Of a stretch of DNA of 64,000 nucleotides, positions 1-64,000 are shown piece after piece. This DNA comes from a virus. The stretch is from IMG/VR virus record IMGVR_UViG_3300042010_000106, positions 186,001 through 250,000 of that record; one strand, written 5' to 3'. A model generated the notes under the pieces. It was given only the letters and a program-made list of their open reading frames with translations, was not told the origin of the DNA and searched no databases. Position numbers and translations under genes: made by a program. How positions within the stretch are numbered: position 1 is the stretch's first letter; every line of letters begins with the position of its first letter.

Positions 1-189
1 ATGTTCCGCGTGTTGACGTTTGGACGGCGGGGCAGTTTTCGTGCTGGCACCATCGAGACTCAAGCCCGCTTTCTTGTAGCGTGAATTCGGGTGACTCTTC
101 AGGTATTTCGCTTGCTGATTCTTACTCGCACGATTCAGAAACCAATTGCCTTTCGGTTTGGTCTTAGCTTTCTTCGGTTTTAGGGCCAT
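1..189 (-). CDS. Basic hypothetical protein (3' end outside window)
   Basis: The frame opens with an ATG at 189 and is still open at position 1, so 63 N-terminal residues are visible. The product starts MALKPKKAKTKPKGNW and is rich in Lys, Arg and Asn, suggesting nucleic-acid binding or a small virion protein. Its first seven residues equal those of the topoisomerase A-like protein at 59085-60713, probably because both have a lysine-rich leader. The start overlaps the end of the preceding gene by 26 nt. No family was recognised. Confidence 0.7.
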   Translation of the reverse strand, partial: MALKPKKAKTKPKGNWFLNRASKNQQAKYLKSHPNSRYKKAGLSLDGASTKTAPPSKRQHAEH

Positions 190-472
190 CTGGCGTCCCT
201 CCCCGCGCACGTTCGTTATCCAGAATACGTGCAAACGATTCACCAAAGAATCCGTATTTTGGATCGCGATATTTGCTAACGTCGATACGATTCCTTTGAT
301 TCGGAATCAATTCGTCAGCAGTGAAATCTGGTTCCGTATCAGGCATTACAAACGGCGGGAACATCTTGGCTGTGCGGCGTTCCGCAATGGCCTGCAATTC
401 CTGTGTGGCACCTTTGAAAATGTCTTTGAAATCTTTTGGTTCCTCGCTGGCAAGGCAGAGCATGATTTTCAT
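164..472 (-). CDS. Hypothetical protein with the recurrent N-terminal tag
   Basis: 102 aa, function unknown. It begins MKIMLCLASEE, a divergent copy of the tag shared by many proteins in this block. The ATG overlaps the upstream stop codon (ATGA) and is preceded by AAGGTG, so the start is well supported. The rest is hydrophilic with a Pro/Asp-rich middle. As the shortest tagged frames do, it may be a small passenger protein delivered with the virion; that is inference from the tag only. Confidence 0.8.
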   Translation of the reverse strand: MKIMLCLASEEPKDFKDIFKGATQELQAIAERRTAKMFPPFVMPDTEPDFTADELIPNQRNRIDVSKYRDPKYGFFGESFARILDNERARGGTPDGPKTEES

Positions 473-732
473 CGGGCTTCACCTTGTCGATTCATACGGC
501 CCAACCAATTCGATTTGGACACGTGCATTTTGTCGATGTAATCGTGAGGCATTGTCGCCCCTTGATCTTGAACCTGTGATTCGTTGGCAAGCAGGCTTTT
601 CTTCTTTGACCGTGGAATGTCACCGATCAATTCGTCATCGTCTGCCCAGCGTGCAATACGGGCGCCGCCGCGTTGGTCACTGTCGGTACTCTTTGATTCA
701 CGGCCTTGGATTTTAAGCGAGATTTTTGCCAT
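469..732 (-). CDS. Small hydrophilic hypothetical protein
   Basis: 87 aa, no recognised family. It begins MAKISLKIQGRES, which only weakly resembles the tag of its neighbours, and is rich in Asp, Ser, Arg and Lys. It lies 6 nt downstream of the tagged 76-aa gene and overlaps the next gene by ATGA, which places it in the same transcription unit. No clear ribosome-binding site precedes the ATG, so translation may be coupled to the upstream gene. Confidence 0.75.
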   Translation of the reverse strand: MAKISLKIQGRESKSTDSDQRGGARIARWADDDELIGDIPRSKKKSLLANESQVQDQGATMPHDYIDKMHVSKSNWLGRMNRQGEAR

Positions 733-738
733 TTGTTT

Positions 739-969
739 TTACTGGAAGCGCACGGTATCCACTATATCAATCCGCGTACGTTCCGCTCCTTTCGTATTGG
801 TGTCGATAATTCCCTTACGTTTCCGTTTGGGGATTTTCTTTGTCTTTTTGCCTTTCGTTTTGTAAACAGGTGGCTTACCTTCTTTCGCATTGTCGAAACT
901 GATATAGGGCAATGCGTCCCAACGGTCAGCACTTCGACTAGTACGAGCCAATGACAATTCAATTTCCAT
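739..969 (-). CDS. Small basic protein with N-terminal tag
   Basis: 76 aa, begins MEIELSLARTS, a good match to the tag. The centre (residues about 38-52) is a run of Lys/Arg (KKTKKIPKRKRKG), suggesting nucleic-acid binding. AGAGGAA lies 7 nt before the ATG. It is the first gene after the terminator that follows the 910-aa gene, so it may need read-through or its own promoter. Function unknown. Confidence 0.8.
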   Translation of the reverse strand: MEIELSLARTSRSADRWDALPYISFDNAKEGKPPVYKTKGKKTKKIPKRKRKGIIDTNTKGAERTRIDIVDTVRFQ

Positions 970-1001
970 TTGCGTTCCTCTGCTACAAAATTACGAAAAG
1001 A

Positions 1002-1021
1002 GCGGGGTTTTTAGGCCCCGC
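1002..1021 (-). terminator. Intrinsic terminator after the 910-aa gene
   Basis: On the minus strand GCGGGG pairs with CCCCGC around an 8-nt loop and is followed by CTCTTTTC. It lies 8 nt past the stop codon of the gene at 1030-3762. Confidence 0.7.
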
Positions 1022-1029
1022 CCATTCGC

Positions 1030-3762
1030 TTAGTTGTAGCCTGCTGTATTGCGGTACTCTTCTGCGTTCTCAATCAAACCACGCAAAAGATCCGCAATGT
1101 TCTGCCCACTGTTCGCGAGGTTGTCTTCGTAATCTTCCAATTCATCTTCAGGGAAGTTATCGAAGAACTGACGCAAATCAGCCAGTTGTGAATCATCATC
1201 GTAACCAATCATCGACAGAATTTCTTCTGCAACCCGAACGATTTTGCTATTCAAATCAACCTTGGCATAGTTGCGATCTTCAATGATCTTTTTCGCTTCG
1301 TCTAAAACTTCAGCGTATTGTTCATCGTAGTTGTCGTCATCTGGATTGAGTGCAACACCCATTTCCTCGGTGTAAACCAATTCGCGGGCGGCTTCGTCTT
1401 CGTCCTGTGTTTCTTCGACTTCCAAAGATTCACAATAGTTTTCGAATTGCGTAATGGCTGTGCCCAGCATTGGCAACGACTTGATTGTACGAATGATTTG
1501 ACGATTGGAACGCGCCACTTCTTTCATACTGAAACGCGAAAATGCCAAGGTGTCTTCTTCCATACCACTGGCGTTTGCTGCATCTACGAGCAGGGGCAAG
1601 ATCGAAAGCATTTCAACTTTACGTGCGTTTTCATCCGTGCCGAAAACTACGTGACCGAACAGTTTGCCGAGTGGTGGGAAATCGTGTTCCTTATTCTCGT
1701 TGTACCATTCGTAGAACGCATCGTTATCCATGTCTTCCAGCGCGACTTTATGGCTGAGTGTCATTGGTGGATCGAGCAAGCGCCCGGTTGCCACACAAAG
1801 ACGCAGAACCAATTCAATAAAATCGTTTTCGTCTGGATCAATTGGATCGCCTTTCCATTCGTTAAGCTTGTCTGCAATGAATGGAACCATGTCGCTCAAG
1901 TTATTCGCAACGCTAGGCACGTTACGGTTTACGTACTTGAGCAAAGGCAGATGGAAGTGCGCCAGCATTTTGATGTTCCAATGCGTCCAGCGAGTCGAAT
2001 CAAAGTTCTCAGGCTCTGCTTCCATGTAATCAATAATGGCCTGCTTAATATCCTTGTACATATCCTGATTGGCAGCGTTTTGCATGCACTGTTGAAACGC
2101 CAACAGTTTTATGTGATCCATGAAAAAGCGCGTGCTGTTATTTTTCAAACGTTCCATCGCTTTGAATGGGCGACGTTTGCAAACCACTGGTGCCGCTTCT
2201 TCTACCGGTATTGCGAACACGGCGTCGGATTCCAGATACGAATCATCGTTATCCAGCAGCAAACACAGTGCAAGGCCAACGGTGGATGGGCCAACGTGCA
2301 TGCCTTCTTCTACAATGTCGGCATTGATTGTTTTCTCAGTGCCTTCAAGAAGCGCAACCAAATCATGCACTTGTTTTTCGAAATCTTTCACACCGAACAA
2401 CGGCATGTAACGTGCTGCACTTGCCATTGTGTATATCCACGATTTAACACGCGGACAATCTACAAACGTGTTTTCATCAGGCAGCGGATATGTACCATCC
2501 ATCAAGCCTGCAACCAATTCACGCATGCGGGAAACATTGTGTTCCTGTTCCATTCGCAGAACGTATTCACGCAGTACAGGCAAGCCGCTTTGTGCAAAAC
2601 GCCCGTGCAAACTTGGCGGGAATTCTTTGTAAGCAGACAACCGATCCTTGTTACCGAAGTCTTCCAAGAATCCAGCAGCACGACCAATCTGTGCAACAAC
2701 AGGATTCAATTTACCCATGGAAATTTGATTGGCGTATTCTTCCGCAAGTTTCGGACTGCCTTTCATCATTTCAGTCAGGGCTTTGATATCTTCGTCATGC
2801 AATGTGTCGGCAAAGCGAGCGATGTTCGCAATGATTGCACCTGATTCATCTGCGCCTTCGTCCATGCGTTGTTTTACGTACGGGACAATCAGCGATGGAT
2901 CTTCTGCAACGTCGTCCTGTGTGATTTCGCTGGTTTCACTGTCATTAACGCGATGGTGATGCGACGTACCGGCCCCGTCGTTGTAAAGGCCGCTGACAAC
3001 TTCGTAAAAACCTTCTGGAACGTGGGCGTTAATCTTGCGCAGGAAAGTATTCAACGTCTGTGAGAAACCGGGCACAGGGTTGCCGTAAACCCGCGTCTCA
3101 CGACGATACAAAACGTCACCGTCTTCGTTCACAAATGGTTTGACCAGACAGCGGCACAAAGGCTTCTGAATGTTCGTATCATCTGCACGAATTGCGTAGA
3201 CAACCAATGTACCTTCAGCAACGTCATTTTTCACGTGCTTGTTGTATTGCCCGTTGTCGTAACCTTCGCGGAAATCTTTCAAACGCATGCAGCTTTGATT
3301 GTCCCAATTACGGCCCGTAGACATACCAATAATGTCGTACGGATGGCAGGAAACAACCACTTGAATTCCGCTTTTATGGGGATCGCCACCAGTGGCTTTT
3401 GAGTTCTGCAATTGCGGGTCATTGTCGAACGCTGTTTTAGCGTGCACGTCTTTCGCAATTACTTTGCCAATGTTGAAAACGTTTTTCTGTTCTTTGTCAC
3501 TGGCTTTAACGCATTTCTTCGCCAGATAATCAGTGATGATATACCCGGCTTTCTGCACAGCCACACGAACAGCGGGCGGCACGGTGAAACGCATTTTCAT
3601 TTGCTTACCCGGTTCCAAATACAACCGGTAGCCTTTCTTTTTACCACCTTGCGGCATGAGACTTTGCAGAAGCTTTACAGCGGGGCCATTCTTGTTCCAG
3701 TCCCGACGATACTTCAACGCAGTCCGCATACTCACAGCGGCCAAGCTCATTTCGAGATTCAT
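1030..3762 (-). CDS. Giant tagged protein, paralogue A (910 aa)
   Basis: Function unknown. Residues 1-9 carry the tag (MNLEMSLAA). Residues about 10-260 align with the 875-aa protein at 4016-6643: an ALKYRR-W start, the conserved block TDYLAKKCVK, the segment DKEQKNVFNIGKVI, and a Cys-containing motif SCHPYDIIGMSTGR followed by QSCM, then YGNPVPGF. The remaining 650 residues are helical-looking, acidic towards the end, and differ between the two. AAGGA precedes the ATG. A tagged pair of this size suggests virion-associated proteins that are ejected or act as internal components, but no catalytic family was recognised. The conserved Cys/His/Asp motif could be an active site. Confidence 0.9.
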   Translation of the reverse strand: MNLEMSLAAVSMRTALKYRRDWNKNGPAVKLLQSLMPQGGKKKGYRLYLEPGKQMKMRFTVPPAVRVAVQKAGYIITDYLAKKCVKASDKEQKNVFNIGKVIAKDVHAKTAFDNDPQLQNSKATGGDPHKSGIQVVVSCHPYDIIGMSTGRNWDNQSCMRLKDFREGYDNGQYNKHVKNDVAEGTLVVYAIRADDTNIQKPLCRCLVKPFVNEDGDVLYRRETRVYGNPVPGFSQTLNTFLRKINAHVPEGFYEVVSGLYNDGAGTSHHHRVNDSETSEITQDDVAEDPSLIVPYVKQRMDEGADESGAIIANIARFADTLHDEDIKALTEMMKGSPKLAEEYANQISMGKLNPVVAQIGRAAGFLEDFGNKDRLSAYKEFPPSLHGRFAQSGLPVLREYVLRMEQEHNVSRMRELVAGLMDGTYPLPDENTFVDCPRVKSWIYTMASAARYMPLFGVKDFEKQVHDLVALLEGTEKTINADIVEEGMHVGPSTVGLALCLLLDNDDSYLESDAVFAIPVEEAAPVVCKRRPFKAMERLKNNSTRFFMDHIKLLAFQQCMQNAANQDMYKDIKQAIIDYMEAEPENFDSTRWTHWNIKMLAHFHLPLLKYVNRNVPSVANNLSDMVPFIADKLNEWKGDPIDPDENDFIELVLRLCVATGRLLDPPMTLSHKVALEDMDNDAFYEWYNENKEHDFPPLGKLFGHVVFGTDENARKVEMLSILPLLVDAANASGMEEDTLAFSRFSMKEVARSNRQIIRTIKSLPMLGTAITQFENYCESLEVEETQDEDEAARELVYTEEMGVALNPDDDNYDEQYAEVLDEAKKIIEDRNYAKVDLNSKIVRVAEEILSMIGYDDDSQLADLRQFFDNFPEDELEDYEDNLANSGQNIADLLRGLIENAEEYRNTAGYN

Positions 3763-3774
3763 ATTGTGTTGTCC

Positions 3775-4011
3775 TTAGTGCGAGTACACACGCAAATCGA
3801 CATGATTACCTTTGAGGCTGTCGAGAACGGCGCTAAGCAATTCCATTTCCGCTGTCATGCGTTGCTTCATTGCAACCATTTGAGGATTGCCACCTTCCAT
3901 TGTGACCACGCTCATACGCACGCGTTTCAATGCGGCTTCAACCAGCTTTGCACATTCTTTTGCATCGCTGACTTTGATTTGTGCTGCTGCTGTTGCGAGT
4001 TCAATGTTCAT
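3775..4011 (-). CDS. Small tagged helical protein
   Basis: 78 aa, begins MNIELATAAAQ, matching the tag. The remainder is predicted alpha-helical (KECAKLVEAALKRVR and ERMTAEMELL-like heptad segments), so a short coiled coil is plausible. It sits between the two giant paralogues with gaps of 4 and 12 nt, and could be a partner of either. Function unknown. Confidence 0.8.
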   Translation of the reverse strand: MNIELATAAAQIKVSDAKECAKLVEAALKRVRMSVVTMEGGNPQMVAMKQRMTAEMELLSAVLDSLKGNHVDLRVYSH

Positions 4012-4015
4012 AGAA

Positions 4016-6643
4016 TTAACTCAGTAAGTCGTCGAGAAGGGAATCGTCTTCGGCATTGATTTGGTCAGCAGTTTTCACGATGCGTTTGATCGAATCCAGT
4101 GTTTCCACTGCTTTCTCCGCTGCCTTTTTAATCTGGTAGAAAACGCCGCTAACACTGAACGCGTCTTTCTTAACCTGTTCATCGGTGTAGGCTTCAAGCC
4201 ATTCGACGTAGGGTTTCCAGTAATGCTCGCCGCCTGTTTCGTCTTCAGGGAAAGTTTCAACAAATTCCTGCAAGCGTGCCAAGTAGTTTTCACAGTCACG
4301 CAGAATTGCTTCCGGTTTATATTCCAAACGGGATTCAGGATCAGCAAAGAACACACGGCCAGCGCTATCTGCTGCTGTGAATTTCGAAGGCGCCCCGGCT
4401 GCACTGGCAAACGCTTGATACGTTCCAGAGTTGTACAGAATCGAGCCAAGCAACTGGCAGAATTCTTTAGGCGTTGGACTCTTCTTTTCCATGACTTGGA
4501 TGTAACGGAAACCACGATCATTACCCAAGAATTCATCAGGCGAAAGTGATTGTGCGTTACGCATGGTCAGCAGCATCGGGTATTTGATCAAGTCAATATT
4601 GGAGCTTTGCAGATTGGCTTTTTCCAGTGCACGCAAGGTATCGAACGAATCGAATTCAAACGTGAAATGTTCCGGTGCGTTTTTCTGAACCATTGCAACG
4701 GTGCCCAACATGTTCCAAAGGATTTGCTGGTCTGGATTACGTGCAACGTGCGAACCGGTAAGCTTTGCAAGTGCTGGCGCAATTTCGTCACCTTGTGGCA
4801 ACAGAATCGACAACATGTAACCGTCAACTTCCGGCGTGTGGGCTTCGATCATCGGGAACAATTCAGGCTTGTTGATCAACAGGCTAGGAAGTTCGTAGAA
4901 ATCGTCAACCATAATGCCACTGGATTGCACAGCCGCCATCAAATCACGTTGTGTGGAATTGTCACCTTTGTTGAAGGCAAGAATATTCATCACAGCGCCG
5001 GTCACGTATTGCTGAATGCGCTCAGGGAATCCTTGGCCTACCAATTTACGGCGCCATTTGCGGAATTCCAACAGCTTGTTAAAACTGGATTGTTGAATCA
5101 AATCCTCGGCCACGGTTTCCGCTTGGGAAACGCGATTATCACGCAGCAATTGCAGCATCCACGTACAGAAGATTTCAGGATCGTTTACGGTGTTCTGCAT
5201 CAGGATCATAAGCGGGCGGAAATCATCTTCGCTAATGCCCGGTTTTTCTGGTGCAGGAAGTTTACCCAATGCGGCATGCACGCTGTCTTGGAAATCATTC
5301 ACACCAAACATTGCTGCTTCACGATAAATGTTCAACACTTCCCAAATCATTTTGTGCAGGTTCGGGCGAGCGACAATATCTTTCGTGTTCAGGCTGATTC
5401 GACCGCGTACGTAATCCAGTGCAGTGCTAGACCAATCGGCATTATCGTCGTCCACGCCTTCCAGCAATTTGCTAGCGCCTTTCGGATCAACGTGAGACAT
5501 CGCACGTGAATTATGCACGTTGTAATCCGGCATCGCTTTGTGTACAGCGCGGGCCAGACGTTTGCTGGCGAGGAAACGACCTACACCATTCGCGTTACCG
5601 TGTTTAATCCCGTCTGCAAATGCTGCAACAGCTTCAGGATTATCGGCGATCAAACGTGCACCGATTTTGATGTTACGGGAATCGACATTCTTCGCATTGT
5701 TTCGCAGGAGCATCATTTGCTCACTGGCGCGATTCAGGTCTTTGCTCAAATCTTTGATTACGTACGAAACATAATCGGGGAATTCTTCTGGACTGGTCGC
5801 CAAATATTCGTGGATTTTAACCAAGCGCGACCAATTGGTGCCGCTGCTATTGCCCGATTCTTTCAAGGCAGTGCGGCCCACACCATCGTCATACAAACCC
5901 GACGACATTTCATACATTCCGTCTGGCACATTCTTATTCAGTTTGCGCAGGAATTTATTCAACGAGTCAGTAAAGCCGGGAACTGGATTGCCGTAAATCT
6001 TGAGTTCACGACGATACATCACGTCGCCTTTCTCACTGATAAACGGCTTCAACAGGCAGCGGCCTAACGGTGTGGTGATATTGCTGTCGCCACTTTTAAC
6101 CGCGTACGCAACTAAGGTGCCTTCTGCAACGTCGTTGTCTAGCTTGTCTGCGTTAATACCGTCGTCCATACCACCACGGCCATCGCGCAGGCGCATGCAG
6201 GATTGTGCATCCCAATCGCGCCCGGTACTCATGCCGATAATGTCATACGGGTGACACGACACAACCATTTCGAATTTGGCAGATTTCGAATTCTGCAATT
6301 GTGGATCGTTATCGAATGCTGCTTTTGCAATGTGATCTTTGCCAATCACTTTGCCGATATTGAAAACGTTCTTCTGTTCTTTATCGCCGACCTTTACGCA
6401 TTTCTTTGCAAGATAATCGGTGGCTACGTAGCCCGCTTTCGTGAGTGCATGCCGTACAGCCGCTGGAATCTTTACGCTGTGCGTTCCCAACGTGCCGCCG
6501 ATGGGAAAGTAAAGGCGATAACCGCGATTGTTCCCACGTGGCATAAGTTTCTGCAACAGCTTTACGGTCGGGCTTTTCTTGTCCCAATTGCGCCTGTATT
6601 TCAAAGCGCTTTTCATACTCACGGCAGCAATTGCGATTTCCAT
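4016..6643 (-). CDS. Giant tagged protein, paralogue B (875 aa)
   Basis: Paralogue of the 910-aa protein at 1030-3762. It carries the tag (MEIAIAAVS), the ALKYRRNW segment, DYLAKKCVK, DKEQKNVFNIGKVI, SCHPYDIIGMSTGR with QSCM nearby, and YGNPVPGF, all in the same order within residues 1-270. The C-terminal 600 residues diverge, indicating duplication followed by specialisation of the C-terminal half. GAGGAA lies before the ATG; the preceding gene ends 2 nt upstream. Enzymatic function not recognised. Confidence 0.9.
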   Translation of the reverse strand: MEIAIAAVSMKSALKYRRNWDKKSPTVKLLQKLMPRGNNRGYRLYFPIGGTLGTHSVKIPAAVRHALTKAGYVATDYLAKKCVKVGDKEQKNVFNIGKVIGKDHIAKAAFDNDPQLQNSKSAKFEMVVSCHPYDIIGMSTGRDWDAQSCMRLRDGRGGMDDGINADKLDNDVAEGTLVAYAVKSGDSNITTPLGRCLLKPFISEKGDVMYRRELKIYGNPVPGFTDSLNKFLRKLNKNVPDGMYEMSSGLYDDGVGRTALKESGNSSGTNWSRLVKIHEYLATSPEEFPDYVSYVIKDLSKDLNRASEQMMLLRNNAKNVDSRNIKIGARLIADNPEAVAAFADGIKHGNANGVGRFLASKRLARAVHKAMPDYNVHNSRAMSHVDPKGASKLLEGVDDDNADWSSTALDYVRGRISLNTKDIVARPNLHKMIWEVLNIYREAAMFGVNDFQDSVHAALGKLPAPEKPGISEDDFRPLMILMQNTVNDPEIFCTWMLQLLRDNRVSQAETVAEDLIQQSSFNKLLEFRKWRRKLVGQGFPERIQQYVTGAVMNILAFNKGDNSTQRDLMAAVQSSGIMVDDFYELPSLLINKPELFPMIEAHTPEVDGYMLSILLPQGDEIAPALAKLTGSHVARNPDQQILWNMLGTVAMVQKNAPEHFTFEFDSFDTLRALEKANLQSSNIDLIKYPMLLTMRNAQSLSPDEFLGNDRGFRYIQVMEKKSPTPKEFCQLLGSILYNSGTYQAFASAAGAPSKFTAADSAGRVFFADPESRLEYKPEAILRDCENYLARLQEFVETFPEDETGGEHYWKPYVEWLEAYTDEQVKKDAFSVSGVFYQIKKAAEKAVETLDSIKRIVKTADQINAEDDSLLDDLLS

Positions 6644-6645
6644 GT

Positions 6646-7038
6646 TTATTCCTCGAAGGACTTGGCTGGTTTATACACCATCAACAAGCTGCCCCATTCT
6701 TCTTTGAAAAGCTTGAGTGTTTCTTGCATCGTCGCGTCCAATTTCAGCGCCGGACGGAAACCATTTTTGTAGAAGGTATGCAGACTGGCGACACTGGAAA
6801 CTTGACCGCCAATATCTGATTTGTATTTGCTCACAATGCCGCGCAGCAATTGATTACCGTAGCCTTGCCCGCGTTTGTCTTCGTCAATAACGAAATCAGT
6901 TACGCTGTGTTTGCATGGCGAATACTTCCCGCCAGTCTTCACGCAGATGTAACCATGGGCGCTACGGTATTCGGTGCCGAAGTGTTCATCGCGTTCTGTG
7001 ATTTTGATTGACGCTGCGACAGCCATTTCTACTTTCAT
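6646..7038 (-). CDS. Tagged GNAT-family N-acetyltransferase
   Basis: 130 aa. After the tag (MKVEMAVAAS) comes a GNAT fold: the acetyl-CoA-binding motif A is seen at residues about 48-66 as DFVIDEDKRGQGYGNQLL (R/Q-x-x-G-x-G/A form), followed by a helix and a C-terminal strand region with FYKNGFRP, typical of the GNAT end. GNATs transfer acetyl from acetyl-CoA to an amine; the substrate cannot be told. Because the enzyme carries the same tag as the ADP-ribosyltransferase-like proteins nearby, I infer it modifies a host target soon after infection. Confidence 0.85.
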   Translation of the reverse strand: MKVEMAVAASIKITERDEHFGTEYRSAHGYICVKTGGKYSPCKHSVTDFVIDEDKRGQGYGNQLLRGIVSKYKSDIGGQVSSVASLHTFYKNGFRPALKLDATMQETLKLFKEEWGSLLMVYKPAKSFEE

Positions 7039-7545
7039 TTATTCGCCTATTCCTAATCCGACTGGATCGAAAGCGCCACTGTTACCAATTGCCGATTTGA
7101 TTTGCGAGGGATGAAAAACAATCCATTGCGGATGCGTACCGCCCACGTCGTAATGGTTCAGCAGCAACACACCATCACAACCTTTGCGCAAAGCTTCACG
7201 AATTACATCGGCGCGGCCTTCTTTGCCACCGTGGAAATCGTGCGTGTGCAATTTGTTGATTTTCAAATAGCACGGCAGCACGTGACCAATCACAGGCGAT
7301 GGAAAGTTTTCGTCGTAGCCTGCATAACGACCGGCAGTTTCTGCATCACTGGTAAAGAAAATACCGGATTCGCCTTCTGCTTTATTCAGGTGCGTCATGA
7401 AAGCGTGAAAGGATGGTTTGTTTGTGCCGTGATAAACACGCAAAGGTTTCCCGTGCGCGTCCACACATTTCGAATGACCAAACCACGCTTTAAACGCTGG
7501 GGTTTCTTGTTGCTTGGCAGTCGCTAAAGCGAGTTGGATTTTCAT
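7039..7545 (-). CDS. Tagged ADP-ribosyltransferase-like protein (ART-PolyVal type)
   Basis: 168 aa. Tag MKIQLALATA, then the pattern of ADP-ribosyltransferases found in phage and conjugative polyvalent proteins: AFKAWFG near residue 17, VYHGT at 37-41, FHAF, and the FFTSD..TAGRYA segment at 63-75, where NAD-binding aromatic residues normally lie. Downstream GCDGVLLLNHYD and a final WIVFHPSQIKSA strand also fit this family. Members transfer ADP-ribose from NAD+ to proteins or small molecules. In T4 the related activity (Alt) is packaged in the head and modifies host RNA polymerase, so the tag makes a similar injected role plausible. The acceptor is unknown. Confidence 0.85.
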   Translation of the reverse strand: MKIQLALATAKQQETPAFKAWFGHSKCVDAHGKPLRVYHGTNKPSFHAFMTHLNKAEGESGIFFTSDAETAGRYAGYDENFPSPVIGHVLPCYLKINKLHTHDFHGGKEGRADVIREALRKGCDGVLLLNHYDVGGTHPQWIVFHPSQIKSAIGNSGAFDPVGLGIGE

Positions 7546-7817
7546 TTATTCACGACAACAGCTTCGTTGCTGTCCCATTCGTAACGAGTGGTGATTTCTT
7601 TTTCTTCACCGTTGGCACCAGTCAGATACAGAGTGAAATCAATTTTATCGAGTTGTTCTGTGTACTGATTGATGTTGTTGCGAATTGCTTCCTGCTTATC
7701 ACCTTTGCCGCGAGACAAAACAGGATTGCCGTGTTTCACATCACGGATTTCATAACCGCGAATTTTGAAACCACGTGGTGCCATATTTGCAGCAGCAACA
7801 GCCAATTGAATTTGCAT
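7542..7817 (-). CDS. Small tagged hypothetical protein
   Basis: 91 aa, begins MQIQLAVAAANMA, one of the cleanest copies of the tag. The body is a mixed alpha/beta sequence (FTLYLTGANGEEKEI then TRYEW) with no recognised family. Its stop codon overlaps the start of the ADP-ribosyltransferase-like gene by 4 nt, so the two are probably translationally coupled; it might be a partner or immunity-like regulator of that enzyme, which is inference from position only. Confidence 0.8.
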   Translation of the reverse strand: MQIQLAVAAANMAPRGFKIRGYEIRDVKHGNPVLSRGKGDKQEAIRNNINQYTEQLDKIDFTLYLTGANGEEKEITTRYEWDSNEAVVVNK

Positions 7818-7822
7818 TGTGT

Positions 7823-8323
7823 TTAAACCTTTGCGTTCTGTTCAGGGCGGGCATTGATCGCAGCAGCGAAGGCCGCGTATGCCTCTGTGTGGTAGTCGGT
7901 GGCGCTGGCGGTCGCTACCTGCACCGTCATGGCCCCTGTCAGAGCCTCTACAGCGCTCGCCACGGCTTTAAAGTCGCGTGCCAGTGCCCGAACCTCACCC
8001 GCTGGCAGGAAATCGACTGCGGCGGGCCGGGAGACGTCCTGTACGGCCACGTCTTCGCGGCTCTTCACCATGATGCTATCCACGCACCGGGCAGGCAGCG
8101 CTTCGTAATACGCAAACGAACCATCGTGATTCGGCGTCATTAACGCAAGGTCATAAGTCACTTTGCAATCGCTGAATGCAACGCCAACAATCTTTGCAGG
8201 AATTGCGTAAGTGTTTGCTTCTGCCAACGTTAGGTTTTCAATCGCTGGATGGAAATAAACCTCTTCTTCCATTTTATAACGACTTGGGAAATGTTGCCCG
8301 ATACTGGAAAGCTCGACGTTCAT
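7823..8323 (-). CDS. Hypothetical protein with weak tag and GC-rich 3' half
   Basis: 166 aa from the ATG at 8323 (MNVELSSIGQHF). An upstream in-frame start at 8368 is possible but would lie inside a terminator, and the tag-like first residues favour 8323. The N-terminal half contains beta-like segments; the C-terminal half is Ala-rich (VASAVEALTGAMT) and noticeably richer in G+C than its neighbours. No family recognised. Confidence 0.75.
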   Translation of the reverse strand: MNVELSSIGQHFPSRYKMEEEVYFHPAIENLTLAEANTYAIPAKIVGVAFSDCKVTYDLALMTPNHDGSFAYYEALPARCVDSIMVKSREDVAVQDVSRPAAVDFLPAGEVRALARDFKAVASAVEALTGAMTVQVATASATDYHTEAYAAFAAAINARPEQNAKV

Positions 8324-8349
8324 TGTTTTAGGCCCTATAGAAACAGAGA

Positions 8350-8372
8350 AAGGGCGACATATAGTCACCCTT
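8350..8372 (-). terminator. Hairpin terminator
   Basis: Minus strand AAGGGTGAC pairs with GTCGCCCTT (one G-U) around a 5-nt loop TATAT, followed by a short pyrimidine run TCTCTGTTT. It lies 15 nt past the stop codon of the gene at 8387-8851. Confidence 0.6.
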
Positions 8373-8386
8373 CCTTTAAATTACTG

Positions 8387-8851
8387 CTATTTGTGCAAAT
8401 GAATCTGCGATACGTCCATTGGAACATACGCAATTTCAGCGTCTTTGAATCGTTCGTGGATTGCATGCAGATTTGATTCATACACGGCAATGCCATCGTA
8501 ATGCGGCGCAGGGTATTCAGGCACACTCAAATAGGCCCACAATTCGTCGGCAAAGTTCATGTGCACAGGATCGCCCAGCTTGATTGGTTTAGCGGAACGC
8601 GTATTCAATTCATGCGGAACGAAATAGGTGTTGTAAATCTCTACTGCGCGCTTGTCCGTTCGGGTATCGAATAGACGTTTGATATCCACGTGCGCTTTCA
8701 TGATTATGTGCCCGTATTCCTTTGCGTAATCAATTGACGCCGAAAAGAACGCAGGCCGGTATTCAGAAAACTTTGTGAACTTCTTTTTGGTGCCATGAAA
8801 CAAAAGGTCAGGCACTTTCGATGTGCTGGCAATAGCCAGTTCAATCTTCAC
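8387..8851 (-). CDS. Second tagged ADP-ribosyltransferase-like protein
   Basis: 154 aa. I place the start at the GTG at 8851 because it gives MKIELAIAS, a perfect copy of the tag, and overlaps the upstream TGA as GTGA; an in-frame GTG at 8860 would add only three residues. After the tag the sequence has LLFHGT at 16-21 and FFSASIDYAKEYG at about 35-47, the H-G-T and aromatic-loop signatures of the ADP-ribosyltransferase fold, and a late ELWAYLSV/YDGIAVYE segment. Sequence is clearly different from the 168-aa enzyme, so the two likely have different targets. A catalytic Glu was not assigned with certainty. Confidence 0.75.
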   Translation of the reverse strand: MKIELAIASTSKVPDLLFHGTKKKFTKFSEYRPAFFSASIDYAKEYGHIIMKAHVDIKRLFDTRTDKRAVEIYNTYFVPHELNTRSAKPIKLGDPVHMNFADELWAYLSVPEYPAPHYDGIAVYESNLHAIHERFKDAEIAYVPMDVSQIHLHK

Positions 8852-9030
8852 GCGGCGCACTTCATTGTGCGGGCCAATTCAGGATATTCCTGTTCGAATT
8901 TGCGCCAGCTTTCAAGCATACGTGCGGTACGCTCTTTGTTCTCTGCGTAAATGCGATCCTTTTCTTCTTGCGGCAATGCGTCGAATTCAGCGCGAATTCT
9001 TTTTAGGTCGAATTTGTGTGCGTGGAGCAT
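8848..9030 (-). CDS. Small charged helical protein
   Basis: 60 aa, very rich in Glu, Arg and Lys, predicted as one or two long helices (RIRAEFDALPQEEKDRIYAE). It lacks the tag. GGA lies at a normal distance before the ATG. It overlaps the end of the lipoprotein-like frame (8987-9232) by 44 nt and ends in a GTGA overlap with the ADP-ribosyltransferase-like gene downstream. Function unknown. Confidence 0.75.
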   Translation of the reverse strand: MLHAHKFDLKRIRAEFDALPQEEKDRIYAENKERTARMLESWRKFEQEYPELARTMKCAA

Positions 9031-9232
9031 TTGAGCGTCCTTTCTTTTGTTTGAGATATGGGCGATTCAATTGTGGGCGAAACCCCGGTGGCCCTGCTTG
9101 ACCACGGCAACCACCAGCGCCGTCGTTCCAATCCTCTCCCGGTAGCCCTTCGTCTCCCAATGGGCCGTGTTCACCACGACAGCCAACTGAAAGGCCCAAT
9201 AGTGCAACTGCTAACGCCAATGAGTTACGCAT
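8987..9232 (-). CDS. Putative small lipoprotein with collagen-like repeats
   Basis: 81 aa. Residues 1-18 look like a lipoprotein signal peptide ending in Cys (LALAVALLGLSVGC; the lipobox is imperfect, with Ser at -3). Residues about 20-48 contain Gly at nearly every third position (GPLGDEGLPGED then GQAGPPG), a collagen-like pattern with one break, and the tail is Lys/Arg-rich. If real, it would be anchored in the outer membrane and could act in lysis (spanin-like) or exclusion of other phages. The ATG follows the previous stop directly; the 3' end overlaps the next gene by 44 nt, which lowers confidence. Confidence 0.5.
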   Translation of the reverse strand: MRNSLALAVALLGLSVGCRGEHGPLGDEGLPGEDWNDGAGGCRGQAGPPGFRPQLNRPYLKQKKGRSNAPRTQIRPKKNSR

Positions 9233-9628
9233 TTAATCACCATTTAAAATCACTGGCGGGCACCCAATGCACGCGCCCATTTGCAGAACGGAATCGAGGA
9301 AATAAATGTTGTTTGTGAAGCTGTCATTCTGCTGTGTGGCCCAACCGAACGTATTACCGGCAGCGGTCTTTTCACCCGTCACCGCATCCACACCGGCTGT
9401 TTCCACGTAGGCGCTGTATTCGTAGAATTTGCCACCGCTGAAACCGTAAGCCATCACATTCACACGCGCTTTGAATTCACCAGTTGTGATGTCCTCATAA
9501 CACTTGAACATTTTGACACTGGTTGCATCAGGATCACCCGGTTCAAAAGAGAAGCCACGCGATTCAAGCTTTTCTATGAACTGTGCGGCTTCGGTTGGAC
9601 TGGCAGCGACTGCTAATTGAATTTCCAT
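9233..9628 (-). CDS. Tagged hypothetical protein
   Basis: 131 aa, begins MEIQLAVAASPTEA, a clean copy of the tag followed by a helix (AAQFIEKLESRGF) and a beta-rich domain. Two Cys near the C-terminus (GACIGCPP) could bind metal or form a disulphide. AGGTGA precedes the ATG, which overlaps the topoisomerase stop codon as TAATG. No family recognised. Confidence 0.85.
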   Translation of the reverse strand: MEIQLAVAASPTEAAQFIEKLESRGFSFEPGDPDATSVKMFKCYEDITTGEFKARVNVMAYGFSGGKFYEYSAYVETAGVDAVTGEKTAAGNTFGWATQQNDSFTNNIYFLDSVLQMGACIGCPPVILNGD

Positions 9629-11301
9629 TAATCACCTTTCGTTGCCAGATCCATTGCTTTCTGAATCTTGCTATTTGGACGGGTATTCGTTTTCGCAAAT
9701 ACAGGCTCGAAAACAGACGGGTCGATGTAGTTCGCAATTGCCGTGGTGGCCGTCACGTTCTCGCCGCTCATATGTCCGAGTTCTTTACCGATGTTCAGGC
9801 ATTGCTTTTCAATCCACGCATTCACGTCTGCATCTTTCGCACGGGCACCGAACGGACATTTCGCCATCAGAACCATTGCCATTCCAGTACCACGCAATTT
9901 GCGGAATTTGTGAATGGTGAAGCCTTCAGGGAAACCGAGTTCGCGCAGGTATCCGTTGATGTTCGAATTGCTGATTGGTTTGCCACGGAACGTGAACACG
10001 TATTCACCGGGCTTTTTGTCAAAGCAGAATTCGTTGATGGATTCCTTGAGCATTTCGGTACGCTGCTCGTTGAATTTGATTACGTGTTTCTGTGCACCGC
10101 CTTTCTTCCCGGCGTACTTCATAATCACGCGTGTTTCATTCAAATTCAGATGCTTACGCAGCAGTGTGGAAATGCCGTAAGTGGTTTCGCCAGCGGTATT
10201 GGCTTTGGTTGAACCGATACGTGCACTGGTCTGATAAATCACTTCGCAAATTGCAGCAGCCGTACCTTTCAGTGTACCGGGGCCTTTGCCCAAATCCACC
10301 AGCCATTTCTTTGTCCACTTCGGCAAATCAGGAAGCATGCCCTGAATAATGCTGAAACTTTCAACACGACCTTCGGTACGCGATTTGATCGTCTGCACAT
10401 TCGTGAAATTGGCAGCAAACGGCGCCTTGTATTTGCACACATAGGCGTTGTCATCGTCGGGCCGGTATTTCGGATTCATTTCACCAATGCCAATTGGTTT
10501 GTTCAGCAATTGCAAACCGGCTTCTGTGTAGAAATTCCCTTTGTCGTCCATCTTGCCGACGAACCATTCAGGGATATCGTGCTGCACATTGGCTAAGCGC
10601 TCACGAATTACAACCACGTCCAAAAGGTGTTCCCCGGACTGGCGCACGACGTTGGCAATTGCTTTGTCATACACCGCTTTCCGTTGCCTGCGCATATCCA
10701 AATATTCTTGGTGTTGCGGCAGGTTAGAACCGAGTTCCTTTGCTTTCTCACGCCATGCTGTCAGCGTGGTTTCAGGCATCACGTTACCGCTGACTTTCCC
10801 GTGTGTTTTCACATGGTTAGCGAGCCGATCGTACAGCGCGGTTTGACTACTGGTTTGAACCTCTTCCCCTTCGTGCATAAACATTTTGCTGATATGCGAA
10901 TCTTTGAACAGACCCGCATTCTGCATCAAACGTTTGTTAGCACTTTCCGAACCATTCCGCGCCAGACGAATATCGTTGAACAAAGAAAGCTGCACTTTGT
11001 TCAGGCTGGTGTCTTTCTCGAACGCTTTCTTTTTCTCTTTCAGTTTGAGGAAACACGCGTCCATAAGCAGCGTGTATTTGTGGTCTGCAACGTCGTGCCC
11101 TTCGACCATTAATGCAATAGGCTTTTTGAATACGCGAGCAATCTGGAATTGATCAAGGAAAGGCTGCGCAGTGTGCGCCCACGTCTTGAGCTTTTTCAGA
11201 AAGTCTGTGCCGAAGTCGTATTCTGGCGCTTTCAAGAAGGCAATCAAAATCTTTAGGAAAGCGTCGGCACTGCCCGGTGCAGCGGCCAAAGAGATTTGCA
11301 T
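9628..11301 (-). CDS. Tagged type IB DNA topoisomerase
   Basis: 557 aa. Relaxes supercoiled DNA through a 3'-phosphotyrosyl intermediate. The C-terminal catalytic domain has the type IB pentad in order: Arg in SARIGST with the following YGISTL signature, Lys in YAGKKGG, Arg467 in HKFRKLRGT, His510 in LGHMSG and the nucleophile Tyr525 in ANYIDPSVFE. The first ~300 residues include Lys-rich helices and match no domain I know. The tag (MQISLAAAPGS) is at the N-terminus; poxviruses are a precedent for packaging a IB topoisomerase in the particle. GGAGCG precedes the ATG. The genome also encodes a type II enzyme (59085-62773), so this one may serve the incoming or packaged DNA. Confidence 0.88.
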   Translation of the reverse strand: MQISLAAAPGSADAFLKILIAFLKAPEYDFGTDFLKKLKTWAHTAQPFLDQFQIARVFKKPIALMVEGHDVADHKYTLLMDACFLKLKEKKKAFEKDTSLNKVQLSLFNDIRLARNGSESANKRLMQNAGLFKDSHISKMFMHEGEEVQTSSQTALYDRLANHVKTHGKVSGNVMPETTLTAWREKAKELGSNLPQHQEYLDMRRQRKAVYDKAIANVVRQSGEHLLDVVVIRERLANVQHDIPEWFVGKMDDKGNFYTEAGLQLLNKPIGIGEMNPKYRPDDDNAYVCKYKAPFAANFTNVQTIKSRTEGRVESFSIIQGMLPDLPKWTKKWLVDLGKGPGTLKGTAAAICEVIYQTSARIGSTKANTAGETTYGISTLLRKHLNLNETRVIMKYAGKKGGAQKHVIKFNEQRTEMLKESINEFCFDKKPGEYVFTFRGKPISNSNINGYLRELGFPEGFTIHKFRKLRGTGMAMVLMAKCPFGARAKDADVNAWIEKQCLNIGKELGHMSGENVTATTAIANYIDPSVFEPVFAKTNTRPNSKIQKAMDLATKGD

Positions 11302-11302
11302 T

Positions 11303-11752
11303 TCATCGCTCCATATTTTTCAGGACGTAATCCATCCGCTCAAATTTAATGGCGTATTTCCGAGACTTGATGTCCTCGGCTGGAATACGGATACCCACGT
11401 AATAGCACGTGTGGTTCAAACGTTCTTTTGCGTCTTCGACAATTCGATTGTTATCGTCGAGGCACATCAGCACGGTATCAATGTAATCGCGTTTGCCATC
11501 AAGGCGAACTTTGTAGCCGTAGCACAATGTGTAATTGTGTTTCTCGGCGAAGGCAATAAACAAATCAACATTGTCCGGGTTCGGAATGTCGTCTGTGAAA
11601 TGCCCACGCTTCATTAGCGGCATTTGAATCAAACGCTGTCCGAGGTCACGCCACGTTGGCCGACTAACAGTCAGCCGTGTGATTACAGGCTTCGGTATGT
11701 AGTTCTTTACAGTGTTTAGAACGGCGCTTGCGCAACTGATAATAATCTTCAT
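11303..11752 (-). CDS. Hypothetical protein with degenerate tag
   Basis: 149 aa, begins MKIIISCASAV, the most divergent member of the tagged set. The ATG overlaps the dTMP kinase stop as TAATG. A hairpin with the AAACACTGTAA loop lies in codons 14-20 (11702-11722). The C-terminal half has beta-alpha-beta character (YYVGIRIPAEDIKSRKYA). No family recognised. Confidence 0.8.
   Translation of the reverse strand: MKIIISCASAVLNTVKNYIPKPVITRLTVSRPTWRDLGQRLIQMPLMKRGHFTDDIPNPDNVDLFIAFAEKHNYTLCYGYKVRLDGKRDYIDTVLMCLDDNNRIVEDAKERLNHTCYYVGIRIPAEDIKSRKYAIKFERMDYVLKNMER
11702..11722 (-). promoter_or_regulatory. Hairpin with variant AAAC(AC)TGTAA loop
   Basis: Minus strand: GTTCT, an 11-nt loop AAACACTGTAA, then AGAAC. 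It lies inside the beginning of the 149-aa gene. It belongs to the family of motif-in-loop hairpins described in the findings; function unknown. Confidence 0.4.
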
Positions 11753-12375
11753 TAGGGGATTCCGTAGAGTCGATCCAGTGCAGCGAAAATGTCTTGTTTT
11801 ACTTTCTCAATGGATTGCGATGCGTCGATGGTAATCCACGAATCTTTCTTGTCCGCAATGCGCTGGTACGTGGTGCGACACATGTTCAAATATGCGTGGC
11901 CGCGCTGTTCAATCTTGTCGAGTGCAACGCCTTTATCCACGCGGGATTTGATCATGCGTTCGACACTCAATTCGGCGGTAATGTCGAGGAAAATTGTCAG
12001 GTCTGGTTCGACAATGTACGGCACACTCAATTCGTGCACGGCCATAATCTCAGGGCAATTCTGATACACCCACGACGAAGCGTAATAACGTTCACTGAAA
12101 ACATGAATGCCTTCAGCCATCTTCGGACGGATTACGTGTTTCGTGTGGTCAATGCGACCGGCGTACGCACAAAGCGCTTCGGCCTGCACAGGCGGATCAA
12201 ATTCATCACTGATTACCAAACGACGGCAGATTTCAGCGAAAGGAGTTCCGCCAATTTCACGCGTCAAATAGAAAGGCAGTGCACGCGATTGGTAATACTC
12301 AGGCATGTATTCCGACACAGTGCCTTTGCCGCATGCTTCGATACCTTCCAGAACTGCAAATTTCCCATACGCCAT
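11752..12375 (-). CDS. tmk: Thymidylate kinase
   Basis: 207 aa, the usual size. Phosphorylates dTMP to dTDP with ATP. The P-loop is at residues 9-19 (LEGIEACGKGT), the DRX-like region reads SERYYASSWVYQ around 95-106, and a LID-like segment follows FLDITAELSVERM with Arg-rich residues. TREIGGTPFAE near 38-48 matches the TREPGGTP element of the family. It is coupled to the MmcB-like gene upstream and the tagged 149-aa gene downstream. A phage-owned enzyme would support dTTP supply for a large genome, together with the ribonucleotide reductase at 57.5 kb. Confidence 0.9.
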   Translation of the reverse strand: MAYGKFAVLEGIEACGKGTVSEYMPEYYQSRALPFYLTREIGGTPFAEICRRLVISDEFDPPVQAEALCAYAGRIDHTKHVIRPKMAEGIHVFSERYYASSWVYQNCPEIMAVHELSVPYIVEPDLTIFLDITAELSVERMIKSRVDKGVALDKIEQRGHAYLNMCRTTYQRIADKKDSWITIDASQSIEKVKQDIFAALDRLYGIP

Positions 12376-12944
12376 TATAAATACACCCGCTGTACTTGCA
12401 TTACATTACGCTTGGAGTCACCACCACGCCAAGCAAGTTTTTTGTATATCTGGTGTTTGCGTGTGATCGCCAAGGGACGACGTTTCGCACGCACTGCACA
12501 CCGAATTAATCCCGTGGTTTCACTGAGGGTCAAGATCCCGGCACCCTCTGCCACAATTTCAGCTTTGATTTCTGGATAGCAACGCGATTTCATAATCGAC
12601 GGCGGAAACACAAAGAACAATTGAGTTGTGTGACTCAAATATTCCCGCCATTTCTTATCGCTACGGTAATCAGCCAAACAGCTTTTGATTTCCACACCGA
12701 CAATGTTGCCCACAAAATCCATTGCCATAACGTCCAAACGGCGAGCGCCCCAACGCTCTACGCCCACTTCCCTGTGAACGCTGTATGTTTTCTTCGCCCA
12801 ATAATACACAGCCGCTTGATGCAATTTCTCTGTGATTAATTTGCGTCCTGTTAACGAAGTGTCATCAATGTTCACAGGTTTCGGTGCTGGGGTTGCACGG
12901 GGTTTTCTTTTTCCCCGTGGTCTAGATCGCCGTTTGTACGCCAT
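12375..12944 (-). CDS. MmcB-like PD-(D/E)XK nuclease-fold protein
   Basis: 189 aa. The first 30 residues are very basic. The core reads RRLDVMAMD (Asp71) then GNIVGVEIKS (Glu85, Lys87), the D...ExK catalytic pattern of PD-(D/E)XK enzymes, followed by LADYRSDKKWREY, which is characteristic of the MmcB family linked to DNA repair. The last 40 residues are basic. It probably cuts or processes damaged or branched DNA; the exact substrate is unknown. It shares 1 nt with dTMP kinase (TAATG). Confidence 0.8.
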   Translation of the reverse strand: MAYKRRSRPRGKRKPRATPAPKPVNIDDTSLTGRKLITEKLHQAAVYYWAKKTYSVHREVGVERWGARRLDVMAMDFVGNIVGVEIKSCLADYRSDKKWREYLSHTTQLFFVFPPSIMKSRCYPEIKAEIVAEGAGILTLSETTGLIRCAVRAKRRPLAITRKHQIYKKLAWRGGDSKRNVMQVQRVYL

Positions 12945-12946
12945 GT

Positions 12947-14287
12947 TTAACGCAGTCCCATCAGTTTCATGTAAGGAGTCAACACACCGTTACCGTCGTG
13001 CATTTTCAGGTATTCCGAAACGGCCTTTTGATACACGGCCATCGGTTGGCGCTGGTCATACGCACCTTTGAAATCCTGAATTGCGTTCATGATATCGGCA
13101 TCGGTAGCACCACCACGGCGCGTACGGTTGATCAACGACTTCAAGCGTGTTTCGGTATCCTTGTTCAGCAAACGAACTGGAAACAGTTTCCAGCGGCTGA
13201 AAAGAACACTTCGATCTTTTGTGTATTTCTTCATTGCAGTGCAGAACTTGTCGAACGGCAGCGCGTATATGTCCGGCGCGTCCGTGTATTCAGGCAGTGC
13301 AACCGAAATGCTCGGCGTGTTATAGGCTTCGCCCAGCACTTTTGCATCTTTGTAGTTGTAATTGCCAACGAACATCTTTTTCAAACTGGCATCGGTAAAC
13401 GCTTTGGTACTCTTCAGGTTTGTACCCTGCGTAACAACACGTTCTTTCGTCGTAATCAATTTGACGACCATTGCTTCGTGCGGAAAAGCCTCTTTCAATT
13501 TGGCTGCACACGTTTGCAAATCGTCTTCAGTGATTACCTTGTGCGTGTACCAAGACGACCAGTGCATCAAGGCGCCGGGAACACCGCGCTCTGCAATAAT
13601 TGCGTAAAACTCTTCGGTTGCATCACGCGCAATTTCTTCGTGCGTACCGGCCAGAATGATGTGGAAACCGAAGGTGTTAATCCTGTGCATTTCCGATTGA
13701 AACAGCGGGCCGTGGTTTGCGTGGATCAATGCCATAGCACGTTCTGGATCGGTCGGAAGTTTTTCAACACCTTTCACGTAGTTGTACAGGTGAATCATTT
13801 CGTGAATGATTGTGTTCGTGAAAAGCACACGGTCAATCATCGAACTTTCATTCACATGCAGAGTAAACAACGCTTTCCGATTCGGTGCCGTGGCAGAAGG
13901 CGACCATTTCATTTCGGCCATGCCCCACACGCCTGCTTTACGTGCTTTTACAATTTTCACAGGCGGGCATGCACCGTTGAAATACAGCTTATTGTAATAG
14001 TCGTAAAGAGGTTTGACCATTTCGATTTTCGGTTCAAACAAAAGGTACGGCGCATTGGTTGGATCGGGACGCACGGTCAAACGTTCTTCGCTCATTTTCA
14101 TAAGCGCGTTGCCTTCTTTCTTGGTCAGGCTGAACAGAATTTCCGGGTTGTGTTCATGAATCACGACATATTTGGTGCCGTGCAAATACATTTCGAATTG
14201 ATCGCCCATAACGAACGTCAAATAGTAATCAGGATGCGCGTCGTCGTATTGCACGTCAGCTTTGTTGATAAAACGATAGGTACTCAT
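12947..14287 (-). CDS. SprT-like zinc metalloprotease with extra N-terminal domain
   Basis: 446 aa. Residues about 95-215 form a SprT-like domain: YNKLYFNG near 98-105, then the zinc-binding HEMIH at 162-166 with catalytic Glu163, and the third ligand His192 in ANHGPLF. SprT/Spartan proteases degrade DNA-bound or crosslinked proteins. Residues about 15-70 (LTFVMGDQFEMYLHGTKY then PEILFSLTKKE) resemble the N-terminus of the KTSC protein at 20050-20790, a shared module not described to my knowledge. The C-terminal 200 residues are of unknown role. It overlaps the next upstream gene by ATGA. Confidence 0.85.
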   Translation of the reverse strand: MSTYRFINKADVQYDDAHPDYYLTFVMGDQFEMYLHGTKYVVIHEHNPEILFSLTKKEGNALMKMSEERLTVRPDPTNAPYLLFEPKIEMVKPLYDYYNKLYFNGACPPVKIVKARKAGVWGMAEMKWSPSATAPNRKALFTLHVNESSMIDRVLFTNTIIHEMIHLYNYVKGVEKLPTDPERAMALIHANHGPLFQSEMHRINTFGFHIILAGTHEEIARDATEEFYAIIAERGVPGALMHWSSWYTHKVITEDDLQTCAAKLKEAFPHEAMVVKLITTKERVVTQGTNLKSTKAFTDASLKKMFVGNYNYKDAKVLGEAYNTPSISVALPEYTDAPDIYALPFDKFCTAMKKYTKDRSVLFSRWKLFPVRLLNKDTETRLKSLINRTRRGGATDADIMNAIQDFKGAYDQRQPMAVYQKAVSEYLKMHDGNGVLTPYMKLMGLR

Positions 14288-14742
14288 GGCATTACCTGTT
14301 GAATGTACGTCACGCGGCCAGCATTGCGCAGCGGACTATTTATAAGGTCTTCTTGTGTGAGTGTGTTCGACATTCCGATTGCAGGAGGATCGGTAATGTA
14401 CAGGTAATAATTCGTCGCCAATGGAAGGCCCATTGTGATGTCGCGGATTTCAACGAATGGCTGTGCGTATTGCGGAATCACCATGTGCGGGTTGTCGAGT
14501 TCCCACTTGTGACACAACACAATAAACACAGGCATTTCATACGCAAAATCTTGTCGATGGTACGCGTACATCACGTCCTGATTGAGCCGGGTCATCAACG
14601 CAGTGTATGCGTCTTTGCACGTGTGCCCAATGATTGGAAAAATACCCACGTCACGGATTGGAAACGTTGGAAATAAACCTTCGTTTATGTCACCGGAATC
14701 CACAAGTTTGAATTCGTCCGATTTACCGTAGACGCAGCTCAT
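14284..14742 (-). CDS. Hypothetical protein, tail region
   Basis: 152 aa, no recognised family. Mixed alpha/beta with a central PVFIVLCHKWELDNPH segment and C-terminal ITQEDL-like stretch. Coupled by 4-nt overlaps to the fibre gene upstream and the protease gene downstream. Position just after the fibre protein suggests a tail or baseplate accessory role; that is context only. Confidence 0.8.
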   Translation of the reverse strand: MSCVYGKSDEFKLVDSGDINEGLFPTFPIRDVGIFPIIGHTCKDAYTALMTRLNQDVMYAYHRQDFAYEMPVFIVLCHKWELDNPHMVIPQYAQPFVEIRDITMGLPLATNYYLYITDPPAIGMSNTLTQEDLINSPLRNAGRVTYIQQVMP

Positions 14743-15587
14743 AGGCTCTCCGGTTTATCAATCAATTTCGCAACCATTTCTTTCAGCTCCGACACTTCGT
14801 TTTTCAGAGCGTCGATTTCTTTCTGCTGACCTTTGAACATTGATACCAGCGCGTTGATATTCTCAACGAACAAACCGGCCAATGTGCTGTAGAAAACTGC
14901 GAGTTTTCCGTCAGTGGTGCGCTCGACTGCTTCAGGGAAAACCTGTGCAACTTCCTGCGCAATCAAACCTGTGTAACGGCGCCCCGGCTGACCAATCTTT
15001 TCGAATGTGTTGCCGCTCAAACGATTGGTGATTGCGAGGCTGTCTTCGATACGGGTGATTTTGTTCTTCAACGAACGATCAGAACTGATTGCCACTTCGG
15101 TACTGCAAACGATTTGGCCTTTCTTCACGTTGATTTCAACAGTGTTTTTAACGCCGTCGTTCCACGTCATCATGCCGCGTGGTTCTGGATCGTCTTCACC
15201 CACAACCGCAGTCGAAGTGAACTGCAAATTGTCGTCAAATACTTGAGCTTTCATAGCTCCATTGAAATCAATTGCACCGAAATCATTCAGGGCCAGAGTA
15301 CCGGTTAATTCACCGCCCGCCGTTGGAATGAAATCGCCTTTGGAACCGCCGAGTGTTGCAGGAATCCAACCTGCGTTAGTCAGTGGTTTGCCGTAACCAA
15401 TTTCCCAATCTTCAAAGCCACCGGGAACGGTTACACGAACGATCATACCCGGCTTACGTGCTGCGATTGGAATAGCGTCACGGTCTGCAATAGACGCCGC
15501 TGTGCGATAACCACCACGCAAATCAGCATCTTGCAGAAGAAACGCACCACCTGTTCTTTCAAAGTTTGTGCTAAAACCAATTGCCAC
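14739..15587 (-). CDS. Tail fibre/spike protein with S74 autocleaving chaperone
   Basis: 282 aa. Residues 28-52 (ASIADRDAIPIAARKPGMIV) match the short N-terminal module seen on many tail proteins. The C-terminal ~115 residues form an intramolecular chaperone of the peptidase S74 type: ISSDRSLKNKI at 167-177 holds the Ser-Asp self-cleavage site, followed by TGLIAQEVAQVFPEAV and a coiled coil to the end (KGQQKEIDALKNEVSELKEM). These domains trimerise the fibre and then cut themselves off. The region between is short, so this is a small fibre or a head decoration fibre rather than the main receptor-binding fibre. Confidence 0.85.
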   Translation of the reverse strand: MAIGFSTNFERTGGAFLLQDADLRGGYRTAASIADRDAIPIAARKPGMIVRVTVPGGFEDWEIGYGKPLTNAGWIPATLGGSKGDFIPTAGGELTGTLALNDFGAIDFNGAMKAQVFDDNLQFTSTAVVGEDDPEPRGMMTWNDGVKNTVEINVKKGQIVCSTEVAISSDRSLKNKITRIEDSLAITNRLSGNTFEKIGQPGRRYTGLIAQEVAQVFPEAVERTTDGKLAVFYSTLAGLFVENINALVSMFKGQQKEIDALKNEVSELKEMVAKLIDKPESL

Positions 15588-15655
15588 GTTAATTCTCCAT
15601 CGCGTAATGAAAACGCGTGCTTTTGTAAGTAACTTCCCTTTAAATTAGCGCCAGA

Positions 15656-15690
15656 AACACAAAAGCCCACGGTTAGGCGGGCTTTGTGTT
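15656..15690 (-). terminator. Strong hairpin terminator
   Basis: Minus strand AACACAAAGCCC pairs with GGGCTTTTGTGTT (one bulged base) around a 10-nt loop. It lies 8 nt past the 59-aa gene and before the fibre gene, so it separates two units. Confidence 0.7.
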
Positions 15691-15697
15691 GGAGCAA

Positions 15698-15877
15698 TTA
15701 ACGCAAATATGTAGAAGGTTCTTCGCTCAGGTAACGGCCCATTGAGCGGGCCATTCCATTCTTTTGATTCGCAGTGATTGGCATTTTAATGTATCGAATG
15801 CCGTGCGGATCAGAGCGCCGAACGCCAACCAACAATTCGCCGGACATAAAAGATTTAACGTACTCAGGGCTAGCCAT
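15698..15877 (-). CDS. Small basic hypothetical protein (59 aa)
   Basis: 59 aa, begins MASPEYVKSFMSG. GAGG lies before the ATG and the frame ends just ahead of a strong terminator, both good signs of a real gene. It has Arg-rich segments (GVRRSDPHGIRYIKM) and no recognised family. Located between two tail genes, it may be a small virion or assembly protein. Confidence 0.75.
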   Translation of the reverse strand: MASPEYVKSFMSGELLVGVRRSDPHGIRYIKMPITANQKNGMARSMGRYLSEEPSTYLR

Positions 15878-15891
15878 AAGACGAACCTCGA

Positions 15892-16443
15892 TTATTTAAA
15901 TTGCATGGCTGTGCAACTAAGGCCCAAATTCCCTTCGATAAAGTTGGACGTACCTGTTTCCGACGCCACTGCCGTTTTGTAAAATGGTGTCAGAACAGCC
16001 AAGGTTGCTTCGCCCATAAACAAACTATCGTCGGGTACACCAGTAAGAGGCAGATAACGCTCTACGGAATTAACAGTTGTGTCTGCATAAACCGAACAAC
16101 GAAAAGTAACGCTATCAGACATGCGACGGCGAAATGCTTTAGTGTTGAGACGGGCGCACCATTCATCAACACGTTCTTTGCAGAACTGTTCAAAAGAACG
16201 CCGTGTAAACCCTGTTTCACTGGTCTTTATAATCAGGTCAAATACTTGCTGCCCTTTTTCAAAAATACCAGTAGCAAACCATTTGTTGTTAAGTGGCAAT
16301 TCTGTTTGGTCGGCAGCGCCAAGTTGGAAAACGGTTAGTTCAGTTTCAACAAACACACACATGTTTTTGCTGCGCTCTTCCAAAGGAATAGCATCACGGG
16401 CTGCTGGGGATGATACAACTCGAAATTGTGATGATACGGTCAT
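15892..16443 (-). CDS. Tail-associated protein sharing the fibre N-terminal module
   Basis: 183 aa. Residues about 11-33 (SSPAARDAIPLEERSKNMCV) carry the same RDAIPxxxR..M pattern as the fibre at 14739-15587, a module typical of phage tail and baseplate proteins. The rest is unknown; a late GEATLAVLTPFYK segment is beta-like. It lies between the spike gene and the 59-aa gene, so a baseplate or fibre-attachment role is likely. Confidence 0.75.
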   Translation of the reverse strand: MTVSSQFRVVSSPAARDAIPLEERSKNMCVFVETELTVFQLGAADQTELPLNNKWFATGIFEKGQQVFDLIIKTSETGFTRRSFEQFCKERVDEWCARLNTKAFRRRMSDSVTFRCSVYADTTVNSVERYLPLTGVPDDSLFMGEATLAVLTPFYKTAVASETGTSNFIEGNLGLSCTAMQFK

Positions 16444-16458
16444 GCGTCAAATCCTTTT

Positions 16459-17235
16459 TTAGTTCGTTTCGGAACGTTGCGAATCAATGATATGTTCACC
16501 ACTGATTTTCTCAGTGCGGGAACCTTGAACCGTTAAGGTATCACTGCCTTTCACGGTTACTGTGCGTGTGCCTTCGATAATGACTTCCTGATTCCCTTTG
16601 ATGTGAATCTTTTGGTTGCCAGTACCGCCGCTCACACCGCCCGCGCTTTTCGCTTGAATTTCCTGAATCTTTGTGTCGCTTGCATTCAGCAGATACGAAG
16701 GAATATCGCCCTTCGCTTTGCCAATTGTTTGCGTGTGCGAACCAATAATTGTTTGACTGAAATCGCCAAGCAATACGAGGTGCATGTCACCGGGATTCAA
16801 CATCAGAAATTCATTGCTTTTCCGGTCAATGATTGCGTAGAACCCATTCGATTCACGAATCACTTTACGGTACGGGTAATTCTTTTCCGCTTCAGGCAGA
16901 ATTGTTTTCTTGTCACCGGGATAAGGTGCCAGACTTGGCTTGTATTGATCGCCGGTTTTGAATTGCACACCGACTTTCGTACCCTTTAACGGAATGGAAA
17001 CTGTACCGCTACGTTCAGCAGTGTCGCCATTCGTTGCGTAATCCTGATTCATTGGCAAGGCCCATGGTAGAGCCTTGTCCGGGATTGCGTCCGAGTGAAT
17101 ATCTTTAATGCGTACACGTACACGACAGGCTTTGCGGGGATCGAGGTCATCAACCACGACCGCCGCATAAATCATCTTGGGATCAATCCCCTGTCGCTGC
17201 AAATGTTTTGTCGGATTAAGTGGCGACGTTGCCAT
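16459..17235 (-). CDS. Baseplate central spike, gp5/VgrG OB-fold type
   Basis: 258 aa. Residues about 20-125 form the OB-fold of T4 gp5-like spikes: YAAVVVDDLDPRKACRVRVR, then LPWALPMNQD and VGVQFKTGDQYKP. From about 205 to the end there are beta-helix type repeats (KIHIKGNQEVIIEG then TVTVKGSDTLTVQG) as in the needle of membrane-piercing spikes. No lysozyme domain is inserted, unlike T4 gp5. The presence of this protein points to a contractile tail. A separate tip protein would be expected elsewhere. Confidence 0.88.
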   Translation of the reverse strand: MATSPLNPTKHLQRQGIDPKMIYAAVVVDDLDPRKACRVRVRIKDIHSDAIPDKALPWALPMNQDYATNGDTAERSGTVSIPLKGTKVGVQFKTGDQYKPSLAPYPGDKKTILPEAEKNYPYRKVIRESNGFYAIIDRKSNEFLMLNPGDMHLVLLGDFSQTIIGSHTQTIGKAKGDIPSYLLNASDTKIQEIQAKSAGGVSGGTGNQKIHIKGNQEVIIEGTRTVTVKGSDTLTVQGSRTEKISGEHIIDSQRSETN

Positions 17236-17529
17236 TTAAGCCTGCAACCTGTTCAACACATACCAAATGATGCGCGCTTTTTCTTTTGCTTCAACGTGGA
17301 GCAAATTGAAATAGAACGCTTCAGTGGCCGCAGGATTATCAGGACTCAATTTCGCGTACGTAATCGAAGCAACATATGCGCTGACTGCATCGACGTAGGC
17401 TGTGCGTTGCACGTAGTCCAATTTCGCTTCACACAAATGAATCAGGTCGGCGCTAATCGTGCCGTGAGCAGCGCCCGCAAATTCATTGATAAAACTCAGT
17501 TGTTCTTCTGGTTCTAAACGTTCCCACAT
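17236..17529 (-). CDS. Small helical protein next to the spike
   Basis: 97 aa, mostly helical with Ala-rich stretches, no recognised family. It directly abuts the spike gene (stop and start adjacent) and follows the portal gene by 10 nt, so it is probably a head-tail or baseplate component. Function unknown. Confidence 0.8.
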   Translation of the reverse strand: MWERLEPEEQLSFINEFAGAAHGTISADLIHLCEAKLDYVQRTAYVDAVSAYVASITYAKLSPDNPAATEAFYFNLLHVEAKEKARIIWYVLNRLQA

Positions 17530-17539
17530 TTCGTTGTCC

Positions 17540-19465
17540 TCAATAGAACGGTGTTACTGTGCGCTTCACGTTGTGTTGTGTACCTTGTTCCTGCATGCGG
17601 CGCAGTTGTGCAACGATCTTGCGGTTAGCGCGTTCGTTCGCCAATTTCTGGTTCGGCAGATAACGCTTTTTGCCCAACGAATCATGGCCGGGAACTTCTT
17701 GCAGCTCGCCGAAATCACGATTCGCCAAAGACATCATTTTGCCGGGGCCACGTGCCAGAACGTCAGAATGTGTGCTATCCAAATTCTGGTTGTAATAGCT
17801 GTTCGAAAGAGCGCGCATTTCATCCATCATCTGGTGCAGTTGACCGCTGTTCGCCATCGCTGCAATTTTGCCGTTCGATGCGAAACCACCATCACCACCG
17901 CCACCGCCCATAGCATCATCGCTAATGCCGTATTTCTTTTTCAATTCTTTTACGCTTTTCTGATATTCGTACACACGTTCTTGAATGTGCAAATCAGATT
18001 CTTGCGTAGCCAGCAGACGGTCGAGATTGAAACCCGCAGCGGCAGTCATTGCACGCATTGGAACCGGTACGCCTTTGTCTGTCAGCGCTTGCAGCATGTC
18101 CATGTATTGTTGATCGCCTTCAGGCTTCAACGTCTTTTCCCAATGCACAGAAGGAATCAACAAACGCGTGCCATCGCTCAAACGTTCGTAGCTGCCCAAA
18201 GGATCGAGTTTTTCCAAACTGTTACCACGGACAACCAATTTCCCGTTCGGGTTAATTGTGTAGCCTTTCATGGCGCTGATCATCGGGAAGATTTTGTTGT
18301 ACAGAACTTTCCGCGTCAGATAATCACGTTCGTTACGCACGCCGTCGATGAACAACGAAGTGGAAGTATCGCCGTTGGTGTACGTGGCGTCACCAGAAAG
18401 AAACGCATCGGAAATTCCGAGTGCTTTCATGATGTAGCCGTCGATTGCATCTTTGTTGTCAAAGATTGTCCAGCCGCCCGTTGGATCGCGAATTTCTTCG
18501 GTGGAAATACCACCACGCGTTGCAACCACTGCACCGATTGGATCGGCGTCGGCGTTCATGAACATATCCATTACGGCTTGCATGTCAGCAATGGTTGGTT
18601 CCCATTCGCCAGCACCGTCAAGCGTTACGTGGAGAATACCTTTTTGACGCATTGCAGAACGAACCAACGTCCCACGGAAAAGGTTTTTCTCCATCAAATA
18701 CCACGGGAGAACGCGACGGTAATAGCTGTTTGCTGTGCTGCCTGTAGAACCGCGACGGGGAACGTAAACCGTTGATTTTGGGTCTAATTCCAACGCCTCG
18801 TTACTCAGTTGTTTCATTACGTCCGAACCGAGGAATTCACGCAGTGCTTTCACACGCGGGCTATCCGATTGCATGGTCGAACGAACCGATTCAGGAAACG
18901 CAACGGTGATCAAAGGATCGGTGCCATGGAACGGCAATTGATCGACCTTTGTGTTTTCGTAACCGTGCGGCATGATGCGGCTAAATACTTGGTTGGTGCC
19001 GTTGTACAAAAGCGAACCAACGAACGCGCCTTTGACGTTGTAATCCACGTCAATTTCCGGCATCAATGTACGGATGTCGAGGCGATCAATGTTTTCCTGA
19101 AAGTCTTCAGAAACTTTACGATCAAGAATACCGCCGAGGGTGAATTCGGAGAACATCAATTGCGATTTGATATCGACAATCGAACCGGCAATGTTGTGGT
19201 TGTAATAAATGTCGGAATACAAACGCATGACCAGTTTTTTCTGTTCAAGGTCTTCCGAGAAAACGATATCTTTCAGCAGCGGATCAACGTCGATTTCAAT
19301 TGGCAGTTGCGACACGCTGGTATTGTGCGAGTTTGCAGTCGCCATGTATTCATCGCGAATTTCTGTCGAGCGATCATAATGCGTTTGACCGGCGCCTATA
19401 TCAACTTGACGGCCCCCGGTCGGCTGGTGGCGAGCTGAATACGTGGTGCGTTTGGTAAGTTTCAT
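17540..19465 (-). CDS. Portal protein
   Basis: 641 aa. Forms the dodecameric ring at one capsid vertex through which DNA is packed and ejected. The typical portal stem region is visible at about 345-405: IMKALGISDAFLSGD, then TNGDTSTSLFIDGVRNERDYL and VLYNKIFP. The N-terminal 60 residues are flexible; a Gly-rich linker (GGGGGDGG) near residue 520 precedes a basic C-terminal tail. It lies two genes from the KTSC protein and about 1.9 kb downstream of the terminase, a normal order for morphogenesis modules. Confidence 0.9.
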   Translation of the reverse strand: MKLTKRTTYSARHQPTGGRQVDIGAGQTHYDRSTEIRDEYMATANSHNTSVSQLPIEIDVDPLLKDIVFSEDLEQKKLVMRLYSDIYYNHNIAGSIVDIKSQLMFSEFTLGGILDRKVSEDFQENIDRLDIRTLMPEIDVDYNVKGAFVGSLLYNGTNQVFSRIMPHGYENTKVDQLPFHGTDPLITVAFPESVRSTMQSDSPRVKALREFLGSDVMKQLSNEALELDPKSTVYVPRRGSTGSTANSYYRRVLPWYLMEKNLFRGTLVRSAMRQKGILHVTLDGAGEWEPTIADMQAVMDMFMNADADPIGAVVATRGGISTEEIRDPTGGWTIFDNKDAIDGYIMKALGISDAFLSGDATYTNGDTSTSLFIDGVRNERDYLTRKVLYNKIFPMISAMKGYTINPNGKLVVRGNSLEKLDPLGSYERLSDGTRLLIPSVHWEKTLKPEGDQQYMDMLQALTDKGVPVPMRAMTAAAGFNLDRLLATQESDLHIQERVYEYQKSVKELKKKYGISDDAMGGGGGDGGFASNGKIAAMANSGQLHQMMDEMRALSNSYYNQNLDSTHSDVLARGPGKMMSLANRDFGELQEVPGHDSLGKKRYLPNQKLANERANRKIVAQLRRMQEQGTQHNVKRTVTPFY

Positions 19466-20046
19466 AAAATACTCGCGTTTGTGGCGTAGATTACGCTGAC
19501 ACTTCCCAACCGATTAGTATCTTGAAGGGACATGACCGATTTATCTTTTAACGCCCAAAAAGCATCAAAGGTTTCCGGTTGGTTTGCGTTTTGATTTTGC
19601 AAGCCGTGAGCTGTGCGTGAGTCGATGCCCAGCCAACCCACATAAAAATGAAAGTCTGTGCTTTTCACAAACTTATCCCACATGCGCAGACCGGCCATGG
19701 TGGTTTGAATGTCACAACGAATTGAATCGTAGTGCTTCAGGAAATAGTTCGCCATCACGTCACGGGCCAATTCCGGTAGCGTGCTGCGTACCTCAACCTG
19801 CACAACCCTTTCGCCAAGCGTGTGATGATGTGCAACTTTGAAATAACAGGAGTAAACCAAAACGGTATCATCGTCGTACAGCAGCAATAATTCCGTGTCC
19901 TCAATTGTTTCATCTTTCAGCAAGTAGCCGATTAAAGACATGGTGCCAAAGGAATATTTGAAGTCTGGTGCATCCGGTTGCAGAAATGCGTAACGCACTT
20001 CATCATCAGACAATGGAATTGCAAAAGGGTCGGCAAGAATCGGCAT
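19462..20046 (-). CDS. Hypothetical protein, possible relative of the 184-aa tagged protein
   Basis: 194 aa, no tag. Residues about 85-140 (LPELARDVMANYFLKHYD then GLRMWDKFVKS) follow the same order as a segment of the protein at 20792-21346 (FARLVMRYFSQNGN then GAEMWKRFVKE), suggesting distant paralogy and possibly a GNAT-like fold. Overlaps the portal start by 4 nt. Function unknown. Confidence 0.8.
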   Translation of the reverse strand: MPILADPFAIPLSDDEVRYAFLQPDAPDFKYSFGTMSLIGYLLKDETIEDTELLLLYDDDTVLVYSCYFKVAHHHTLGERVVQVEVRSTLPELARDVMANYFLKHYDSIRCDIQTTMAGLRMWDKFVKSTDFHFYVGWLGIDSRTAHGLQNQNANQPETFDAFWALKDKSVMSLQDTNRLGSVSVIYATNASIL

Positions 20047-20049
20047 TTT

Positions 20050-20790
20050 TTATTTACCCGTAGGTTTCTTTGTAACTTTGGGCATTTTCGCCACGTCCGG
20101 CTGTTGTGCTTCAGGCTTTGGATTCACGATATTCACTTTGGGCAGTTTACCTGAATGATCAATCGTCACCTGCGTTACAACGGGTTCCATCGGGAACACG
20201 TCCGGTTCGTCTTCGTCATCCAGCACACCAAATTTCGGTGGTGGATTTGCTGCTGATTGTGGCATTGCATCAACACGATATTGCGGTTTAGGGCCGCGAA
20301 TCATGTAGATAAAATAACGGCCTTGCGACGGCGCTGCTTCCAGTGCGTCAACTTCTTTCGGCGTTACCTTTTCGTATGCCCACACGGCACCGTTACGGAA
20401 TTCAACGTAAAGCGTTTTGTGCTTTATGTCATAGGTGCAATGCAGAAGGTTTGAACTGTCGATTTCCAGCACACGAAGCGCCGGATCTTTCGGAACTTTC
20501 TTCTCTTTATCGAGTCCGCCTTTACCTGCATTTACAGTTATTTTGCGAACTTTGCCTGACCAACCTTTCGAATGTTCGATCAAACGATCCACTTCAATCT
20601 TTTTCAGAGTGAAGAGAATGTCCGGGGTTGTCTTGTGAACAACAGTATATTTCCCGCGCAGCAACCGAACGCCAAACACGTTACCCGGATGCAGTTCAAG
20701 AATATATTCTTTGTTGTGTCGGTTTTCTTCAAACGACAGCAGCTTGCCGCCGTATTTGTACCATTTGAAAAGGTCGTACCTGATCATCAT
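20050..20790 (-). CDS. KTSC-domain protein with the SprT-type N-terminal module
   Basis: 246 aa from the ATG at 20790, which follows the upstream stop at once (TGACATGATG); an upstream in-frame ATG at 20817 would overlap the previous gene and is less likely. Residues about 20-75 (LHPGNVFGVRLLRGKY then PDILFTLKKIEV) resemble the N-terminus of the SprT-like protease at 12947-14287. Residues about 110-170 form a KTSC domain (SSNLLHCTYDIKHKTLYVEF then GAVWAYEKV), a small module of unclear, possibly nucleic-acid-related, function. The last 70 residues are Pro/Lys-rich and disordered. Confidence 0.85.
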   Translation of the reverse strand: MMIRYDLFKWYKYGGKLLSFEENRHNKEYILELHPGNVFGVRLLRGKYTVVHKTTPDILFTLKKIEVDRLIEHSKGWSGKVRKITVNAGKGGLDKEKKVPKDPALRVLEIDSSNLLHCTYDIKHKTLYVEFRNGAVWAYEKVTPKEVDALEAAPSQGRYFIYMIRGPKPQYRVDAMPQSAANPPPKFGVLDDEDEPDVFPMEPVVTQVTIDHSGKLPKVNIVNPKPEAQQPDVAKMPKVTKKPTGK

Positions 20791-20791
20791 G

Positions 20792-21346
20792 TCACCATTT
20801 TGAGCGCACGCGCCCATTCACAGGTTTATCGGAAACCACGAAAAGTTTATCCGTTGCATTGCCCTGATAGGCGAATGACAGCATCATATTTTTCGTGTGC
20901 GGTTCAACCAACGATAAACCATTGGTATGTTGCACGTAAACGAACCGGTCGTTTGTGTCTTCCTTGACAAAACGTTTCCACATTTCAGCACCGAGTTTAC
21001 GCTGTCGTTCATCCGACACAAGAATGTTTCCATTCTGGCTGAAGTAACGCATGACCAACCGGGCAAACCCTTTAGGGCAACCCGGTAACTGCCAAACGTT
21101 TTTCTGCACGTAAACATCACGGCCTTGGTAACTGAATTTGTGCACGAAACAAATGTACAATTGTGCTTCGTCGTTCGCATCCATGCGCGTGTAAATAAAA
21201 CCGTCTTCGTATGGGCGAACCTGTACGAAGTGACCGTCTACGGAAACAGTTTCTGTTGCAGGTTTCCATGATGCTTCCCGCATGGCTTTTGTAGGCTCAT
21301 TACGGGCAGGTGCTAACCCATAAGGAGCGGCCAGACTTATTTCCAT
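20792..21346 (-). CDS. Tagged hypothetical protein outside the main block
   Basis: 184 aa, begins MEISLAAPYGLAPA, a clear tag although it lies 9 kb from the main tagged block, inside the morphogenesis module. It has beta-rich segments (GFIYTRMDANDEAQLYICFV) and the GAEMWKRFVKE segment shared in pattern with the 194-aa protein at 19462. Possibly a GNAT-like fold, not certain. Its position between terminase and portal supports a link between the tag and the capsid. Confidence 0.8.
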   Translation of the reverse strand: MEISLAAPYGLAPARNEPTKAMREASWKPATETVSVDGHFVQVRPYEDGFIYTRMDANDEAQLYICFVHKFSYQGRDVYVQKNVWQLPGCPKGFARLVMRYFSQNGNILVSDERQRKLGAEMWKRFVKEDTNDRFVYVQHTNGLSLVEPHTKNMMLSFAYQGNATDKLFVVSDKPVNGRVRSKW

Positions 21347-21361
21347 TTGTTAGGCTCCGAT

Positions 21362-24300
21362 TTAACGACGGCCTGCTGCAAACAACGCAATAGGTGCACC
21401 GTTAATCATAGTTTGCCCGCCACTTGCATTACCGACTGTTACGCCTGCACCCATTGCGAGTTTAGACGCGGCCAGCGCGTTAGGTCGAGCCATTGCACCA
21501 TCGAAATTTTCTTCCGAAAGTAACAACGTGTAATCCTCGACTTGTAAGCCCCACAAACACAGAGCCATTGCACGCCAGTTATCATCGGTATAGCCATCGC
21601 CTTTACCAACGCCTTTCAACTGATCTTTAATCGTGAACATCTGTTTAAACAAGTGGGCGATTGGTTTGTCCTGATAAAAATCACGATAATCCGAGTCCAC
21701 TGCATCAACGAGCGTTTTCACTTTGATTTCAGATTTCGGAATGGAAACGTTGCCCTGTTCCATTCGCGTTCGCACACCAACCATGTCCACGTATTTCAGA
21801 CTGTATTGTTTTGCGATAAAGGTCGGGATATCCTCTTCAGGATCGCCCATATCAGCCGCAGCATCATCCAGAAGTTTAATACTGTTCCAACGGTCAGCAA
21901 GCAAAACTTTGCAATTACGCGCTTGCATAAGTGGCAGAATAACGTCTGAATAAATCAGGCTATGGTTTAAGCGATAACCCGGCAGCGGAATGATTTCACA
22001 CACTAGGTCTATACTTAAATTAAAGCCGTCGGTGGTGCCACCTACGAGACTGAAACTGTTATCTGTTACACCGGCGTCGATTGCCATCAAAGACGCTTTA
22101 CCGCTTTTCTTAACCTTTTCAACCTTGCCGTAAATATACGATTGCCCAAGGCGTTTGGAATTCCTGTAAACCGGTTTGATTTTGCAGGCGTTCTTACGCG
22201 TTGGATCTTCGCACCGCATAATGAAATCGTGGTTAGCGAGGAATGGGTTTGCAATCAACGGCGGGTTGGCCCCGAAGTTTTTCTCTGCCGATTCAGGGTC
22301 TTTCCGGTACGCTTCAACAATGAATGTTGAATTGCGTTTGAAGTTCGGGTTTACATCCCATGTTGCACGGTGAATGCCGTACATCGAGCGTGAATTCACA
22401 GCACGTTCAAGCAACACGTGAATCATATCGTTTTTTGCGGTCGGGCTAGAAACGTTCATGGCGTACGCTGGCAACACGTCGTCATATCCGCGTTCAATCA
22501 AAGCGTCTGCTGCTGTACGAACTGTTGCAAGGCTGTTCGCCAATGCGTCGTAAACTTCAAAGGCGTTGATCTTTACTTTGCCGCTGTCTTTCTCTGCGTC
22601 GAAGTATGCAATTTCGTCGATTGAAAAACCAAAGCGAGTTCGCCCCCGCATTACCCGTTTATCTGGCCCCATCGGGAAACAGTTGTGCTGGATAATTCCG
22701 TTGGCAACAAATGCGTGGTCGTCAACGTCCACAGTGATATCGTAAACGTTTTGACGGCCCGCATCTGTAACACTTTCAACTTCTTCGTAAAGCGCTTTGA
22801 CTGTCCCAAATTCTTTCGGGGCCACGGCAATAAAATCACCGGGCTTTAGTTTGTCGAGTTCAACCCATTGCGGATTTTTGTCGGCATCAAAAGAAAGTAT
22901 CGGGTGATTGCCTGTACCGGTCAGCTCAAAACCGTTTTTGGTCTTGAGCGTGTACACGTGTTTTTCACCGTTAGAATGCCAACCACACACGCGGTTGTAT
23001 CCATCTAAGCCCTTCACACGGTCGCCTAAGACGATTTCGGTAATGGGCACAGGGCCACGTTCGGTTTCAACGATGGTGCTGCCCACAACGCATTGCAGGC
23101 CCCGTACGCGGTAATCGACAAACGTGTCAGTCAGTTTGAAAAGCGTTTCGCCGTAAACACCTTCATAGTGACGCAGCATCGAGTGATATTCTTTGTACCA
23201 ACGCGTTTCGGTAAGTGCGCCGAAAAACGGTGTCCACAGCGTATCCTTTGCTTGCGTGTAAGTCAGTGCCGCAAATGTTCCCTGTAGCATTGTGGTACGT
23301 GACAGACCGTAGAATTGCGCAGGCTTTTGCAGCTTGAGCAAACGGTGAATCAAATACGGAAACATGTACGTGCCAACGGTGTGAGATTTGCCGCTGTTGT
23401 GACTGAGAATTGCGCCGGTCAAAAACTGGTGCGTTTCAGGCAAAGTAAAATCGTACGTCGCTTCGTATCCGCCGTCAGTTACCAACGCGATAGAATCGTC
23501 GTGCGTTCCTACAGACCATTTCCCGGCCCGCAGATTTGCCAATTGTTCGTCTGTCAGTGTAATCGACACGCCGGTAATCTGGTGTGGATAACCCGCGTTG
23601 AGCAACATGCTGCTGATATCTTGCAGAGCAGGCTTCGCAAGAAACACGCGTTCATTTCCTTGGCGGAAAAGTCCTTGCAGAAAAGCAGTTGTCGATTCTT
23701 CGTCGGCTATTCGAATCGCACGCGGAACAACGGTGTTGTAAAACATCGCGCCGACAGTTTCAGCCTGACGAATTACACCCTTGCCGAAAATGCGCTGACC
23801 ATATTGAACGGTCAGTGTGTCGCCGACCTTCACGTCTTTCAGTTTGGTGAACGTTTCATTCACAAAAATCGGATGATCGTGTGTGCCAGAAACGCGAAAA
23901 CCCATCGCCGTTTGTACACGGATAATGGGTTCTGGTTCAGCACGGAAAAAATGGGATGTAACTTCCATTTCTTTGCCGTTGTACACGTACCGATAGAATT
24001 CTGAGAATCCCACGGGCGCGTCTGGACTGATTTCGTCCATGTGTTCCATGCCTTGCGACGTGAAAACACTTGTCGAACCAATCACGCAACGTTGACCGGC
24101 GTTAATTGCCAGTTCGTTGTAGAAAGGCATTTTACCTTTCTTGATCATCTGCGAACGGCCCTTGCCACAGTTGGGACAAACGCCGTTGTGCAGCAGCGAA
24201 ACTTTCCGCTCCAATTTCGAATACGTGTCGTCAACTTTGTGCGAGTGCAGCAACCATTCAAGGTCAGTGCACTTGTTGTTGTAACACACGTCGTTGAAGG

Positions 24301-24658
24301 TAACGAGGCCCCAAATCAATTGCTCAAGAAAGGGGCGTTCATCACCGATGGTGCCGAAACGATCTTCAGTTACCCATTCGTAAAAATTGCGGGCTTCCGG
24401 CAAATCGGCGTCGTCAATTTTCATGTCTTTCGGCACGATAACTTTCGAGTCGATCAGGTTCCGAATAGATTCCGCAATGTTCGATTCTGTTTGCACGTTC
24501 ATGGAAGTGATAAGTTTAGTAGCAGACTTATTCATGTTTTCCAGATCGTCATGAATCGCCGCCCGACCAGTTTCTTTCAGAGAAAGCAAATAGTCGAACG
24601 GGTCTTTGTAGTTTCGTAGCGCTTTGTTAGCTTCTTTTGTTTCCTTGGATATTTTCAT
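21362..24658 (-). CDS. terL: Large terminase subunit with two inteins
   Basis: 1098-aa precursor. The terminase motor cuts concatemeric DNA and pumps it into the head with ATP. Removing residues 191-421 and 523-659 leaves about 730 aa of exteins. The joined sequence restores the Walker A motif AGQR-SGKS across the first intein; SIDEIAYFD soon after the second intein is Walker B with catalytic Glu. The nuclease domain follows, with LMAIDAGVTDN and later LLADRWNS as probable acidic metal sites. A CPNC motif at 161-164 may bind zinc. The start overlaps the upstream stop (TGATG). Confidence 0.92.
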   Translation of the reverse strand: MKISKETKEANKALRNYKDPFDYLLSLKETGRAAIHDDLENMNKSATKLITSMNVQTESNIAESIRNLIDSKVIVPKDMKIDDADLPEARNFYEWVTEDRFGTIGDERPFLEQLIWGLVTFNDVCYNNKCTDLEWLLHSHKVDDTYSKLERKVSLLHNGVCPNCGKGRSQMIKKGKMPFYNELAINAGQRCVIGSTSVFTSQGMEHMDEISPDAPVGFSEFYRYVYNGKEMEVTSHFFRAEPEPIIRVQTAMGFRVSGTHDHPIFVNETFTKLKDVKVGDTLTVQYGQRIFGKGVIRQAETVGAMFYNTVVPRAIRIADEESTTAFLQGLFRQGNERVFLAKPALQDISSMLLNAGYPHQITGVSITLTDEQLANLRAGKWSVGTHDDSIALVTDGGYEATYDFTLPETHQFLTGAILSHNSGKSHTVGTYMFPYLIHRLLKLQKPAQFYGLSRTTMLQGTFAALTYTQAKDTLWTPFFGALTETRWYKEYHSMLRHYEGVYGETLFKLTDTFVDYRVRGLQCVVGSTIVETERGPVPITEIVLGDRVKGLDGYNRVCGWHSNGEKHVYTLKTKNGFELTGTGNHPILSFDADKNPQWVELDKLKPGDFIAVAPKEFGTVKALYEEVESVTDAGRQNVYDITVDVDDHAFVANGIIQHNCFPMGPDKRVMRGRTRFGFSIDEIAYFDAEKDSGKVKINAFEVYDALANSLATVRTAADALIERGYDDVLPAYAMNVSSPTAKNDMIHVLLERAVNSRSMYGIHRATWDVNPNFKRNSTFIVEAYRKDPESAEKNFGANPPLIANPFLANHDFIMRCEDPTRKNACKIKPVYRNSKRLGQSYIYGKVEKVKKSGKASLMAIDAGVTDNSFSLVGGTTDGFNLSIDLVCEIIPLPGYRLNHSLIYSDVILPLMQARNCKVLLADRWNSIKLLDDAAADMGDPEEDIPTFIAKQYSLKYVDMVGVRTRMEQGNVSIPKSEIKVKTLVDAVDSDYRDFYQDKPIAHLFKQMFTIKDQLKGVGKGDGYTDDNWRAMALCLWGLQVEDYTLLLSEENFDGAMARPNALAASKLAMGAGVTVGNASGGQTMINGAPIALFAAGRR
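22682..23092 (-). other. Intein 2 upstream of terminase Walker B (137 aa)
   Basis: Mini-intein. Begins CVVGSTIVETERG after RVRGLQ and ends GIIQHN before Cys. Block B is GTGNHPIL, block F is QNVYDITVDVDDHAFVANG. No endonuclease domain is present. The +1 residue is Cys here and Ser at intein 1, and the two sequences differ, so they are probably independent insertions rather than a recent duplication. Confidence 0.9.
23396..24088 (-). other. Intein 1 in the terminase Walker A motif (231 aa)
   Basis: Begins with Cys (CVIGSTSVFT) after AGQR and ends LSHN before Ser, the classical Cys1...His-Asn/Ser+1 splicing signature. Block B is GTHDHPIF. Residues about 133-172 (TTAFLQGLFRQGN then MLLNAGY) look like the remnant of a LAGLIDADG homing endonuclease, too short to be active. 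The insertion splits the P-loop, so the ATPase can work only after splicing. Confidence 0.9.
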
Positions 24659-25407
24659 CAGCGACGACTGCCAGTAACTCCCACAGTGTTGACGGGAACT
24701 GTTTTATCCGTTGCGCGGATGCGAGCATGCTGTAGCTCTTGGTTCATGCGCAGGTGTTCACGGGCCGCTTCGCCAACATCATGCTTGTGCATAGCGTCCA
24801 TGGTTTTTTCTGCAAGAAGTTTAGACATTCTTTTCAGGTAAGCATGCTTGTACGTTTCTGGCATTTTCGTTTGATTAACGAGCGCCGCAATTGCGTCCAA
24901 GCGAGAGATAGGAACGAACGCGCTAAGCAGCGCGCCGTCCAATTCGATACCAACTTCCAACCCATCGCGTAATCCAGCCTTGACGTATTCTTGTGCATCG
25001 TCAAAAGCAAGCAGGTTGGCAGCAGTCCTGTAGAAGTGGTCTTTGTAGACCGGCAGCACGTTACCAACAGAGTCATTAAAAGCGACCAATTCGGAATCGG
25101 GCACTTCGACTTCATTCATGGCAAGTGGGTGATTTGAATCTAGGTAATTGATTCCGCTTTCTTGTGGGAAAGTTTTCGGTTCGGGAGGAATCACCATGCT
25201 TATCGTGTCCTGCATAAGCATTGGCGGTAAGCACGGGTCGAACTCGAAAACGCCGTCCTTCAACGGCTCGTAATCAATTGTGAAAACAGTATGATGCGAC
25301 GGGCGATTGTCCCTTGCCGCATCAATTTCTATATTCCCTGTCATGCGCTGAAGCTGAATATCACGATCCAGCTTTGCGTCTTCAAGCGAGCGCGGGAGGC
25401 CCATCAT
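24658..25407 (-). CDS. Hypothetical protein upstream of the terminase
   Basis: 249 aa if translated from the ATG at 25407 (or 248 from the adjacent ATG at 25404); the frame is open further upstream, but that part lies inside the helicase gene and reads as its shadow. Begins MMGLPRSLEDAKLDRDIQLQ. The C-terminal half is helical and basic. Overlap with the helicase 3' end is 26 nt. A small-terminase role is possible from its position next to terL but there is no recognisable HTH. Confidence 0.75.
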   Translation of the reverse strand: MMGLPRSLEDAKLDRDIQLQRMTGNIEIDAARDNRPSHHTVFTIDYEPLKDGVFEFDPCLPPMLMQDTISMVIPPEPKTFPQESGINYLDSNHPLAMNEVEVPDSELVAFNDSVGNVLPVYKDHFYRTAANLLAFDDAQEYVKAGLRDGLEVGIELDGALLSAFVPISRLDAIAALVNQTKMPETYKHAYLKRMSKLLAEKTMDAMHKHDVGEAAREHLRMNQELQHARIRATDKTVPVNTVGVTGSRR

Positions 25408-26884
25408 CAGAACGGAGAAGTTTGGATTTTTTCTTTTTCTTGCCTTTGTCTTTGCTGGATTTTTTAGTTCCAGTGTCGTCTGGTTTGGACTTTTTGGACT
25501 TAGACTTTTTACCGTCTTTGTCTTTGTCTTTACTGGACTTCTTGGACTTCCTCGTTGGGGTTTCGGTGTCTTCATCGTCTTCGAATTCAAGGTTTCCTCC
25601 GCCCGATGTTGACGCTGCATCGCCCATGTTGAACGCAGACATAATGTCGAAACGTTCAGCCAGTTCAAAGCGCATCAATTCACCGTCACGATCTTTAGAC
25701 ACTTCCATCGGAATAATCCGAAGCTCGCGCTGTTCAGGTTTGGCATAGTTCCACTGCCACAGAACGTCGGCGTGTTCCTTCATACCTTTGGAGTAACGCA
25801 GTTTTTCTTTTTCGTCGTCGAGCTGTGCAAGCAGAATAACGAGTGTGCCAGTTTCACGCGTGTAGTTTTTCGCCACACGTGCCGCGTCCATCAACGATTT
25901 CCATTGATCAGAACCGCTGTCCTCTTCCAACAGACCCACGTAGTCGATCACGATAACTTTGTAACCGAACGGTTTAGCCAAACGCAAGCAGTCGTCCATC
26001 GAAAGGTTGCCCTTTGGACTATGCGTCGTATAGTTAATTCCGTGTTTTTTACCGTGGGCATCCATGTTTGCTTTCGCTGCACGGATTTTACGTTTGTCGT
26101 CAGCAGTAAGTTTTGCTTGCGAGAAACGTTTAAGAGGAATCCCGGTTAAGTGGGACATGAGGCGCTGTGTCTCTTGAATTTCCTGCATTTCCAAAGTGAT
26201 TCGGAATGTACTCAGGTTATTCACTAGATACATGTGACGGCAGATGTTCATGGCGATAGTGGATTTACCGCCGGACGTTGTACCAGCCAGAATGATAACC
26301 CCCATTGTAGGGAAGCCACCATTCGTCGTGTCGTAGTCTGTATACCCCGTAGAGATACGAGGCATTGTTTCATTTCGACAAATTGCTTCAACAATATCGT
26401 CGTTGTTGCTTTGCGCACCGAAGTGCAAAAAGAAATCTTCGTCCGCACGTGTTGTGTTTGCGCGGGCAACTGCCGTGGACAAATCCATCAGCAGTGCTTC
26501 GGTATCTACTTGTGTGGCATTGAGCTTTTCAATCGTACCCATGCACGCTTCGTGCATGATGCGAATCTTTCGGAATTCCTCAAGCGTTTCGAGTGTTTCG
26601 TCACGGTGGGCTTTCTTCAAGCACGGTTTTTCACGTGCTTGAGCTAAGATGTCGCGTATGTCTTCGTTCAGCCGTGGATCTTCAAGCAGGCTTTTGAAGC
26701 TTACGATCTTGAAACGTTTTTTCGCCAGCGTGTCGATACGCTCGAAAGCCATTCGACACGGTGGAGAATAAAACAGTTCTTTACTCAGTTTGCCGAGCCA
26801 CAGTGTTCGCTTTTCTTCGGAGATTTTTTCGGACGTGATTGTTAGTAACGCACGAAGCTCCGCAGTTTGACTGTGTATCTGCAT
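25382..26884 (-). CDS. DnaB-like replicative helicase
   Basis: 500 aa. Unwinds DNA at the fork. The RecA-type ATPase core runs from about 175 to 420: Walker A GTTSGGKST at 201-209, Walker B VIVIDYVGLL at 310-319, and an H3-like QLDDEKEKLRYSKGMKEHAD segment (typical DnaB order). The N-terminal 160 residues are helical as in DnaB. An unusual C-terminal tail of about 70 residues is dominated by Lys, Ser and Asp (KSKKSSKDKDKDG), reminiscent of other Lys/Asp-rich tails in this genome. The start is in a normal position 11 nt after the 112-aa gene. Confidence 0.9.
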   Translation of the reverse strand: MQIHSQTAELRALLTITSEKISEEKRTLWLGKLSKELFYSPPCRMAFERIDTLAKKRFKIVSFKSLLEDPRLNEDIRDILAQAREKPCLKKAHRDETLETLEEFRKIRIMHEACMGTIEKLNATQVDTEALLMDLSTAVARANTTRADEDFFLHFGAQSNNDDIVEAICRNETMPRISTGYTDYDTTNGGFPTMGVIILAGTTSGGKSTIAMNICRHMYLVNNLSTFRITLEMQEIQETQRLMSHLTGIPLKRFSQAKLTADDKRKIRAAKANMDAHGKKHGINYTTHSPKGNLSMDDCLRLAKPFGYKVIVIDYVGLLEEDSGSDQWKSLMDAARVAKNYTRETGTLVILLAQLDDEKEKLRYSKGMKEHADVLWQWNYAKPEQRELRIIPMEVSKDRDGELMRFELAERFDIMSAFNMGDAASTSGGGNLEFEDDEDTETPTRKSKKSSKDKDKDGKKSKSKKSKPDDTGTKKSSKDKGKKKKKSKLLRSDDGPPALA

Positions 26885-26895
26885 TTACACACCTT

Positions 26896-27234
26896 CTAGG
26901 CGGGCTGAAGTGACTGGATATATTCTTGGTATTTGTTCCACTTGCGCATTTTGTGTCTTTTCTTGTTGACGTGGCTGGTGGTGCCAGTTTCATCAATTGG
27001 CACCGGGTGAATCCCAATCACACCGAACAAGCTAAGCGAAGCCAGCGCACAGTCAAATTCAACCTTTGTAACGTTCCACAAGCTCTTACAAAGCTCACGA
27101 TAGAGGCGCCCGGTAGTCTGGTTCGACTCTTTATCAATGACCTTGAAAAGCTCTGTCATGACGTGACGCTTATACGTGGCGGTGGCGTCAACCTTCCAAC
27201 ACGCAAACAATTGTTTTTCCAGCGTTTCCATCAA
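26896..27234 (-). CDS. Hypothetical protein upstream of the helicase
   Basis: 112 aa, helical N-terminus (KRHVMTELFKVIDKES) and a basic patch near the end (VNKKRHKMRKWNKYQEY). The arrangement, a small gene just before the helicase, recalls helicase loaders or replication-origin proteins, but no family was recognised. It overlaps the preceding gene by ATGA. Confidence 0.8.
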   Translation of the reverse strand: MMETLEKQLFACWKVDATATYKRHVMTELFKVIDKESNQTTGRLYRELCKSLWNVTKVEFDCALASLSLFGVIGIHPVPIDETGTTSHVNKKRHKMRKWNKYQEYIQSLQPA

Positions 27235-28358
27235 GCGAACTCCTTATGCGCGATCAGCGTTTGTCCCACGCTGTTAACGAACTTCATAAACGCTTCACGT
27301 ATGACGCCGAGGTATTCCGCGAGCGTGTACAGGAATGTTTTATGCCCTACACGACGCTGGTAGTCGGTGTGGTCGTCTTCGTCTTTGAGAGAACCCTTTT
27401 GACGCAGGTACTCGTTAAATTTTTCGTTGTGGTGGCCCGCCATGATTTCCAAGGCCGACCGTTTGCGCCCGGTGAATTTCCCCAACAACCGTTCATAAAC
27501 AATTGCCGATTCGACCTTGCGTACTTCGTCACTGCTAATGTTGTTGGTCACGCCTTCATACGAATATTCCTGACCATTTTCACCCATGACGCGGTGTTGG
27601 TTTTCAGATTCGCAGACCAGCTCAAACTTGTTACCGCCGAAACTATCGGTGCCGGTGTTGACCAGACGCTGACGTTTATCAGTGGTGTGAAAGCTAATCA
27701 AATTCAGTACGTGGTTGGTTCCTGTGCTGCGCAGGTAATTCAAAACCTCCGCGTCACTAACCTTTGTCGGGATCTTTTGGTAATAGGCGCTCAGCACCTT
27801 GCACGACACGTCGCTATGGAAATCTTTCAGCGCTGTGTTTTCAGAATTTGCAACGAACCGAAGTTTCGTATACACCTTCATTTTGATGTGCTTCATTACC
27901 TTCGGGATATGTTCTTCAAATGCCCGAATGTCTTTACGCATTGCCGTCAGCGTTACGTCATGCACGGTCAAATGGCGATAGCGCGCATTGTCCCGTACCA
28001 TGTTTTTGATTTTACGTCGGGCGAACAATTCGCGGAACAGTTGAACGTCCGCGCTATTCAAATACCCTTGCAACTTGTTGAAGGTGTCCGCATTGGTTGG
28101 CGAAAGGCCGATGAACAATGCAGCGTACTTGATATTTACAGTTAAATAACAGTGGGTTTGAAGCTCTAACCGCAAATCTTTTCCACTCATTCCAGTGGGC
28201 GTAAGGTCAATGTTTTTAACGGCGTGTTGGAACTCGAAAGCCCCCGTTACGCCAGTCAGACAAAGCACACACTCTTCTAGCAAACGCTGCCCGTCAGCCG
28301 AGCGCGTATCAATACCAATAGACTTAACGTATTCAACCAGCATTTCAATTGCCCCCAC
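27231..28358 (-). CDS. Hypothetical protein, possibly sigma-like
   Basis: 375 aa. Residues about 150-215 (MKVYTKLRFVANSENTALKD then LSAYYQKIP and LNYLRSTGTNHVLNLISF) have a helix pattern similar to sigma-70 region 2 of the protein at 37901-38914, but identity is too low for a firm call. The C-terminal part contains GRKRSALEIMAGHHNEKF. Located between the Cys-rich 274-aa gene and the helicase gene. Other possibilities are a replication or structural protein. Confidence 0.8.
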   Translation of the reverse strand: MGAIEMLVEYVKSIGIDTRSADGQRLLEECVLCLTGVTGAFEFQHAVKNIDLTPTGMSGKDLRLELQTHCYLTVNIKYAALFIGLSPTNADTFNKLQGYLNSADVQLFRELFARRKIKNMVRDNARYRHLTVHDVTLTAMRKDIRAFEEHIPKVMKHIKMKVYTKLRFVANSENTALKDFHSDVSCKVLSAYYQKIPTKVSDAEVLNYLRSTGTNHVLNLISFHTTDKRQRLVNTGTDSFGGNKFELVCESENQHRVMGENGQEYSYEGVTNNISSDEVRKVESAIVYERLLGKFTGRKRSALEIMAGHHNEKFNEYLRQKGSLKDEDDHTDYQRRVGHKTFLYTLAEYLGVIREAFMKFVNSVGQTLIAHKEFA

Positions 28359-29169
28359 TTACGTTAACAATGACATCGCCACCAGAAGTTCGGCTACGCT
28401 TGACATCGGTATCGTAAATTTTGGCCTTGCCTTTAACGGTGTAACCAGCGGCTGCATCGTCAACCAGCGAGATAAGATCCGGCAGACCTTTCTTACGGGC
28501 TTTCTTGATGCCGTTGCCTGCAAACACTTGGTCAATTGTGGAGACGGTCGAAGGATCGTCTTTATCAACCAGATTCAAATCGTATTCTTCTTCACTACGG
28601 AAACGACGGGAGATTAATTGCTCAACGTCTGGATCTACCAACGCGCCTTTGCGAATCATCTTCGCCGACATTTCTGCAAATTCATCCTCTGTGTGAATGA
28701 TTGGTTTGCAGTGTTCACCGAAGGTCATAACGCAGCGCCCGTCGAGGCTCATAAGTTTGTAATGTTTCGGGGTCGCATACATCACATACGCTTCCATGAA
28801 ATTCGACAGGTAGTTGCGGTTAGACGCGCCACGATAACGCACGAAAACCTTTTGCATGAAACGCAGTTTTTGCTTGATCGTTTTGTCTTCGTTGAACAGA
28901 AGAACACCGAGTGCACGCCGTGCTTCTGGCGTCATGGTGTGGATCAAATTTGCTAACGCCCCTAAGTTCCCCGCCCCGTCTACGTTCTTTGGATTAGGAA
29001 CGAATTGCTGACAAGGCTTTGACGTTTTAATCACGTCGAGTTTTGAGCATACTGCTTTATTATTCTCTATGAGAATTTCGCAGTTGAATCCGCTACAGTC
29101 TCCACAGTTGGGCGATACTTCCCGTGCTGCTGTTTTGACCTTCGCGTTGATTCCGTTTTGAATGCTCAT
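28345..29169 (-). CDS. Hypothetical protein with Cys-rich N-terminus
   Basis: 274 aa. Residues about 21-54 hold four spaced Cys (PNCGDCSGFNCE then KPCQQF) that may bind zinc or an Fe-S cluster. The body is helical; the last 30 residues are beta-like. The start overlaps the HNH gene by 77 nt, an unusually long overlap, but a GGATA element precedes the ATG and no later Met keeps the Cys motif. Function unknown. Confidence 0.75.
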   Translation of the reverse strand: MSIQNGINAKVKTAAREVSPNCGDCSGFNCEILIENNKAVCSKLDVIKTSKPCQQFVPNPKNVDGAGNLGALANLIHTMTPEARRALGVLLFNEDKTIKQKLRFMQKVFVRYRGASNRNYLSNFMEAYVMYATPKHYKLMSLDGRCVMTFGEHCKPIIHTEDEFAEMSAKMIRKGALVDPDVEQLISRRFRSEEEYDLNLVDKDDPSTVSTIDQVFAGNGIKKARKKGLPDLISLVDDAAAGYTVKGKAKIYDTDVKRSRTSGGDVIVNVSGGN

Positions 29170-29614
29170 TATCCAGATAACCCCTAGTCTTTAAAGTTTC
29201 ACCGAGTGCAAGCAGAATCGCTTTTTCCAGCGATTTGGCGTTGCTGTCCATTTTGAACATATGCAGTGCTGTGTGCAACGCGGGACTAGCCTTGAACTGC
29301 ATGACATACTGTTTTCCACGAACAGTTTCATCACTCAAGATAGCATCCACAAGTATTTTCAAATACTGTGCCGCGTTGGATTCCATTTCGGTGTTTGCCC
29401 AATACCTGCGGCGAATCGCCCGACCTGTTTTGTGCCGTGCTACTAACGCCAATGAATGCGCGTGTAGCAAGTTGTGGCATTGAGCGCACAACGGGATTTG
29501 CAGACTATCCTTCCCGCCTAAAGACTGCGGAACGGTATGGTGCCAGTGAAGCAAGGAGAAATACTTTCGACAAATCGTGCAATCCCCTTGTTCATATTTG
29601 CCGCTGTCACTCAC
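29093..29614 (-). CDS. HNH endonuclease-domain protein
   Basis: 173 aa. The HNH/McrA-type nuclease is N-terminal: two CxxC pairs (CTIC at 12-15 and CAQC at 43-46) bind a structural zinc, and WHHTVPQSLGG at 24-34 followed by HNLLHAH at 47-53 supplies the catalytic His residues. The C-terminal half is helical. It may be a homing endonuclease or a packaging-associated nuclease as in other phages. Not adjacent to the terminase inteins, so a homing role for those is unsupported. Confidence 0.85.
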   Translation of the reverse strand: MSDSGKYEQGDCTICRKYFSLLHWHHTVPQSLGGKDSLQIPLCAQCHNLLHAHSLALVARHKTGRAIRRRYWANTEMESNAAQYLKILVDAILSDETVRGKQYVMQFKASPALHTALHMFKMDSNAKSLEKAILLALGETLKTRGYLDNEHSKRNQREGQNSSTGSIAQLWRL

Positions 29615-30876
29615 TTGTTATGCTTGCGGATAGACGCGTCGGTTTTAACCGAACTGTTGCCGTGTTTTTCAATCGACTTGTCAATCAGCTTGCGAGTTTC
29701 GGCAGGCATTGCACCGTGGCTCAAACGAACCGGGGCCATGTTGTGACGCGGGATATCCCAATCAACGCGACGGGTGCGCAGACTGGCTTCCAGCATCTTG
29801 CGACTGTGTTCGGTCATGATCCAAACCAGCACAATTTTCGGGTTATGCGGGTTACGCACAATCGTTTGTGAAGCAATTGCAAATTTCTTTGGTGCACGAC
29901 GGTTAACGATTTCGAGAACTTCCTCGATTGCATCCATCAGCGCACTAGAGTTATTTACAGTTTTCAGTTTGGTTTTGTCACGGCTAGGACGAAGCGAAGC
30001 CTCGATACCCATACGTTCCAGATTCATGCAAAGCAGCATTTGATTTTCTAACACGATGAAATGGTCGCCAACCGGCGTAACCTTGAAACCGGCGCGCTCC
30101 AACTTGCCGGGATCTTTCATTGCATTAATATCGTCGAACAGTGGAACCACCGGGTGTGCAATCGCACTGAATGGCGCGCCGTGTGGAATCTCTTTCGGGA
30201 TACTGTCTTTCAAATGCTTGTACGACTCAGACAATTGCGCGTATTCGTCGTCGTGCTTTTTGGTCAGCTCACGCTTGATAATGCCAGCGTGTTGTTTTGC
30301 ATCCTTGCCATGCAATGCGTTCCAGAAATCTTCGTACGTGTAATCGTGAAGCATGTCCGAAGTAATGGCGCGCAATTGCGATGCGGTGAAGTTGTGCGAC
30401 AGGTACATACCAACGTCGTCGATAACGTCTTGGCCGTCGTACTGGTGCCCGCCAATAATGGTTTTGCCGGGGTTGTAGTCTTTCAGCAGGCGATTGATTT
30501 CGGCGGTTTTGTTTTCGTCCGTTTCGTAATCACGCGCTTGCTCTTTGTCGGCGTCTGTAACTGTGCCCGTTACAGCTTTAACCAACAGGGTGTGCAGCGG
30601 CCCCAATTTGTCACGGCTGATATCCAAACGCAATTCGGAAAAAGAAATTTCCTTGTTGTTCAACCCGGTCAGCGCGGCTTCGCACAATTTGTTGATGCGG
30701 GCCAGTACCGATTTAGAACCTTGTGGAAGTTTCCCACGGTTCGAAAGCACGGTTGCGCTGGTGATGATTTCTTTCAGCATTGCTTTGATCAGGCTGGGCT
30801 TCAGCAGAGTGCCTTCGGCCAACCCTTTTTCGAATGCCGTTAGTTGTTCGAATATTGCATCAAAGTCTTTCGACAC
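29611..30876 (-). CDS. Hypothetical protein (421 aa)
   Basis: No recognised family. N-terminal ~100 residues are helical (EQLTAFEKGLAEGTLLKP), the middle contains many charged residues (KHDDEYAQLSESYKHL), and the C-terminus ends in a basic segment (KTDASIRKHNK). The motif AAACTGTAAA occurs in its coding sequence at about 29954-29964. Coupled to the HNH gene by a 4-nt overlap. Confidence 0.85.
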   Translation of the reverse strand: MSKDFDAIFEQLTAFEKGLAEGTLLKPSLIKAMLKEIITSATVLSNRGKLPQGSKSVLARINKLCEAALTGLNNKEISFSELRLDISRDKLGPLHTLLVKAVTGTVTDADKEQARDYETDENKTAEINRLLKDYNPGKTIIGGHQYDGQDVIDDVGMYLSHNFTASQLRAITSDMLHDYTYEDFWNALHGKDAKQHAGIIKRELTKKHDDEYAQLSESYKHLKDSIPKEIPHGAPFSAIAHPVVPLFDDINAMKDPGKLERAGFKVTPVGDHFIVLENQMLLCMNLERMGIEASLRPSRDKTKLKTVNNSSALMDAIEEVLEIVNRRAPKKFAIASQTIVRNPHNPKIVLVWIMTEHSRKMLEASLRTRRVDWDIPRHNMAPVRLSHGAMPAETRKLIDKSIEKHGNSSVKTDASIRKHNK

Positions 30877-30949
30877 GGTGTGAATCCCCTTTTAAACGTA
30901 GGATAGGCCAAATCGGCCCGGTAAAGAGAAATTACCATTTACGCTTTCG

Positions 30950-31438
30950 TTATTCCCCCGGCGCATTCTTGCGCATAACGTGCTGCCACTCGTACATCGT
31001 TGGCATATTTGGAATCCTGCACACCGTATGCAACCCAAGTTTTTTATACAGCTCCCGTGCTGCGACATTGCTCCCAACACAATGCAGCATCACTGGATAA
31101 TTCGCTTTGCCTTTCATTCCCGGAACACCACGCCAATGCTGGATTGTGTATTCCAGAAACTTGAACATCTTTGTAGCGATTCCTTTCCGGTTAAAATTCG
31201 CGTGCACATTCACAAGATGCACATACGTACCGTCGATGGAACCTGTAGCCATGATGTAACCGAACGCATCTAAACCGTCGTGTGCAACAATCAGAAAGCT
31301 ACCAGCACGCGGAATGTGGTCGGCAATAAAACCGATTTCATCTTTGTACGTGTCTTTCAGAATGTCCATACACCGGAAGTCATTCATTTCGTAACGAGTG
31401 CATACAACGCCTAACGGTTCAGCACTGAATTCATCCAT
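30950..31438 (-). CDS. GNAT-family N-acetyltransferase (untagged)
   Basis: 162 aa from the ATG at 31438, chosen because AGGGA lies 8 nt before it and the upstream extension reads through a leader block. The acetyl-CoA motif is VHLVNVHANFNRKGIATKM at about 80-98 (R/N-x-x-G-I-A type), followed by AARELYKKLGLHTV, the usual GNAT motif B. Unlike the GNAT at 6646 it has no tag. It is the first gene after a putative promoter (31516-31544), hence likely expressed as a separate, perhaps early, unit. Substrate unknown. Confidence 0.85.
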   Translation of the reverse strand: MDEFSAEPLGVVCTRYEMNDFRCMDILKDTYKDEIGFIADHIPRAGSFLIVAHDGLDAFGYIMATGSIDGTYVHLVNVHANFNRKGIATKMFKFLEYTIQHWRGVPGMKGKANYPVMLHCVGSNVAARELYKKLGLHTVCRIPNMPTMYEWQHVMRKNAPGE

Positions 31439-31440
31439 TC

Positions 31441-31466
31441 TAAACTTCCCTAGATCCGTGAGTGCG
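31441..31466 (-). promoter_or_regulatory. Repeated leader block, copy 1
   Basis: 26-nt block just upstream of the GNAT start. About 21 of 26 positions match the block at 52655-52680, and the ACGGATC part also occurs at 52880-52905. On the minus strand it contains AGGGAAGTTTA, which supplies the ribosome-binding site here. Confidence 0.55.
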
Positions 31467-31515
31467 TGCCGAGCGGGCACACGCTGGCCGGGTCGTGTAG
31501 CTGACCAGCGGCGGC

Positions 31516-31544
31516 ATGGTATAGCGCCGGGTGTATGGCGTCAA
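31516..31544 (-). promoter_or_regulatory. Sigma-70-like promoter, copy 1
   Basis: Minus strand TTGACG, 17-nt spacer, TACCAT, in the gap before the GNAT gene. The same arrangement (TTGACG, 17 nt, TACCTT) occurs at 52938-52966. The -10 element is weak compared with TATAAT, so it may need an activator or the phage sigma factor. Confidence 0.5.
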
Positions 31545-31605
31545 GCGACCGGCCCCCTTGTAAATCAGGCACTTACGAACCATTTGTTACATCACGTTTA
31601 CAGGT

Positions 31606-32121
31606 TCACAGAAGTTCCCCGGTGCCGACGAACGGCATAGGCGGGGTCGCGGTGGGGCGGGCGGTCGCCGGGTCGGTAGGGTGGTAGCGGTCGCGTCGGT
31701 GGTCGTAGCCTATGAGCGCGTACAGGTCGAACACGCCGCCAGCCTCGACCGTGGGCACGTCGTCAAGCTCAGACGGTGCGCCTGCATCGCGCATGCCTGC
31801 CCATACGGCGTTATCGACTTGCCACTGGCGGGAGTCGCGCACGTCGTACCACACTGCAAGGCTGGTGTATACCATGCGTGCGTTGGGGTCAGTAGCGAGG
31901 CGAGCGTTAAACGTTTTGATGTCTTTGTCGTAATGTTTTGAAAGACGCAATGTGCAACGACGACGAAAACCATTCAGGCTTTTCAATTCTGCGTACGCGC
32001 CTTTTTCTTTGCGGTCTTTTAAAACGGTGTGGAGAATGCGCACGGGTTTATTTCCGTGGTACTCGATGATCCAGTATTGCCGCGCCATTTCTGGACTGTT
32101 ATCGAATTCTATTTTTGCCAC
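31606..32121 (-). CDS. Small paralogue-family protein 1 (GTG start, GC-rich end)
   Basis: 171 aa. Starts at GTG (AAGGTG upstream). It shares with the two following genes an opening of the form Y-x-I-E-Y-x-G-K..R (YWIIEYHGNKPVRIL) and a late F-x-A-x-I-G-[FYW]-D segment (LYALIGYDHRRDRYHP). The final 60 codons are markedly G+C-rich. Together with 32109-32537 and 32547-32918 it forms a tandem family of unknown function. Proteins of this sort in phages are often host-takeover factors, but nothing here proves that. Confidence 0.8.
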   Translation of the reverse strand: MAKIEFDNSPEMARQYWIIEYHGNKPVRILHTVLKDRKEKGAYAELKSLNGFRRRCTLRLSKHYDKDIKTFNARLATDPNARMVYTSLAVWYDVRDSRQWQVDNAVWAGMRDAGAPSELDDVPTVEAGGVFDLYALIGYDHRRDRYHPTDPATARPTATPPMPFVGTGELL

Positions 32122-32537
32122 GTCATCACCTTCGAATCAGGAAGCCATTTTTTGTTCGGATGATCCCAACCAACGTGCGCATAAAACTCGGCCATAGACT
32201 TGCAGTCGATACGCTCAATTATCCGATTGAAAACAAGGATTTGATTCTCGCCGGGAACAGGAAGTGCTTTTGCATTTTTACGGTCGTAGTGACATTCCTC
32301 AAACGCGCCTTGGCTGCATTTGTAGTCGTCTTCCCACGCACAGTAGTACCAAAGCCCGCCACCAGACTTTCGCCATGCCATGTTCGACGTGGTGCGTTTT
32401 TGTTCACGTGTCTTAAACGATTCGTAGCTGCGCGAATTTCTGTACCAATCTTTCTCGCCGTGTATAGGTAGTGGCATATCGAAAAAGCGTTGTGGGCCTT
32501 TTCCGCTGCAATGCTCAATGATAACGAAATGGGCCAT
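32109..32537 (-). CDS. Small paralogue-family protein 2
   Basis: 142 aa. Opening FVIIEHCSGKGPQRFF and ending EFYAHVGWDHPNKKWLPD match the pattern of its two neighbours. Central region has several Trp, Tyr and Cys (GGGLWYYCAWEDDYKC). GAGGAA precedes the ATG. Function unknown. Confidence 0.85.
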   Translation of the reverse strand: MAHFVIIEHCSGKGPQRFFDMPLPIHGEKDWYRNSRSYESFKTREQKRTTSNMAWRKSGGGLWYYCAWEDDYKCSQGAFEECHYDRKNAKALPVPGENQILVFNRIIERIDCKSMAEFYAHVGWDHPNKKWLPDSKVMTWQK

Positions 32538-32546
32538 GATGTTTCC

Positions 32547-32918
32547 TCAGTGCACCGTTGCTTGGCGCATGGCTGCGCTGTCTGGCGCGAATTCGTAAGT
32601 TTCCGAATCAAAACCGATGTAGTCGAAGAATTCTTTCACGGTGTTGAGTCCGCACGACGTAGTTTTGTACGGCACTTCTGGTTCACCGTCGAGGATGGCT
32701 TCAATCATTTTCTTCACGGTTTCTTTGCCAACGTCTTTCGAAACTTTGTAGCGTACCAGCAACGGGCGATGTTCGGCGCACACGCTAATCATCCGTGTGT
32801 AATCCACACCAACCAGAATTGCTAATTGCTTGTTGTCTTCTGGTACATCTTTTTTCAAGTGCAGCAGGAAGCCGCGTAGAATTTGTTTGCCGCGATATTC
32901 AATCACATAGTAGCGCAT
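32547..32918 (-). CDS. Small paralogue-family protein 3
   Basis: 123 aa. Opening MRYYVIEYRGKQILRGF and ending EFFDYIGFDSETYEFAPD follow the family pattern. AAGGAA lies before the ATG. It is the first of the three in transcription order. Function unknown. Confidence 0.85.
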   Translation of the reverse strand: MRYYVIEYRGKQILRGFLLHLKKDVPEDNKQLAILVGVDYTRMISVCAEHRPLLVRYKVSKDVGKETVKKMIEAILDGEPEVPYKTTSCGLNTVKEFFDYIGFDSETYEFAPDSAAMRQATVH

Positions 32919-32927
32919 GGCGTTTCC

Positions 32928-33380
32928 TTAGTTTAGGAGTCGTTTGATTCGTGTACCGCACTGGTACGTTTCGAGAACAGCAGGCCGCGTACAAGCCTTG
33001 CCACAATACACACGCTCTTCAGGCATTTCCTCTTCGGAAATCAATTTGCAATCCGGGTGGTTGTTCAAATATTTCGTGCGCTCGCTAGGGCTGCATGACG
33101 CAAACATTACGCAAATCATCATCACCGCAAAACCTGCAAGGATTGGCGTGGCCGGATTTATATCTGGCGTGTACTGATACCTGCGTTGCTCTTCAGCTTC
33201 GTTTGCCTGTCTGCGTATTTCTTCACGCGTGGGCGGCGGCTCTACTCCGCGTGCTTTCCATTTGCGCTGGCGTTCGTTTCGTTCGCGGGTTTCTTGCCCG
33301 TACGATTTGCCTTCAGTGTCGTAGACGTTGTGCGTAAGCTCAATATCTTTTACGTCCACCAAGTTTTTATTCGATTCCAC
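32928..33380 (-). CDS. Single-pass membrane protein
   Basis: 150 aa from a GTG at 33380 with TTGGAG 8 nt upstream; a TTG at 33413 in the same frame lies inside a terminator hairpin and is unlikely. One hydrophobic segment (PILAGFAVMMICVMFASC, about residues 87-104) would span the membrane; the preceding ~85 residues are charged (likely cytoplasmic) and the C-terminal ~45 residues contain four Cys, possibly disulphide-bonded in the periplasm. Could be a superinfection-exclusion or lysis-related protein; no family recognised. Confidence 0.75.
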   Translation of the reverse strand: MESNKNLVDVKDIELTHNVYDTEGKSYGQETRERNERQRKWKARGVEPPPTREEIRRQANEAEEQRRYQYTPDINPATPILAGFAVMMICVMFASCSPSERTKYLNNHPDCKLISEEEMPEERVYCGKACTRPAVLETYQCGTRIKRLLN

Positions 33381-33401
33381 TTTCGCAGTCTCCAAAGAAA
33401 A

Positions 33402-33425
33402 ATAGGGCACCAATCGGCACCCTAT
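33402..33425 (-). terminator. Intrinsic terminator
   Basis: Minus strand ATAGGGTGCC pairs with GGTGCCCTAT (two wobble pairs) around GATT, followed by TTTTTC. It ends the 322-aa gene's transcript. Confidence 0.8.
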
Positions 33426-33433
33426 CTTTACAC

Positions 33434-34402
33434 TTATGCTTCCAGCTCTTCCAGCGTCACAACGTATTCAATTGCAGGATCAGCAACACCACATTCCGTT
33501 GCGTATTGCCTGCCGATGGCAAGGCACGGGCGCACTTGGTCTTCAAACAGCATACGCGCCAGCGAATCATGCACGCACACTGTGCGACCACTGTTCCCGT
33601 TCTGCATGGGCGCTCTGCTGAATTTGATAATTGCCCGGTGCAATTCGTAAGGAGAAAGCGCTTTGAATTGCGGGCCAAAACGCACAGGATGCAAAACCTG
33701 CGTAGTGACCGTCGCCAGTTCACGACCTTCTGCCAACAACTTTTCAGCAACCTTTGTCCACGACAAAACAATTGGCGGTGCGAAGCGCAAACCCTTCACC
33801 GAATTTTTGATCGGCTTTGCATCAGGATCAACAGCTTCCTCTATGTCGTCTTCCCCAAGATAAACACTGTGTGATTTGCTTGGGCGGTCGAGGCGGGTAC
33901 GGCTGAACTGTACGTGTTCGCCGTAGATGTGCCAATCGTCTGTGTTTTCCCGTTCCGTTTTCCATTTCTCGAAAAGGGAACCGAAGAACGAAGCTTCGAT
34001 ATCACGATTGGCAAAAAGAATTTCTAAGTCTTTGTATTCGCCAATACCGTTTTTACCACAGTTGGCGATGGTGAGGACTTCGACTGTTTCGGTGATCTTG
34101 TCAAAATGTTCTGCGCCGATATAGCGCATTTCAGGAAGCATTACGATGTAGCCAGAAAAACCTTTGCCCCGCATTTCGCAAGACTTTGTATCTACGCCTG
34201 CACAACGGATGTTTTCAGTGATTGCACCCTTCAGCAGATTTGACACGTAGGCAGTCGCGCTAGCTTCGGTTGTCCCGAACACTACCACGTTTACACAGCC
34301 TGATACTTTTGCAGTTTCCTTGCGCGAATATCCGAGCAGTAACGATTTAACCGTTACGTCGAAATTGTGATCGGACATGAAAAATGAACTGTTGATACTC
34401 AT
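33434..34402 (-). CDS. Hypothetical protein (322 aa)
   Basis: Start at 34402, with AAAGGAG at ideal distance; an upstream in-frame ATG at 34429 lacks a site. The first 100 residues (GCVNVVVFGTTEASATAYVS) look like an alpha/beta fold; later there is a Glu-rich section and TVCVHDSLARMLFEDQ. It sits between terminators, so it is probably transcribed as its own unit next to the recombinase gene. No family recognised. Confidence 0.85.
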   Translation of the reverse strand: MSINSSFFMSDHNFDVTVKSLLLGYSRKETAKVSGCVNVVVFGTTEASATAYVSNLLKGAITENIRCAGVDTKSCEMRGKGFSGYIVMLPEMRYIGAEHFDKITETVEVLTIANCGKNGIGEYKDLEILFANRDIEASFFGSLFEKWKTERENTDDWHIYGEHVQFSRTRLDRPSKSHSVYLGEDDIEEAVDPDAKPIKNSVKGLRFAPPIVLSWTKVAEKLLAEGRELATVTTQVLHPVRFGPQFKALSPYELHRAIIKFSRAPMQNGNSGRTVCVHDSLARMLFEDQVRPCLAIGRQYATECGVADPAIEYVVTLEELEA

Positions 34403-34438
34403 TGCGTTTCTCCTTTGGCCTATCGCCAATAGTGAAAA

Positions 34439-34462
34439 GGGGCCAACACTTTTGCTGGCCCC
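34439..34462 (-). terminator. Strong intrinsic terminator after the recombinase
   Basis: Minus strand GGGGCCAGCA pairs with TGTTGGCCCC around AAAG (one wobble), followed by TTTTC. Confidence 0.85.
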
Positions 34463-34468
34463 GATTTG

Positions 34469-35968
34469 TTACTCTTCGTCTGCCGAATCGTCGTCGCCTT
34501 TGGACTTCGCTTTCGCAGCTTTTTTGGTGTGGCTGTTTTTGATTTCGTCGAGATAAAGATCGTAACCTTTACCGCTGGCGATTTGCTTGCGGCACCATTC
34601 GTAAATACGAACAGGCTTCGGCAGTTTCATGGATTGGCAGCCTTTCTTAATCAGCTCTGCATCACCATCAACCATCGCTTTGAATTCAAACCACGACAGA
34701 ACTTTACCAGCGAACGGCGTACCTTCACCGAACTTGATTTTGTTCCGTTGTCCGCTGACTTGTCCGGTTTCTTTCAGGTATGTGTAGCAATCCCACACCC
34801 GGTCGAAACCCAAACCTTCCCCGTTGGCATTCGCAACGTACAGACGCAAAGTCATGTTCGCTTTTTGCGGGCCACCGAGTTTGTTTTTGAAAGCGTGACA
34901 GCGAATATAACGGTACGTGTCGATACCTTCACCGGTCAACGAATCCTCTTCTTCCATCATCCCTTTTCCGTGAGGAATTGAGATTGGAGTCATACGGAAA
35001 CGCGCATCAGCAAAGAAGCGCAACGCAGTACCGCACGGCTCTTTCTTATCAGGGCCGTACATCGCCATTGGAACTTCACGCAATTGGTTAATACCGAAAA
35101 CCAGAACGCGTTTTTCTTTCATGCGGCCTTTAACACGTTTGATGCCATCGGCAAACATACGCGCTTGAGACGCCAGACCATCCGAACCGTCGTCCTTATC
35201 GTCTGCGCGGCGGGAAAGCATCGCAGGATAGGAGTCAACAAGGAAAATCGCTTGCGGCAAACCGTGTGGCGCAGGGACTTTGAACTTGTTGAAACGCTTG
35301 AAGTATTTGGCGCAGTATTGGCCCTTCAGCATTTTCTGGTTGGATTTGGTGTTCGCATAAATGAAGTAGTAATCGCCGTCGATCAGCAGAACAGACGGGA
35401 GAATTTTCAACACTTTTGCGAGTGAGTCGAAGAAGTCTTCACCTACAGCCGGTGCGTAGTAACGAATACGCGGCTTGACGATGTAGTTACCTTCTTTGTC
35501 CTGCACACCAAATACTTCGGACGCAGAAGAATTCTTCCCGAGTCCGTTGTACGTCCACATTTGGTTTGCGTATTCCGCCGAGAACGAACCTTCGTAGTCG
35601 AAGAAAAACGCCATACCTTTAAATTCGACCATACGAATGATCGAACCCATAACGGTTGTTGCAAGCGTGGTTTTACACGATTGTTCTTCACCGTAAAACG
35701 TGTACCAGCCACCGGCCACCAGACCGCCAGCCATCATCAGGTTCAGGCACAACAGGCCCGTATCCAAACGATCTTCTTTTTCGTTAACCGACATGGAAGT
35801 AAGGCCGACCGCCTTTTCCATATTGTCGATTTCTACGTCCAAGTGCGCATACGGGTTAAAGCCGCTAACCTCCGCGCTTTTCTTGGTTGCTAATTCTTTC
35901 TTTGCCTGAGCTGGCGTCAACTTGGGCGCCAAATTCAGCTTCTTCGACTTTACAACTTCTTTAGCCAT
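34469..35968 (-). CDS. RecA/UvsX-like recombinase with altered Walker A
   Basis: 499 aa, longer than RecA (about 350) because of N- and C-terminal extensions. Pairs homologous DNA strands in repair and recombination-dependent replication. ATPase core: Walker A GEEQSCKTT at 93-101, where the usual Gly before Lys is Cys98; FFFDYEG near 121-127 holds the expected Glu; SVLLIDGDY near 192-200 and AIFLVDSYPAML about 235 are Walker B/L1-like strands; FGINQLREVPM follows as in RecA switch regions. C-terminus ends in an acidic tail (KGDDDSADEE) as in RecA. Located next to the putative ssDNA-binding protein. Confidence 0.85.
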   Translation of the reverse strand: MAKEVVKSKKLNLAPKLTPAQAKKELATKKSAEVSGFNPYAHLDVEIDNMEKAVGLTSMSVNEKEDRLDTGLLCLNLMMAGGLVAGGWYTFYGEEQSCKTTLATTVMGSIIRMVEFKGMAFFFDYEGSFSAEYANQMWTYNGLGKNSSASEVFGVQDKEGNYIVKPRIRYYAPAVGEDFFDSLAKVLKILPSVLLIDGDYYFIYANTKSNQKMLKGQYCAKYFKRFNKFKVPAPHGLPQAIFLVDSYPAMLSRRADDKDDGSDGLASQARMFADGIKRVKGRMKEKRVLVFGINQLREVPMAMYGPDKKEPCGTALRFFADARFRMTPISIPHGKGMMEEEDSLTGEGIDTYRYIRCHAFKNKLGGPQKANMTLRLYVANANGEGLGFDRVWDCYTYLKETGQVSGQRNKIKFGEGTPFAGKVLSWFEFKAMVDGDAELIKKGCQSMKLPKPVRIYEWCRKQIASGKGYDLYLDEIKNSHTKKAAKAKSKGDDDSADEE

Positions 35969-35985
35969 TCACTACCCTGCAAGGT

Positions 35986-36007
35986 GCGCAGGCCCGAAGG
36001 CCCACGC
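35986..36007 (-). terminator. UUCG-loop hairpin terminator
   Basis: Minus strand GCGTGGGCC pairs with GGCCTGCGC (two wobble pairs) around a TTCG tetraloop. No U-run follows, so it may be a transcript stabiliser as much as a terminator. It lies 15 nt after the ssDNA-binding-like gene. Confidence 0.6.
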
Positions 36008-36021
36008 GGTGCTAATTCAGA

Positions 36022-37191
36022 TTACTTCTTTTTCTTTTTCTTCGCAGGTGCTTCGTCTTTCGACGATTTCTTTTTCTTCGAAGACTTTTCTTCTACCGCT
36101 GCCTTTTTCTTTTTCTTCGGCTTTGGTTCGTCGTCATCGTCATCGTCGATCTTGGTTTTCTTTTTCTTCTTCGGTTTGATGTCGTCTTCGTCGTCGTCAT
36201 CGTCTACCGATTTCTTTTTCTTTTTCTTGGCTTTTGGTTCGTCGTCTTCGTCGTCTTCATCGGCGAAAGGCTTTTTACCGCTGCCTTTTTTGCTTTTCTT
36301 CGACTTTGGTTCGTCGTCATCATCGTCATCGTCGAGGCTGCGTTTCTTTTTGCCTTTCGATTTCGGTTCGTCGTCTTCGTCATCGTCGTCATCGTCAGCA
36401 AGATCGGCGCCGACAACTTTCATACGCTTAACGTCTTCGTTCGCTTGCTCTTCAGTCATACGACCGGTTGCGTCGAGCAGTTTTTCGGTCAGTTCCCAAA
36501 CCAAATACGCGCGTTCTTCTTTGGTCAACGGAACAGCGCCGTCGTCCACTTTGTCGATGCTGTATTTGTCAGTACCCGGTGCATCTTTCTTGTATTTCAC
36601 TTTCACGTCGAAACCGTAATCGGCGTCGGTCGCGTCGTACTGTTCTTTCTTGCCGGTCTTTTTGTTTTTGCGCTTGTTGTCTTCCGACAATTCGTTCATA
36701 CGCATGATCATGGTCATGGTAAAACGAGCAACGCCTACCGGTGTCCAAGTTTCAGAATTGATATCCTTGAAACCGGTCTTCGCTTCTTCCTTGGTAGGCT
36801 TCGGCGATTTGCGCGGTGCGCCTTCTTCTTGCTTGTCACGGTCGATTGCGTTGAACAACCAGAAATCGCCGGAACGTGCAGGAGAGGTTTTGCGGTCTGC
36901 TGTGATCAGCGCTTTGAACGGGCAACGAACGCCTTTCTTCGGTTTGTCCGGGTTGGCCGGGTCGAAAGAAATGTCGTAACGAGGAATCTGGATTTCCTTG
37001 TTTTCGGCGCCGGTGTAAATGTTGATCCAGATTTGACGAACCTGCAACGGGGCAAGTGGCAGCAGACGAATCGGCTTCCATTTCTTGTCCACGTATTTGA
37101 TCATTTCAACGACTTCTTCCATACGGACAGAATCGTTGCGGGAATTGGTCTTGATAGAACCAAAACCCTTAAACGACGATAGACCACTCAT
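36022..37191 (-). CDS. Putative ssDNA-binding protein with Lys/Asp alternating tail
   Basis: 389 aa. Residues about 35-215 resemble large-phage gp32-type proteins: KWKPIRLLPLAPLQVRQIWI, a YDISFDP segment and PARSGDFWLFNAIDRDK. From about 265 the protein is an extraordinary tail of acidic runs (DDDDDDEDDEPKSK) alternating with Lys runs (PKKKKKK), repeated about six times. Acidic tails recruit replication partners in SSB and gp32; the alternation with Lys is unusual. Neighbour of the recombinase. The assignment rests on the N-terminal pattern and context. Confidence 0.7.
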   Translation of the reverse strand: MSGLSSFKGFGSIKTNSRNDSVRMEEVVEMIKYVDKKWKPIRLLPLAPLQVRQIWINIYTGAENKEIQIPRYDISFDPANPDKPKKGVRCPFKALITADRKTSPARSGDFWLFNAIDRDKQEEGAPRKSPKPTKEEAKTGFKDINSETWTPVGVARFTMTMIMRMNELSEDNKRKNKKTGKKEQYDATDADYGFDVKVKYKKDAPGTDKYSIDKVDDGAVPLTKEERAYLVWELTEKLLDATGRMTEEQANEDVKRMKVVGADLADDDDDDEDDEPKSKGKKKRSLDDDDDDDEPKSKKSKKGSGKKPFADEDDEDDEPKAKKKKKKSVDDDDDEDDIKPKKKKKTKIDDDDDDEPKPKKKKKAAVEEKSSKKKKSSKDEAPAKKKKKK

Positions 37192-37316
37192 GCACTTACC
37201 TCAATATAGTTTGTTTTCAACACTCGAAAGGCGTGACCATTCGGAATGTCATTTACAGTTTTCGCGACGAATTCCACGCCAGCTTTAACCAGCAAAACAA
37301 GGCATGGAAAATTCAT
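37188..37316 (-). CDS. Very small coupled gene (42 aa)
   Basis: 42 aa, begins MNFPCLVLLVKAGVEF. Its ATG overlaps the previous stop (ATGA) and its stop overlaps the next start (ATGA), so it would be translationally coupled on both sides. It contains the AAACTGTAAA motif as codons Lys-Thr-Val-Asn. Looks like a compact beta-hairpin protein; function unknown. The perfect spacing is the main evidence that it is real. Confidence 0.6.
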   Translation of the reverse strand: MNFPCLVLLVKAGVEFVAKTVNDIPNGHAFRVLKTNYIEVSA

Positions 37317-37813
37317 TTCGTTTCAACCGGTGTGTTGTTCCATGCTTCCATCGCTTCGTTGTACGTCGGGTAAAGCTTGTCACCGACTTTGTACTGTTCA
37401 GAAGGGAGGAAAGGAAACGTGATTTCTTCGTTCGGTCGAGTACGATAAGAACCGTCGCGCTCTACAAGTTTGATGCCTTCCACGTCGAGAGTTTTCCCGG
37501 TGCCGACATGCCGAACCAAACGTGTGCAACGTTTGTGCTGTAGGTATTCACCAGCACGTTTTTCCCATTGGTCGGGAGTGTCTACAACGGGCGTTAGCGG
37601 ATCTTGGCGTGCCAGACAAAGCACCATTCCCATAATTGGGTCGAAGGCAGCGCCTGACATTCCCTGCGCATCAATCGCGTACAGGATTTGCAGAACAGAA
37701 TTGTGCAAATCTTCCTGCAACTGAATATCACTTGGAATTGTTTCGGGCGATGCTTTGAACTGCGTCATAAGCAAAGCCAATTCGCTTTTTGCGTGATCAA
37801 TCAACGTGGACAT
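37313..37813 (-). CDS. Hypothetical protein (166 aa)
   Basis: Helical N-terminus (DHAKSELALLMTQFKASPE) and a C-terminal half with Arg-rich beta segments (TRLVRHVGTGKTLDVEG). No recognised family. Lies between the sigma factor and the ssDNA-binding-like gene; a CCGG GAG element precedes the ATG. The upstream gap of about 90 nt holds an AAACTGTAAA motif. Confidence 0.85.
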   Translation of the reverse strand: MSTLIDHAKSELALLMTQFKASPETIPSDIQLQEDLHNSVLQILYAIDAQGMSGAAFDPIMGMVLCLARQDPLTPVVDTPDQWEKRAGEYLQHKRCTRLVRHVGTGKTLDVEGIKLVERDGSYRTRPNEEITFPFLPSEQYKVGDKLYPTYNEAMEAWNNTPVETK

Positions 37814-37891
37814 AAAGCTCTCCGGTGTTTACCAAAATGCCGAGTCTGTTGCCCGGCTATTCCAGAAGAATTTCTTTGTTGCTTTGATGTC

Positions 37892-37902
37892 TTTACAGTT
37901 TT
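37892..37902 (-). promoter_or_regulatory. AAACTGTAAAG motif at the end of the sigma gene
   Basis: Minus strand AAAACTGTAAAG directly overlaps the sigma factor stop codon and lies about 80 nt before the next start. No convincing flanking stem here. One of the recurrent motif copies. Confidence 0.4.
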
Positions 37903-38914
37903 ATGCCAGCCCTTCGGCGCGCATATGGTCAAGCATTTTGAATCGTTCGTCATGGGTAAAGTATTCACCGATATCCATACTCAAACGAGCCAATCCGATT
38001 GGATCGACTTTCTTGGCAAGCTTCTGCACAAGAATAATCTGTTGATCTTTTTCCAAATCTTTTTCCATGGGTGCATTGTCTGCAAGCACGGCATGCAAAC
38101 CCATTTCCCCATCTTCGTCATCGCCACCATAAACCGCGTCGAGGCTGGTACTGAAATTCACTTCGGTACTGGTGCCTTCGTACAATTTTTTACGCTGCGT
38201 CTGCGGCACAGTGTAGGCAATTCCGTATTCGTGTTCTTTCGTTGTCGTCGTGGCGTTCTTTGCCCACGTTCCGATGTACGAAGTAAGCGCACCTTTGCGA
38301 CTGTCGTATTTATCCAGCGCAGTAATTACACTGCGGTGAATTGACTGCACCAAATCTCGATAGCTTGAATTGCTGCCGGGGTTGGTGGTGTGTGCTTTGG
38401 CGAGCTTGTTGTTATTTTTTATGTAGTGACCGATTACAGCGTTCCGGTATTCATAAAATTTCTTCAGGTACGGCGCCGAGATTTGCACAGCTTTGTACAT
38501 TTCGTGGCGACTGCACCGTCCAATTTCTGCGGCGTATTTGTCGAACTTAACTTGCTGCGCACGTGTAGGATTCGACATGAACAGGTTGTAGTCTCGCACG
38601 TAGCCTTCGGTATCCTTTACGAATGCACGAATGAAACGATGAATAAAACTACGTTCAATGCGGGTGTCACGAACGAGTGCAAACTTTTGGTGGCGGTCAC
38701 TCACCGACAAAAACGCAGCAAGCTTTTCGACCACGACTTCACGGTCAAGCGAACTGAGTTTTCGTTTCCGGTTGGTGGCAATCAGCAGCAGTAAATACTC
38801 AACCTGTGCGTCGAAAACGTTGGTGTAAAGAATCAGAGGCTCAAGGGCTTTGAACAGAAACATATCCATGATCTGCTGTATCTGTTCACCCGTCATATTT
38901 TTATCAGCAGACAA
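37901..38914 (-). CDS. Sigma-70-family RNA polymerase sigma factor
   Basis: 337 aa. Start is TTG at 38914 with AAGGAGG ideally spaced, so the rare start is well supported. Region 2 is recognisable at about 155-240: EYRNAVIGHYIK, then SSYRDLVQSIHRSVITALDK (core-binding 2.1-2.2), YDSRKGALTSYIGTWAKNA (2.3) and VPQTQRKK (towards 2.4/3.0). The rest is divergent and an acidic stretch (GGDDEDGEMG) follows; region 4 is not clear. It would direct host RNA polymerase to phage promoters, fitting the absence of any phage RNA polymerase in this window. Confidence 0.8.
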   Translation of the reverse strand: MSADKNMTGEQIQQIMDMFLFKALEPLILYTNVFDAQVEYLLLLIATNRKRKLSSLDREVVVEKLAAFLSVSDRHQKFALVRDTRIERSFIHRFIRAFVKDTEGYVRDYNLFMSNPTRAQQVKFDKYAAEIGRCSRHEMYKAVQISAPYLKKFYEYRNAVIGHYIKNNNKLAKAHTTNPGSNSSYRDLVQSIHRSVITALDKYDSRKGALTSYIGTWAKNATTTTKEHEYGIAYTVPQTQRKKLYEGTSTEVNFSTSLDAVYGGDDEDGEMGLHAVLADNAPMEKDLEKDQQIILVQKLAKKVDPIGLARLSMDIGEYFTHDERFKMLDHMRAEGLA

Positions 38915-38924
38915 TTTAACCTCC

Positions 38925-39191
38925 TTAAAACGGTTCGTTTCCGGTTTTCATCGCATCGCGTTTGTCGCGTTGGATAATGAGTGTGCAACGTTCATCGCCC
39001 ACCAAACATTCGTCTGGCATTCCTTTGCATTCGCTCTGACAACAATCAGCACAAATCCAACCACATTCACCGCGTGCGGCTTGGTCTGTCCACGCACGCA
39101 TACTTTCGTTCATGCCTTCGATGTGTGCGTCGAGTTTGTGTGCAGGAATATCAGAAACTTTTACAAATTCACTTTCGTGCACAGTTGTCAT
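38925..39191 (-). CDS. Cys-rich small protein
   Basis: 88 aa from the ATG at 39191, which overlaps the stop codon of the Tad2-like gene (ATGA); an upstream in-frame ATG lies deep in that gene and is rejected. Six Cys in a short span (GECGWICADCCQSEC then DECLVGDERC) suggest zinc binding. Function unknown. Located directly before the sigma factor gene's neighbour, so possibly regulatory. Confidence 0.75.
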   Translation of the reverse strand: MTTVHESEFVKVSDIPAHKLDAHIEGMNESMRAWTDQAARGECGWICADCCQSECKGMPDECLVGDERCTLIIQRDKRDAMKTGNEPF

Positions 39192-39400
39192 TCGACAAGT
39201 TCCCAATCGTCGGCGGTCAAATCGCCAATGGAAGGAACCCAACCCGGTTGGATATCACCGTTCGGTTTTTTCATGATGAAATACGGTTGCACACGGGCAC
39301 CGCCAACAGCGAATTCTACGTGCATGCCTTTGCCGTTCCAGCCGGTACGGGTCAGTTTTTTATTTGCTTTGAGTTCAAGAAGAGCAGCACTGAAATCCAT
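39188..39400 (-). CDS. DUF2829 / Tad2-like predicted anti-Thoeris protein
   Basis: 70 aa. Matches the DUF2829 pattern: ALLELKANKKLTRTGWNGKGM at the start and DLTADDWELVE at the end, with the conserved Trp residues and the PYFIMKKPNGDIQPGW segment. Family members (Tad2) bind and sequester the cyclic-ADP-ribose-type signal of Thoeris defence, so the NADase effector stays off. It sits in a run of small accessory genes, typical for anti-defence proteins. Whether it binds the Thoeris signal or another nucleotide cannot be told. Confidence 0.8.
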   Translation of the reverse strand: MDFSAALLELKANKKLTRTGWNGKGMHVEFAVGGARVQPYFIMKKPNGDIQPGWVPSIGDLTADDWELVE

Positions 39401-39406
39401 GATGTT

Positions 39407-39571
39407 TTATCCTGTGATGGAGTGAATCCAAGGCTTGACGTATTGCCATGCCCACGGAACCGCGACGAAAAGAATAAAGCCAATTGCAACACCGCCACCA
39501 ATGCAGCACAGGCCAATAAATTTCATGGCGCCGCCAATGTCGATGTATCCGCGTTGTTTGTTTTTGTTCAT
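39407..39571 (-). CDS. Small membrane protein (54 aa)
   Basis: Starts at 39571 in an ATGA overlap with the preceding gene. After a charged N-terminus there is one transmembrane helix (FIGLCCIGGGVAIGFILFVA, about 18-37), then WAWQYVKPW. Function unknown; could affect host membrane or lysis timing. Confidence 0.75.
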   Translation of the reverse strand: MNKNKQRGYIDIGGAMKFIGLCCIGGGVAIGFILFVAVPWAWQYVKPWIHSITG

Positions 39572-40026
39572 GATGTAAAACCATCCCCGAGTCTGGTGTG
39601 CACGGATTTTGCAAACTGTTCGCGCCATTCACCTTCAATGTCGGCCACCTTAAATCGTTTGCTGGTGCCGCCCCACTGGAAACCATTTCCTACGCGGTCG
39701 GTCGAGCTTGTCTGACAGCCCCCGTCGGAATCGAACGTGTACGAAATCGAATCACGATAACGTAAAACAATTGTCGCTGTGTGCGGCGTGAAAGTCACAA
39801 CGTAATCGTACTTCGCGATAATTGGCAGCATGCGCAAAACAGGAATCATTGCGACGGTAGATAACCCGTCTTGATCCATGTTGATCGCAACGTTGTTATA
39901 GTCTTCCGGCAACAAATCGTGAATTTTATCCGCCTGATTCAGCGAGATATGATCATGCAAACTGTTCAGATACGCCAACGTCGGGTGCAGTTGTTCGTCC
40001 CACGCTTTCCAGTCGATATTGTTCAT
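39568..40026 (-). CDS. Hypothetical protein, paralogue pair member 1
   Basis: 152 aa. Begins MNNIDWKAWDEQLHPTLAYL; the pattern of D-W-x-x-W near the N-terminus, an LLP segment, a VLR-M-LP strand region and an ATIVLRYRDSISYTFD strand is repeated in the next gene (40028-40471). Probably a duplicated family of unknown function. Confidence 0.85.
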   Translation of the reverse strand: MNNIDWKAWDEQLHPTLAYLNSLHDHISLNQADKIHDLLPEDYNNVAINMDQDGLSTVAMIPVLRMLPIIAKYDYVVTFTPHTATIVLRYRDSISYTFDSDGGCQTSSTDRVGNGFQWGGTSKRFKVADIEGEWREQFAKSVHTRLGDGFTS

Positions 40027-40027
40027 G

Positions 40028-40471
40028 TCAGTTATCCAGAATACTCAGAAGTTTTTTCAGAGTGCGTTCACGTCCGCGCTTTACCGTCACGTTCACACCA
40101 CCTTCGATTTCAACACCGTGTGACGGACTGCATTCGGTGTACGAAAGTTTGTAGTTGAGGTATGAACTTTCGTCGATTGTGAAGAGCAGGTGCATGTCGT
40201 CACGCAGAACCAAAATGGTTGCGGACTTTCCATCTTCGGCCATGCGGAAAACGTACGGGCGCATGAACGTTACAGGAAGCACTTGCAGAACACGACCAAA
40301 CAATCCGCCGTCAATATGCTGAAGCATGCCGATGTTCATATTGCCGTGCATCACAGGTGGCAAACTTTCGAGAACTTCACGCACAGTTAAAGCGCTCACG
40401 TTTCCTACGTCTGCCATTGCCGCGACCATTGGATCGACAGCGGTGTACCACTCGTCCCAATCAAAATTCAT
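40028..40471 (-). CDS. Hypothetical protein, paralogue pair member 2
   Basis: 147 aa. Begins MNFDWDEWYTAVDP and contains ESLPPVMHGNM, RVLQVLPVT and SATILVLRDDMHLLFTID, matching the order of segments in the 152-aa neighbour. The C-terminus is basic (RGRERTLKKLL). Function unknown. Confidence 0.85.
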   Translation of the reverse strand: MNFDWDEWYTAVDPMVAAMADVGNVSALTVREVLESLPPVMHGNMNIGMLQHIDGGLFGRVLQVLPVTFMRPYVFRMAEDGKSATILVLRDDMHLLFTIDESSYLNYKLSYTECSPSHGVEIEGGVNVTVKRGRERTLKKLLSILDN

Positions 40472-40480
40472 GATGTTTCC

Positions 40481-40687
40481 TCAGTCAAATATGCGCACCG
40501 GGATTATAAAAGTCGCCGGGTCACGCACTTTAAGTTCTTCCATTATTTGAATCTTTTTGTCGGGACTGTAACGGTTCCAGTCGCAGACTTCTTCAATCGT
40601 TCTTTTGCACCCCTTGCACAAGTCGTCGCCAACGTTGTGCGAACATTTACCGATGCAAGGAGTATTGCGTGGGCGGCTTACACTCAC
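40481..40687 (-). CDS. DUF1289-family small zinc-type protein
   Basis: 68 aa. Matches DUF1289: CIGKCSHNVGDDLCKGCKRT at 11-30 has the four conserved Cys of a likely zinc site, followed by IEEVCDWNRYSPDKK. Such proteins are short bacterial proteins of unknown role, so this may be acquired from a host. Coupled to the YqeY-like gene upstream by a 4-nt overlap. Confidence 0.8.
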   Translation of the reverse strand: MSVSRPRNTPCIGKCSHNVGDDLCKGCKRTIEEVCDWNRYSPDKKIQIMEELKVRDPATFIIPVRIFD

Positions 40688-41124
40688 AACGCGTTGTAGA
40701 CCTGCGCAGCCGTGCCCGGTTTGAAACGGTCGGTGTATTTTGTACGCAGGTGTTTCTGGAAATCACCGATAGACACAGGGCCGTCGAGAACAAGTTCAAC
40801 CAGAATTGTGCGCAGCTCTTCTTCGGTCAGCAGCGTAGGCAGGTACTGCGACAGCATTGTGTTCTGCTTTTCCAGAAACAGAATTTTGTCCGCATAGTCT
40901 TCTTGAGTCGATGCGCGTAGCAGGCCGATGGTTTCGGTGTTGGCTACGGTAATCAGGCGGATGATTTCGATCAACGCGCCGTCACCAACTTTTGGTTTCT
41001 TCAGCGTTGCACCAGTTTGATAATCACCGAGAATTTGCGTGAGGATTTGATACGCTGGTGTATCACGCGACTGGCGAGCAATTGCGCGGTCAGCGACGAT
41101 ACGGTCTAGCACAGTTACGGTCAT
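40684..41124 (-). CDS. GatB/YqeY-domain protein
   Basis: 146 aa, the usual size of YqeY. Visible family features: a helical N-terminus, KILFLEKQNTMLSQYLPTLL with the typical LP near 94-96, and the TEEELRTILVEL helix, ending TAAQVYNAL. YqeY resembles the tRNA-binding tail of GatB; its function in phages is unknown. It overlaps the preceding gene by 35 nt. Confidence 0.7.
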   Translation of the reverse strand: MTVTVLDRIVADRAIARQSRDTPAYQILTQILGDYQTGATLKKPKVGDGALIEIIRLITVANTETIGLLRASTQEDYADKILFLEKQNTMLSQYLPTLLTEEELRTILVELVLDGPVSIGDFQKHLRTKYTDRFKPGTAAQVYNAL

Positions 41125-41842
41125 ACGCTATTGTGTCCTTTTTAGAAAATGGTAGAAGCACCACAGTGGCTCTGTACATAACGCCGCCAGTGGAATTTTT
41201 CTTGTTTGTTGGGTAGTTGTACACACCACCAACTTCCCACGTTGCATCGTAGCCTTCCAATTCTTTTTCGACAGCTTCCAATAGGCTGCGGTAGGCCGCA
41301 ATTGAATCCTCTGCTGGTTCACCGAAAATTGATTTGGATTTTATGTATACTCGCTCGCCTGTCATTGCGTCGAGGCGCACTACGCTGCCGCGCCCGCTTG
41401 GGCCGAAAGGCATTTCCTCAACTTCCACACCCATCAACGCCAAATCAGCAGCGAATTTATCAGGACGTGTTTTCACTTCTGTCGGTTGACGGCCAGTTTC
41501 TTCAGGCAGACGCAAGGTGCCGTACGTGATGTGAATGTACACGCCACAATCGTTGATATCATTTTTCGTTTTACCAATCCGCAAATCGCACGGGCGAAAG
41601 AACAGATAATTGAAAAGTTTTGACTGTTCAATCATGTGTTCCCGCACAAGTTGTTCGGCGCCTTCACGTGTGTCAGCAGTCGCTTGAAAAACACGTTCTT
41701 CAAGGGCATGAACCTGACGACTAATGTTTACACGTGTGCGAAATAATTCGTGCTGGCGTACTTTCTGGATGTGGTCGAAATGATTCACAGCCATTATGTA
41801 TGCGTGCTGGTGTTCGGGCAATTTGTACACGGCACACCTCAC
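41090..41842 (-). CDS. Hypothetical protein (GTG start)
   Basis: 250 aa. The GTG at 41842 overlaps the upstream stop (GTGA), which supports it; an internal ATG 48 nt later lacks a site. Contains a helical region with E-R-V-F-Q-A-T-type heptads and a beta-rich middle (DCGVYIHITYGTLRLPEET). No recognised family. Confidence 0.8.
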   Translation of the reverse strand: MRCAVYKLPEHQHAYIMAVNHFDHIQKVRQHELFRTRVNISRQVHALEERVFQATADTREGAEQLVREHMIEQSKLFNYLFFRPCDLRIGKTKNDINDCGVYIHITYGTLRLPEETGRQPTEVKTRPDKFAADLALMGVEVEEMPFGPSGRGSVVRLDAMTGERVYIKSKSIFGEPAEDSIAAYRSLLEAVEKELEGYDATWEVGGVYNYPTNKKNSTGGVMYRATVVLLPFSKKDTIAYDRNCARPYRR

Positions 41843-42114
41843 GCGATCAGGTACGGTTCCAGCGTGGCGATATTTTCAGTGACGTAGGCCACCGATTGCC
41901 CAACACATTGCGGCAACGACAGACGATACGCAGTGACCACCAGCAGCACGCATTTACGTACTTTGGTTTCGTCGAGGTCGGCACCGTTCAGATGCGCGCT
42001 GTACGCGTCAGTCTGTTCAATCACGCGTGTAAGCGCAGCGACTTTCTGCGTTTGTTTGTTGCGTTGGAATTCTGCCAAATCTTTTTCGATGCGTAGAAGC
42101 AATTCGGTTTTCAT
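41839..42114 (-). CDS. Small helical protein
   Basis: 91 aa, predicted coiled coil in the first 35 residues (LLRIEKDLAEFQRNKQTQK), then LLVVTAYRLSLPQCV. Coupled on both sides by 4-nt overlaps. Function unknown. Confidence 0.8.
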   Translation of the reverse strand: MKTELLLRIEKDLAEFQRNKQTQKVAALTRVIEQTDAYSAHLNGADLDETKVRKCVLLVVTAYRLSLPQCVGQSVAYVTENIATLEPYLIA

Positions 42115-42788
42115 AGGTTGTTATCCATTGCGATTTTCGCGAGTGCTACCAAGTGCTTGCAAAGGCCGACAGCAAGGCCGGGGTTTTTAAACACTGGTGG
42201 TTCACCGTTGCAGTACAGCATGTATGCCGCACCGAAATAGGCGTTCGCATATTCGTAGGTGTAGACGTACGATTCGCACGTGCATTGCACCAAAACTTTA
42301 CGATGCCTGTTGACAGGTTTTGTCTGGTCTGGATCGAGGCCGATGATATACGTTTCGTGGTAACGTTTTACTTTCAGCGGGCGCCACGGATCGTTTGTAA
42401 CCATGATGCCGCGAATAACAGGTTTGCCGGTTTTTGTTGCACCGATCTTGTACCTGTGTGCGTCAACGTCTACAGCATTGGCAAGGAAATACGAAGGTGT
42501 GTTTCGAATCAACTGCCGTAGCGTCTGGCCTTTGCGTGTGAACATTGTTTCAGGCAGCAGGCGCGGCCCAAGGCTTTCGAATTTACGCAGACGATACGGA
42601 ACACCACGGACGGTTACGATGCGAGCGCTGCGCGGGGTATGGGCTTTGCCTTTGCGCTTGCGTTCTTTCACTTTCTCCGCGTCACGTGTTGCAGCCGTTT
42701 TCTTCGGCTTTGTTTCGATTCGTTTTTTCTTAACGCTCTGCGTTTTAATTCTTGGCTTGTCCGGCGAGTGTGTTCGAACTTTACCCAC
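42111..42788 (-). CDS. SWIM-type zinc-finger protein
   Basis: 225 aa. The first 60 residues are very basic (KKKRIETKPKKTAATRD). Near the end a CxC (VQCTCESYVY) and a CKHLVAL segment about 40 residues later form the CxC...CxH pattern of SWIM domains, which bind nucleic acid or proteins. Possible role in DNA repair or recombination as for other SWIM proteins; inferred. Confidence 0.75.
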   Translation of the reverse strand: MGKVRTHSPDKPRIKTQSVKKKRIETKPKKTAATRDAEKVKERKRKGKAHTPRSARIVTVRGVPYRLRKFESLGPRLLPETMFTRKGQTLRQLIRNTPSYFLANAVDVDAHRYKIGATKTGKPVIRGIMVTNDPWRPLKVKRYHETYIIGLDPDQTKPVNRHRKVLVQCTCESYVYTYEYANAYFGAAYMLYCNGEPPVFKNPGLAVGLCKHLVALAKIAMDNNL

Positions 42789-42791
42789 GGG

Positions 42792-43448
42792 CTAACCTCC
42801 TAGCTGTTTCTTCAGCCGGTTGAATCGGTAAGTCGATGTGCACAGGGTTAACATGCGGTTCCCTTTCTTGCGCATCTTTTCTGACTTCGCGATTTTGATG
42901 CCGGAAATATCGAGAATGTATGCACCTTTTTCTGGTACGGGTTCACGATAGCCTTTGTACAAAATGAAATGCACCTTCGCATCCGCAAATGCAAAAGACG
43001 TACTCGACATTTCTTCAGCTTCGAAATACTCAGTCGTGAATTTCTTTACCTTCACGTCGAAGCCGATTTTGTGTGCTTGATACAGCAGCGAGTGTACGAC
43101 TGCCGGATCGACCACGATAGAAATGTAACCGCCCGGTTTCAACACGCGGTACAAATGTTTCATCATTTCCATGTCGTGGTCACGCCAAGCTTGTGGCGTC
43201 ATCCAGTTCATTGCGTTCATCACGTGATGTTCTGGATAGGCGTAAATATATGAAAACTTTTCAGTTCCCAAACGACGTAAAGAATGCAGCAACGTTCCTT
43301 GCCACAACGTCATATATTTACATTTAAATTCAGCGGCAGGCACGTCGATGTTATGGCAGACAACTACCCATCCGTTGTGTTCTTCGCAACGAGAAAGCGT
43401 GGGTATGTCTCCCGTTGCGTGGCATCCACAACTAAATAGGCTGATCAT
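42792..43448 (-). CDS. Methyltransferase-like protein with Cys-rich N-terminus
   Basis: 218 aa from the ATG at 43448, which is next to the stop codon of the preceding gene; earlier in-frame ATGs would overlap that gene by more than 100 nt. N-terminus SCGCHATGDIPTLSRCEEH suggests a zinc site. The second half, with HLYRVLKPGGYISIVVD at about 94-110, is typical of SAM-dependent methyltransferases (post-motif region). The upstream AYPEHHVMNAMNW could stand at the place of the DPPY motif of DNA methyltransferases but is not canonical, so the substrate is uncertain. Confidence 0.65.
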   Translation of the reverse strand: MISLFSCGCHATGDIPTLSRCEEHNGWVVVCHNIDVPAAEFKCKYMTLWQGTLLHSLRRLGTEKFSYIYAYPEHHVMNAMNWMTPQAWRDHDMEMMKHLYRVLKPGGYISIVVDPAVVHSLLYQAHKIGFDVKVKKFTTEYFEAEEMSSTSFAFADAKVHFILYKGYREPVPEKGAYILDISGIKIAKSEKMRKKGNRMLTLCTSTYRFNRLKKQLGG

Positions 43449-43746
43449 CTTGTCGTAACGACCCATCGAGTTCACCACCATTAACCCATTGCTGCACACA
43501 CGCAATAAACAATCCGTATGACGCGAGAATGTCCACGGGTAATTCTGCAAGCCCGTAAATTGCGTCACCGTTTCGCGTTATGGCGTATTCCATTTGAACA
43601 GTTCGGCCAACTCCAAGCGTTGCGATAAATGCGAAAGTGTCATCCCCGTGGGTAATGATCTTATGCGTCAACGCTTCGTCCTGTAAGTCTTGAATCTGCT
43701 GTGAGAATTTTAATGCTTTCTGACTCAATTCCGAAAATGGTCGCAT
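43432..43746 (-). CDS. Hypothetical protein (104 aa)
   Basis: Starts MRPFSELSQKALKFSQQ at 43746; the frame is open upstream but that part is antisense-like and inside the next gene. Contains helices at the N-terminus and a beta-rich centre (TFAFIATLGVGRTVQMEYAI). It overlaps the preceding gene by 86 nt, an unusual but possible arrangement. GGAG lies about 15 nt before the ATG, so the start is not certain. Confidence 0.65.
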   Translation of the reverse strand: MRPFSELSQKALKFSQQIQDLQDEALTHKIITHGDDTFAFIATLGVGRTVQMEYAITRNGDAIYGLAELPVDILASYGLFIACVQQWVNGGELDGSLRQDDQPI

Positions 43747-44404
43747 CGTCTTTACCAAGCTCCATTGATTTTTTGTAGTCCAGCAACGCCGGTAAATCCT
43801 CAAGCGTGGCGAGCGCGCAGCCGTAGAGGCCGTCGAGGTCTGCGGAGAACAGAGACGGGTACGGGGATTCATTGAATTTTTCAAGGAATGTTGCGCGGGA
43901 ATCAATGCCTGCGTAATCCGGTTTCGGTAAACCACGGGCAAGGATTTCAGAGAGGGTTTCAACGGTGGTGTTGCTGTACGTGAGAGTTTCCGTAAAACCG
44001 CGCCATAGGACGGCCAACGTATTCTCAGTTTTTTGACACGCATGAAATGCGAGTGGGATAGGATCTTTAACATTTGCCATGACGGCAGTAAGCAAAGTTT
44101 CTATCAGATGCAATTCAACCCGTGCTGCTTCCAGCGAAGGTTGTGCAATTAGATATCGGGCGCCGTCCTCTAACAGAGTGGCTTTAGCCCGTAGCTTTGT
44201 GGTTTCTGTTTCGGCTGTAGTATCCAGCGTTTTACGCGATTGTACTTGTCGGCTTTGACTGCGATACGATTCAGAAAAACCTGAAGCGATTGCAAACCGG
44301 CGATCCTCACGAAGTTCATAAAGAACACGTGCGAATTCTGTCCACGTGAAACAAGCTGATCCAACACGATAAACCATCTGGTCAAGTGAGTGTAGCCAGT
44401 GCAT
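43661..44404 (-). CDS. Hypothetical protein (247 aa)
   Basis: No recognised family. Largely helical with Ala/Thr/Glu-rich segments (TKLRAKATLLEDGARYL). Begins just after a terminator, but no good ribosome-binding site is seen at 44404 or at the in-frame ATG 27 nt further on, so the exact start is open. Function unknown. Confidence 0.75.
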   Translation of the reverse strand: MHWLHSLDQMVYRVGSACFTWTEFARVLYELREDRRFAIASGFSESYRSQSRQVQSRKTLDTTAETETTKLRAKATLLEDGARYLIAQPSLEAARVELHLIETLLTAVMANVKDPIPLAFHACQKTENTLAVLWRGFTETLTYSNTTVETLSEILARGLPKPDYAGIDSRATFLEKFNESPYPSLFSADLDGLYGCALATLEDLPALLDYKKSMELGKDDATIFGIESESIKILTADSRLTGRSVDA

Positions 44405-44412
44405 AGACCGAA

Positions 44413-44437
44413 AAAAGGGGACACTAGGCCCCCTTTT
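44413..44437 (-). terminator. Intrinsic terminator after the Lys/Ala-rich gene
   Basis: Minus strand AAAAGGGG pairs with CCCCTTTT around a 9-nt loop and continues TTCGG. Confidence 0.7.
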
Positions 44438-44458
44438 CTCACGCCTTACGTTTCGAGA

Positions 44459-45040
44459 TTAATCGAAGTTGTAGGCTTTCTTTTTCTTGCCGTCTTTGCC
44501 AGCTTTTTTGGAAGATTTTTCTTCCTTGCCAGCTTTGGCTTTTTTGTCGCCTTTGGATTTCTTCGAAGGCTTTTCTTCGGCTTCGGCTTTCTTCGCTTTC
44601 TTGCCTTTGGTCGGAGCTTCTTCAGCTACTTCCTTTTTAGCTTTCTTCGAAGGTTTGGCTTCGGCTTCGGCCTTGGCTTTCTTACCCTTTACCGGGGCGG
44701 CTTCTTCTTTGGCAGCTTTGGCTTTCTTGCCTTTGGTCGGAGCTTCTTCAGCTTCGGCCTTGGCGCCTTTCTTGGCTTTGGCTGGCTTGGCGTCGGCCTT
44801 GTCAGCTTTAGCGCCTTTAGCAGCCTTTGCAGGAGCTTTGGCGGCTTTGGCCGGGGCAGCGGTGGTGCCGCTCAGTTTGCCTTCCAGTTCAGCGATTTGC
44901 GCGGTCACGTCGCTAACTTGAGCGTCGAGGGTTTCGCCGGTTTTGCCGTGGGTCTTTTGTGCTGCTTCCAGAGCGCGCAGGCCCTTACGCAGACGGGAGA
45001 TTTCCGCTTTACCGTTCAGGGTAACTTCGTTCTTAGCCAT
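44459..45040 (-). CDS. Lys/Ala/Glu-rich histone-H1-like protein
   Basis: 193 aa. The first 58 residues form a helical, coiled-coil-like head (EISRLRKGLRALEAAQK). The rest is a low-complexity tail of Lys, Ala, Pro and Glu with repeats such as APTKGKKAK and KPSKKAKK (several copies each). Histone H1-like tails of this type bind DNA or RNA and could condense the genome or the acidic neighbour protein. Isolated by flanking terminators and probably abundant. Family assignment is by composition only. Confidence 0.85.
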   Translation of the reverse strand: MAKNEVTLNGKAEISRLRKGLRALEAAQKTHGKTGETLDAQVSDVTAQIAELEGKLSGTTAAPAKAAKAPAKAAKGAKADKADAKPAKAKKGAKAEAEEAPTKGKKAKAAKEEAAPVKGKKAKAEAEAKPSKKAKKEVAEEAPTKGKKAKKAEAEEKPSKKSKGDKKAKAGKEEKSSKKAGKDGKKKKAYNFD

Positions 45041-45065
45041 GATGCTTTATTTCCTTAACGTTATG

Positions 45066-45093
45066 AGACACGGCACACCGTTGCACCGTGTCT
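45066..45093 (-). terminator. Hairpin terminator after the acidic-tract gene
   Basis: Minus strand AGACACGG pairs with CCGTGTCT around a 12-nt loop. No U-run follows, so strength is uncertain. Confidence 0.5.
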
Positions 45094-45153
45094 TGAATTA
45101 TTGCGAACTGATTAGAAGTTTTCTAAAGAGTTTAGAGCGCCGGGGCCGAGGAC

Positions 45154-45696
45154 TTATTCGTCGTCGTCTTCGTCTTCGTCGTCTTCTTCTTCTTCTTCGT
45201 CGTCTTCTTCTTCTTCGTCGTCTTCTTCTTCGTCTTCGTCGTCGTCGTCTTCTTCGTCTTCGTCGTCTTCTTCGTCGTCTTCTTCGTCTTCGTCGTCTTC
45301 GTCTTCGTCGTCTTCTTCTTCTTCTTCGTCGTCTTCTTCTTCTTCGTCGTCTTCTTCTTCGTCTTCGTCGTCGTCGTCTTCTTCTTCGTCGTCTTCTTCG
45401 TCGTCTTCTTCTTCTTCGTCGTCTTCTTCGTCGTCTTCTTCTTCTTCTTCGTCGTCTTCGTCGTCGTCGGACTCTTCAGCCTCTTCACGTTCCGAATCTA
45501 CGGAGTCGATGAATTCCAGAACGTCGTCGATGGTTTCCAGATCGTTGTCGGCCAGCGTAACCATGACCTGACGCAGAATGTCGAAGTTCAGCAGGTTCAG
45601 TGCATCGAGGCTCACTTGTGGTTTGGCTTTGCCTTTACCTTTTGCAGCGGCTTTCTTTGCAGGGGCTTTCTTTGCAGCAGCTTTCTTACCAGCCAT
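45154..45696 (-). CDS. Protein with basic head and ~105-residue Asp/Glu tail
   Basis: 180 aa. Residues 1-25 are Lys/Ala-rich (AAAKKAPAKKAAAKGKGKAK), 28-70 form a small helical domain (SLDALNLLNFDILRQVMV), and from about 75 to the stop the protein is only Asp and Glu with one Ser. This is one of the longest pure acidic runs I could expect in a phage. Such tails mimic DNA and sequester basic proteins such as histone-like or RNA polymerase partners. Adjacent genes encode very basic proteins. Confidence 0.85.
   Translation of the reverse strand: MAGKKAAAKKAPAKKAAAKGKGKAKPQVSLDALNLLNFDILRQVMVTLADNDLETIDDVLEFIDSVDSEREEAEESDDDEDDEEEEEDDEEDDEEEEDDEEDDEEEDDDDEDEEEDDEEEEDDEEEEEDDEDEDDEDEEDDEEDDEDEEDDDDEDEEEDDEEEEDDEEEEEDDEDEDDDE
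45157..45475 (-). repeat. GAAGAC-type low-complexity tract
   Basis: Simple repeat made of GAA/GAG and GAC/GAT codons encoding the acidic tail. It is prone to length change by slippage, so the number of repeat units may vary between isolates. Confidence 0.85.
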
Positions 45697-45774
45697 GTTT
45701 GTAACTCCGATTTATCTAGTGAGGTGTTATTGCGAATTAAGTATGCGGGCAGATTCACTTAACCTGAACCTGTC

Positions 45775-45796
45775 CACACTTTACAGTTTTCGTGTG
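45775..45796 (-). promoter_or_regulatory. Hairpin with AAACTGTAAA loop
   Basis: Minus strand CACAC, loop GAAAACTGTAAA, then GTGTG, in the gap between the 191-aa and 180-aa genes. Part of the motif-in-loop family. Confidence 0.55.
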
Positions 45797-45831
45797 AGGC
45801 GATTTCGCTGTATGCGCAACGAGGTTCGCCA

Positions 45832-45852
45832 CTAACCTTTACAGTTTGTTAG
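45832..45852 (-). promoter_or_regulatory. Hairpin with AAACTGTAAA loop
   Basis: Minus strand CTAAC, loop AAACTGTAAAG, then GTTAG, 27 nt after the 191-aa gene. The stem differs from the neighbouring copy although the loop is the same. Confidence 0.6.
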
Positions 45853-45877
45853 AAGTCGTCAACACGTCGAGTGCGAC

Positions 45878-46453
45878 TTACTTCTTTTTTGCTTTTTTGC
45901 CACCGTCTTTGATGTCGGTAACTTTAGCTTTTTTCTTGCCTTCTTTTTCAGAAGAAGCTTTTGCACCGCGTCCGGATTGTTGCGAACCTTCCAGATCCAG
46001 CGCTTTGATTTCGTAAGAAACCTTGTCGTTGCTGGTGTACTTTACAGTTTCGCCATTGCCAGTTACGACGATGGTGTCACCTTCGAACTTCAGCACGCCG
46101 GTTGCTTCGGTGAACTTGCGACGTTGCAGAACGGTAATGCTACCGATTTCGTCAACCTTGCCGAGCTGTTCCAGAACATCGCTGTTGGCGAAAACGGAAA
46201 CGGCCATTTTCTTCGAAGCAGAAGAAACTTTGTGACGGAAAACGGTGTGCGTATCGGAACGCAGAACCAGATAGCCCGGAATTTCAACCGGCATGGTGGA
46301 GAAACCGGTTACGGTGAACAGGCCGCTCTTCATGCTGAATGGAGTTTTTGCGCTGGTGCCAGTCAGTTTGCGTTCCAGTTTGGTGGTACGCGAAACTTTA
46401 GTACGTGCAACGCCCGGTTTTGCGCCTTTGGTTTTGCTTTCAGTCTTAGCCAT
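45878..46453 (-). CDS. Hypothetical protein with basic ends
   Basis: 191 aa. The middle (about 40-160) is a globular beta-rich domain (SGLFTVTGFSTMPVEIPGY then EIGSITVLQRRKFTEATG); both ends are Lys-rich (KAKVTDIKDGGKKAKKK). Belongs to the run of basic proteins at 44-54 kb. Its coding region includes an AAACTGTAAAG copy at about 46041. Role unknown; possibly nucleoid or virion-associated. Confidence 0.85.
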   Translation of the reverse strand: MAKTESKTKGAKPGVARTKVSRTTKLERKLTGTSAKTPFSMKSGLFTVTGFSTMPVEIPGYLVLRSDTHTVFRHKVSSASKKMAVSVFANSDVLEQLGKVDEIGSITVLQRRKFTEATGVLKFEGDTIVVTGNGETVKYTSNDKVSYEIKALDLEGSQQSGRGAKASSEKEGKKKAKVTDIKDGGKKAKKK

Positions 46454-46465
46454 GATTCTTTACTT

Positions 46466-46491
46466 CCTTACTTTACAGTTTTTTAGTGAGG
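46466..46491 (-). promoter_or_regulatory. AAACTGTAAA hairpin spanning a stop codon
   Basis: Minus strand CCTCACT, loop AAAAAACTGTAA, then AGTAAGG (one mismatch). It includes the stop of the 293-aa gene and ends just before the AAGGAAG ribosome-binding site of the next gene, so it could regulate translation. Confidence 0.55.
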
Positions 46492-47354
46492 TTAATGCTA
46501 ACGCCAATGTTAGCACTCGCCGGGAGGTGTTCTGCATGTGTTACCGCTTGAACGCTTGCGGAAATGTCGTCTGCACAAAGTGCGTTGAACAGTTCCAGAA
46601 CGCTTGGACGTGTCTTGAAATTAGCTACGTCAAAAACGATGTCGAGCGACGTTTCAATTCCTGTTGCTTTCATGAGGTTCCGAACAACCTTGGCGTAGGA
46701 AGCAGAAACATCAGAAAGTTTTGCAGAACTGTCGGTCAACCCGGCAGCATGAACGTAAACGCTAACGATCAGCTCTACGTCATTTACAGTTTGGTGCGAA
46801 GCGGTTTGCGATACCTTGTTGGAAATCGCTACGCTCGTTGTGTAGAAATCAGAACGACTGATTGCGTATTCTTCACCGGGCGCTTCGAAAGCTGCACCGG
46901 CAAAGCTATCAACCAATTGTTTTTGAATTTGTTTCAGCAGTGCATCAGCACGTGCGTTGATTTGTTCGTCATCCGCTGCGAGGAAAACGTAATTGGTTGC
47001 TTCCATGCCTTTCAGCATGTCATACAGCGCAGTCAGAGGTTTGATTGCAATGCCATTCTTGGCGAGCGAAAGAGGACGCAGCAAACTATAGGTTTGTCCG
47101 TCTTCCTCGTATTCTTTTACAGTTTCCACAACGGAGTTAACAAAGTTATCGACAGCGCCGATAAAGATTTCAACACGTGGAATGAAACGCACAGGCCATT
47201 CATATGCGTAGGTGCCTTGCACCGGGGTGAAATCGTTGGTGTTACGCGGGGCCGCTGTTACAGCCGGTTGCGGTGCTTCGCCCAAACGACGTTCACGCAT
47301 TGCAATCTGTGTGGTCTGGTGAATTTGTGGGTCAAGAACTTCTAATTCGTTCAT
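46473..47354 (-). CDS. Hypothetical protein (293 aa)
   Basis: No recognised family. A beta-rich core (YEWPVRFIPRVEIFIGAVD) and helices with Ala-rich stretches. The coding region holds two AAACTGTAAA copies (near 46793 and 47116). Coupled to the 428-aa gene by a 4-nt overlap. Function unknown. Confidence 0.85.
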   Translation of the reverse strand: MNELEVLDPQIHQTTQIAMRERRLGEAPQPAVTAAPRNTNDFTPVQGTYAYEWPVRFIPRVEIFIGAVDNFVNSVVETVKEYEEDGQTYSLLRPLSLAKNGIAIKPLTALYDMLKGMEATNYVFLAADDEQINARADALLKQIQKQLVDSFAGAAFEAPGEEYAISRSDFYTTSVAISNKVSQTASHQTVNDVELIVSVYVHAAGLTDSSAKLSDVSASYAKVVRNLMKATGIETSLDIVFDVANFKTRPSVLELFNALCADDISASVQAVTHAEHLPASANIGVSINLTKKL

Positions 47355-48637
47355 ACATCAATCCTCGAAACGTCGATAAAGCGAACACTTGCGGTTGCGC
47401 TTGGGTGATAGATAAGGGCTTCTACTTTCGCGTCTAACGCTTTCTCAAATAACTTTACAGTTTTTGATACGTCGCTAGTTTCAGCAATGTGACCCACGCA
47501 CTCTAGTGCAGGATGGTTTGTACTCATGAATCCCAACGATTGCAAATGCGCACGATGGGTACGGCACAATTCCAACGTAAACAAACCGCGCCGGTTCCAT
47601 TTATAGAGTTCGTGCGCGACATAACGCAGCTTAGCTTTAGGACGCGTTAGCGTATACGCTTCATACTCGGCTTGAGGATTCGCGTTCTTTACTACGTCTG
47701 CATATTCCGCCGCTTTACGACGGGCTTTGATCAACTCATTACGAACTTGTGCCGGTGGTTGCTGGCCGTTATCCGTATAGCGTTTCGTTGATCGTTCATG
47801 TCTGTTTACAGTTTTTTCAGCCTCGGCCAAAGCTTCGATATAAAAGCCGATATCAAATGATTCACGCGTACGTTCAACGGTATCGTCATCGAGGTATGCG
47901 CGAAGCTGTTCATGCGCGTCAATCTTGCCTTTGCCGATTGATTCAGGCACATAAATTGTTGCAGCAACAACGTACATCGAATTCTGTCCGAATGGTTCGT
48001 ACGAATTGATAATTACTTTGTCGCGGAGTTCACCAAACGCACGCGGAAATCCAAGGTCAATCAGTTTGTCGATTGCCAAGAAAATATCCTCACCGTCGCG
48101 ATAGAAACCAGCGTACAGGTGCGGGACATAACCGGGAACGTGACGATAGATCAAATACACGCGCACGCCTTTCAAACGCGGCGCAACGAACATGCCGGGT
48201 TTGAGTTCGGATTGGTGTTTGTGGTCGTGAATTTGGTCAATGATGTTTAGGCAGGGGTATATCAGGCTATCCGGGTAAATTTCAGCGGGGGCGGCGTGGG
48301 CATGCTTCAAAGCCTCTTCACAGGACGCGTCAAAGGGCTTTGTAGCGTGTACTAACGTGGCGTGGGCCGTCCACACCTTCGCCAGCTCTTCGTTGTATGG
48401 TAAGCCGTAGCCAACGTTATAGAGCATGGCAACCGTAACCATGTCGGGCAGACTACCCGCCGAGGCACGTTTAACGATGTTCAACAATTCAGTCTTTTTC
48501 ATGCGGACATCGACCGTAAGGCGCTGGTGTGCAACGCGCCCCATGTATTCATAGGTAAACGAATGCACGTGATTGGACACTTCACAGATTTGCAAAATGC
48601 CCTGTTCATGGAGCCGGTGAATTGTGCTAGTCAGCAT
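47351..48637 (-). CDS. Hypothetical protein; remote resemblance to NAD-ligase adenylation domain
   Basis: 428 aa. Residues about 130-240 follow the order of an NAD+-dependent ligase adenylation domain: PGMFVAPRLKGVRVYLIYR where motif I (KxDG) would be, then YAGFYRDGEDI and VVAATIYVPESIGK, but the catalytic KxDG motif is not intact. N-terminal part has Sel1-like helices (MVTVAMLYNVGYGLPYNEELAKVW). I would not call it a ligase; a structure search is needed. Contains AAACTGTAAA copies near 47454 and 47805. Confidence 0.8.
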   Translation of the reverse strand: MLTSTIHRLHEQGILQICEVSNHVHSFTYEYMGRVAHQRLTVDVRMKKTELLNIVKRASAGSLPDMVTVAMLYNVGYGLPYNEELAKVWTAHATLVHATKPFDASCEEALKHAHAAPAEIYPDSLIYPCLNIIDQIHDHKHQSELKPGMFVAPRLKGVRVYLIYRHVPGYVPHLYAGFYRDGEDIFLAIDKLIDLGFPRAFGELRDKVIINSYEPFGQNSMYVVAATIYVPESIGKGKIDAHEQLRAYLDDDTVERTRESFDIGFYIEALAEAEKTVNRHERSTKRYTDNGQQPPAQVRNELIKARRKAAEYADVVKNANPQAEYEAYTLTRPKAKLRYVAHELYKWNRRGLFTLELCRTHRAHLQSLGFMSTNHPALECVGHIAETSDVSKTVKLFEKALDAKVEALIYHPSATASVRFIDVSRIDV

Positions 48638-48869
48638 TGGCGTTACTCACAACTTGATTTATTACATCGCGATACTTTTCGAGCGCGTGCGTTTTCACAA
48701 CGAGCAGTGCCCCATCTTTACAGGGCATGATTTGTATCACGGTTGGGCATTGCATTGTTAAGGCAGCAGCGGCATCTTCAGCCGATACGCTCATGGTATT
48801 ACCAACAAAAAAGATTTCGTCTTCTGCTGACAATCCCAAAATATAAGTCAAAAGATCCGCTGCTTCCAT
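48627..48869 (-). CDS. Small hypothetical protein
   Basis: 80 aa, acidic, alpha/beta (LLTYILGLSAEDEIFFVG then LTMQCPTVIQIMPCKDGALLVV). Overlaps the 428-aa gene start by 11 nt. No family recognised. Confidence 0.8.
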   Translation of the reverse strand: MEAADLLTYILGLSAEDEIFFVGNTMSVSAEDAAAALTMQCPTVIQIMPCKDGALLVVKTHALEKYRDVINQVVSNANAD

Positions 48870-48875
48870 TTTCGT

Positions 48876-49319
48876 TTACGCCTGTACCATTGCGACGATA
48901 TCAGCACCCGACATGAAAATCTTGTCGTTGTTTGCGTGCACTATGAAACCGCCGTCCGTTTCCTGAATGTAATAGGAAATCTTGCCTTGTCGAAGCACAA
49001 CAGATTTGCCCATCGTTTTACCGCCGATGCTGCGCGCCAGTTCTGCGACAGCGTGCGATGGTTCCTTTACAGTTTCGGAAAAGAATTCCAGAAACTTTGG
49101 AAGGTCAGCGAAACGATGCACGTAGCCGTACGTTTCCAGCTTAACGATACTGCCTTCGTGTTCAACGGTTACGGTCGCTTCGTACTGCGGCGTTTTGATG
49201 TTCACGTGCGGGCCAATCAGGCCGGTGTAAACAGCTTCGTGGCTGAAATCCCCGCCGTGGTTGGTGTGGGCCAGTTGCAAGGCCAAATCAATGTTGTGGA
49301 TCTTTTGGGAACGGTTCAT
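48876..49319 (-). CDS. Hypothetical protein (147 aa)
   Basis: Helical N-terminus and a beta-rich end (KISYYIQETDGGFIVHAN). A hairpin with GAAACTGTAAA in its loop (TTCC/GGAA stem, 49062-49080) lies in the coding sequence. Directly upstream of a small acidic gene. Function unknown. Confidence 0.85.
   Translation of the reverse strand: MNRSQKIHNIDLALQLAHTNHGGDFSHEAVYTGLIGPHVNIKTPQYEATVTVEHEGSIVKLETYGYVHRFADLPKFLEFFSETVKEPSHAVAELARSIGGKTMGKSVVLRQGKISYYIQETDGGFIVHANNDKIFMSGADIVAMVQA
49062..49080 (-). promoter_or_regulatory. AAACTGTAAA hairpin inside a coding region
   Basis: Minus strand TTCC, loop GAAACTGTAAA, then GGAA. Confidence 0.5.
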
Positions 49320-49344
49320 TTTTTCCTACTCCAGATTACGCAAA

Positions 49345-49376
49345 AAGGGAATACACCGTAAAAGTGCATTCCCCTT
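49345..49376 (-). terminator. Strong intrinsic terminator
   Basis: Minus strand AAGGGGAATGCAC pairs with GTGTATTCCCTT (small bulge) around a 7-nt loop, followed by TTTTTG. Ends the 450-aa gene. Confidence 0.85.
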
Positions 49377-49386
49377 CGCGAATTGA

Positions 49387-50739
49387 TTACAAGTTGTTGA
49401 GGTGGTCAATGACGGTTTGCATGCTGCCAGTTTCCAGCTCTACTTCACCGTTGTTTTCCAGACGGTACTTGTCGATTTCTTTTACGTTCGCAAACATTTC
49501 GCGACGGATAGTCAGACGCAGGTTGTAATCAACGTCACGCATGCCGACGCCGTTATCGTTGGGAACAACGCGAGACATAAGAATGACCAGCGCGCCATCG
49601 GTGATTTCCGAGGCTGTATCGTTCGGCAACTTCGCCGCAATTTCTTGCAGGATTTGCGCGAAACGTTCGGCGTGTTCATCAGCTTCACTTACCGCTGCTT
49701 CTGCAATCGCCGCATCAGGTGCACGTTCGCCGCCCATTGGTGCAACGCGGGCAGGTTCTTCGGTCACAACGGTTTCAACCGGTGTTTCGATTTCAACGGT
49801 TGGCGCCGCTACTTCGTCTTCAGTTGGGAACGCGTCCGGCTCTTCTTCTGCAAAGAAAGTGTCGGGTTCGTCTTCACTGAAAATTTGTTCAACTTCAGTT
49901 TTGGCCGGTGGCGCTTTGAATTCTTCGTACAATTCCAGAACGCGGTTAACAACCGACATCGGGAAATCACTCACGTCGTTGAATTCGACAAACGAATCGA
50001 ATTGTTCAACACCGGTTTCCAGCTTAACGCGAATGAACGCGACGGCTTCTTCGTCCTTACGCAGAACGTCGAGGTTTTCGAGCTGTTCAACGGTCAGCAT
50101 ATCTTCGTTGAACGGTTCGTCTTGAACAACGTCGCCGGTTGCATTCAAACCGGTATCTTCAGCTTCGAAGGTTTCCGGTTCTTCGTCGTCTTCTTCGACT
50201 TCAGGCGCCAGTTCGACAGGGCCGGTCGCATGGAAGCCTTGAGGGCCACCATTAGCAGGTGCTACAGGCTCGCTAGGGGCGATTGGTTGTTCAACCGGGG
50301 CCGGTGCATTGTCGGCGTTCGGAACGAGCGACAGCGGATGCACAGAAGCCGTGCGGCGTGGCTCTTCGTCTTCCACGGTGAACAGGGTTTCGATTGCCGA
50401 CATCGCCACGTCTTCAGACGCCAGATAAACGACGATCAAACCGGAATCTTCGTCATGCGCCACGTTTACGAAAATGCCGACGTACTGTTGCGTAATGTCA
50501 GCGGCAGCGCTGTAGGCGAATTCCAATTGTTCGGCGAACGAAATCAATTCGAACGTCGGCAATTCCAAACGGTACAGGTAAACCGTTTCGTCGGTGGTCA
50601 GATCCAGCAGCACTGGATCGAAACCCAACCATTGCAGAAGGTGTTCTGCTTTGGTGTCGAGGGCCTTTTGCATTTCGCTGAAAAAGAAAGCCTGCGCTTG
50701 GTTGTAAGTGCTGGCTTTCAAAGTCTCAATGTATTTCAT
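49387..50739 (-). CDS. Acidic multi-domain hypothetical protein (450 aa)
   Basis: N-terminal domain of about 130 residues, then a long Glu/Pro-rich linker with the repeat EEPETFE, also found in the 613-aa protein upstream, then a region with Val/Glu-rich repeats (SEDEPDTFFAEEEPDAF) and a C-terminal domain (LRLTIRREMFANVKEIDK). Both proteins share acidic repeats and are single-gene units. Possibly scaffolding or virion-internal; no family recognised. Confidence 0.85.
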   Translation of the reverse strand: MKYIETLKASTYNQAQAFFFSEMQKALDTKAEHLLQWLGFDPVLLDLTTDETVYLYRLELPTFELISFAEQLEFAYSAAADITQQYVGIFVNVAHDEDSGLIVVYLASEDVAMSAIETLFTVEDEEPRRTASVHPLSLVPNADNAPAPVEQPIAPSEPVAPANGGPQGFHATGPVELAPEVEEDDEEPETFEAEDTGLNATGDVVQDEPFNEDMLTVEQLENLDVLRKDEEAVAFIRVKLETGVEQFDSFVEFNDVSDFPMSVVNRVLELYEEFKAPPAKTEVEQIFSEDEPDTFFAEEEPDAFPTEDEVAAPTVEIETPVETVVTEEPARVAPMGGERAPDAAIAEAAVSEADEHAERFAQILQEIAAKLPNDTASEITDGALVILMSRVVPNDNGVGMRDVDYNLRLTIRREMFANVKEIDKYRLENNGEVELETGSMQTVIDHLNNL

Positions 50740-50767
50740 TTCGGTAAGCCTCTAAATCGAATGAATA

Positions 50768-50789
50768 ACGGCGGGGTTTAATCCGCCGT
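50768..50789 (-). terminator. Intrinsic terminator after the 613-aa gene
   Basis: Minus strand ACGGCGG pairs with CCGCCGT around an 8-nt loop, followed by TATTC. Confidence 0.7.
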
Positions 50790-50802
50790 ATTGCCGTTGG
50801 TC

Positions 50803-52644
50803 TTACTCGCCTTCTTGCACAGCAGCCAGAAGGGATTCCAGATTCACGCCAGCTTTTGCAACTGGTTTATCCATACCGACCAGCAGAGGCGAACCGTCTT
50901 TGTTCAGGCCGACCAGAATGTATTGCTTGTCTTCCATTGCAACGGTGTGGCCCGGTTCGATTTCGTAACCGATGATATCGAACACGTCTTGAGTTGCGTA
51001 CCACAGCTTAACGTAAGCGGTGATGTTGCGACCCGGCATCAGTTTTTCCAGACGGGCTTTTGCGTTTTCAACGAGTTCGGTAACGTCGAGCGGGAAAGTG
51101 GTTTCGGCTTCTTCTTCCTCTTCGAAAGATTCAGGCTCTTCCTCTTCTTCGTCTTCGTCGTCGAAGGTTTCCGGCTCTTCTTCTTCGTCGTCTTCGTCTT
51201 CTTCGTCGAAGGTTTCCGGCTCTTCTTCTTCGTCGCCTACTTCCGGCTCTTCCTCTTCTTCGTCTTCTTCCTGTTCCAGCAATTCATGCGATTCGAAATC
51301 CGCAGGCTTGCCAGTCGGCGCAACGTGACCTTGCGATTCTTGCAGTTTCGCAAAACCGTTTTCCAGCTCTTTTACTTTGCGTGCGATGTCGGCTTTGTTG
51401 GCGTCGGTCGCGGCGAAAGCGAAAGTAACGGTCATCATGTTGCTACCGTTCTGAGTTGCAGTCGCCGAAACCAGATCAATGTTATAGGCTTCTTGCAGAC
51501 CCATCAGAACGCATTCACGCAGGTGGTCTTTTACGTCCAGAGTGGTGTCGTAATCGAACGCGTCAACGTCCAGCTTTTTAACGGTTTGCGACGGCGCGGT
51601 ACGGTTGCGAGGAACAGCGGTGCCAGTGCGCGGCAAATCTTTACCGGTGTAAACGAAACCGGAACCGTCACGGGCGATTTCTTCAACGCTGCATTTGAAA
51701 CCGCGATCAGTTTCAACGGTGTTGTTTTTGAAAGTTTTGGTAACGGTGTGAGTTACCTTGCCGACTTTCAGCGCTTGGTTTTTCACTTCGTTACGGGACA
51801 CGGCAGCCGGTTTTTTCGCAGCAGCAGCTTTTGCGAGTGCAGCGGCGTGCAATTCTTCCAGCTCTTCGGCGTATTCGTCGGAGATTACAGCGAAGCCACC
51901 ACCGACCAGACTTTTGCGAACGTCTTCGATTTGGAATTCTTCACCGCTTTCAGTTACGCAGCGACCGGATTTGTAAGTGGTTTCAACGGTGAAATCTTCG
52001 CCGTCGATTGCAACGACTTTGCCGCGAATGTCTTTCGTGGTCAGCAGGCCGGGAGCGCTGAACAGGGTATCAACAGCATTTGCAGCGGTCGAAGCTTTTG
52101 CAGCCTTGGCAGGTTTTGCGGTCACGCCGCCTTTGGCAACAGCGCCACCTTTTGTAGCAGCAGCTTTTACAGCGCTTGCAGGAACGGCGGTTTTGTTGTC
52201 GGTGGTAACGAAGCCTTTGCCTTTACGAACGACGTTCGCCAGTTCGATACGTTGACCATCGGCCAGCACGACAATGCCTTTCGAACGGATTTGTTTTTCA
52301 ACGGCAACGCCGTTTACTTTTTTGCCGTCGAGTTCGTCAGCGGTAACAGCGGCGGCAGGTGCACGGCCAGCAGGAGCTTTTGCAGCAGGAGCAGCGGCAG
52401 CGGTTGCCTTCTTGCTGTTCTCGGCAGGAGCTTTTGCAGTTGCGCCTTTACCTGCAACGTCGATGAACAGACCTTTGCCGCGATTGTACAGATCAGCAGC
52501 CGGATATTCAGCGCCCGATTCGGTGCGGATGATCCCTTTGCTGGTCAGGTGTTTCACAATCACTTCTTGCACCTTGGTTTCTTTCGGGGTGCCTTTGCGG
52601 GAAATGATGTTCAGAGTACGGCCAGCGTGGTTAACAGTAGACAT
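50803..52644 (-). CDS. Four-repeat protein with acidic EEPETF linker (613 aa)
   Basis: Four copies of a ~45-residue beta module: around residues 25-65 (KGIIRTESGAEYPAADLY), 110-155 (KGIVVLADGQRIELANVV), 205-255 (SGRCVTESGEEFQIEDV) and 305-350 (NNTVETDRGFKCSVEEIA), each ending in a G-x-GF/GL-V/I-x-[TD] turn. These are joined by Ala/Lys/Pro-rich, histone-like linkers. A 75-residue acidic linker with EEPETF repeats precedes a C-terminal domain (PLDVTELVENAKARLEKLMP). Repeats and tails suggest a nucleic-acid-binding, perhaps architectural, protein. Preceded by a leader block, so highly expressed is likely. Confidence 0.85.
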   Translation of the reverse strand: MSTVNHAGRTLNIISRKGTPKETKVQEVIVKHLTSKGIIRTESGAEYPAADLYNRGKGLFIDVAGKGATAKAPAENSKKATAAAAPAAKAPAGRAPAAAVTADELDGKKVNGVAVEKQIRSKGIVVLADGQRIELANVVRKGKGFVTTDNKTAVPASAVKAAATKGGAVAKGGVTAKPAKAAKASTAANAVDTLFSAPGLLTTKDIRGKVVAIDGEDFTVETTYKSGRCVTESGEEFQIEDVRKSLVGGGFAVISDEYAEELEELHAAALAKAAAAKKPAAVSRNEVKNQALKVGKVTHTVTKTFKNNTVETDRGFKCSVEEIARDGSGFVYTGKDLPRTGTAVPRNRTAPSQTVKKLDVDAFDYDTTLDVKDHLRECVLMGLQEAYNIDLVSATATQNGSNMMTVTFAFAATDANKADIARKVKELENGFAKLQESQGHVAPTGKPADFESHELLEQEEDEEEEEPEVGDEEEEPETFDEEDEDDEEEEPETFDDEDEEEEEPESFEEEEEAETTFPLDVTELVENAKARLEKLMPGRNITAYVKLWYATQDVFDIIGYEIEPGHTVAMEDKQYILVGLNKDGSPLLVGMDKPVAKAGVNLESLLAAVQEGE

Positions 52645-52654
52645 GTGAATCTCC

Positions 52655-52680
52655 TAAACTTACCTAGAAATGTGAGTGCC
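52655..52680 (-). promoter_or_regulatory. Repeated leader block, copy 2
   Basis: 26-nt block ending 11 nt before the start of the 613-aa gene; the minus-strand part TAGGTAAGTTTA corresponds to copy 1 at 31441-31466 (21/26 identical). Confidence 0.55.
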
Positions 52681-52879
52681 TTTTAAATCGGGCATGGGTT
52701 TCGACGGTTCCAATCTATCAAACGGCTATTGAACAAGCAAGCGCTATTCAACGTAGGCAACCATTAACCATCTAATGGGCCTAACCATTTGAGCCAGTAG
52801 CATTGGAACGGGTAACGCTCATTGCTACGGCATCAACACTCAAGGGGTTCCGAGGCGCCTATATAGTGGGCTGTGAAAC

Positions 52880-52905
52880 GAAACTTACCTTGATCCGTGA
52901 GCGTT
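52880..52905 (-). promoter_or_regulatory. Repeated leader block, copy 3
   Basis: CTCACGGATCAAGGTAAGTT on the minus strand resembles copy 1 closely, but no gene starts directly after it. It lies between the promoter at 52938-52966 and copy 2. Confidence 0.5.
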
Positions 52906-52937
52906 ACGCTTTAGGGTCGAAACGTTACGGACGATTA

Positions 52938-52966
52938 AAGGTACAGCGGCACTCGGTATACGTCAA
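52938..52966 (-). promoter_or_regulatory. Sigma-70-like promoter, copy 2
   Basis: Minus strand TTGACG, 17-nt spacer, TACCTT, matching the promoter at 31516-31544. Downstream it meets leader copies 3 and 2 and then the 613-aa gene. Confidence 0.5.
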
Positions 52967-52979
52967 CGACTATTAGCCT

Positions 52980-53768
52980 TTATCGTTCACCCGCTGGCGA
53001 TACCCGGCGCATAAGGGCCTGTATAGCCATTGCATCGCGTTGGCGGGTATCCAGCATATTGCGCAGCGTCTTTGCCTGTTCAACCGTGAACACGTTAGGC
53101 GCGGCGTATTCCGTATGCAGTTGATCTAACGCAGGGCCAGCGTTCGCCACGGCTTCGGCGGCGTTGCAATCGTAGGTCACGCTAACGGACGGAGTAACGA
53201 CACAACGGCGGCTCGCCTTGCCTTTCATAATGCAGCAACCGCTTTCAATAACACTGCGCGGCGTTTTGACAAGGTTATAAAGGGAAATACGAATCAGGCG
53301 AATGGTGCCATCGGTCAAACACAGAACTGGAACGGCTACCATCATCGGCGGCACATTTTCAGAACGCGAAGACATCAAAGCTTTGAGGCTCAGGATTTCG
53401 CGGAACGGCGCAGCAATGGTTGGCTGCAATTCAGTTCCATGAATCATGATTTCGAGACGTGCAAAAACGCTGTCGAGTTCAGGCAGGAACATGAACGGTT
53501 CGGAGCGGATGTATTGCAGCGCGGGAGTTTTGCGTACCCGCATAAATGCAGGCAGCGTGGAATCTGTTTTTTGGTTGACTGGTGCAACCAAAACTTTTAC
53601 GTCGTCGAGTACGATGCGAACGCCCATTGCGAGCAGAACGTTTACAACGAAATTGTAGTTGGTGGTTCCCGAACTGTATTGCTCCAGCATATCCACGGCG
53701 CGAATCAGTTCATGTACGGTAAGCTTGCCGCTAAGAATTTGGCTAATGATTCCGCTAGCGTTGATCAT
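52980..53768 (-). CDS. Hypothetical protein (262 aa)
   Basis: Helical N-terminus and a central beta-rich part (TDGTIRLIRISLYNLVKTPR). No recognised family. The last 30 residues are basic (RQRDAMAIQALMRRVSP). It lies between the 335-nt control region and the terminator of the histone-like gene, so it is a monocistronic unit. Confidence 0.85.
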   Translation of the reverse strand: MINASGIISQILSGKLTVHELIRAVDMLEQYSSGTTNYNFVVNVLLAMGVRIVLDDVKVLVAPVNQKTDSTLPAFMRVRKTPALQYIRSEPFMFLPELDSVFARLEIMIHGTELQPTIAAPFREILSLKALMSSRSENVPPMMVAVPVLCLTDGTIRLIRISLYNLVKTPRSVIESGCCIMKGKASRRCVVTPSVSVTYDCNAAEAVANAGPALDQLHTEYAAPNVFTVEQAKTLRNMLDTRQRDAMAIQALMRRVSPAGER

Positions 53769-53791
53769 ATTTTTTCCCTTAGAAAGTAAAA

Positions 53792-53815
53792 AAGCGACCT
53801 ATCGCTAGGCCGCTT
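53792..53815 (-). terminator. Very strong intrinsic terminator
   Basis: Minus strand AAGCGGCCTA pairs with TAGGTCGCTT (one wobble) around GCGA, followed by TTTTTTAC. Confidence 0.9.
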
Positions 53816-53840
53816 CTTGTGTAACGCGCCGAATTAAAGC

Positions 53841-54443
53841 TTAGGCTTTTTTAGCTTTCGGAGCTTTGGCAACCGGGGCAGCAGCAGGAGCGGCTTTCGG
53901 TGCTTTGGCTTTAGCGCCACCTTTCACAGCAGGTGCAGGAGCGGCAACAGCAGCAGCTTTCGGAGCTTTTGCTTTCGGTGCTTTGGCAACTGGTGCAGTT
54001 ACGGCAGCGGCTTTAGCAGCCTTCAGTTTTGGAGCGCCGGTTTTGGTAACGCCGACAGCAACAGGAGCAGCGGCAACTTTCGGAGCTTTGGCTGGCTTGG
54101 CAGCTTTTGCTTTTTCAGCGGCTTTTGCTTCTTTGGCTTTCAGAGCAGCAGCGGCGCGTTCTTCGCCTTGCAGTTTCTTCAGAGCGGCTTTGTCGTCGGC
54201 GATTTCAGCGGTCAGAACGGTGACGGCATTGGACAGGGTTTCAACGGCGGTTGCCGATGCTTTCTGAACGTTGGCGACAACTTTCGGAGCGGTAGCCAGA
54301 ACCAGTTTCGAATGCGCTTTCACGTGAGCGTTGGCAGCAGTCAGTTGTGCTTTCACGGTGGCGAGGGTAGCCACTTTGCCAGCGATGGTTTTGGTCAGAG
54401 CGGATTCGGCTTTGGACAGCTTTGGAGTGGTAACGGTGGTCAT
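53841..54443 (-). CDS. Ala/Lys/Pro-rich histone-H1-like protein
   Basis: 200 aa. Residues about 5-100 form a helical Ala-rich head (SKAESALTKTIAGKVATLAT), then a low-complexity tail with repeats like KAPKAKAPKAA. Similar composition to the 193-aa protein at 44459-45040. Histone-H1-like tails in bacteria condense DNA; in a phage it could compact the genome. Good ribosome-binding sequence (GGAAGAAAGAAG) at the start. Confidence 0.85.
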   Translation of the reverse strand: MTTVTTPKLSKAESALTKTIAGKVATLATVKAQLTAANAHVKAHSKLVLATAPKVVANVQKASATAVETLSNAVTVLTAEIADDKAALKKLQGEERAAAALKAKEAKAAEKAKAAKPAKAPKVAAAPVAVGVTKTGAPKLKAAKAAAVTAPVAKAPKAKAPKAAAVAAPAPAVKGGAKAKAPKAAPAAAPVAKAPKAKKA

Positions 54444-54471
54444 CTTCTTTCTTCCTTCAGGGGTAGTGGCT

Positions 54472-55320
54472 TTAGTGCCGTTTGTAAGCTAATGCCCGTT
54501 GTTTGATTTCGGACAGTGCGTATTTGTTGCAAAGCTTTGTAAATTCTTTCACGTCTAACGGTGAAATTGACATGTCCAATTCTGACACGTCGTAGGCATC
54601 CAAAGCAAACGTTATCAGCTTTCGATTCAGCTTCAATCGCTGCTTTATATTTACAGTTTTCTGCGCGCCTTTCGGAAAGCGTTCTAATGGAATCTTTTCA
54701 GCCTTTCCAAACTCTTCGATCAGCTTAACTGCGGTTGTAGGCCCAATGCCGGGGATTCCGTCAATGCCATCGACTTTATCACCATCCAGCATTAGGAAGT
54801 CAACCATTCGTTTTGGTTCAACGAGGAATACTTCTTTACAGTTTTTACGCGTGATCGTGAGTTTCTTTTGCGGGTTAATCAAACGAATGTGTTTGTGCAC
54901 AAGGCATTGCGCAAAATCTTTATCCGTTGACAGGATATACGCACGGCCACCATCGTAATACACGGCAGCAGCCGCCACGATGTCATCCGCCTCAATCCCG
55001 CGAATGCCCACAACACAAATGCCCATCGCGATCAACATTTCCACGATGATTGGCGTTTGTATTTTCAGCGCGGCAGACTTTTCAGGATCTTTGATACGCC
55101 CGCCTTTGTAATCCGGGTGCAGTTTGTGCCTGAAATTGTTCGTGCCGGGGCGGTCGAAGGTCACAACACACTCTGTCGCTTTGGTATCGCGCAGATTCGC
55201 TAACAGGATTCCGAAAAATCCGTGAATAACGTTTGTCGGTGTGCCCTTGTGTGAGCTAGGCCGTACCGCGTGGTAGGCCCGGTGCATTGCGTTGGTGCCG
55301 TCAACTACAAGGCGAGTCAT
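54472..55320 (-). CDS. 5'-3' exonuclease / flap endonuclease (FEN, T4 RNase H type)
   Basis: 282 aa. Removes RNA primers and 5' flaps during lagging-strand synthesis. PIN-type core with acidic metal ligands: LVVDGTNAMHRAYHA at the N-terminus, VVTFDRPGTNNFRHKL, then GIEADDIVAAAA (two Asp), STDKDFAQ, and FLMLDGDKVDGIDGI followed by the H3TH DNA-binding segment GIGPTTAVKLIEEFG. AAGGATG precedes the start. Two AAACTGTAAA copies lie in its coding region. It precedes small unknown genes and belongs to the replication module with helicase and topoisomerases. Confidence 0.9.
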   Translation of the reverse strand: MTRLVVDGTNAMHRAYHAVRPSSHKGTPTNVIHGFFGILLANLRDTKATECVVTFDRPGTNNFRHKLHPDYKGGRIKDPEKSAALKIQTPIIVEMLIAMGICVVGIRGIEADDIVAAAAVYYDGGRAYILSTDKDFAQCLVHKHIRLINPQKKLTITRKNCKEVFLVEPKRMVDFLMLDGDKVDGIDGIPGIGPTTAVKLIEEFGKAEKIPLERFPKGAQKTVNIKQRLKLNRKLITFALDAYDVSELDMSISPLDVKEFTKLCNKYALSEIKQRALAYKRH

Positions 55321-55725
55321 TTAGTCATCCTTATAGACCCGCACAGGCGCGTTTTCGACTGCACGATTCAACAGGTCGTTTTCGTTTGAAATAAGCCGGA
55401 TGCCTGTACGCAAAATGCGGAACGTTTGAGCGCTTCGCAACAGGGCTAAAACCAGACGGTCTTTGACAAAAGGCACAGCCACATAGCCAACGCCTTCTGT
55501 AGTGGTTCCAATAATTGCTTTTCCACCGGACGTGATCGCCTTGTGTACTTCGCTAAGGTCTGCATTTTCTTTTGCGTAGATTGTCCAACGCTTGTACACC
55601 GTAAACGCTTTCGGCTCACGATCATTCAGCAACTTGACCAACAGCGATTGCGATCCCGGCTCAAATGTCACAGCCATCAAAAGCGTTTCGCCTTTTACTC
55701 GCTTATTCACAGATCCTTTCAGCAT
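55321..55725 (-). CDS. Hypothetical protein (134 aa)
   Basis: N-terminal part basic, middle beta-rich (ITSGGKAIIGTTTEGVGYVA), no recognised family. GAGGACG lies before the ATG. Adjacent to the FEN gene, it could be an accessory of lagging-strand synthesis. Confidence 0.8.
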   Translation of the reverse strand: MLKGSVNKRVKGETLLMAVTFEPGSQSLLVKLLNDREPKAFTVYKRWTIYAKENADLSEVHKAITSGGKAIIGTTTEGVGYVAVPFVKDRLVLALLRSAQTFRILRTGIRLISNENDLLNRAVENAPVRVYKDD

Positions 55726-55734
55726 GTCACGTCC

Positions 55735-56187
55735 TCAATGATCGAAGATCAGGAAGGCCGGTTGTGCAGAGCCGACACGCACACCGAATTTATCTTTGCA
55801 TTGGAGCGAGGTTCGCGCCATGCACCGGGCCTTGCCTTTTCGATCCACGTAGAATTGCAGGTAAGCGCATTCCTCACCGACGAAGGCGAGGAACGTCAAA
55901 TACTTTCTGTGTCCGCTCACGGGCGTAAGCACACGCACTTGATGGAGAGTACAGAAATCAATAACGTTCAGAATCTTTTTCTTATCGTCAGGGATTTCGT
56001 GGCCGCTAATTGTTGCTTTAACGGCCTTGTACTTTTCCACGAAATCATCAACGAATCCGTGGTATCCATTTTCGTGTTGGGTGTACTCTTCCAGCGGTTC
56101 GAAAGGCTCGCCGATCTTGACAACCGTTGCCTTACCTTTGATTCCGATCAGGGCGAATTTATTACGTGGGCATAACCAGAGTTCCAT
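55735..56187 (-). CDS. Hypothetical protein (150 aa)
   Basis: Start at 56187 (MELWLCPRNK) with GGAG upstream; an earlier in-frame ATG at 56223 lacks a site and enters the previous gene. Beta-rich N-terminus (KFALIGIKGKATVVKIGE) and a Cys near the C-terminus. Function unknown. Confidence 0.8.
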   Translation of the reverse strand: MELWLCPRNKFALIGIKGKATVVKIGEPFEPLEEYTQHENGYHGFVDDFVEKYKAVKATISGHEIPDDKKKILNVIDFCTLHQVRVLTPVSGHRKYLTFLAFVGEECAYLQFYVDRKGKARCMARTSLQCKDKFGVRVGSAQPAFLIFDH

Positions 56188-56449
56188 TTGATTCTCCGGG
56201 GTTTTCGGCCTCATAGATCGCATGAGTCTGGTTAATGAACGCCTTCAAATCTTTCGGAGCCGCGAGTGCAGATGCGAAGAAATAAAGGGAGCGGGGAATA
56301 CGCTTGTTTTTAATCGCGCCGATGGCAACGCTGCGCATCACTTCTGTAGCTTTGGCAGAATTTTCATCACCGCCGTGCAAGTAATATGCAAGTTGCATCG
56401 TCACAATCAGGTCAAGCATGATCAAACGGTCGGTCGCTGGCTTGTCCAC
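56162..56449 (-). CDS. Small helical protein
   Basis: 95 aa, helical with a hydrophobic stretch (LIVTMQLAYYLHGGD) that is too polar for a clear membrane segment. Overlaps the next gene by 26 nt. Function unknown. Confidence 0.8.
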   Translation of the reverse strand: MDKPATDRLIMLDLIVTMQLAYYLHGGDENSAKATEVMRSVAIGAIKNKRIPRSLYFFASALAAPKDLKAFINQTHAIYEAENPGESNGTLVMPT

Positions 56450-56460
56450 GTTTATTTACC

Positions 56461-56949
56461 TTAGTCGCGTGCTGCGCCTTTGGATGCAATGGCCCAATGT
56501 CCGATCAGCGGCGGCACGTACAACGTGTTGTCGAATTTCGGATAGTTTTCTGCGATTGGCGTACGGCTATAAATCACGTCGTGTCCAAAACCGGTCGAGG
56601 TAAACCGGCTCAGGCCGTAACGGAAACACAGCAGTTCCATATGACGCAGCAGGAAACGTTTATCGGTCGGATGATCGTCGGCCAGTTCGGTGTCGATGTA
56701 ATCGCTGATTGCTTGACCAGCAGCCGCAAATTTCACCAAACCTTCGTCGGTGATTTCTGCGTCGGCTTGCACGTTGCGCGAACCCAAATATACGAACACG
56801 ATGGTCATGTCCGGCACGTTCGTTTTTTCGTAGTGATTCACGATGTCCGCACGTGTAACTTTATGCAGATTCAGTTTCGTACGAACGTGTGTTGCAATGT
56901 CAGCGGCTGCAACAACAGACGAATGGCCTTCATACAGTGGACGTGTCAT
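56461..56949 (-). CDS. Hypothetical protein (162 aa)
   Basis: Start at 56949 (MTRPLYEGHSS) with AAGGAA upstream; an earlier in-frame ATG overlaps the neighbouring gene and looks like antisense. Helical; contains the segment DDHPTDKRFLLRHMELL. No recognised family. Confidence 0.8.
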   Translation of the reverse strand: MTRPLYEGHSSVVAAADIATHVRTKLNLHKVTRADIVNHYEKTNVPDMTIVFVYLGSRNVQADAEITDEGLVKFAAAGQAISDYIDTELADDHPTDKRFLLRHMELLCFRYGLSRFTSTGFGHDVIYSRTPIAENYPKFDNTLYVPPLIGHWAIASKGAARD

Positions 56950-56960
56950 GGTTTGTTTCC

Positions 56961-57503
56961 TTAGCGTTTGTTTTTGCCACCACATGTTGTGCACGGCCTT
57001 GGCTGCACACGTTTGCGGATAGCGTTGTATGTTTCGTTGTTGGACTCGATGCCCATGATGGACGATGCGGTTGCGCCCACTTCGTTGAAGCGTCGAGTCA
57101 TTGCGAATTTGTCGAACATCGTTTCGTACGGGAAAGGTTTGTTGTGTGTCTTTTCCCACAGCGGAATATCAAACGATTCTGCTTTGACCTTGTTCAGTTC
57201 GAAACCTTCCAGAACCGGGGCCATAAGTGTGTTCACACGATGTGCCTTTACAGTTCGGCCAGCAGCGTCAATGATCATCAACGCCGACAATTCTACGTTG
57301 TTGTTTACCAACGAAACCATAGGGCCGTGCTGAATTGCAGCGATTGCAAACCACGTGTCCACCAGCGGCAATTCTTGCCCGCCTTCAAACATCGGCAAAT
57401 GGATTGCACGCATGCAGGCATACACAACGGTGTTGAAGTGCATGTCACTGCCGAAAACAAAAACACTTTTCTGTTCTGGAACTGGTGTTTGTTCTTCACT
57501 CAT
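56961..57503 (-). CDS. Hypothetical protein with C-terminal CxxC
   Basis: 180 aa. The last 15 residues hold CTTCGGKNKR, a CxxC that could bind zinc or be redox active. N-terminus acidic. It is directly upstream of the ribonucleotide reductase beta gene, so a link to nucleotide metabolism (for example a thioredoxin or glutaredoxin-like partner) is possible but no thioredoxin fold was recognised. Confidence 0.8.
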   Translation of the reverse strand: MSEEQTPVPEQKSVFVFGSDMHFNTVVYACMRAIHLPMFEGGQELPLVDTWFAIAAIQHGPMVSLVNNNVELSALMIIDAAGRTVKAHRVNTLMAPVLEGFELNKVKAESFDIPLWEKTHNKPFPYETMFDKFAMTRRFNEVGATASSIMGIESNNETYNAIRKRVQPRPCTTCGGKNKR

Positions 57504-57521
57504 AACACACCTCGTTGAAAA

Positions 57522-58673
57522 TTAATCCCAGCTAAGCGCGCCGCCAGTCTGGTATTCGATTACGCGGGTTTCGAAGAAGTTTTTCTCTTTCTTCAAATCC
57601 ATGATTTCCGACATCCACGGGAACGGGTTTGCAGTCGAAGGGTATTCTTCTTTCAAACCGATTTGCGACAGGCGACGGTTTGCAATGAATTTCAGATAGT
57701 CTTCCATCATTGCAGCGTTCATGCCCAGCACACCGCGTGGCATTGTGTCGCGTGCGTATTCGATTTCCAGTTGAGTGCCTTGCAGAATCATCTGCGTAGC
57801 CTCTTCTTTCATTTCGGCATCCCACAACTGCGGATTTTCGATCTTGATTTGGTTAATCACGTCGATACCGAAGTTCAGGTGCATGGATTCATCACGCAGA
57901 ATATATTGGAACTGTTCTGCAACGCCGGTCATTTTGTTGCGACGACCCATCGACAGAATTTGCGTGAAACCACAGTAGAAGAAAATGCCTTCCAGAACGC
58001 AGTAGTACGCGATCAGGTTACGCAGCAATTCCTTGTCGGTTTCGATGGTGCCGGTTTCGAATTTCGGATCAGAAATCGACTGCGTGTATTTCAGGCCCCA
58101 CGTAGCTTTCTTCGCGACCGATGGAATTTCGTGGTACATATTGAAAATTTCGCCTTCGTCCATCTGCAAAGATTCGATGCAGTATTGGTAGGCGTGGGTG
58201 TGGATCGCTTCTTCAAATGCTTGACGCAAAATGTACTGGCGACATTCAGGGTTGGTAATCAGGCGATACACAGCCAGCACCAAATTGTTTGCCACCAACG
58301 AATCGGCAGTCGAGAAGAAACCGAGGTTGCGCATGACGATACGACGTTCATCATCGGTCAGACCGTTAGGATCTTTCCAGAGGGCAATGTCGGTGGTCAT
58401 GTTTACTTCTTGTGGCATCCAGTGGTTAGAGCAACCATCCAGATATTTTTGCCATGCCCAATCGTATTTGAACGGTACAAGCTGATTCAAATCTGCGCGG
58501 CAATTGATCATCATTTTTTCGTCAACTGCAACGCGTGCCGCTGCGCCTTCCAGTGAAGCCAGACCGTCTGCGATGTCGAGTTGATTCAGTGATGATTTTG
58601 CACGAATGATCGCCGGGGTATCAGTGGCAGTCACTGCGCGTGCTTCTTTTACGTAGTCATCTTGGTTAGACAT
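57522..58673 (-). CDS. nrdB: Ribonucleotide reductase class Ia beta subunit
   Basis: 383 aa, normal size. Makes the tyrosyl radical used by NrdA to reduce ribonucleotides. Metal ligands and radical Tyr fit the E. coli pattern: Asp124 in STADSL, Glu155 and His158 with Tyr162 in EEAIHTHAY, then [18 protein letters not shown] with Glu and His near 265, and the C-terminal acidic/hydrophobic peptide ending TGGALSWD that docks to NrdA. The alpha subunit is not in the window; it may lie just beyond it. Enables dNTP supply for the large genome. Confidence 0.92.
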
Positions 58674-59073
58674 TGTTGTTTCCGAAATCGAGTTTTACAA
58701 AAAGAGGATTGAAACCGTAACCTAGCAGGCCAGAGCCAGACAGCTTGACCATGTACCCGTCGAAACCATATTCAGGCCGCGAGCTAATGTGTTCAACGCC
58801 ATAGCGCCGCCCATCTGCAAGGCCGTACAATTCGATTTCTTTCACAGGTTCGCTAGTGCGGAATTGAAACGCAAACCCTTGACCGACCACACCGAAAATA
58901 TTCAGGTACACGGCTTTGAGTTGGCTGGCGTGCACAGACTCGACGAAACTGAATTCGCCGCGATCCTTTTGCACGTTGAGTTTTGGATAACCTTTGTCGC
59001 ATTCGTTGATTTCAGAAAGGCGACGGAGTGCGCCGCCTTCTGTCACGATGCGTCCGATGTCGTGGACGTACAT
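58666..59073 (-). CDS. Hypothetical protein (135 aa)
   Basis: Beta-rich with two similar halves ([20 protein letters not shown]). AAAGGG lies before the ATG. It overlaps the nrdB start by 8 nt. No recognised family; position between nrdB and the topoisomerase suggests a replication or metabolism role. Confidence 0.8.
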
Positions 59074-59084
59074 GAAATTTCCCT

Positions 59085-60713
59085 TTAAATTTCCAGACCA
59101 GAGTGTGCCTTGTCAGGGTTTTTCATGTACGTTTTCATCCGCGCTTCAGTATCACGCGCCGCACGTTCACCCGGATTCTTGGCGTCCGCTTTCAGGATCT
59201 TGATTTCGTCTTTGAATGCTTTGATTTTTTCCTTCAGAGCATCCGCGTCCATCTTCGACAGTTGGCGGATTTTCCGATCAAGAATAATCTTGGCATCTTC
59301 CAGCGGAATCTTGAAATGCTTCGCCAGTTTCGCATCAGGATCTTTTGCCATCAGGATAGACGGCAGGATCTTGAGCAATTCTTTCAGGTTCAAAATACCG
59401 AACAGATAAACTTCGTTGAGGTGCAGAAGTTTTTCGTTTTGATCCAGCTTGTATGCGATCATCCGCTCTTCAAGTTGAATGCGGTATTGAACCCAACCGG
59501 TGAAGAAATCCACGTAGTTCAGATAGCGGAATTCGTTCTGGATTGTGCCCAATCGGCGGATGGTGATACCCAACCGATAATTGACAGAAGAGCGCACGAT
59601 GTTATCGACCTTGTGGCAGATTTCATCAAAACGATCTTCGTCCATATTCTTCGGACAATCGACGGTGCACAGCGCACCGAATGGGCCAGCGTGTTTAACC
59701 TGCTTGCCCGGTGTGTTTTCTGCGTTCTTCACGCCGTCGATATTCAGGATCTTGTTCAGCGTTTTATCAATGCTTTCAACAGACGCCAAAGTCATCGGCA
59801 CGTGCGATTGCAAATAGATTGTGCGCTTCGGAATATCCGTGTGCGTTAAGGGCGCATACGTCACGTTTCCTTTACCGGTTGTCATCAGGGTTTCGATATC
59901 AGAATCTTTCGAAACGTCGATGCAGCCGTATGGGTGTTTGATTTCCAGCGTGTCAGAAAGTTTTTTGCCGGTGTAGGTTTTACCCTTCAGCATGTCGATA
60001 ACGACTTTCGCAACAGACTTCAGCGAGAACGCAGGGTTGCCCGCTTTCACGCCGTAGGCCGGTGCTGGAATGTTCGTGATGAACAGCAGCGATGGCAGCA
60101 GCGCAGGAAGGTACAGCGGAATTTTCTGATCGTTCGAAAAGTTCATGTCATACGGCACGACTTTCAGATAATCAGGATCGAGCAAAAACGTGTTCGTGAA
60201 ACGAGACATTTTCGCTTCGGTGTAACGCTGTGCAGATGCTGGCGTGCTTGGCGAACCGTAACCACCTTGACCGTCAACGAATGGCGGCAAAGCGTTTGTG
60301 ATTGTCACCATGGCATCGTACGCGGCTTGGTCGCCGTGTGGGTGATACATACCAATGGTGTCGCCGATTGTACGTGCGGATTTTTTATAGCCTTTGTCTG
60401 GACGCAAACCCAAACCAGCCATAGACCAGAGAACCGCACGGTGTACAGGTTTCAAACCGTCGCGGTAATCTGGAACGGCCCGCTGTTCAACCACATACGA
60501 ACCGTAAGTTTTCAAAGCGCCTTCAGTGAAGAATGAAAGCGTCTGGTCAATCGTTTCGCCAGTGGCAACAGGGAACTTGGAAACCATCGCCCATTCTTTT
60601 GCGGTGACGACTTCCTTGGATTTCTTCGGTGCTTTTGTCAGGTCTTTGTTTTTCTTGACCGCAACTTCTTTCGATTTCGATTTCTTTTCAGATTTTTTCG
60701 GTTTGAGAGCCAT
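59085..60713 (-). CDS. Type II topoisomerase A subunit (ParC/T4 gp52-like)
   Basis: 542 aa, without the C-terminal beta-propeller of GyrA, so closer to T4 gp52 in length. Breaks and rejoins DNA: the catalytic Tyr164 lies in SAQRYTEAK; DYRDGLKPVHRAVL and YHPHGDQA are family signatures. The first 35 residues are an unusual Lys-rich leader. C-terminal half contains a long coiled coil (ALKEKIKAFKDEIKILKADA). Coupled to the B-subunit gene upstream by 1 nt. Works with the protein at 60713-62773. Confidence 0.9.
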   Translation of the reverse strand: MALKPKKSEKKSKSKEVAVKKNKDLTKAPKKSKEVVTAKEWAMVSKFPVATGETIDQTLSFFTEGALKTYGSYVVEQRAVPDYRDGLKPVHRAVLWSMAGLGLRPDKGYKKSARTIGDTIGMYHPHGDQAAYDAMVTITNALPPFVDGQGGYGSPSTPASAQRYTEAKMSRFTNTFLLDPDYLKVVPYDMNFSNDQKIPLYLPALLPSLLFITNIPAPAYGVKAGNPAFSLKSVAKVVIDMLKGKTYTGKKLSDTLEIKHPYGCIDVSKDSDIETLMTTGKGNVTYAPLTHTDIPKRTIYLQSHVPMTLASVESIDKTLNKILNIDGVKNAENTPGKQVKHAGPFGALCTVDCPKNMDEDRFDEICHKVDNIVRSSVNYRLGITIRRLGTIQNEFRYLNYVDFFTGWVQYRIQLEERMIAYKLDQNEKLLHLNEVYLFGILNLKELLKILPSILMAKDPDAKLAKHFKIPLEDAKIILDRKIRQLSKMDADALKEKIKAFKDEIKILKADAKNPGERAARDTEARMKTYMKNPDKAHSGLEI

Positions 60714-62773
60714 CAGTCATCCAACCCCAGCAGGCGGCGGCGGTGCACGGCATCTTCTGCCACAACACCAAAGAAGAAATTGCGCTGTTCAACGTTCGCA
60801 AAAGGATTGATTCGAATCAGGCGGCGTTGCTTAGGATCGAAGGCGATTGGGCCAACTTCTTTTTCGCTAACTTCACCCCAACCTTTGATACGAATGATTT
60901 CCTGATCCTTTACAGCTTTCGGCGCGTTGGCACGGCATTCATCGAAATTGTCACCGCCGTAAACGATCCCTTTATGCAGTGCAGCAAACAGCGGAGCCTG
61001 TACGCACCACACGCGGCCTTCTTTGAAAAGGTCAGGCATGAGACGAACCAGCGCAGCCAAATACAGAACAGCAATGTGCCCGCCATCCGGGTCAGGGTCA
61101 ACAAGGAAAATCACGTTTGCTACGCGAAGTTTTTCAGTGCTGAGTGTTGGGTTTTCTGCTTTCGGATCGAGCGTTTTGATATCGGCGCCCAAACAAATCA
61201 GCATGTTCATGATTTCTTTGTGTGCCAAGATTTTCGCGAGTGTTGCGCTCAGTGCGTTGAGTGGCTTACCGCCAGCGGCCAACACTTCCTGATAATAACC
61301 ATTGCGAGCGTTTACGCTTGGGCCTTTTGCAGAGTCACCTTCCACGATGAACAATTCACGTTCGTGTGGTTTGCATTTCGATGCAGCAGCCAGCGCAGCA
61401 GGCAGAGCGTTACCCTTGCCTTTCTTTTTCACGTCGGCCATGGATTTCACAACAGCCGCCAATTCAACGCGGGTTTTTGTCATGAATTGCGCACGCTTGA
61501 TAATCATCTTGGCGACTTTCGGATTCGCGTCGAAGTATTTATCAAGTTCAGGCTGAATCAGGTCGGTGACTTCTTTGTCAACGCGTGACGAAAGTTTGTC
61601 TTTTACCTGAGACGAATATGCAGCGCCGTGCATACGCCAGTCAAACACACCAGTCAAACCCATGAGCAAATCGGAACCGGTGAAGCCTTGGCCTTTTGCA
61701 CCCTTTTTATCGGGCATGTGTTTTTTGATAACGGTGCTGAGTGCTTGCGTGAAACCTGTTACGTGCCAGCCGCCATCGGCAGTCGGCGAAGTGTTCACGA
61801 AAGTCAGGAAGTTTGCAGCGTCCGTGTGGTCAGACCAAACCAGTGCGCAAGTGATGTTGTCATTCTTGAAAGTGAATGGCTTACCCTGTGCTTCCAGTTC
61901 GCGTTCTTCACACATGAATTTCGGCACGTATGCCAAATCTTTCTTGTTGATGAACGTGTGGTCATGACGTTTCTTGTCACGGATTGTGGAGAAACGAATT
62001 TCCAGACCCGGATTCATCAGCGCCATGTTTTGCAACCATTGTTGCACGCTGTCTGCACTCGGTTCTGCTTTGCGGAAACCTTTTGGCAGAGCCTTGCCGC
62101 GTTTCGAATCCTCAGACACAACGGTCTGGTCGAGTTTCATCGCGACAATCGTACCGTATTTTTGCGTCTTGTCTTTCAGCAGTGTCAGCACGTCTTTATC
62201 AACGGCTTTTACTTTAACTGGATGCGGGCCTTTGGAAGTGATTTCACCCTTACCATATGACTGGAAATGCAGACCGCCTTTGTATGTTGTCCAAGCGCGT
62301 AACTCTTCGGACACAGCCACAACAGCAGACATACCAATGCCGTGCGTGCCAGCCGACGTTTTATACGCCTTGTCATTGAATTTTGCGCCTGCGTGAGTGC
62401 GGGTATACGCCGCTGTCATGATCGAAATCTTTTCGCCAGACTTCAGCGTTTTCATTTCGAGCGGAATACCACCAGCGCAGTCAGCCACAATGAAAATGTC
62501 GGTGTCGTAGTTCAGAATCACTTCGATGATTTTGTTACGACCGGCAATGTGTTCATCGTATGCGTTATCTACAGCCTCTTTCACACAGCGATAAGCCATG
62601 AATGGGCCGAGGTCGCCGAGATACATTGACGGGTTTAAACGCAGACCGTCCAAGCCTTCCGCAATTTGGAATCCGTCTTGCGTTGCGCTGTCTTTCTTGT
62701 TGGCCTTTTTAACACCCTCGGCAATCTTTGTTTTCTTCGTTGCCTTTTCGACCGGGGCCGATTTCTTAGCCAT
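60713..62773 (-). CDS. Type II topoisomerase B subunit (GyrB/ParE-like)
   Basis: 686 aa. N-terminal GHKL ATPase: CVKEAVDNAYDEH (Glu/Asn) and GTHGIGMSAV; then a TOPRIM domain with ELFIVEGDSAKG and FLVDPDPDGGHI for Mg2+ binding (the usual second element is DxDVDGxHI, so it is slightly altered). Lys-rich leader at the N-terminus. Together with the A subunit it resolves supercoils and knots during replication and packaging of a large genome. Ends TGA overlapping the next ATG. Confidence 0.9.
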   Translation of the reverse strand: MAKKSAPVEKATKKTKIAEGVKKANKKDSATQDGFQIAEGLDGLRLNPSMYLGDLGPFMAYRCVKEAVDNAYDEHIAGRNKIIEVILNYDTDIFIVADCAGGIPLEMKTLKSGEKISIMTAAYTRTHAGAKFNDKAYKTSAGTHGIGMSAVVAVSEELRAWTTYKGGLHFQSYGKGEITSKGPHPVKVKAVDKDVLTLLKDKTQKYGTIVAMKLDQTVVSEDSKRGKALPKGFRKAEPSADSVQQWLQNMALMNPGLEIRFSTIRDKKRHDHTFINKKDLAYVPKFMCEERELEAQGKPFTFKNDNITCALVWSDHTDAANFLTFVNTSPTADGGWHVTGFTQALSTVIKKHMPDKKGAKGQGFTGSDLLMGLTGVFDWRMHGAAYSSQVKDKLSSRVDKEVTDLIQPELDKYFDANPKVAKMIIKRAQFMTKTRVELAAVVKSMADVKKKGKGNALPAALAAASKCKPHERELFIVEGDSAKGPSVNARNGYYQEVLAAGGKPLNALSATLAKILAHKEIMNMLICLGADIKTLDPKAENPTLSTEKLRVANVIFLVDPDPDGGHIAVLYLAALVRLMPDLFKEGRVWCVQAPLFAALHKGIVYGGDNFDECRANAPKAVKDQEIIRIKGWGEVSEKEVGPIAFDPKQRRLIRINPFANVEQRNFFFGVVAEDAVHRRRLLGLDD

Positions 62774-62970
62774 CAGTAAAATTCCTCTTCTGCAATGCGA
62801 CTGCGCAGAATGTCGTAGTAGACGTGCATGGCCTCAAGCTGTTTCAGGATTCGCCGTTGTCCACCGCTATGAATGGTTTTGTATTCGGGGCCGTCGAATA
62901 CTGCTTGCAAACGTTTCATTTCTTTTTCGAGGTTTGCTTTTTCAGCAAGCATCAATTCTTGTGTGGTCAT
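62773..62970 (-). CDS. Small coiled-coil protein
   Basis: 65 aa, helical (LAEKANLEKEMKRLQAVFDG and ILKQLEAMHVYYDIL). Tightly coupled on both sides. Function unknown. Confidence 0.8.
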   Translation of the reverse strand: MTTQELMLAEKANLEKEMKRLQAVFDGPEYKTIHSGGQRRILKQLEAMHVYYDILRSRIAEEEFY

Positions 62971-63398
62971 TGCTTGGTCGCCTTTGGTTTGCGTGCACGG
63001 GGCTTGCTCGGTTTCTTTGCAGCCATACCGCCGACATCCAAAGACGCGGCCACTTCAGCCTTCGCTGCTGCTTTTACTTTGGGAGACTTGCGTTTCTTTT
63101 TGACCTTAACCGCAGGCATTTCGCTTTCGAGTTGGGTCAAACCAATCTTGAACATTTCCGAATGGTTAGCACCTGCGTCCGAAGCCACACGGATAATTCC
63201 GCTTTCTGTTTTCTCAATGATCAGGAACGTTCCCGATTGCGGATGTTTGACGACCGTTGTGTATGTGGTGCCGTCTTTGTGTGTATTGCTGCGATGAAAA
63301 GTATCATCGTGGCGGGTGTGTGGGTGTGAATAGAAGCTGCCAACAATGGCGTGCATCACTTCGCGAGTGTTCAACTTGCCAATCAATTGCGTAAGCAT
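62967..63398 (-). CDS. Hypothetical protein with basic C-terminus
   Basis: 143 aa. Contains His-rich part (GSFYSHPHTRHDDTF) and Lys/Arg-rich tail (KPSKPRARKPKATKQ). AAGGAGGAA is an excellent ribosome-binding site. A 5'-side motif copy (AAACTGTAAA) lies 35-40 nt before the start. Likely nucleic-acid binding. Not recognised. Confidence 0.8.
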   Translation of the reverse strand: MLTQLIGKLNTREVMHAIVGSFYSHPHTRHDDTFHRSNTHKDGTTYTTVVKHPQSGTFLIIEKTESGIIRVASDAGANHSEMFKIGLTQLESEMPAVKVKKKRKSPKVKAAAKAEVAASLDVGGMAAKKPSKPRARKPKATKQ

Positions 63399-63427
63399 AA
63401 AGAATTCCTCCTTTCGTATAGGAGTTA

Positions 63428-63439
63428 TTTACAGTTTTT
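63428..63439 (-). promoter_or_regulatory. AAACTGTAAA motif upstream of the topoisomerase operon
   Basis: Minus strand GAAAAACTGTAAAT between a terminator and the ribosome-binding site of the 143-aa gene. Flanking TATAGG and CCTATA could form a longer stem. Confidence 0.45.
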
Positions 63440-63456
63440 CGGCCCTATATGAAAAA

Positions 63457-63485
63457 GCCCCCGAATCCATTAAGGAAACGAGGGC
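63457..63485 (-). terminator. Intrinsic terminator
   Basis: Minus strand GCCCTCG pairs with CGGGGGC (one wobble) around a 15-nt loop, followed by TTTTTC. Ends the 156-aa gene transcript. Confidence 0.75.
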
Positions 63486-63489
63486 CATT

Positions 63490-63960
63490 TTATTTCAGGT
63501 ATTCCATCCAATTCTCGAAATACTTCGTCAACTGGTCACTGCGTTTGTGTGTACGCTTGTGGGCGTGCAGGAAATCCCTTTGGTTTTGTTTCTTGTCTGC
63601 AATGAGCATGAACCGCAAATCCTCAAGAAGAGGGCCAACGGCTTCACTGATTTCGTCCTGCGTCCAACTGTCTGTGTGTGGTTTGCACAGATAAGCATTT
63701 GCCGCACGGCGGTAATCCAAAGCCAACACCAATGCAGCAGAGTTAACCTTTGGATCGTTCCCGATTTTGTCGATGAACATTGTGTATTCTGCGTCACCCT
63801 GCAAAAGCGGATGCAAACAGAATGCAGCTTTCACATAATCTTTTGCACCGAGTTCCGTAAGGATTTCAATGCCTTCGTCAATGTGATTCATCAACGGGAT
63901 TCCGCTGCGTCTTGCACAGCGGTCGCCGTAGTATTCTGAAATCAGTTGATGCTCATACAT
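63490..63960 (-). CDS. Hypothetical protein, possibly HD-domain-like
   Basis: 156 aa. The segment RSGIPLMNHIDEGIEIL followed by a conserved-looking AAFCLHPLLQGD resembles HD-type nucleotide hydrolases (His at two places), but the tandem H-D pair is not clear. AAGGG precedes the ATG. It would be the first gene of the unit at the edge of the window. Function unproven. Confidence 0.7.
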   Translation of the reverse strand: MYEHQLISEYYGDRCARRSGIPLMNHIDEGIEILTELGAKDYVKAAFCLHPLLQGDAEYTMFIDKIGNDPKVNSAALVLALDYRRAANAYLCKPHTDSWTQDEISEAVGPLLEDLRFMLIADKKQNQRDFLHAHKRTHKRSDQLTKYFENWMEYLK

Positions 63961-63970
63961 GACAGTGCCC

Positions 63971-64000
63971 TTAGTTGCAGCGTTCCGGCAGCAACGTTTC
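63971..64000 (-). CDS. C-terminal end of a gene outside the window
   Basis: Nine codons (ETLLPERCN) and a TAA stop are visible; the stop lies 10 nt before the next start, as expected for adjacent genes. Too short to identify. Confidence 0.4.
   Translation of the reverse strand, partial: ETLLPERCN

Follow-up and report, generated by a model that had tools for sequence, protein, structure and literature searches.

Why should a run of proteins with unrelated bodies in one giant Pseudomonas-type phage begin with nearly the same short peptide? In the window analysed here (the whole stretch of 64,000 nucleotides, part of a 312-kb phage), 13 genes at 164-11752 carry an N-terminal tag of the type M-[KEQN]-[IVL]-x-[LMI]-[AS]-x-A, as do one gene at 20792 and two head-region genes elsewhere in the same phage. 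These genes of the window and the portal gene are as follows (↓, end of the tag or putative cut; counterparts in relatives in parentheses):

164..472, minus strand: tagged gene, 102 aa; variant tag MKIMLCLA↓S at 449-472, with C at residue 6 (Lu11 gene at the same position, MKIMLAVA)
739..969, minus strand: tagged gene, 76 aa; tag MEIELSLA↓R at 946-969 (homologues, HRDY3 MEVLISLA↓G and Lu11 MNILLTVA↓K)
1030..3762, minus strand: giant paralogue A, 910 aa; tag MNLEMSLA↓A at 3739-3762
3775..4011, minus strand: tagged gene, 78 aa; tag MNIELATA↓A at 3988-4011 (a small gene resembling it in L159, MQIELATA↓A)
4016..6643, minus strand: giant paralogue B, 875 aa; short tag MEIAIA↓A at 6626-6643
6646..7038, minus strand: tagged GNAT-like protein, 130 aa; tag MKVEMAVA↓A at 7015-7038 (HRDY3 orthologue, MEMTLALA↓A)
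7039..7545, minus strand: tagged ADP-ribosyltransferase (ART-PolyVal), 168 aa; tag MKIQLALA↓T at 7522-7545
7542..7817, minus strand: tagged gene, 91 aa; tag MQIQLAVA↓A at 7794-7817
7823..8323, minus strand: weakly tagged gene; MNVELSSIG from the in-frame ATG at 8323, the longest ORF reaching 8368 (homologues clearly tagged, HRDY3 MKTEIAIA↓S and L152 MKMEIATA↓A)
8387..8851, minus strand: tagged ART-like protein, 154 aa; tag MKIELAIA↓S at 8828-8851, the start being the GTG at 8851, not 8860 (Lu11 homologue, MKIQLAVA↓T)
9233..9628, minus strand: tagged gene, 131 aa; tag MEIQLAVA↓A at 9605-9628
9628..11301, minus strand: tagged topoisomerase IB, 557 aa; tag MQISLAAA at 11278-11301, exact cut uncertain (a putative cut after residue 8 would place Pro at P1')
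11303..11752, minus strand: tagged gene, 149 aa; variant tag MKIIISCA↓S at 11729-11752 (orthologues, HRDY3 MEMMLALA↓A and Lu11 MKLYLTTA↓S)
17540..19465, minus strand: portal protein; putative protease site YMATA↓NSHN at about residue 44
20792..21346, minus strand: lone tagged gene between portal and terminase, 184 aa; short form MEISLAAP at 21323-21346 (weak match to PHROG 1349)

The first-pass annotation had proposed a shared tag on unrelated proteins, and the scans bear this out. With the pattern ^M[KEQNDRTS][IVLM]x[LMIV][AS]xA, ten island genes between 739 and 11752 have matching starts, all on the minus strand, and outside them the pattern occurs only twice in the 64 kb, at an internal start in the ORF at 7823 and in another frame at 34469. 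A relaxed pattern applied to the whole genome matched 13 called genes (nine in the island, one in the head operon, and three that look like chance), where internal positions predict 0.54 (Poisson P about 3e-14); a chance origin of the tag, with about 0.5 expected per genome and 13 observed, was thus rejected. The whole-genome scan had been called for in the first-pass annotation, which would have taken equal use of the tag on replication proteins as a refutation; among the called genes scanned, the replication genes lack it. Most of the genes originally listed as tagged stand, with qualifications for a few: those at 164, 11303 and 4016 (the last a 6-residue form) carry variants and have clearly tagged homologues in relatives, 7823 is weak, and 20792 is a lone short form. 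Degenerate tags in this phage are few (164, 11303, and 7823).

The bodies behind the tags are indeed unrelated, with domain searches giving ART-PolyVal, topoisomerase IB (PF01028, 1.3e-12), GNAT (Acetyltransf_7, 3.2e-5, below the Pfam cut-off), the giant paralogues, and small unknowns. Two ADP-ribosyltransferase-like proteins had been suggested, of which 7039..7545 passes the gathering score of 31.2 for PF18760 (3.9e-20, 73.5 bits), while 8387..8851 remains below it (3.3e-4, 21.9 bits; Lu11 homologue, 1.6e-4). Tagged orthologues of the topoisomerase IB occur in HRDY3, Lu11, G004, and NCTB, and NUDIX and DarA_C are further tagged domains in relatives. A defence-system library search gave no matches.

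Relatives share the island, but with tags of their own, such as MKIQLAVA in Lu11, MEMMLALA in HRDY3, and M[EQ]IxVSLS in Dickeya/Erwinia phages. Tags on non-homologous proteins are 50% identical within a genome vs. 38% between genomes, a difference matched by only 1 of 5000 label permutations. The tags of one genome thus evolve in concert, lineage by lineage. Conservation includes residues 1-5, which sit on bodies without a common fold and change in concert within a genome, and the tag keeps to the extreme N-terminus at a constant length of about 8.

The last three residues of the tag coincide with the putative prohead-protease site in the major capsid protein (MCP) and portal of the same phage, being A-x-A in Pseudomonas-type phages and S-x-S in Dickeya/Erwinia phages. 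The prohead protease, MCP, and portal were identified by similarity to annotated relatives; a Pfam search of these three proteins in this phage gave no matches. Of 11 Pseudomonas-type phages, 10 have A-x-A in the MCP linker, and all nine S-class phages have S-x-S there; the portal has A-T-A in this phage (G000), HRDY3, Lu11, and PaBG, and the portals of JA29, Alexandra, Yoloswag, AD1, and SNUABM_5 have S-x-S at the equivalent position ahead of the conserved core. The putative MCP site lies at residue 72 of 360 in G000, and PaBG has two candidates, at 72 and 78 of 368, positions that fit the loss of about 20% of mass reported for the PaBG capsid protein (PMC7412058). All sites were assigned by motif and position only. 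Because any one S-x-S in the Ser-rich arms of MCP and portal is by itself likely to be a chance occurrence (shuffle probability 0.08-0.92), the weight rests on the alignment and on the switch between A, S, and E classes, in whose counts related phages are not independent. Exceptions are L096 and L097, with V-I-A in the MCP, and L225, with S-x-S tags but A-F-A-S in the MCP; PaBG, NCTB, and G004 are mixed or irregular. Taken as a whole, the sequence comparison strongly indicates that the tag terminates in the motif at which the phage's own prohead protease cuts, although cleavage has not been measured.

The giant paralogues extend this comparison to a third class. Homologues of paralogue A occur at 76 loci in viral contigs, and in the family alignment paralogues A and B have the same junction between tag and body. 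Among 56 intact homologue starts, the modal tag length is 8, P1 at the junction is E in 27, A in 17, and S in 12, and P3 is linked to P1 (A-A in 14/17, S-S in 12/12, L/I-E in 23/27). The L/I-x-E tags are found in phages whose capsid protein carries T4-type L-x-E sites, with L/I/F-x-E in the capsid propeptide of all nine E-class phages for which both genes were in hand. An AF2 model of the giant-paralogue domain, built from window and viral-contig sequences, is good (mean pLDDT 86); residues 1-5 of paralogue B have pLDDT below 50, which indicates that they lie outside the predicted fold. Searched against PDB, the domain had no significant match (best E 0.11, weakly GNAT-like), and its viral structure matches were its own family and, more weakly, unnamed phage proteins.

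Gene neighborhoods also point to the head. In G000, Lu11, and HRDY3 a tagged gene lies between the prohead protease and MCP genes, the head cluster of NCTB contains tagged genes, and a giant-paralogue homologue adjoins the MCP gene in L173 and L195. Atu_ph07 has an uninterrupted run of 11 genes with short L-x-E-type leaders inside the cluster CDS 31-76, from which 29 proteins were detected in virions by mass spectrometry (PMC6102473), a support that holds for the cluster and is not resolved to individual tagged proteins. The only tag candidate among 14 Coomassie-visible PaBG proteins is gp83, with the start MLIKINLLEAVA; PaBG gp191, gp261, and gp263 could not be mapped reliably, as gene numbers differ between the paper and RefSeq. 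A second N-terminal type in Alexandra and JA29 (MALIKINL..SxSA) is only weakly similar to gp83 (E = 0.08-0.3). As the virion proteomics found for A-x-A phages shows neither a tagged protein in particles nor a cut, packaging and cleavage are inferred.

Since the tag ends in a putative head-maturation protease site, it most likely loads proteins into the head, and we hold with considerable confidence that it is a short capsid-targeting propeptide, similar to that of T4 but for a protease of different specificity, marking a virion-delivered payload. The first-pass annotation had drawn the T4 analogy, which withstood all the computational tests applied to it and now gains support from the MCP and portal site match, the lineage switch, and the tagged genes in head operons. 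Building on the observed tag, the selection on its peptide, its concerted change, and the site match, we infer core binding, cleavage, packaging, and ejection as follows. The first part of the tag, M-[KEQ]-[IV]-x-[LIVM], would bind the growing prohead core, so that any protein bearing it would be enclosed during capsid assembly. The last three residues (small-x-small, A-x-A here) would be recognized by the prohead protease. Acting during head maturation, this enzyme would cleave the tag behind residue 8 (residues 6-8 in a few cases) and free the cargo inside the head, and would likewise process the MCP behind about residue 72 and the portal behind about residue 44. On infection of the next cell, the freed cargo, namely ADP-ribosyltransferases, GNAT, topoisomerase IB, giant paralogues, and small unknowns, would leave the head together with the DNA and may act prior to the onset of phage gene expression.

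That the common start is merely a by-product of recombination, or a regulatory or ribosome-binding element without a function as protein, might be suspected from the adjacency of the tagged genes and the paralogy of some bodies. However, identity between tags by codon position is 0.45/0.76/0.33, the third positions being random, and the same-codon fraction (0.36) equals the expectation from genome codon usage (0.36). With synonymous sites randomized, selection acts on the tag peptide, not on DNA, and the amino acids are conserved and lineage-specific; the sequences upstream of the tagged genes also differ. A DNA-level or start-site element is thereby ruled out and the by-product explanation already refuted, unless the peptide itself affects translation, and we give it practically no credence. 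A Sec signal peptide with an A-x-A leader peptidase site was likewise rejected: the tag has only 8 residues and no hydrophobic core of 8-12 residues, its residue 2 is charged or polar and residue 4 mostly so, and its E-class counterparts end in L-x-E.

A short N-terminal signal on unrelated proteins would be equally expected if the tag sorted them during infection to a different compartment made by the phage, or to a different partner (phage nucleus, early vesicle, or membrane). Yet the replication and transcription genes, whose products should be imported, carry no tag, whereas head operons do contain tagged genes and the tag end matches capsid and portal protease sites with which it switches together; we regard such sorting as very unlikely. 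Somewhat less remote, though still improbable, is that the tag is only a protease site for trimming or activation, with the proteins entering the head through their bodies or by DNA binding. The MCP and portal sites share just about P4-P1 of the tag, and targeting and processing residues are separate in the T4 leader (PMC9026906). A processing site alone, however, does not account for residues 1-5 being conserved on unrelated folds and changing in concert within a genome, nor for the extreme N-terminal position and constant length.

Going beyond the capsid-targeting propeptide that we prefer, we lean slightly towards the view that the tag of about 8 residues, joining a core-binding part to a protease site, is a complete and portable packaging code, that cargo genes moving between jumbo-phage lineages trade their tags for ones that suit the resident prohead protease (A-x-A, S-x-S, or L-x-E), and that the whole injected payload can be read from gene starts. 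If so, topoisomerase IB is carried in the virion as part of the payload here, together with two large proteins whose family has not been described. Our literature search found no published description of this tag, nor of a phage prohead protease cutting after A-x-A or S-x-S, the specificity that the tag match predicts. The injected proteins of giant phages are mostly unknown because few of these phages have virion proteomics. If the tag works as argued, the payload of many uncultivated jumbo phages could be listed from sequence alone and would include unnamed effectors, likely countering host defences. The tags are also candidates for very short peptides with which to load proteins into giant capsids.

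The closest known system is the capsid-targeting sequence of T4 (IPI-III and Alt; prohead protease gp21), likewise a short N-terminal leader on unrelated internal proteins including an ADP-ribosyltransferase, and ending in a prohead-protease motif that is also present in the capsid protein. In T4 IPIII the first 10 residues suffice for packaging, and targeting residues can be told apart from processing residues (PMC9026906). The tag is inferred to work like that sequence but is not the same, because its motif is A-x-A (S-x-S in relatives) and not L/I-x-E, which is absent from the tags of this phage and appears only in distant E-class homologues. Further, T4 has four tagged proteins, in contrast to about 13-15 here, most in one syntenic island, and function was demonstrated in T4, whereas it is inferred here. 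In SPN3US and phiKZ, giant-phage head proteins are also matured by a prohead protease, and in the SPN3US motif, [V/A]-A-x-E↓S, P3 is Ala and P1' is Ser (PMC10052503). Cleavage there follows Glu, however, and the A/S-x-E motif does not hold in this clade, whose tags, MCP, and portal have Ala or Ser at P1; most propeptides there are 111-254 residues long, compared with 8 here, and no large set of unrelated proteins with one short tag has been reported. Herpesvirus assemblin cleaves between Ala and Ser. This A↓S cut resembles the putative sites here and the protease is related, T4 gp21 having been reported as homologous to the herpesvirus protease (PMC9026906), but assemblin processes a scaffold and not N-terminal cargo tags, and we claim no membership. 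The cargo itself has the same domains (ART-PolyVal, NUDIX, and DarA) as the polyvalent, virion-packaged phage effectors, which are predicted or known to be carried in the head and injected (PMC9503650); packaging is inferred for those from domain fusion or gene context, and here from a separate, putatively cleavable tag.

The virus record (312,325 bases, of which the window is bases 186001-250000) has its best terminase relatives in Pseudomonas phages HRDY3 and Lu11 (64-66%), then in PaBG and Erwinia/Dickeya jumbo phages; Lupandier is the name given by the PaBG authors to the group with these phages (PMC7412058). The tag, an eight-residue start of the type M-[KEQN]-[IVL]-x-[LMI]-[AS]-x-A, opens the genes of a continuous minus-strand run that extends from 11752 to 164 (the island) and one further gene at 20792.

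Features of the window and record (slash, putative cut)
Window 1030-3762 and 4016-6643, minus strand: giant paralogues (alignment A3), an undescribed conserved domain with invariant H-P-Y-D, W and S-C-M, found in many jumbo and huge phages
Window 8987-9232, minus strand: small collagen-like Gly-Pro-rich gene, among the few untagged island genes; counterparts in HRDY3 and Lu11
Window 20792: lone tagged gene between portal and terminase
Window 21362-24658, minus strand: terminase large subunit with two apparent intein-like insertions, beginning CVIGSTSVF and CVVGSTIVE, the second ending IIQHNC
Record 4730-5089: tagged head-assembly-operon gene, MKVFIALA/ASPL (relaxed pattern)
Record 309192-310481 (L018 3192-4481): conserved acidic protein, MIIGLAAAQ, Pfam KMPT-N (3.6e-10), beside DNA ligase in relatives

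The first-pass annotation had proposed that the island proteins and that at 20792 share a common N-terminal tag, and this is borne out. In the window, the strict pattern marks ten gene starts and one internal start in the island, and its single match elsewhere lies within no plausible gene. Genome-wide, a relaxed pattern fits 13 called genes vs. 0.54 expected from internal protein positions: nine in the island, one in the head-assembly operon, and three apparently accidental. None of the 13 is a replication gene, so the equal use on replication proteins that would have refuted a capsid-targeting role is not seen. The same scan gave 11 matches in HRDY3, 13 in Lu11, nine in Dickeya phage JA29, seven in Erwinia phage Alexandra, and one in PaBG.

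The island is also present in HRDY3 and Lu11, each with its own tag version, mostly ME[ML]xLALA and MKIQLAVA respectively. Tags of the form M[EQK][IVL]x[VI]SLS occur in Dickeya phages JA29 and AD1 and Erwinia phages Alexandra, Yoloswag, and SNUABM_5, and a 281-kb viral contig (G004) has about eleven of the type MK[IL]x[VI][AS]L[AS]. On unrelated proteins, tag similarity is 0.50 within a genome vs. 0.38 between genomes (1/5000 permutations), the former being at least that of orthologous tags (0.45); judged from sequence, such likeness is as expected if every tag of a phage meets one common partner. Pairwise agreement among eleven tags is 45%/76%/33% at codon positions 1/2/3 (65%/81%/34% in Lu11), and agreeing residues use the same codon in 36% of cases, which equals the codon-usage expectation. 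The low third-position agreement and chance-level codon sharing exclude both recent DNA copying and a nucleotide signal as the source of the shared tag; selection acts on the protein sequence.

A second N-terminal class, MALIKINLxxxVxSxSA (also MQY), is found on several unrelated proteins of the same island (L021 22287-30395, in Alexandra; L020 22631-24163) and is possibly a longer packaging leader; one such protein shares the string STSANA with the Alexandra capsid linker, and the PaBG virion protein gp83 (MLIKINLLEAVAAKA) appears to resemble this class. The KMPT-N acidic protein, whose homologs start MNIALAAS (HRDY3) and MILSVSAS (Alexandra), is probably tagged too and is a candidate core protein.

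The giant paralogues define a family with the motif HPYD[IV][IA]GM (76 viral-contig loci plus named phages) and a predicted fold that is only weakly GNAT-like, outside which the tag lies (pLDDT <50 for residues 1-5). For 56 homologs the start could be read as intact; in these, the body has a fixed starting point, usually A[LV]xxS..R, and is preceded by a tag that is most often 8 residues long.

Giant-paralogue starts
Genome holding the window: MNLEMSLA/AVSMRTALKYRRDW
JA29: MEIEVSLS/ALTPSQYRPFMQMW
Agrobacterium phage Atu_ph07: MQYTDLIE/ALKPSEYRLFVKGW

The last tag residue (P1) is A in 17, S in 12, and E in 27, with P3 linked to it (A-A, S-S, L/I-E). L/I-x-E is the motif of the T4 prohead protease gp21 (PMC9026906), and the capsid propeptide ends in L/I/F-x-E in 9/9 E-class phages for which both genes were available. 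The body thus stays the same while the site in front of it is the one that the protease of that phage would be expected to cut, and the family may be regarded, on sequence grounds, as a natural swap experiment.

The same switch recurs at putative cut positions in head proteins, assigned by motif and alignment. In the major capsid protein, the stretch that links two conserved regions is variable and contains A-x-A followed by S or N in 10/11 Pseudomonas-type phages (for example IAVA/NH here, VATA/SS in Lu11, IATA/SS in HRDY3) and S-x-S in 9/9 S-class phages. The putative site here, residue 72, falls 20% of the way along the protein. In the virion, the PaBG capsid protein has lost about 20% of its mass (PMC7412058), and its 368 residues include two candidate sites, at 72 and 78. 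The portal arm, directly before the conserved core, reads MATA, LATA, LATA, EATA vs. RSTS, ASQS, RSQS, VSQS, MSTS, and a comparable segment (NQIAIA/SAG) occurs close to the N-terminus of the HRDY3 protease itself. Single S-x-S occurrences in these Ser-rich capsid and portal arms were non-significant by shuffling.

Tagged genes also lie among head genes. Lu11 and HRDY3 encode an extra tagged 120-residue protein between prohead protease and capsid protein; in NCTB, five such genes, including topoisomerase IB, lie between capsid protein and protease; and in G004 a tagged gene adjoins the capsid gene. Giant-paralogue homologs lie near the capsid gene at loci L173 and L195, in the latter also near a gp22-like scaffold candidate with many L-x-E sites. 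Tagged cargo includes ART-PolyVal (window, JA29, and loci L157 and L199), GNAT-like, topoisomerase IB, and NUDIX (L199) domains, and in NCTB DarA_C, the C-terminal domain of P1 DarA, a protein linked to head morphogenesis (PMC12810830). Published work argues that phages package ARTs, NUDIX, and related domains in their heads (PMC9503650).

Most likely, by analogy, the tag acts like the T4 capsid targeting sequence: it would bring the protein into the prohead and be removed by the head protease, and the cargo freed by cutting would then be ejected. It remains possible that the tag sorts proteins to another compartment, or that it serves only for processing, but each of these accounts for less of the evidence than a role like that of the T4 sequence. 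We found no description of the tag or of an A-x-A/S-x-S prohead protease in the open-access literature searched.

In Atu_ph07, eleven consecutive genes (gp053-gp063; NC_042013 39484-50592, L150) start with M[KR]WxxLxE or near it (gp063 MRLFQLLE), as does the ART-like gp381 (MKWQDLSE); one array gene is zeta-toxin/AAA kinase-like (1.5e-14). The array falls within CDS 31-76, from which 29 virion proteins were detected, only two of them predicted structural (PMC6102473); products of the array may be among these 29. We interpret this array as a further, independent payload island, whose L-x-E tags follow the T4 motif. The motif of the tag in the genome studied here, in contrast, is not of the T4 type, and by motif it is therefore not a T4 capsid targeting sequence.
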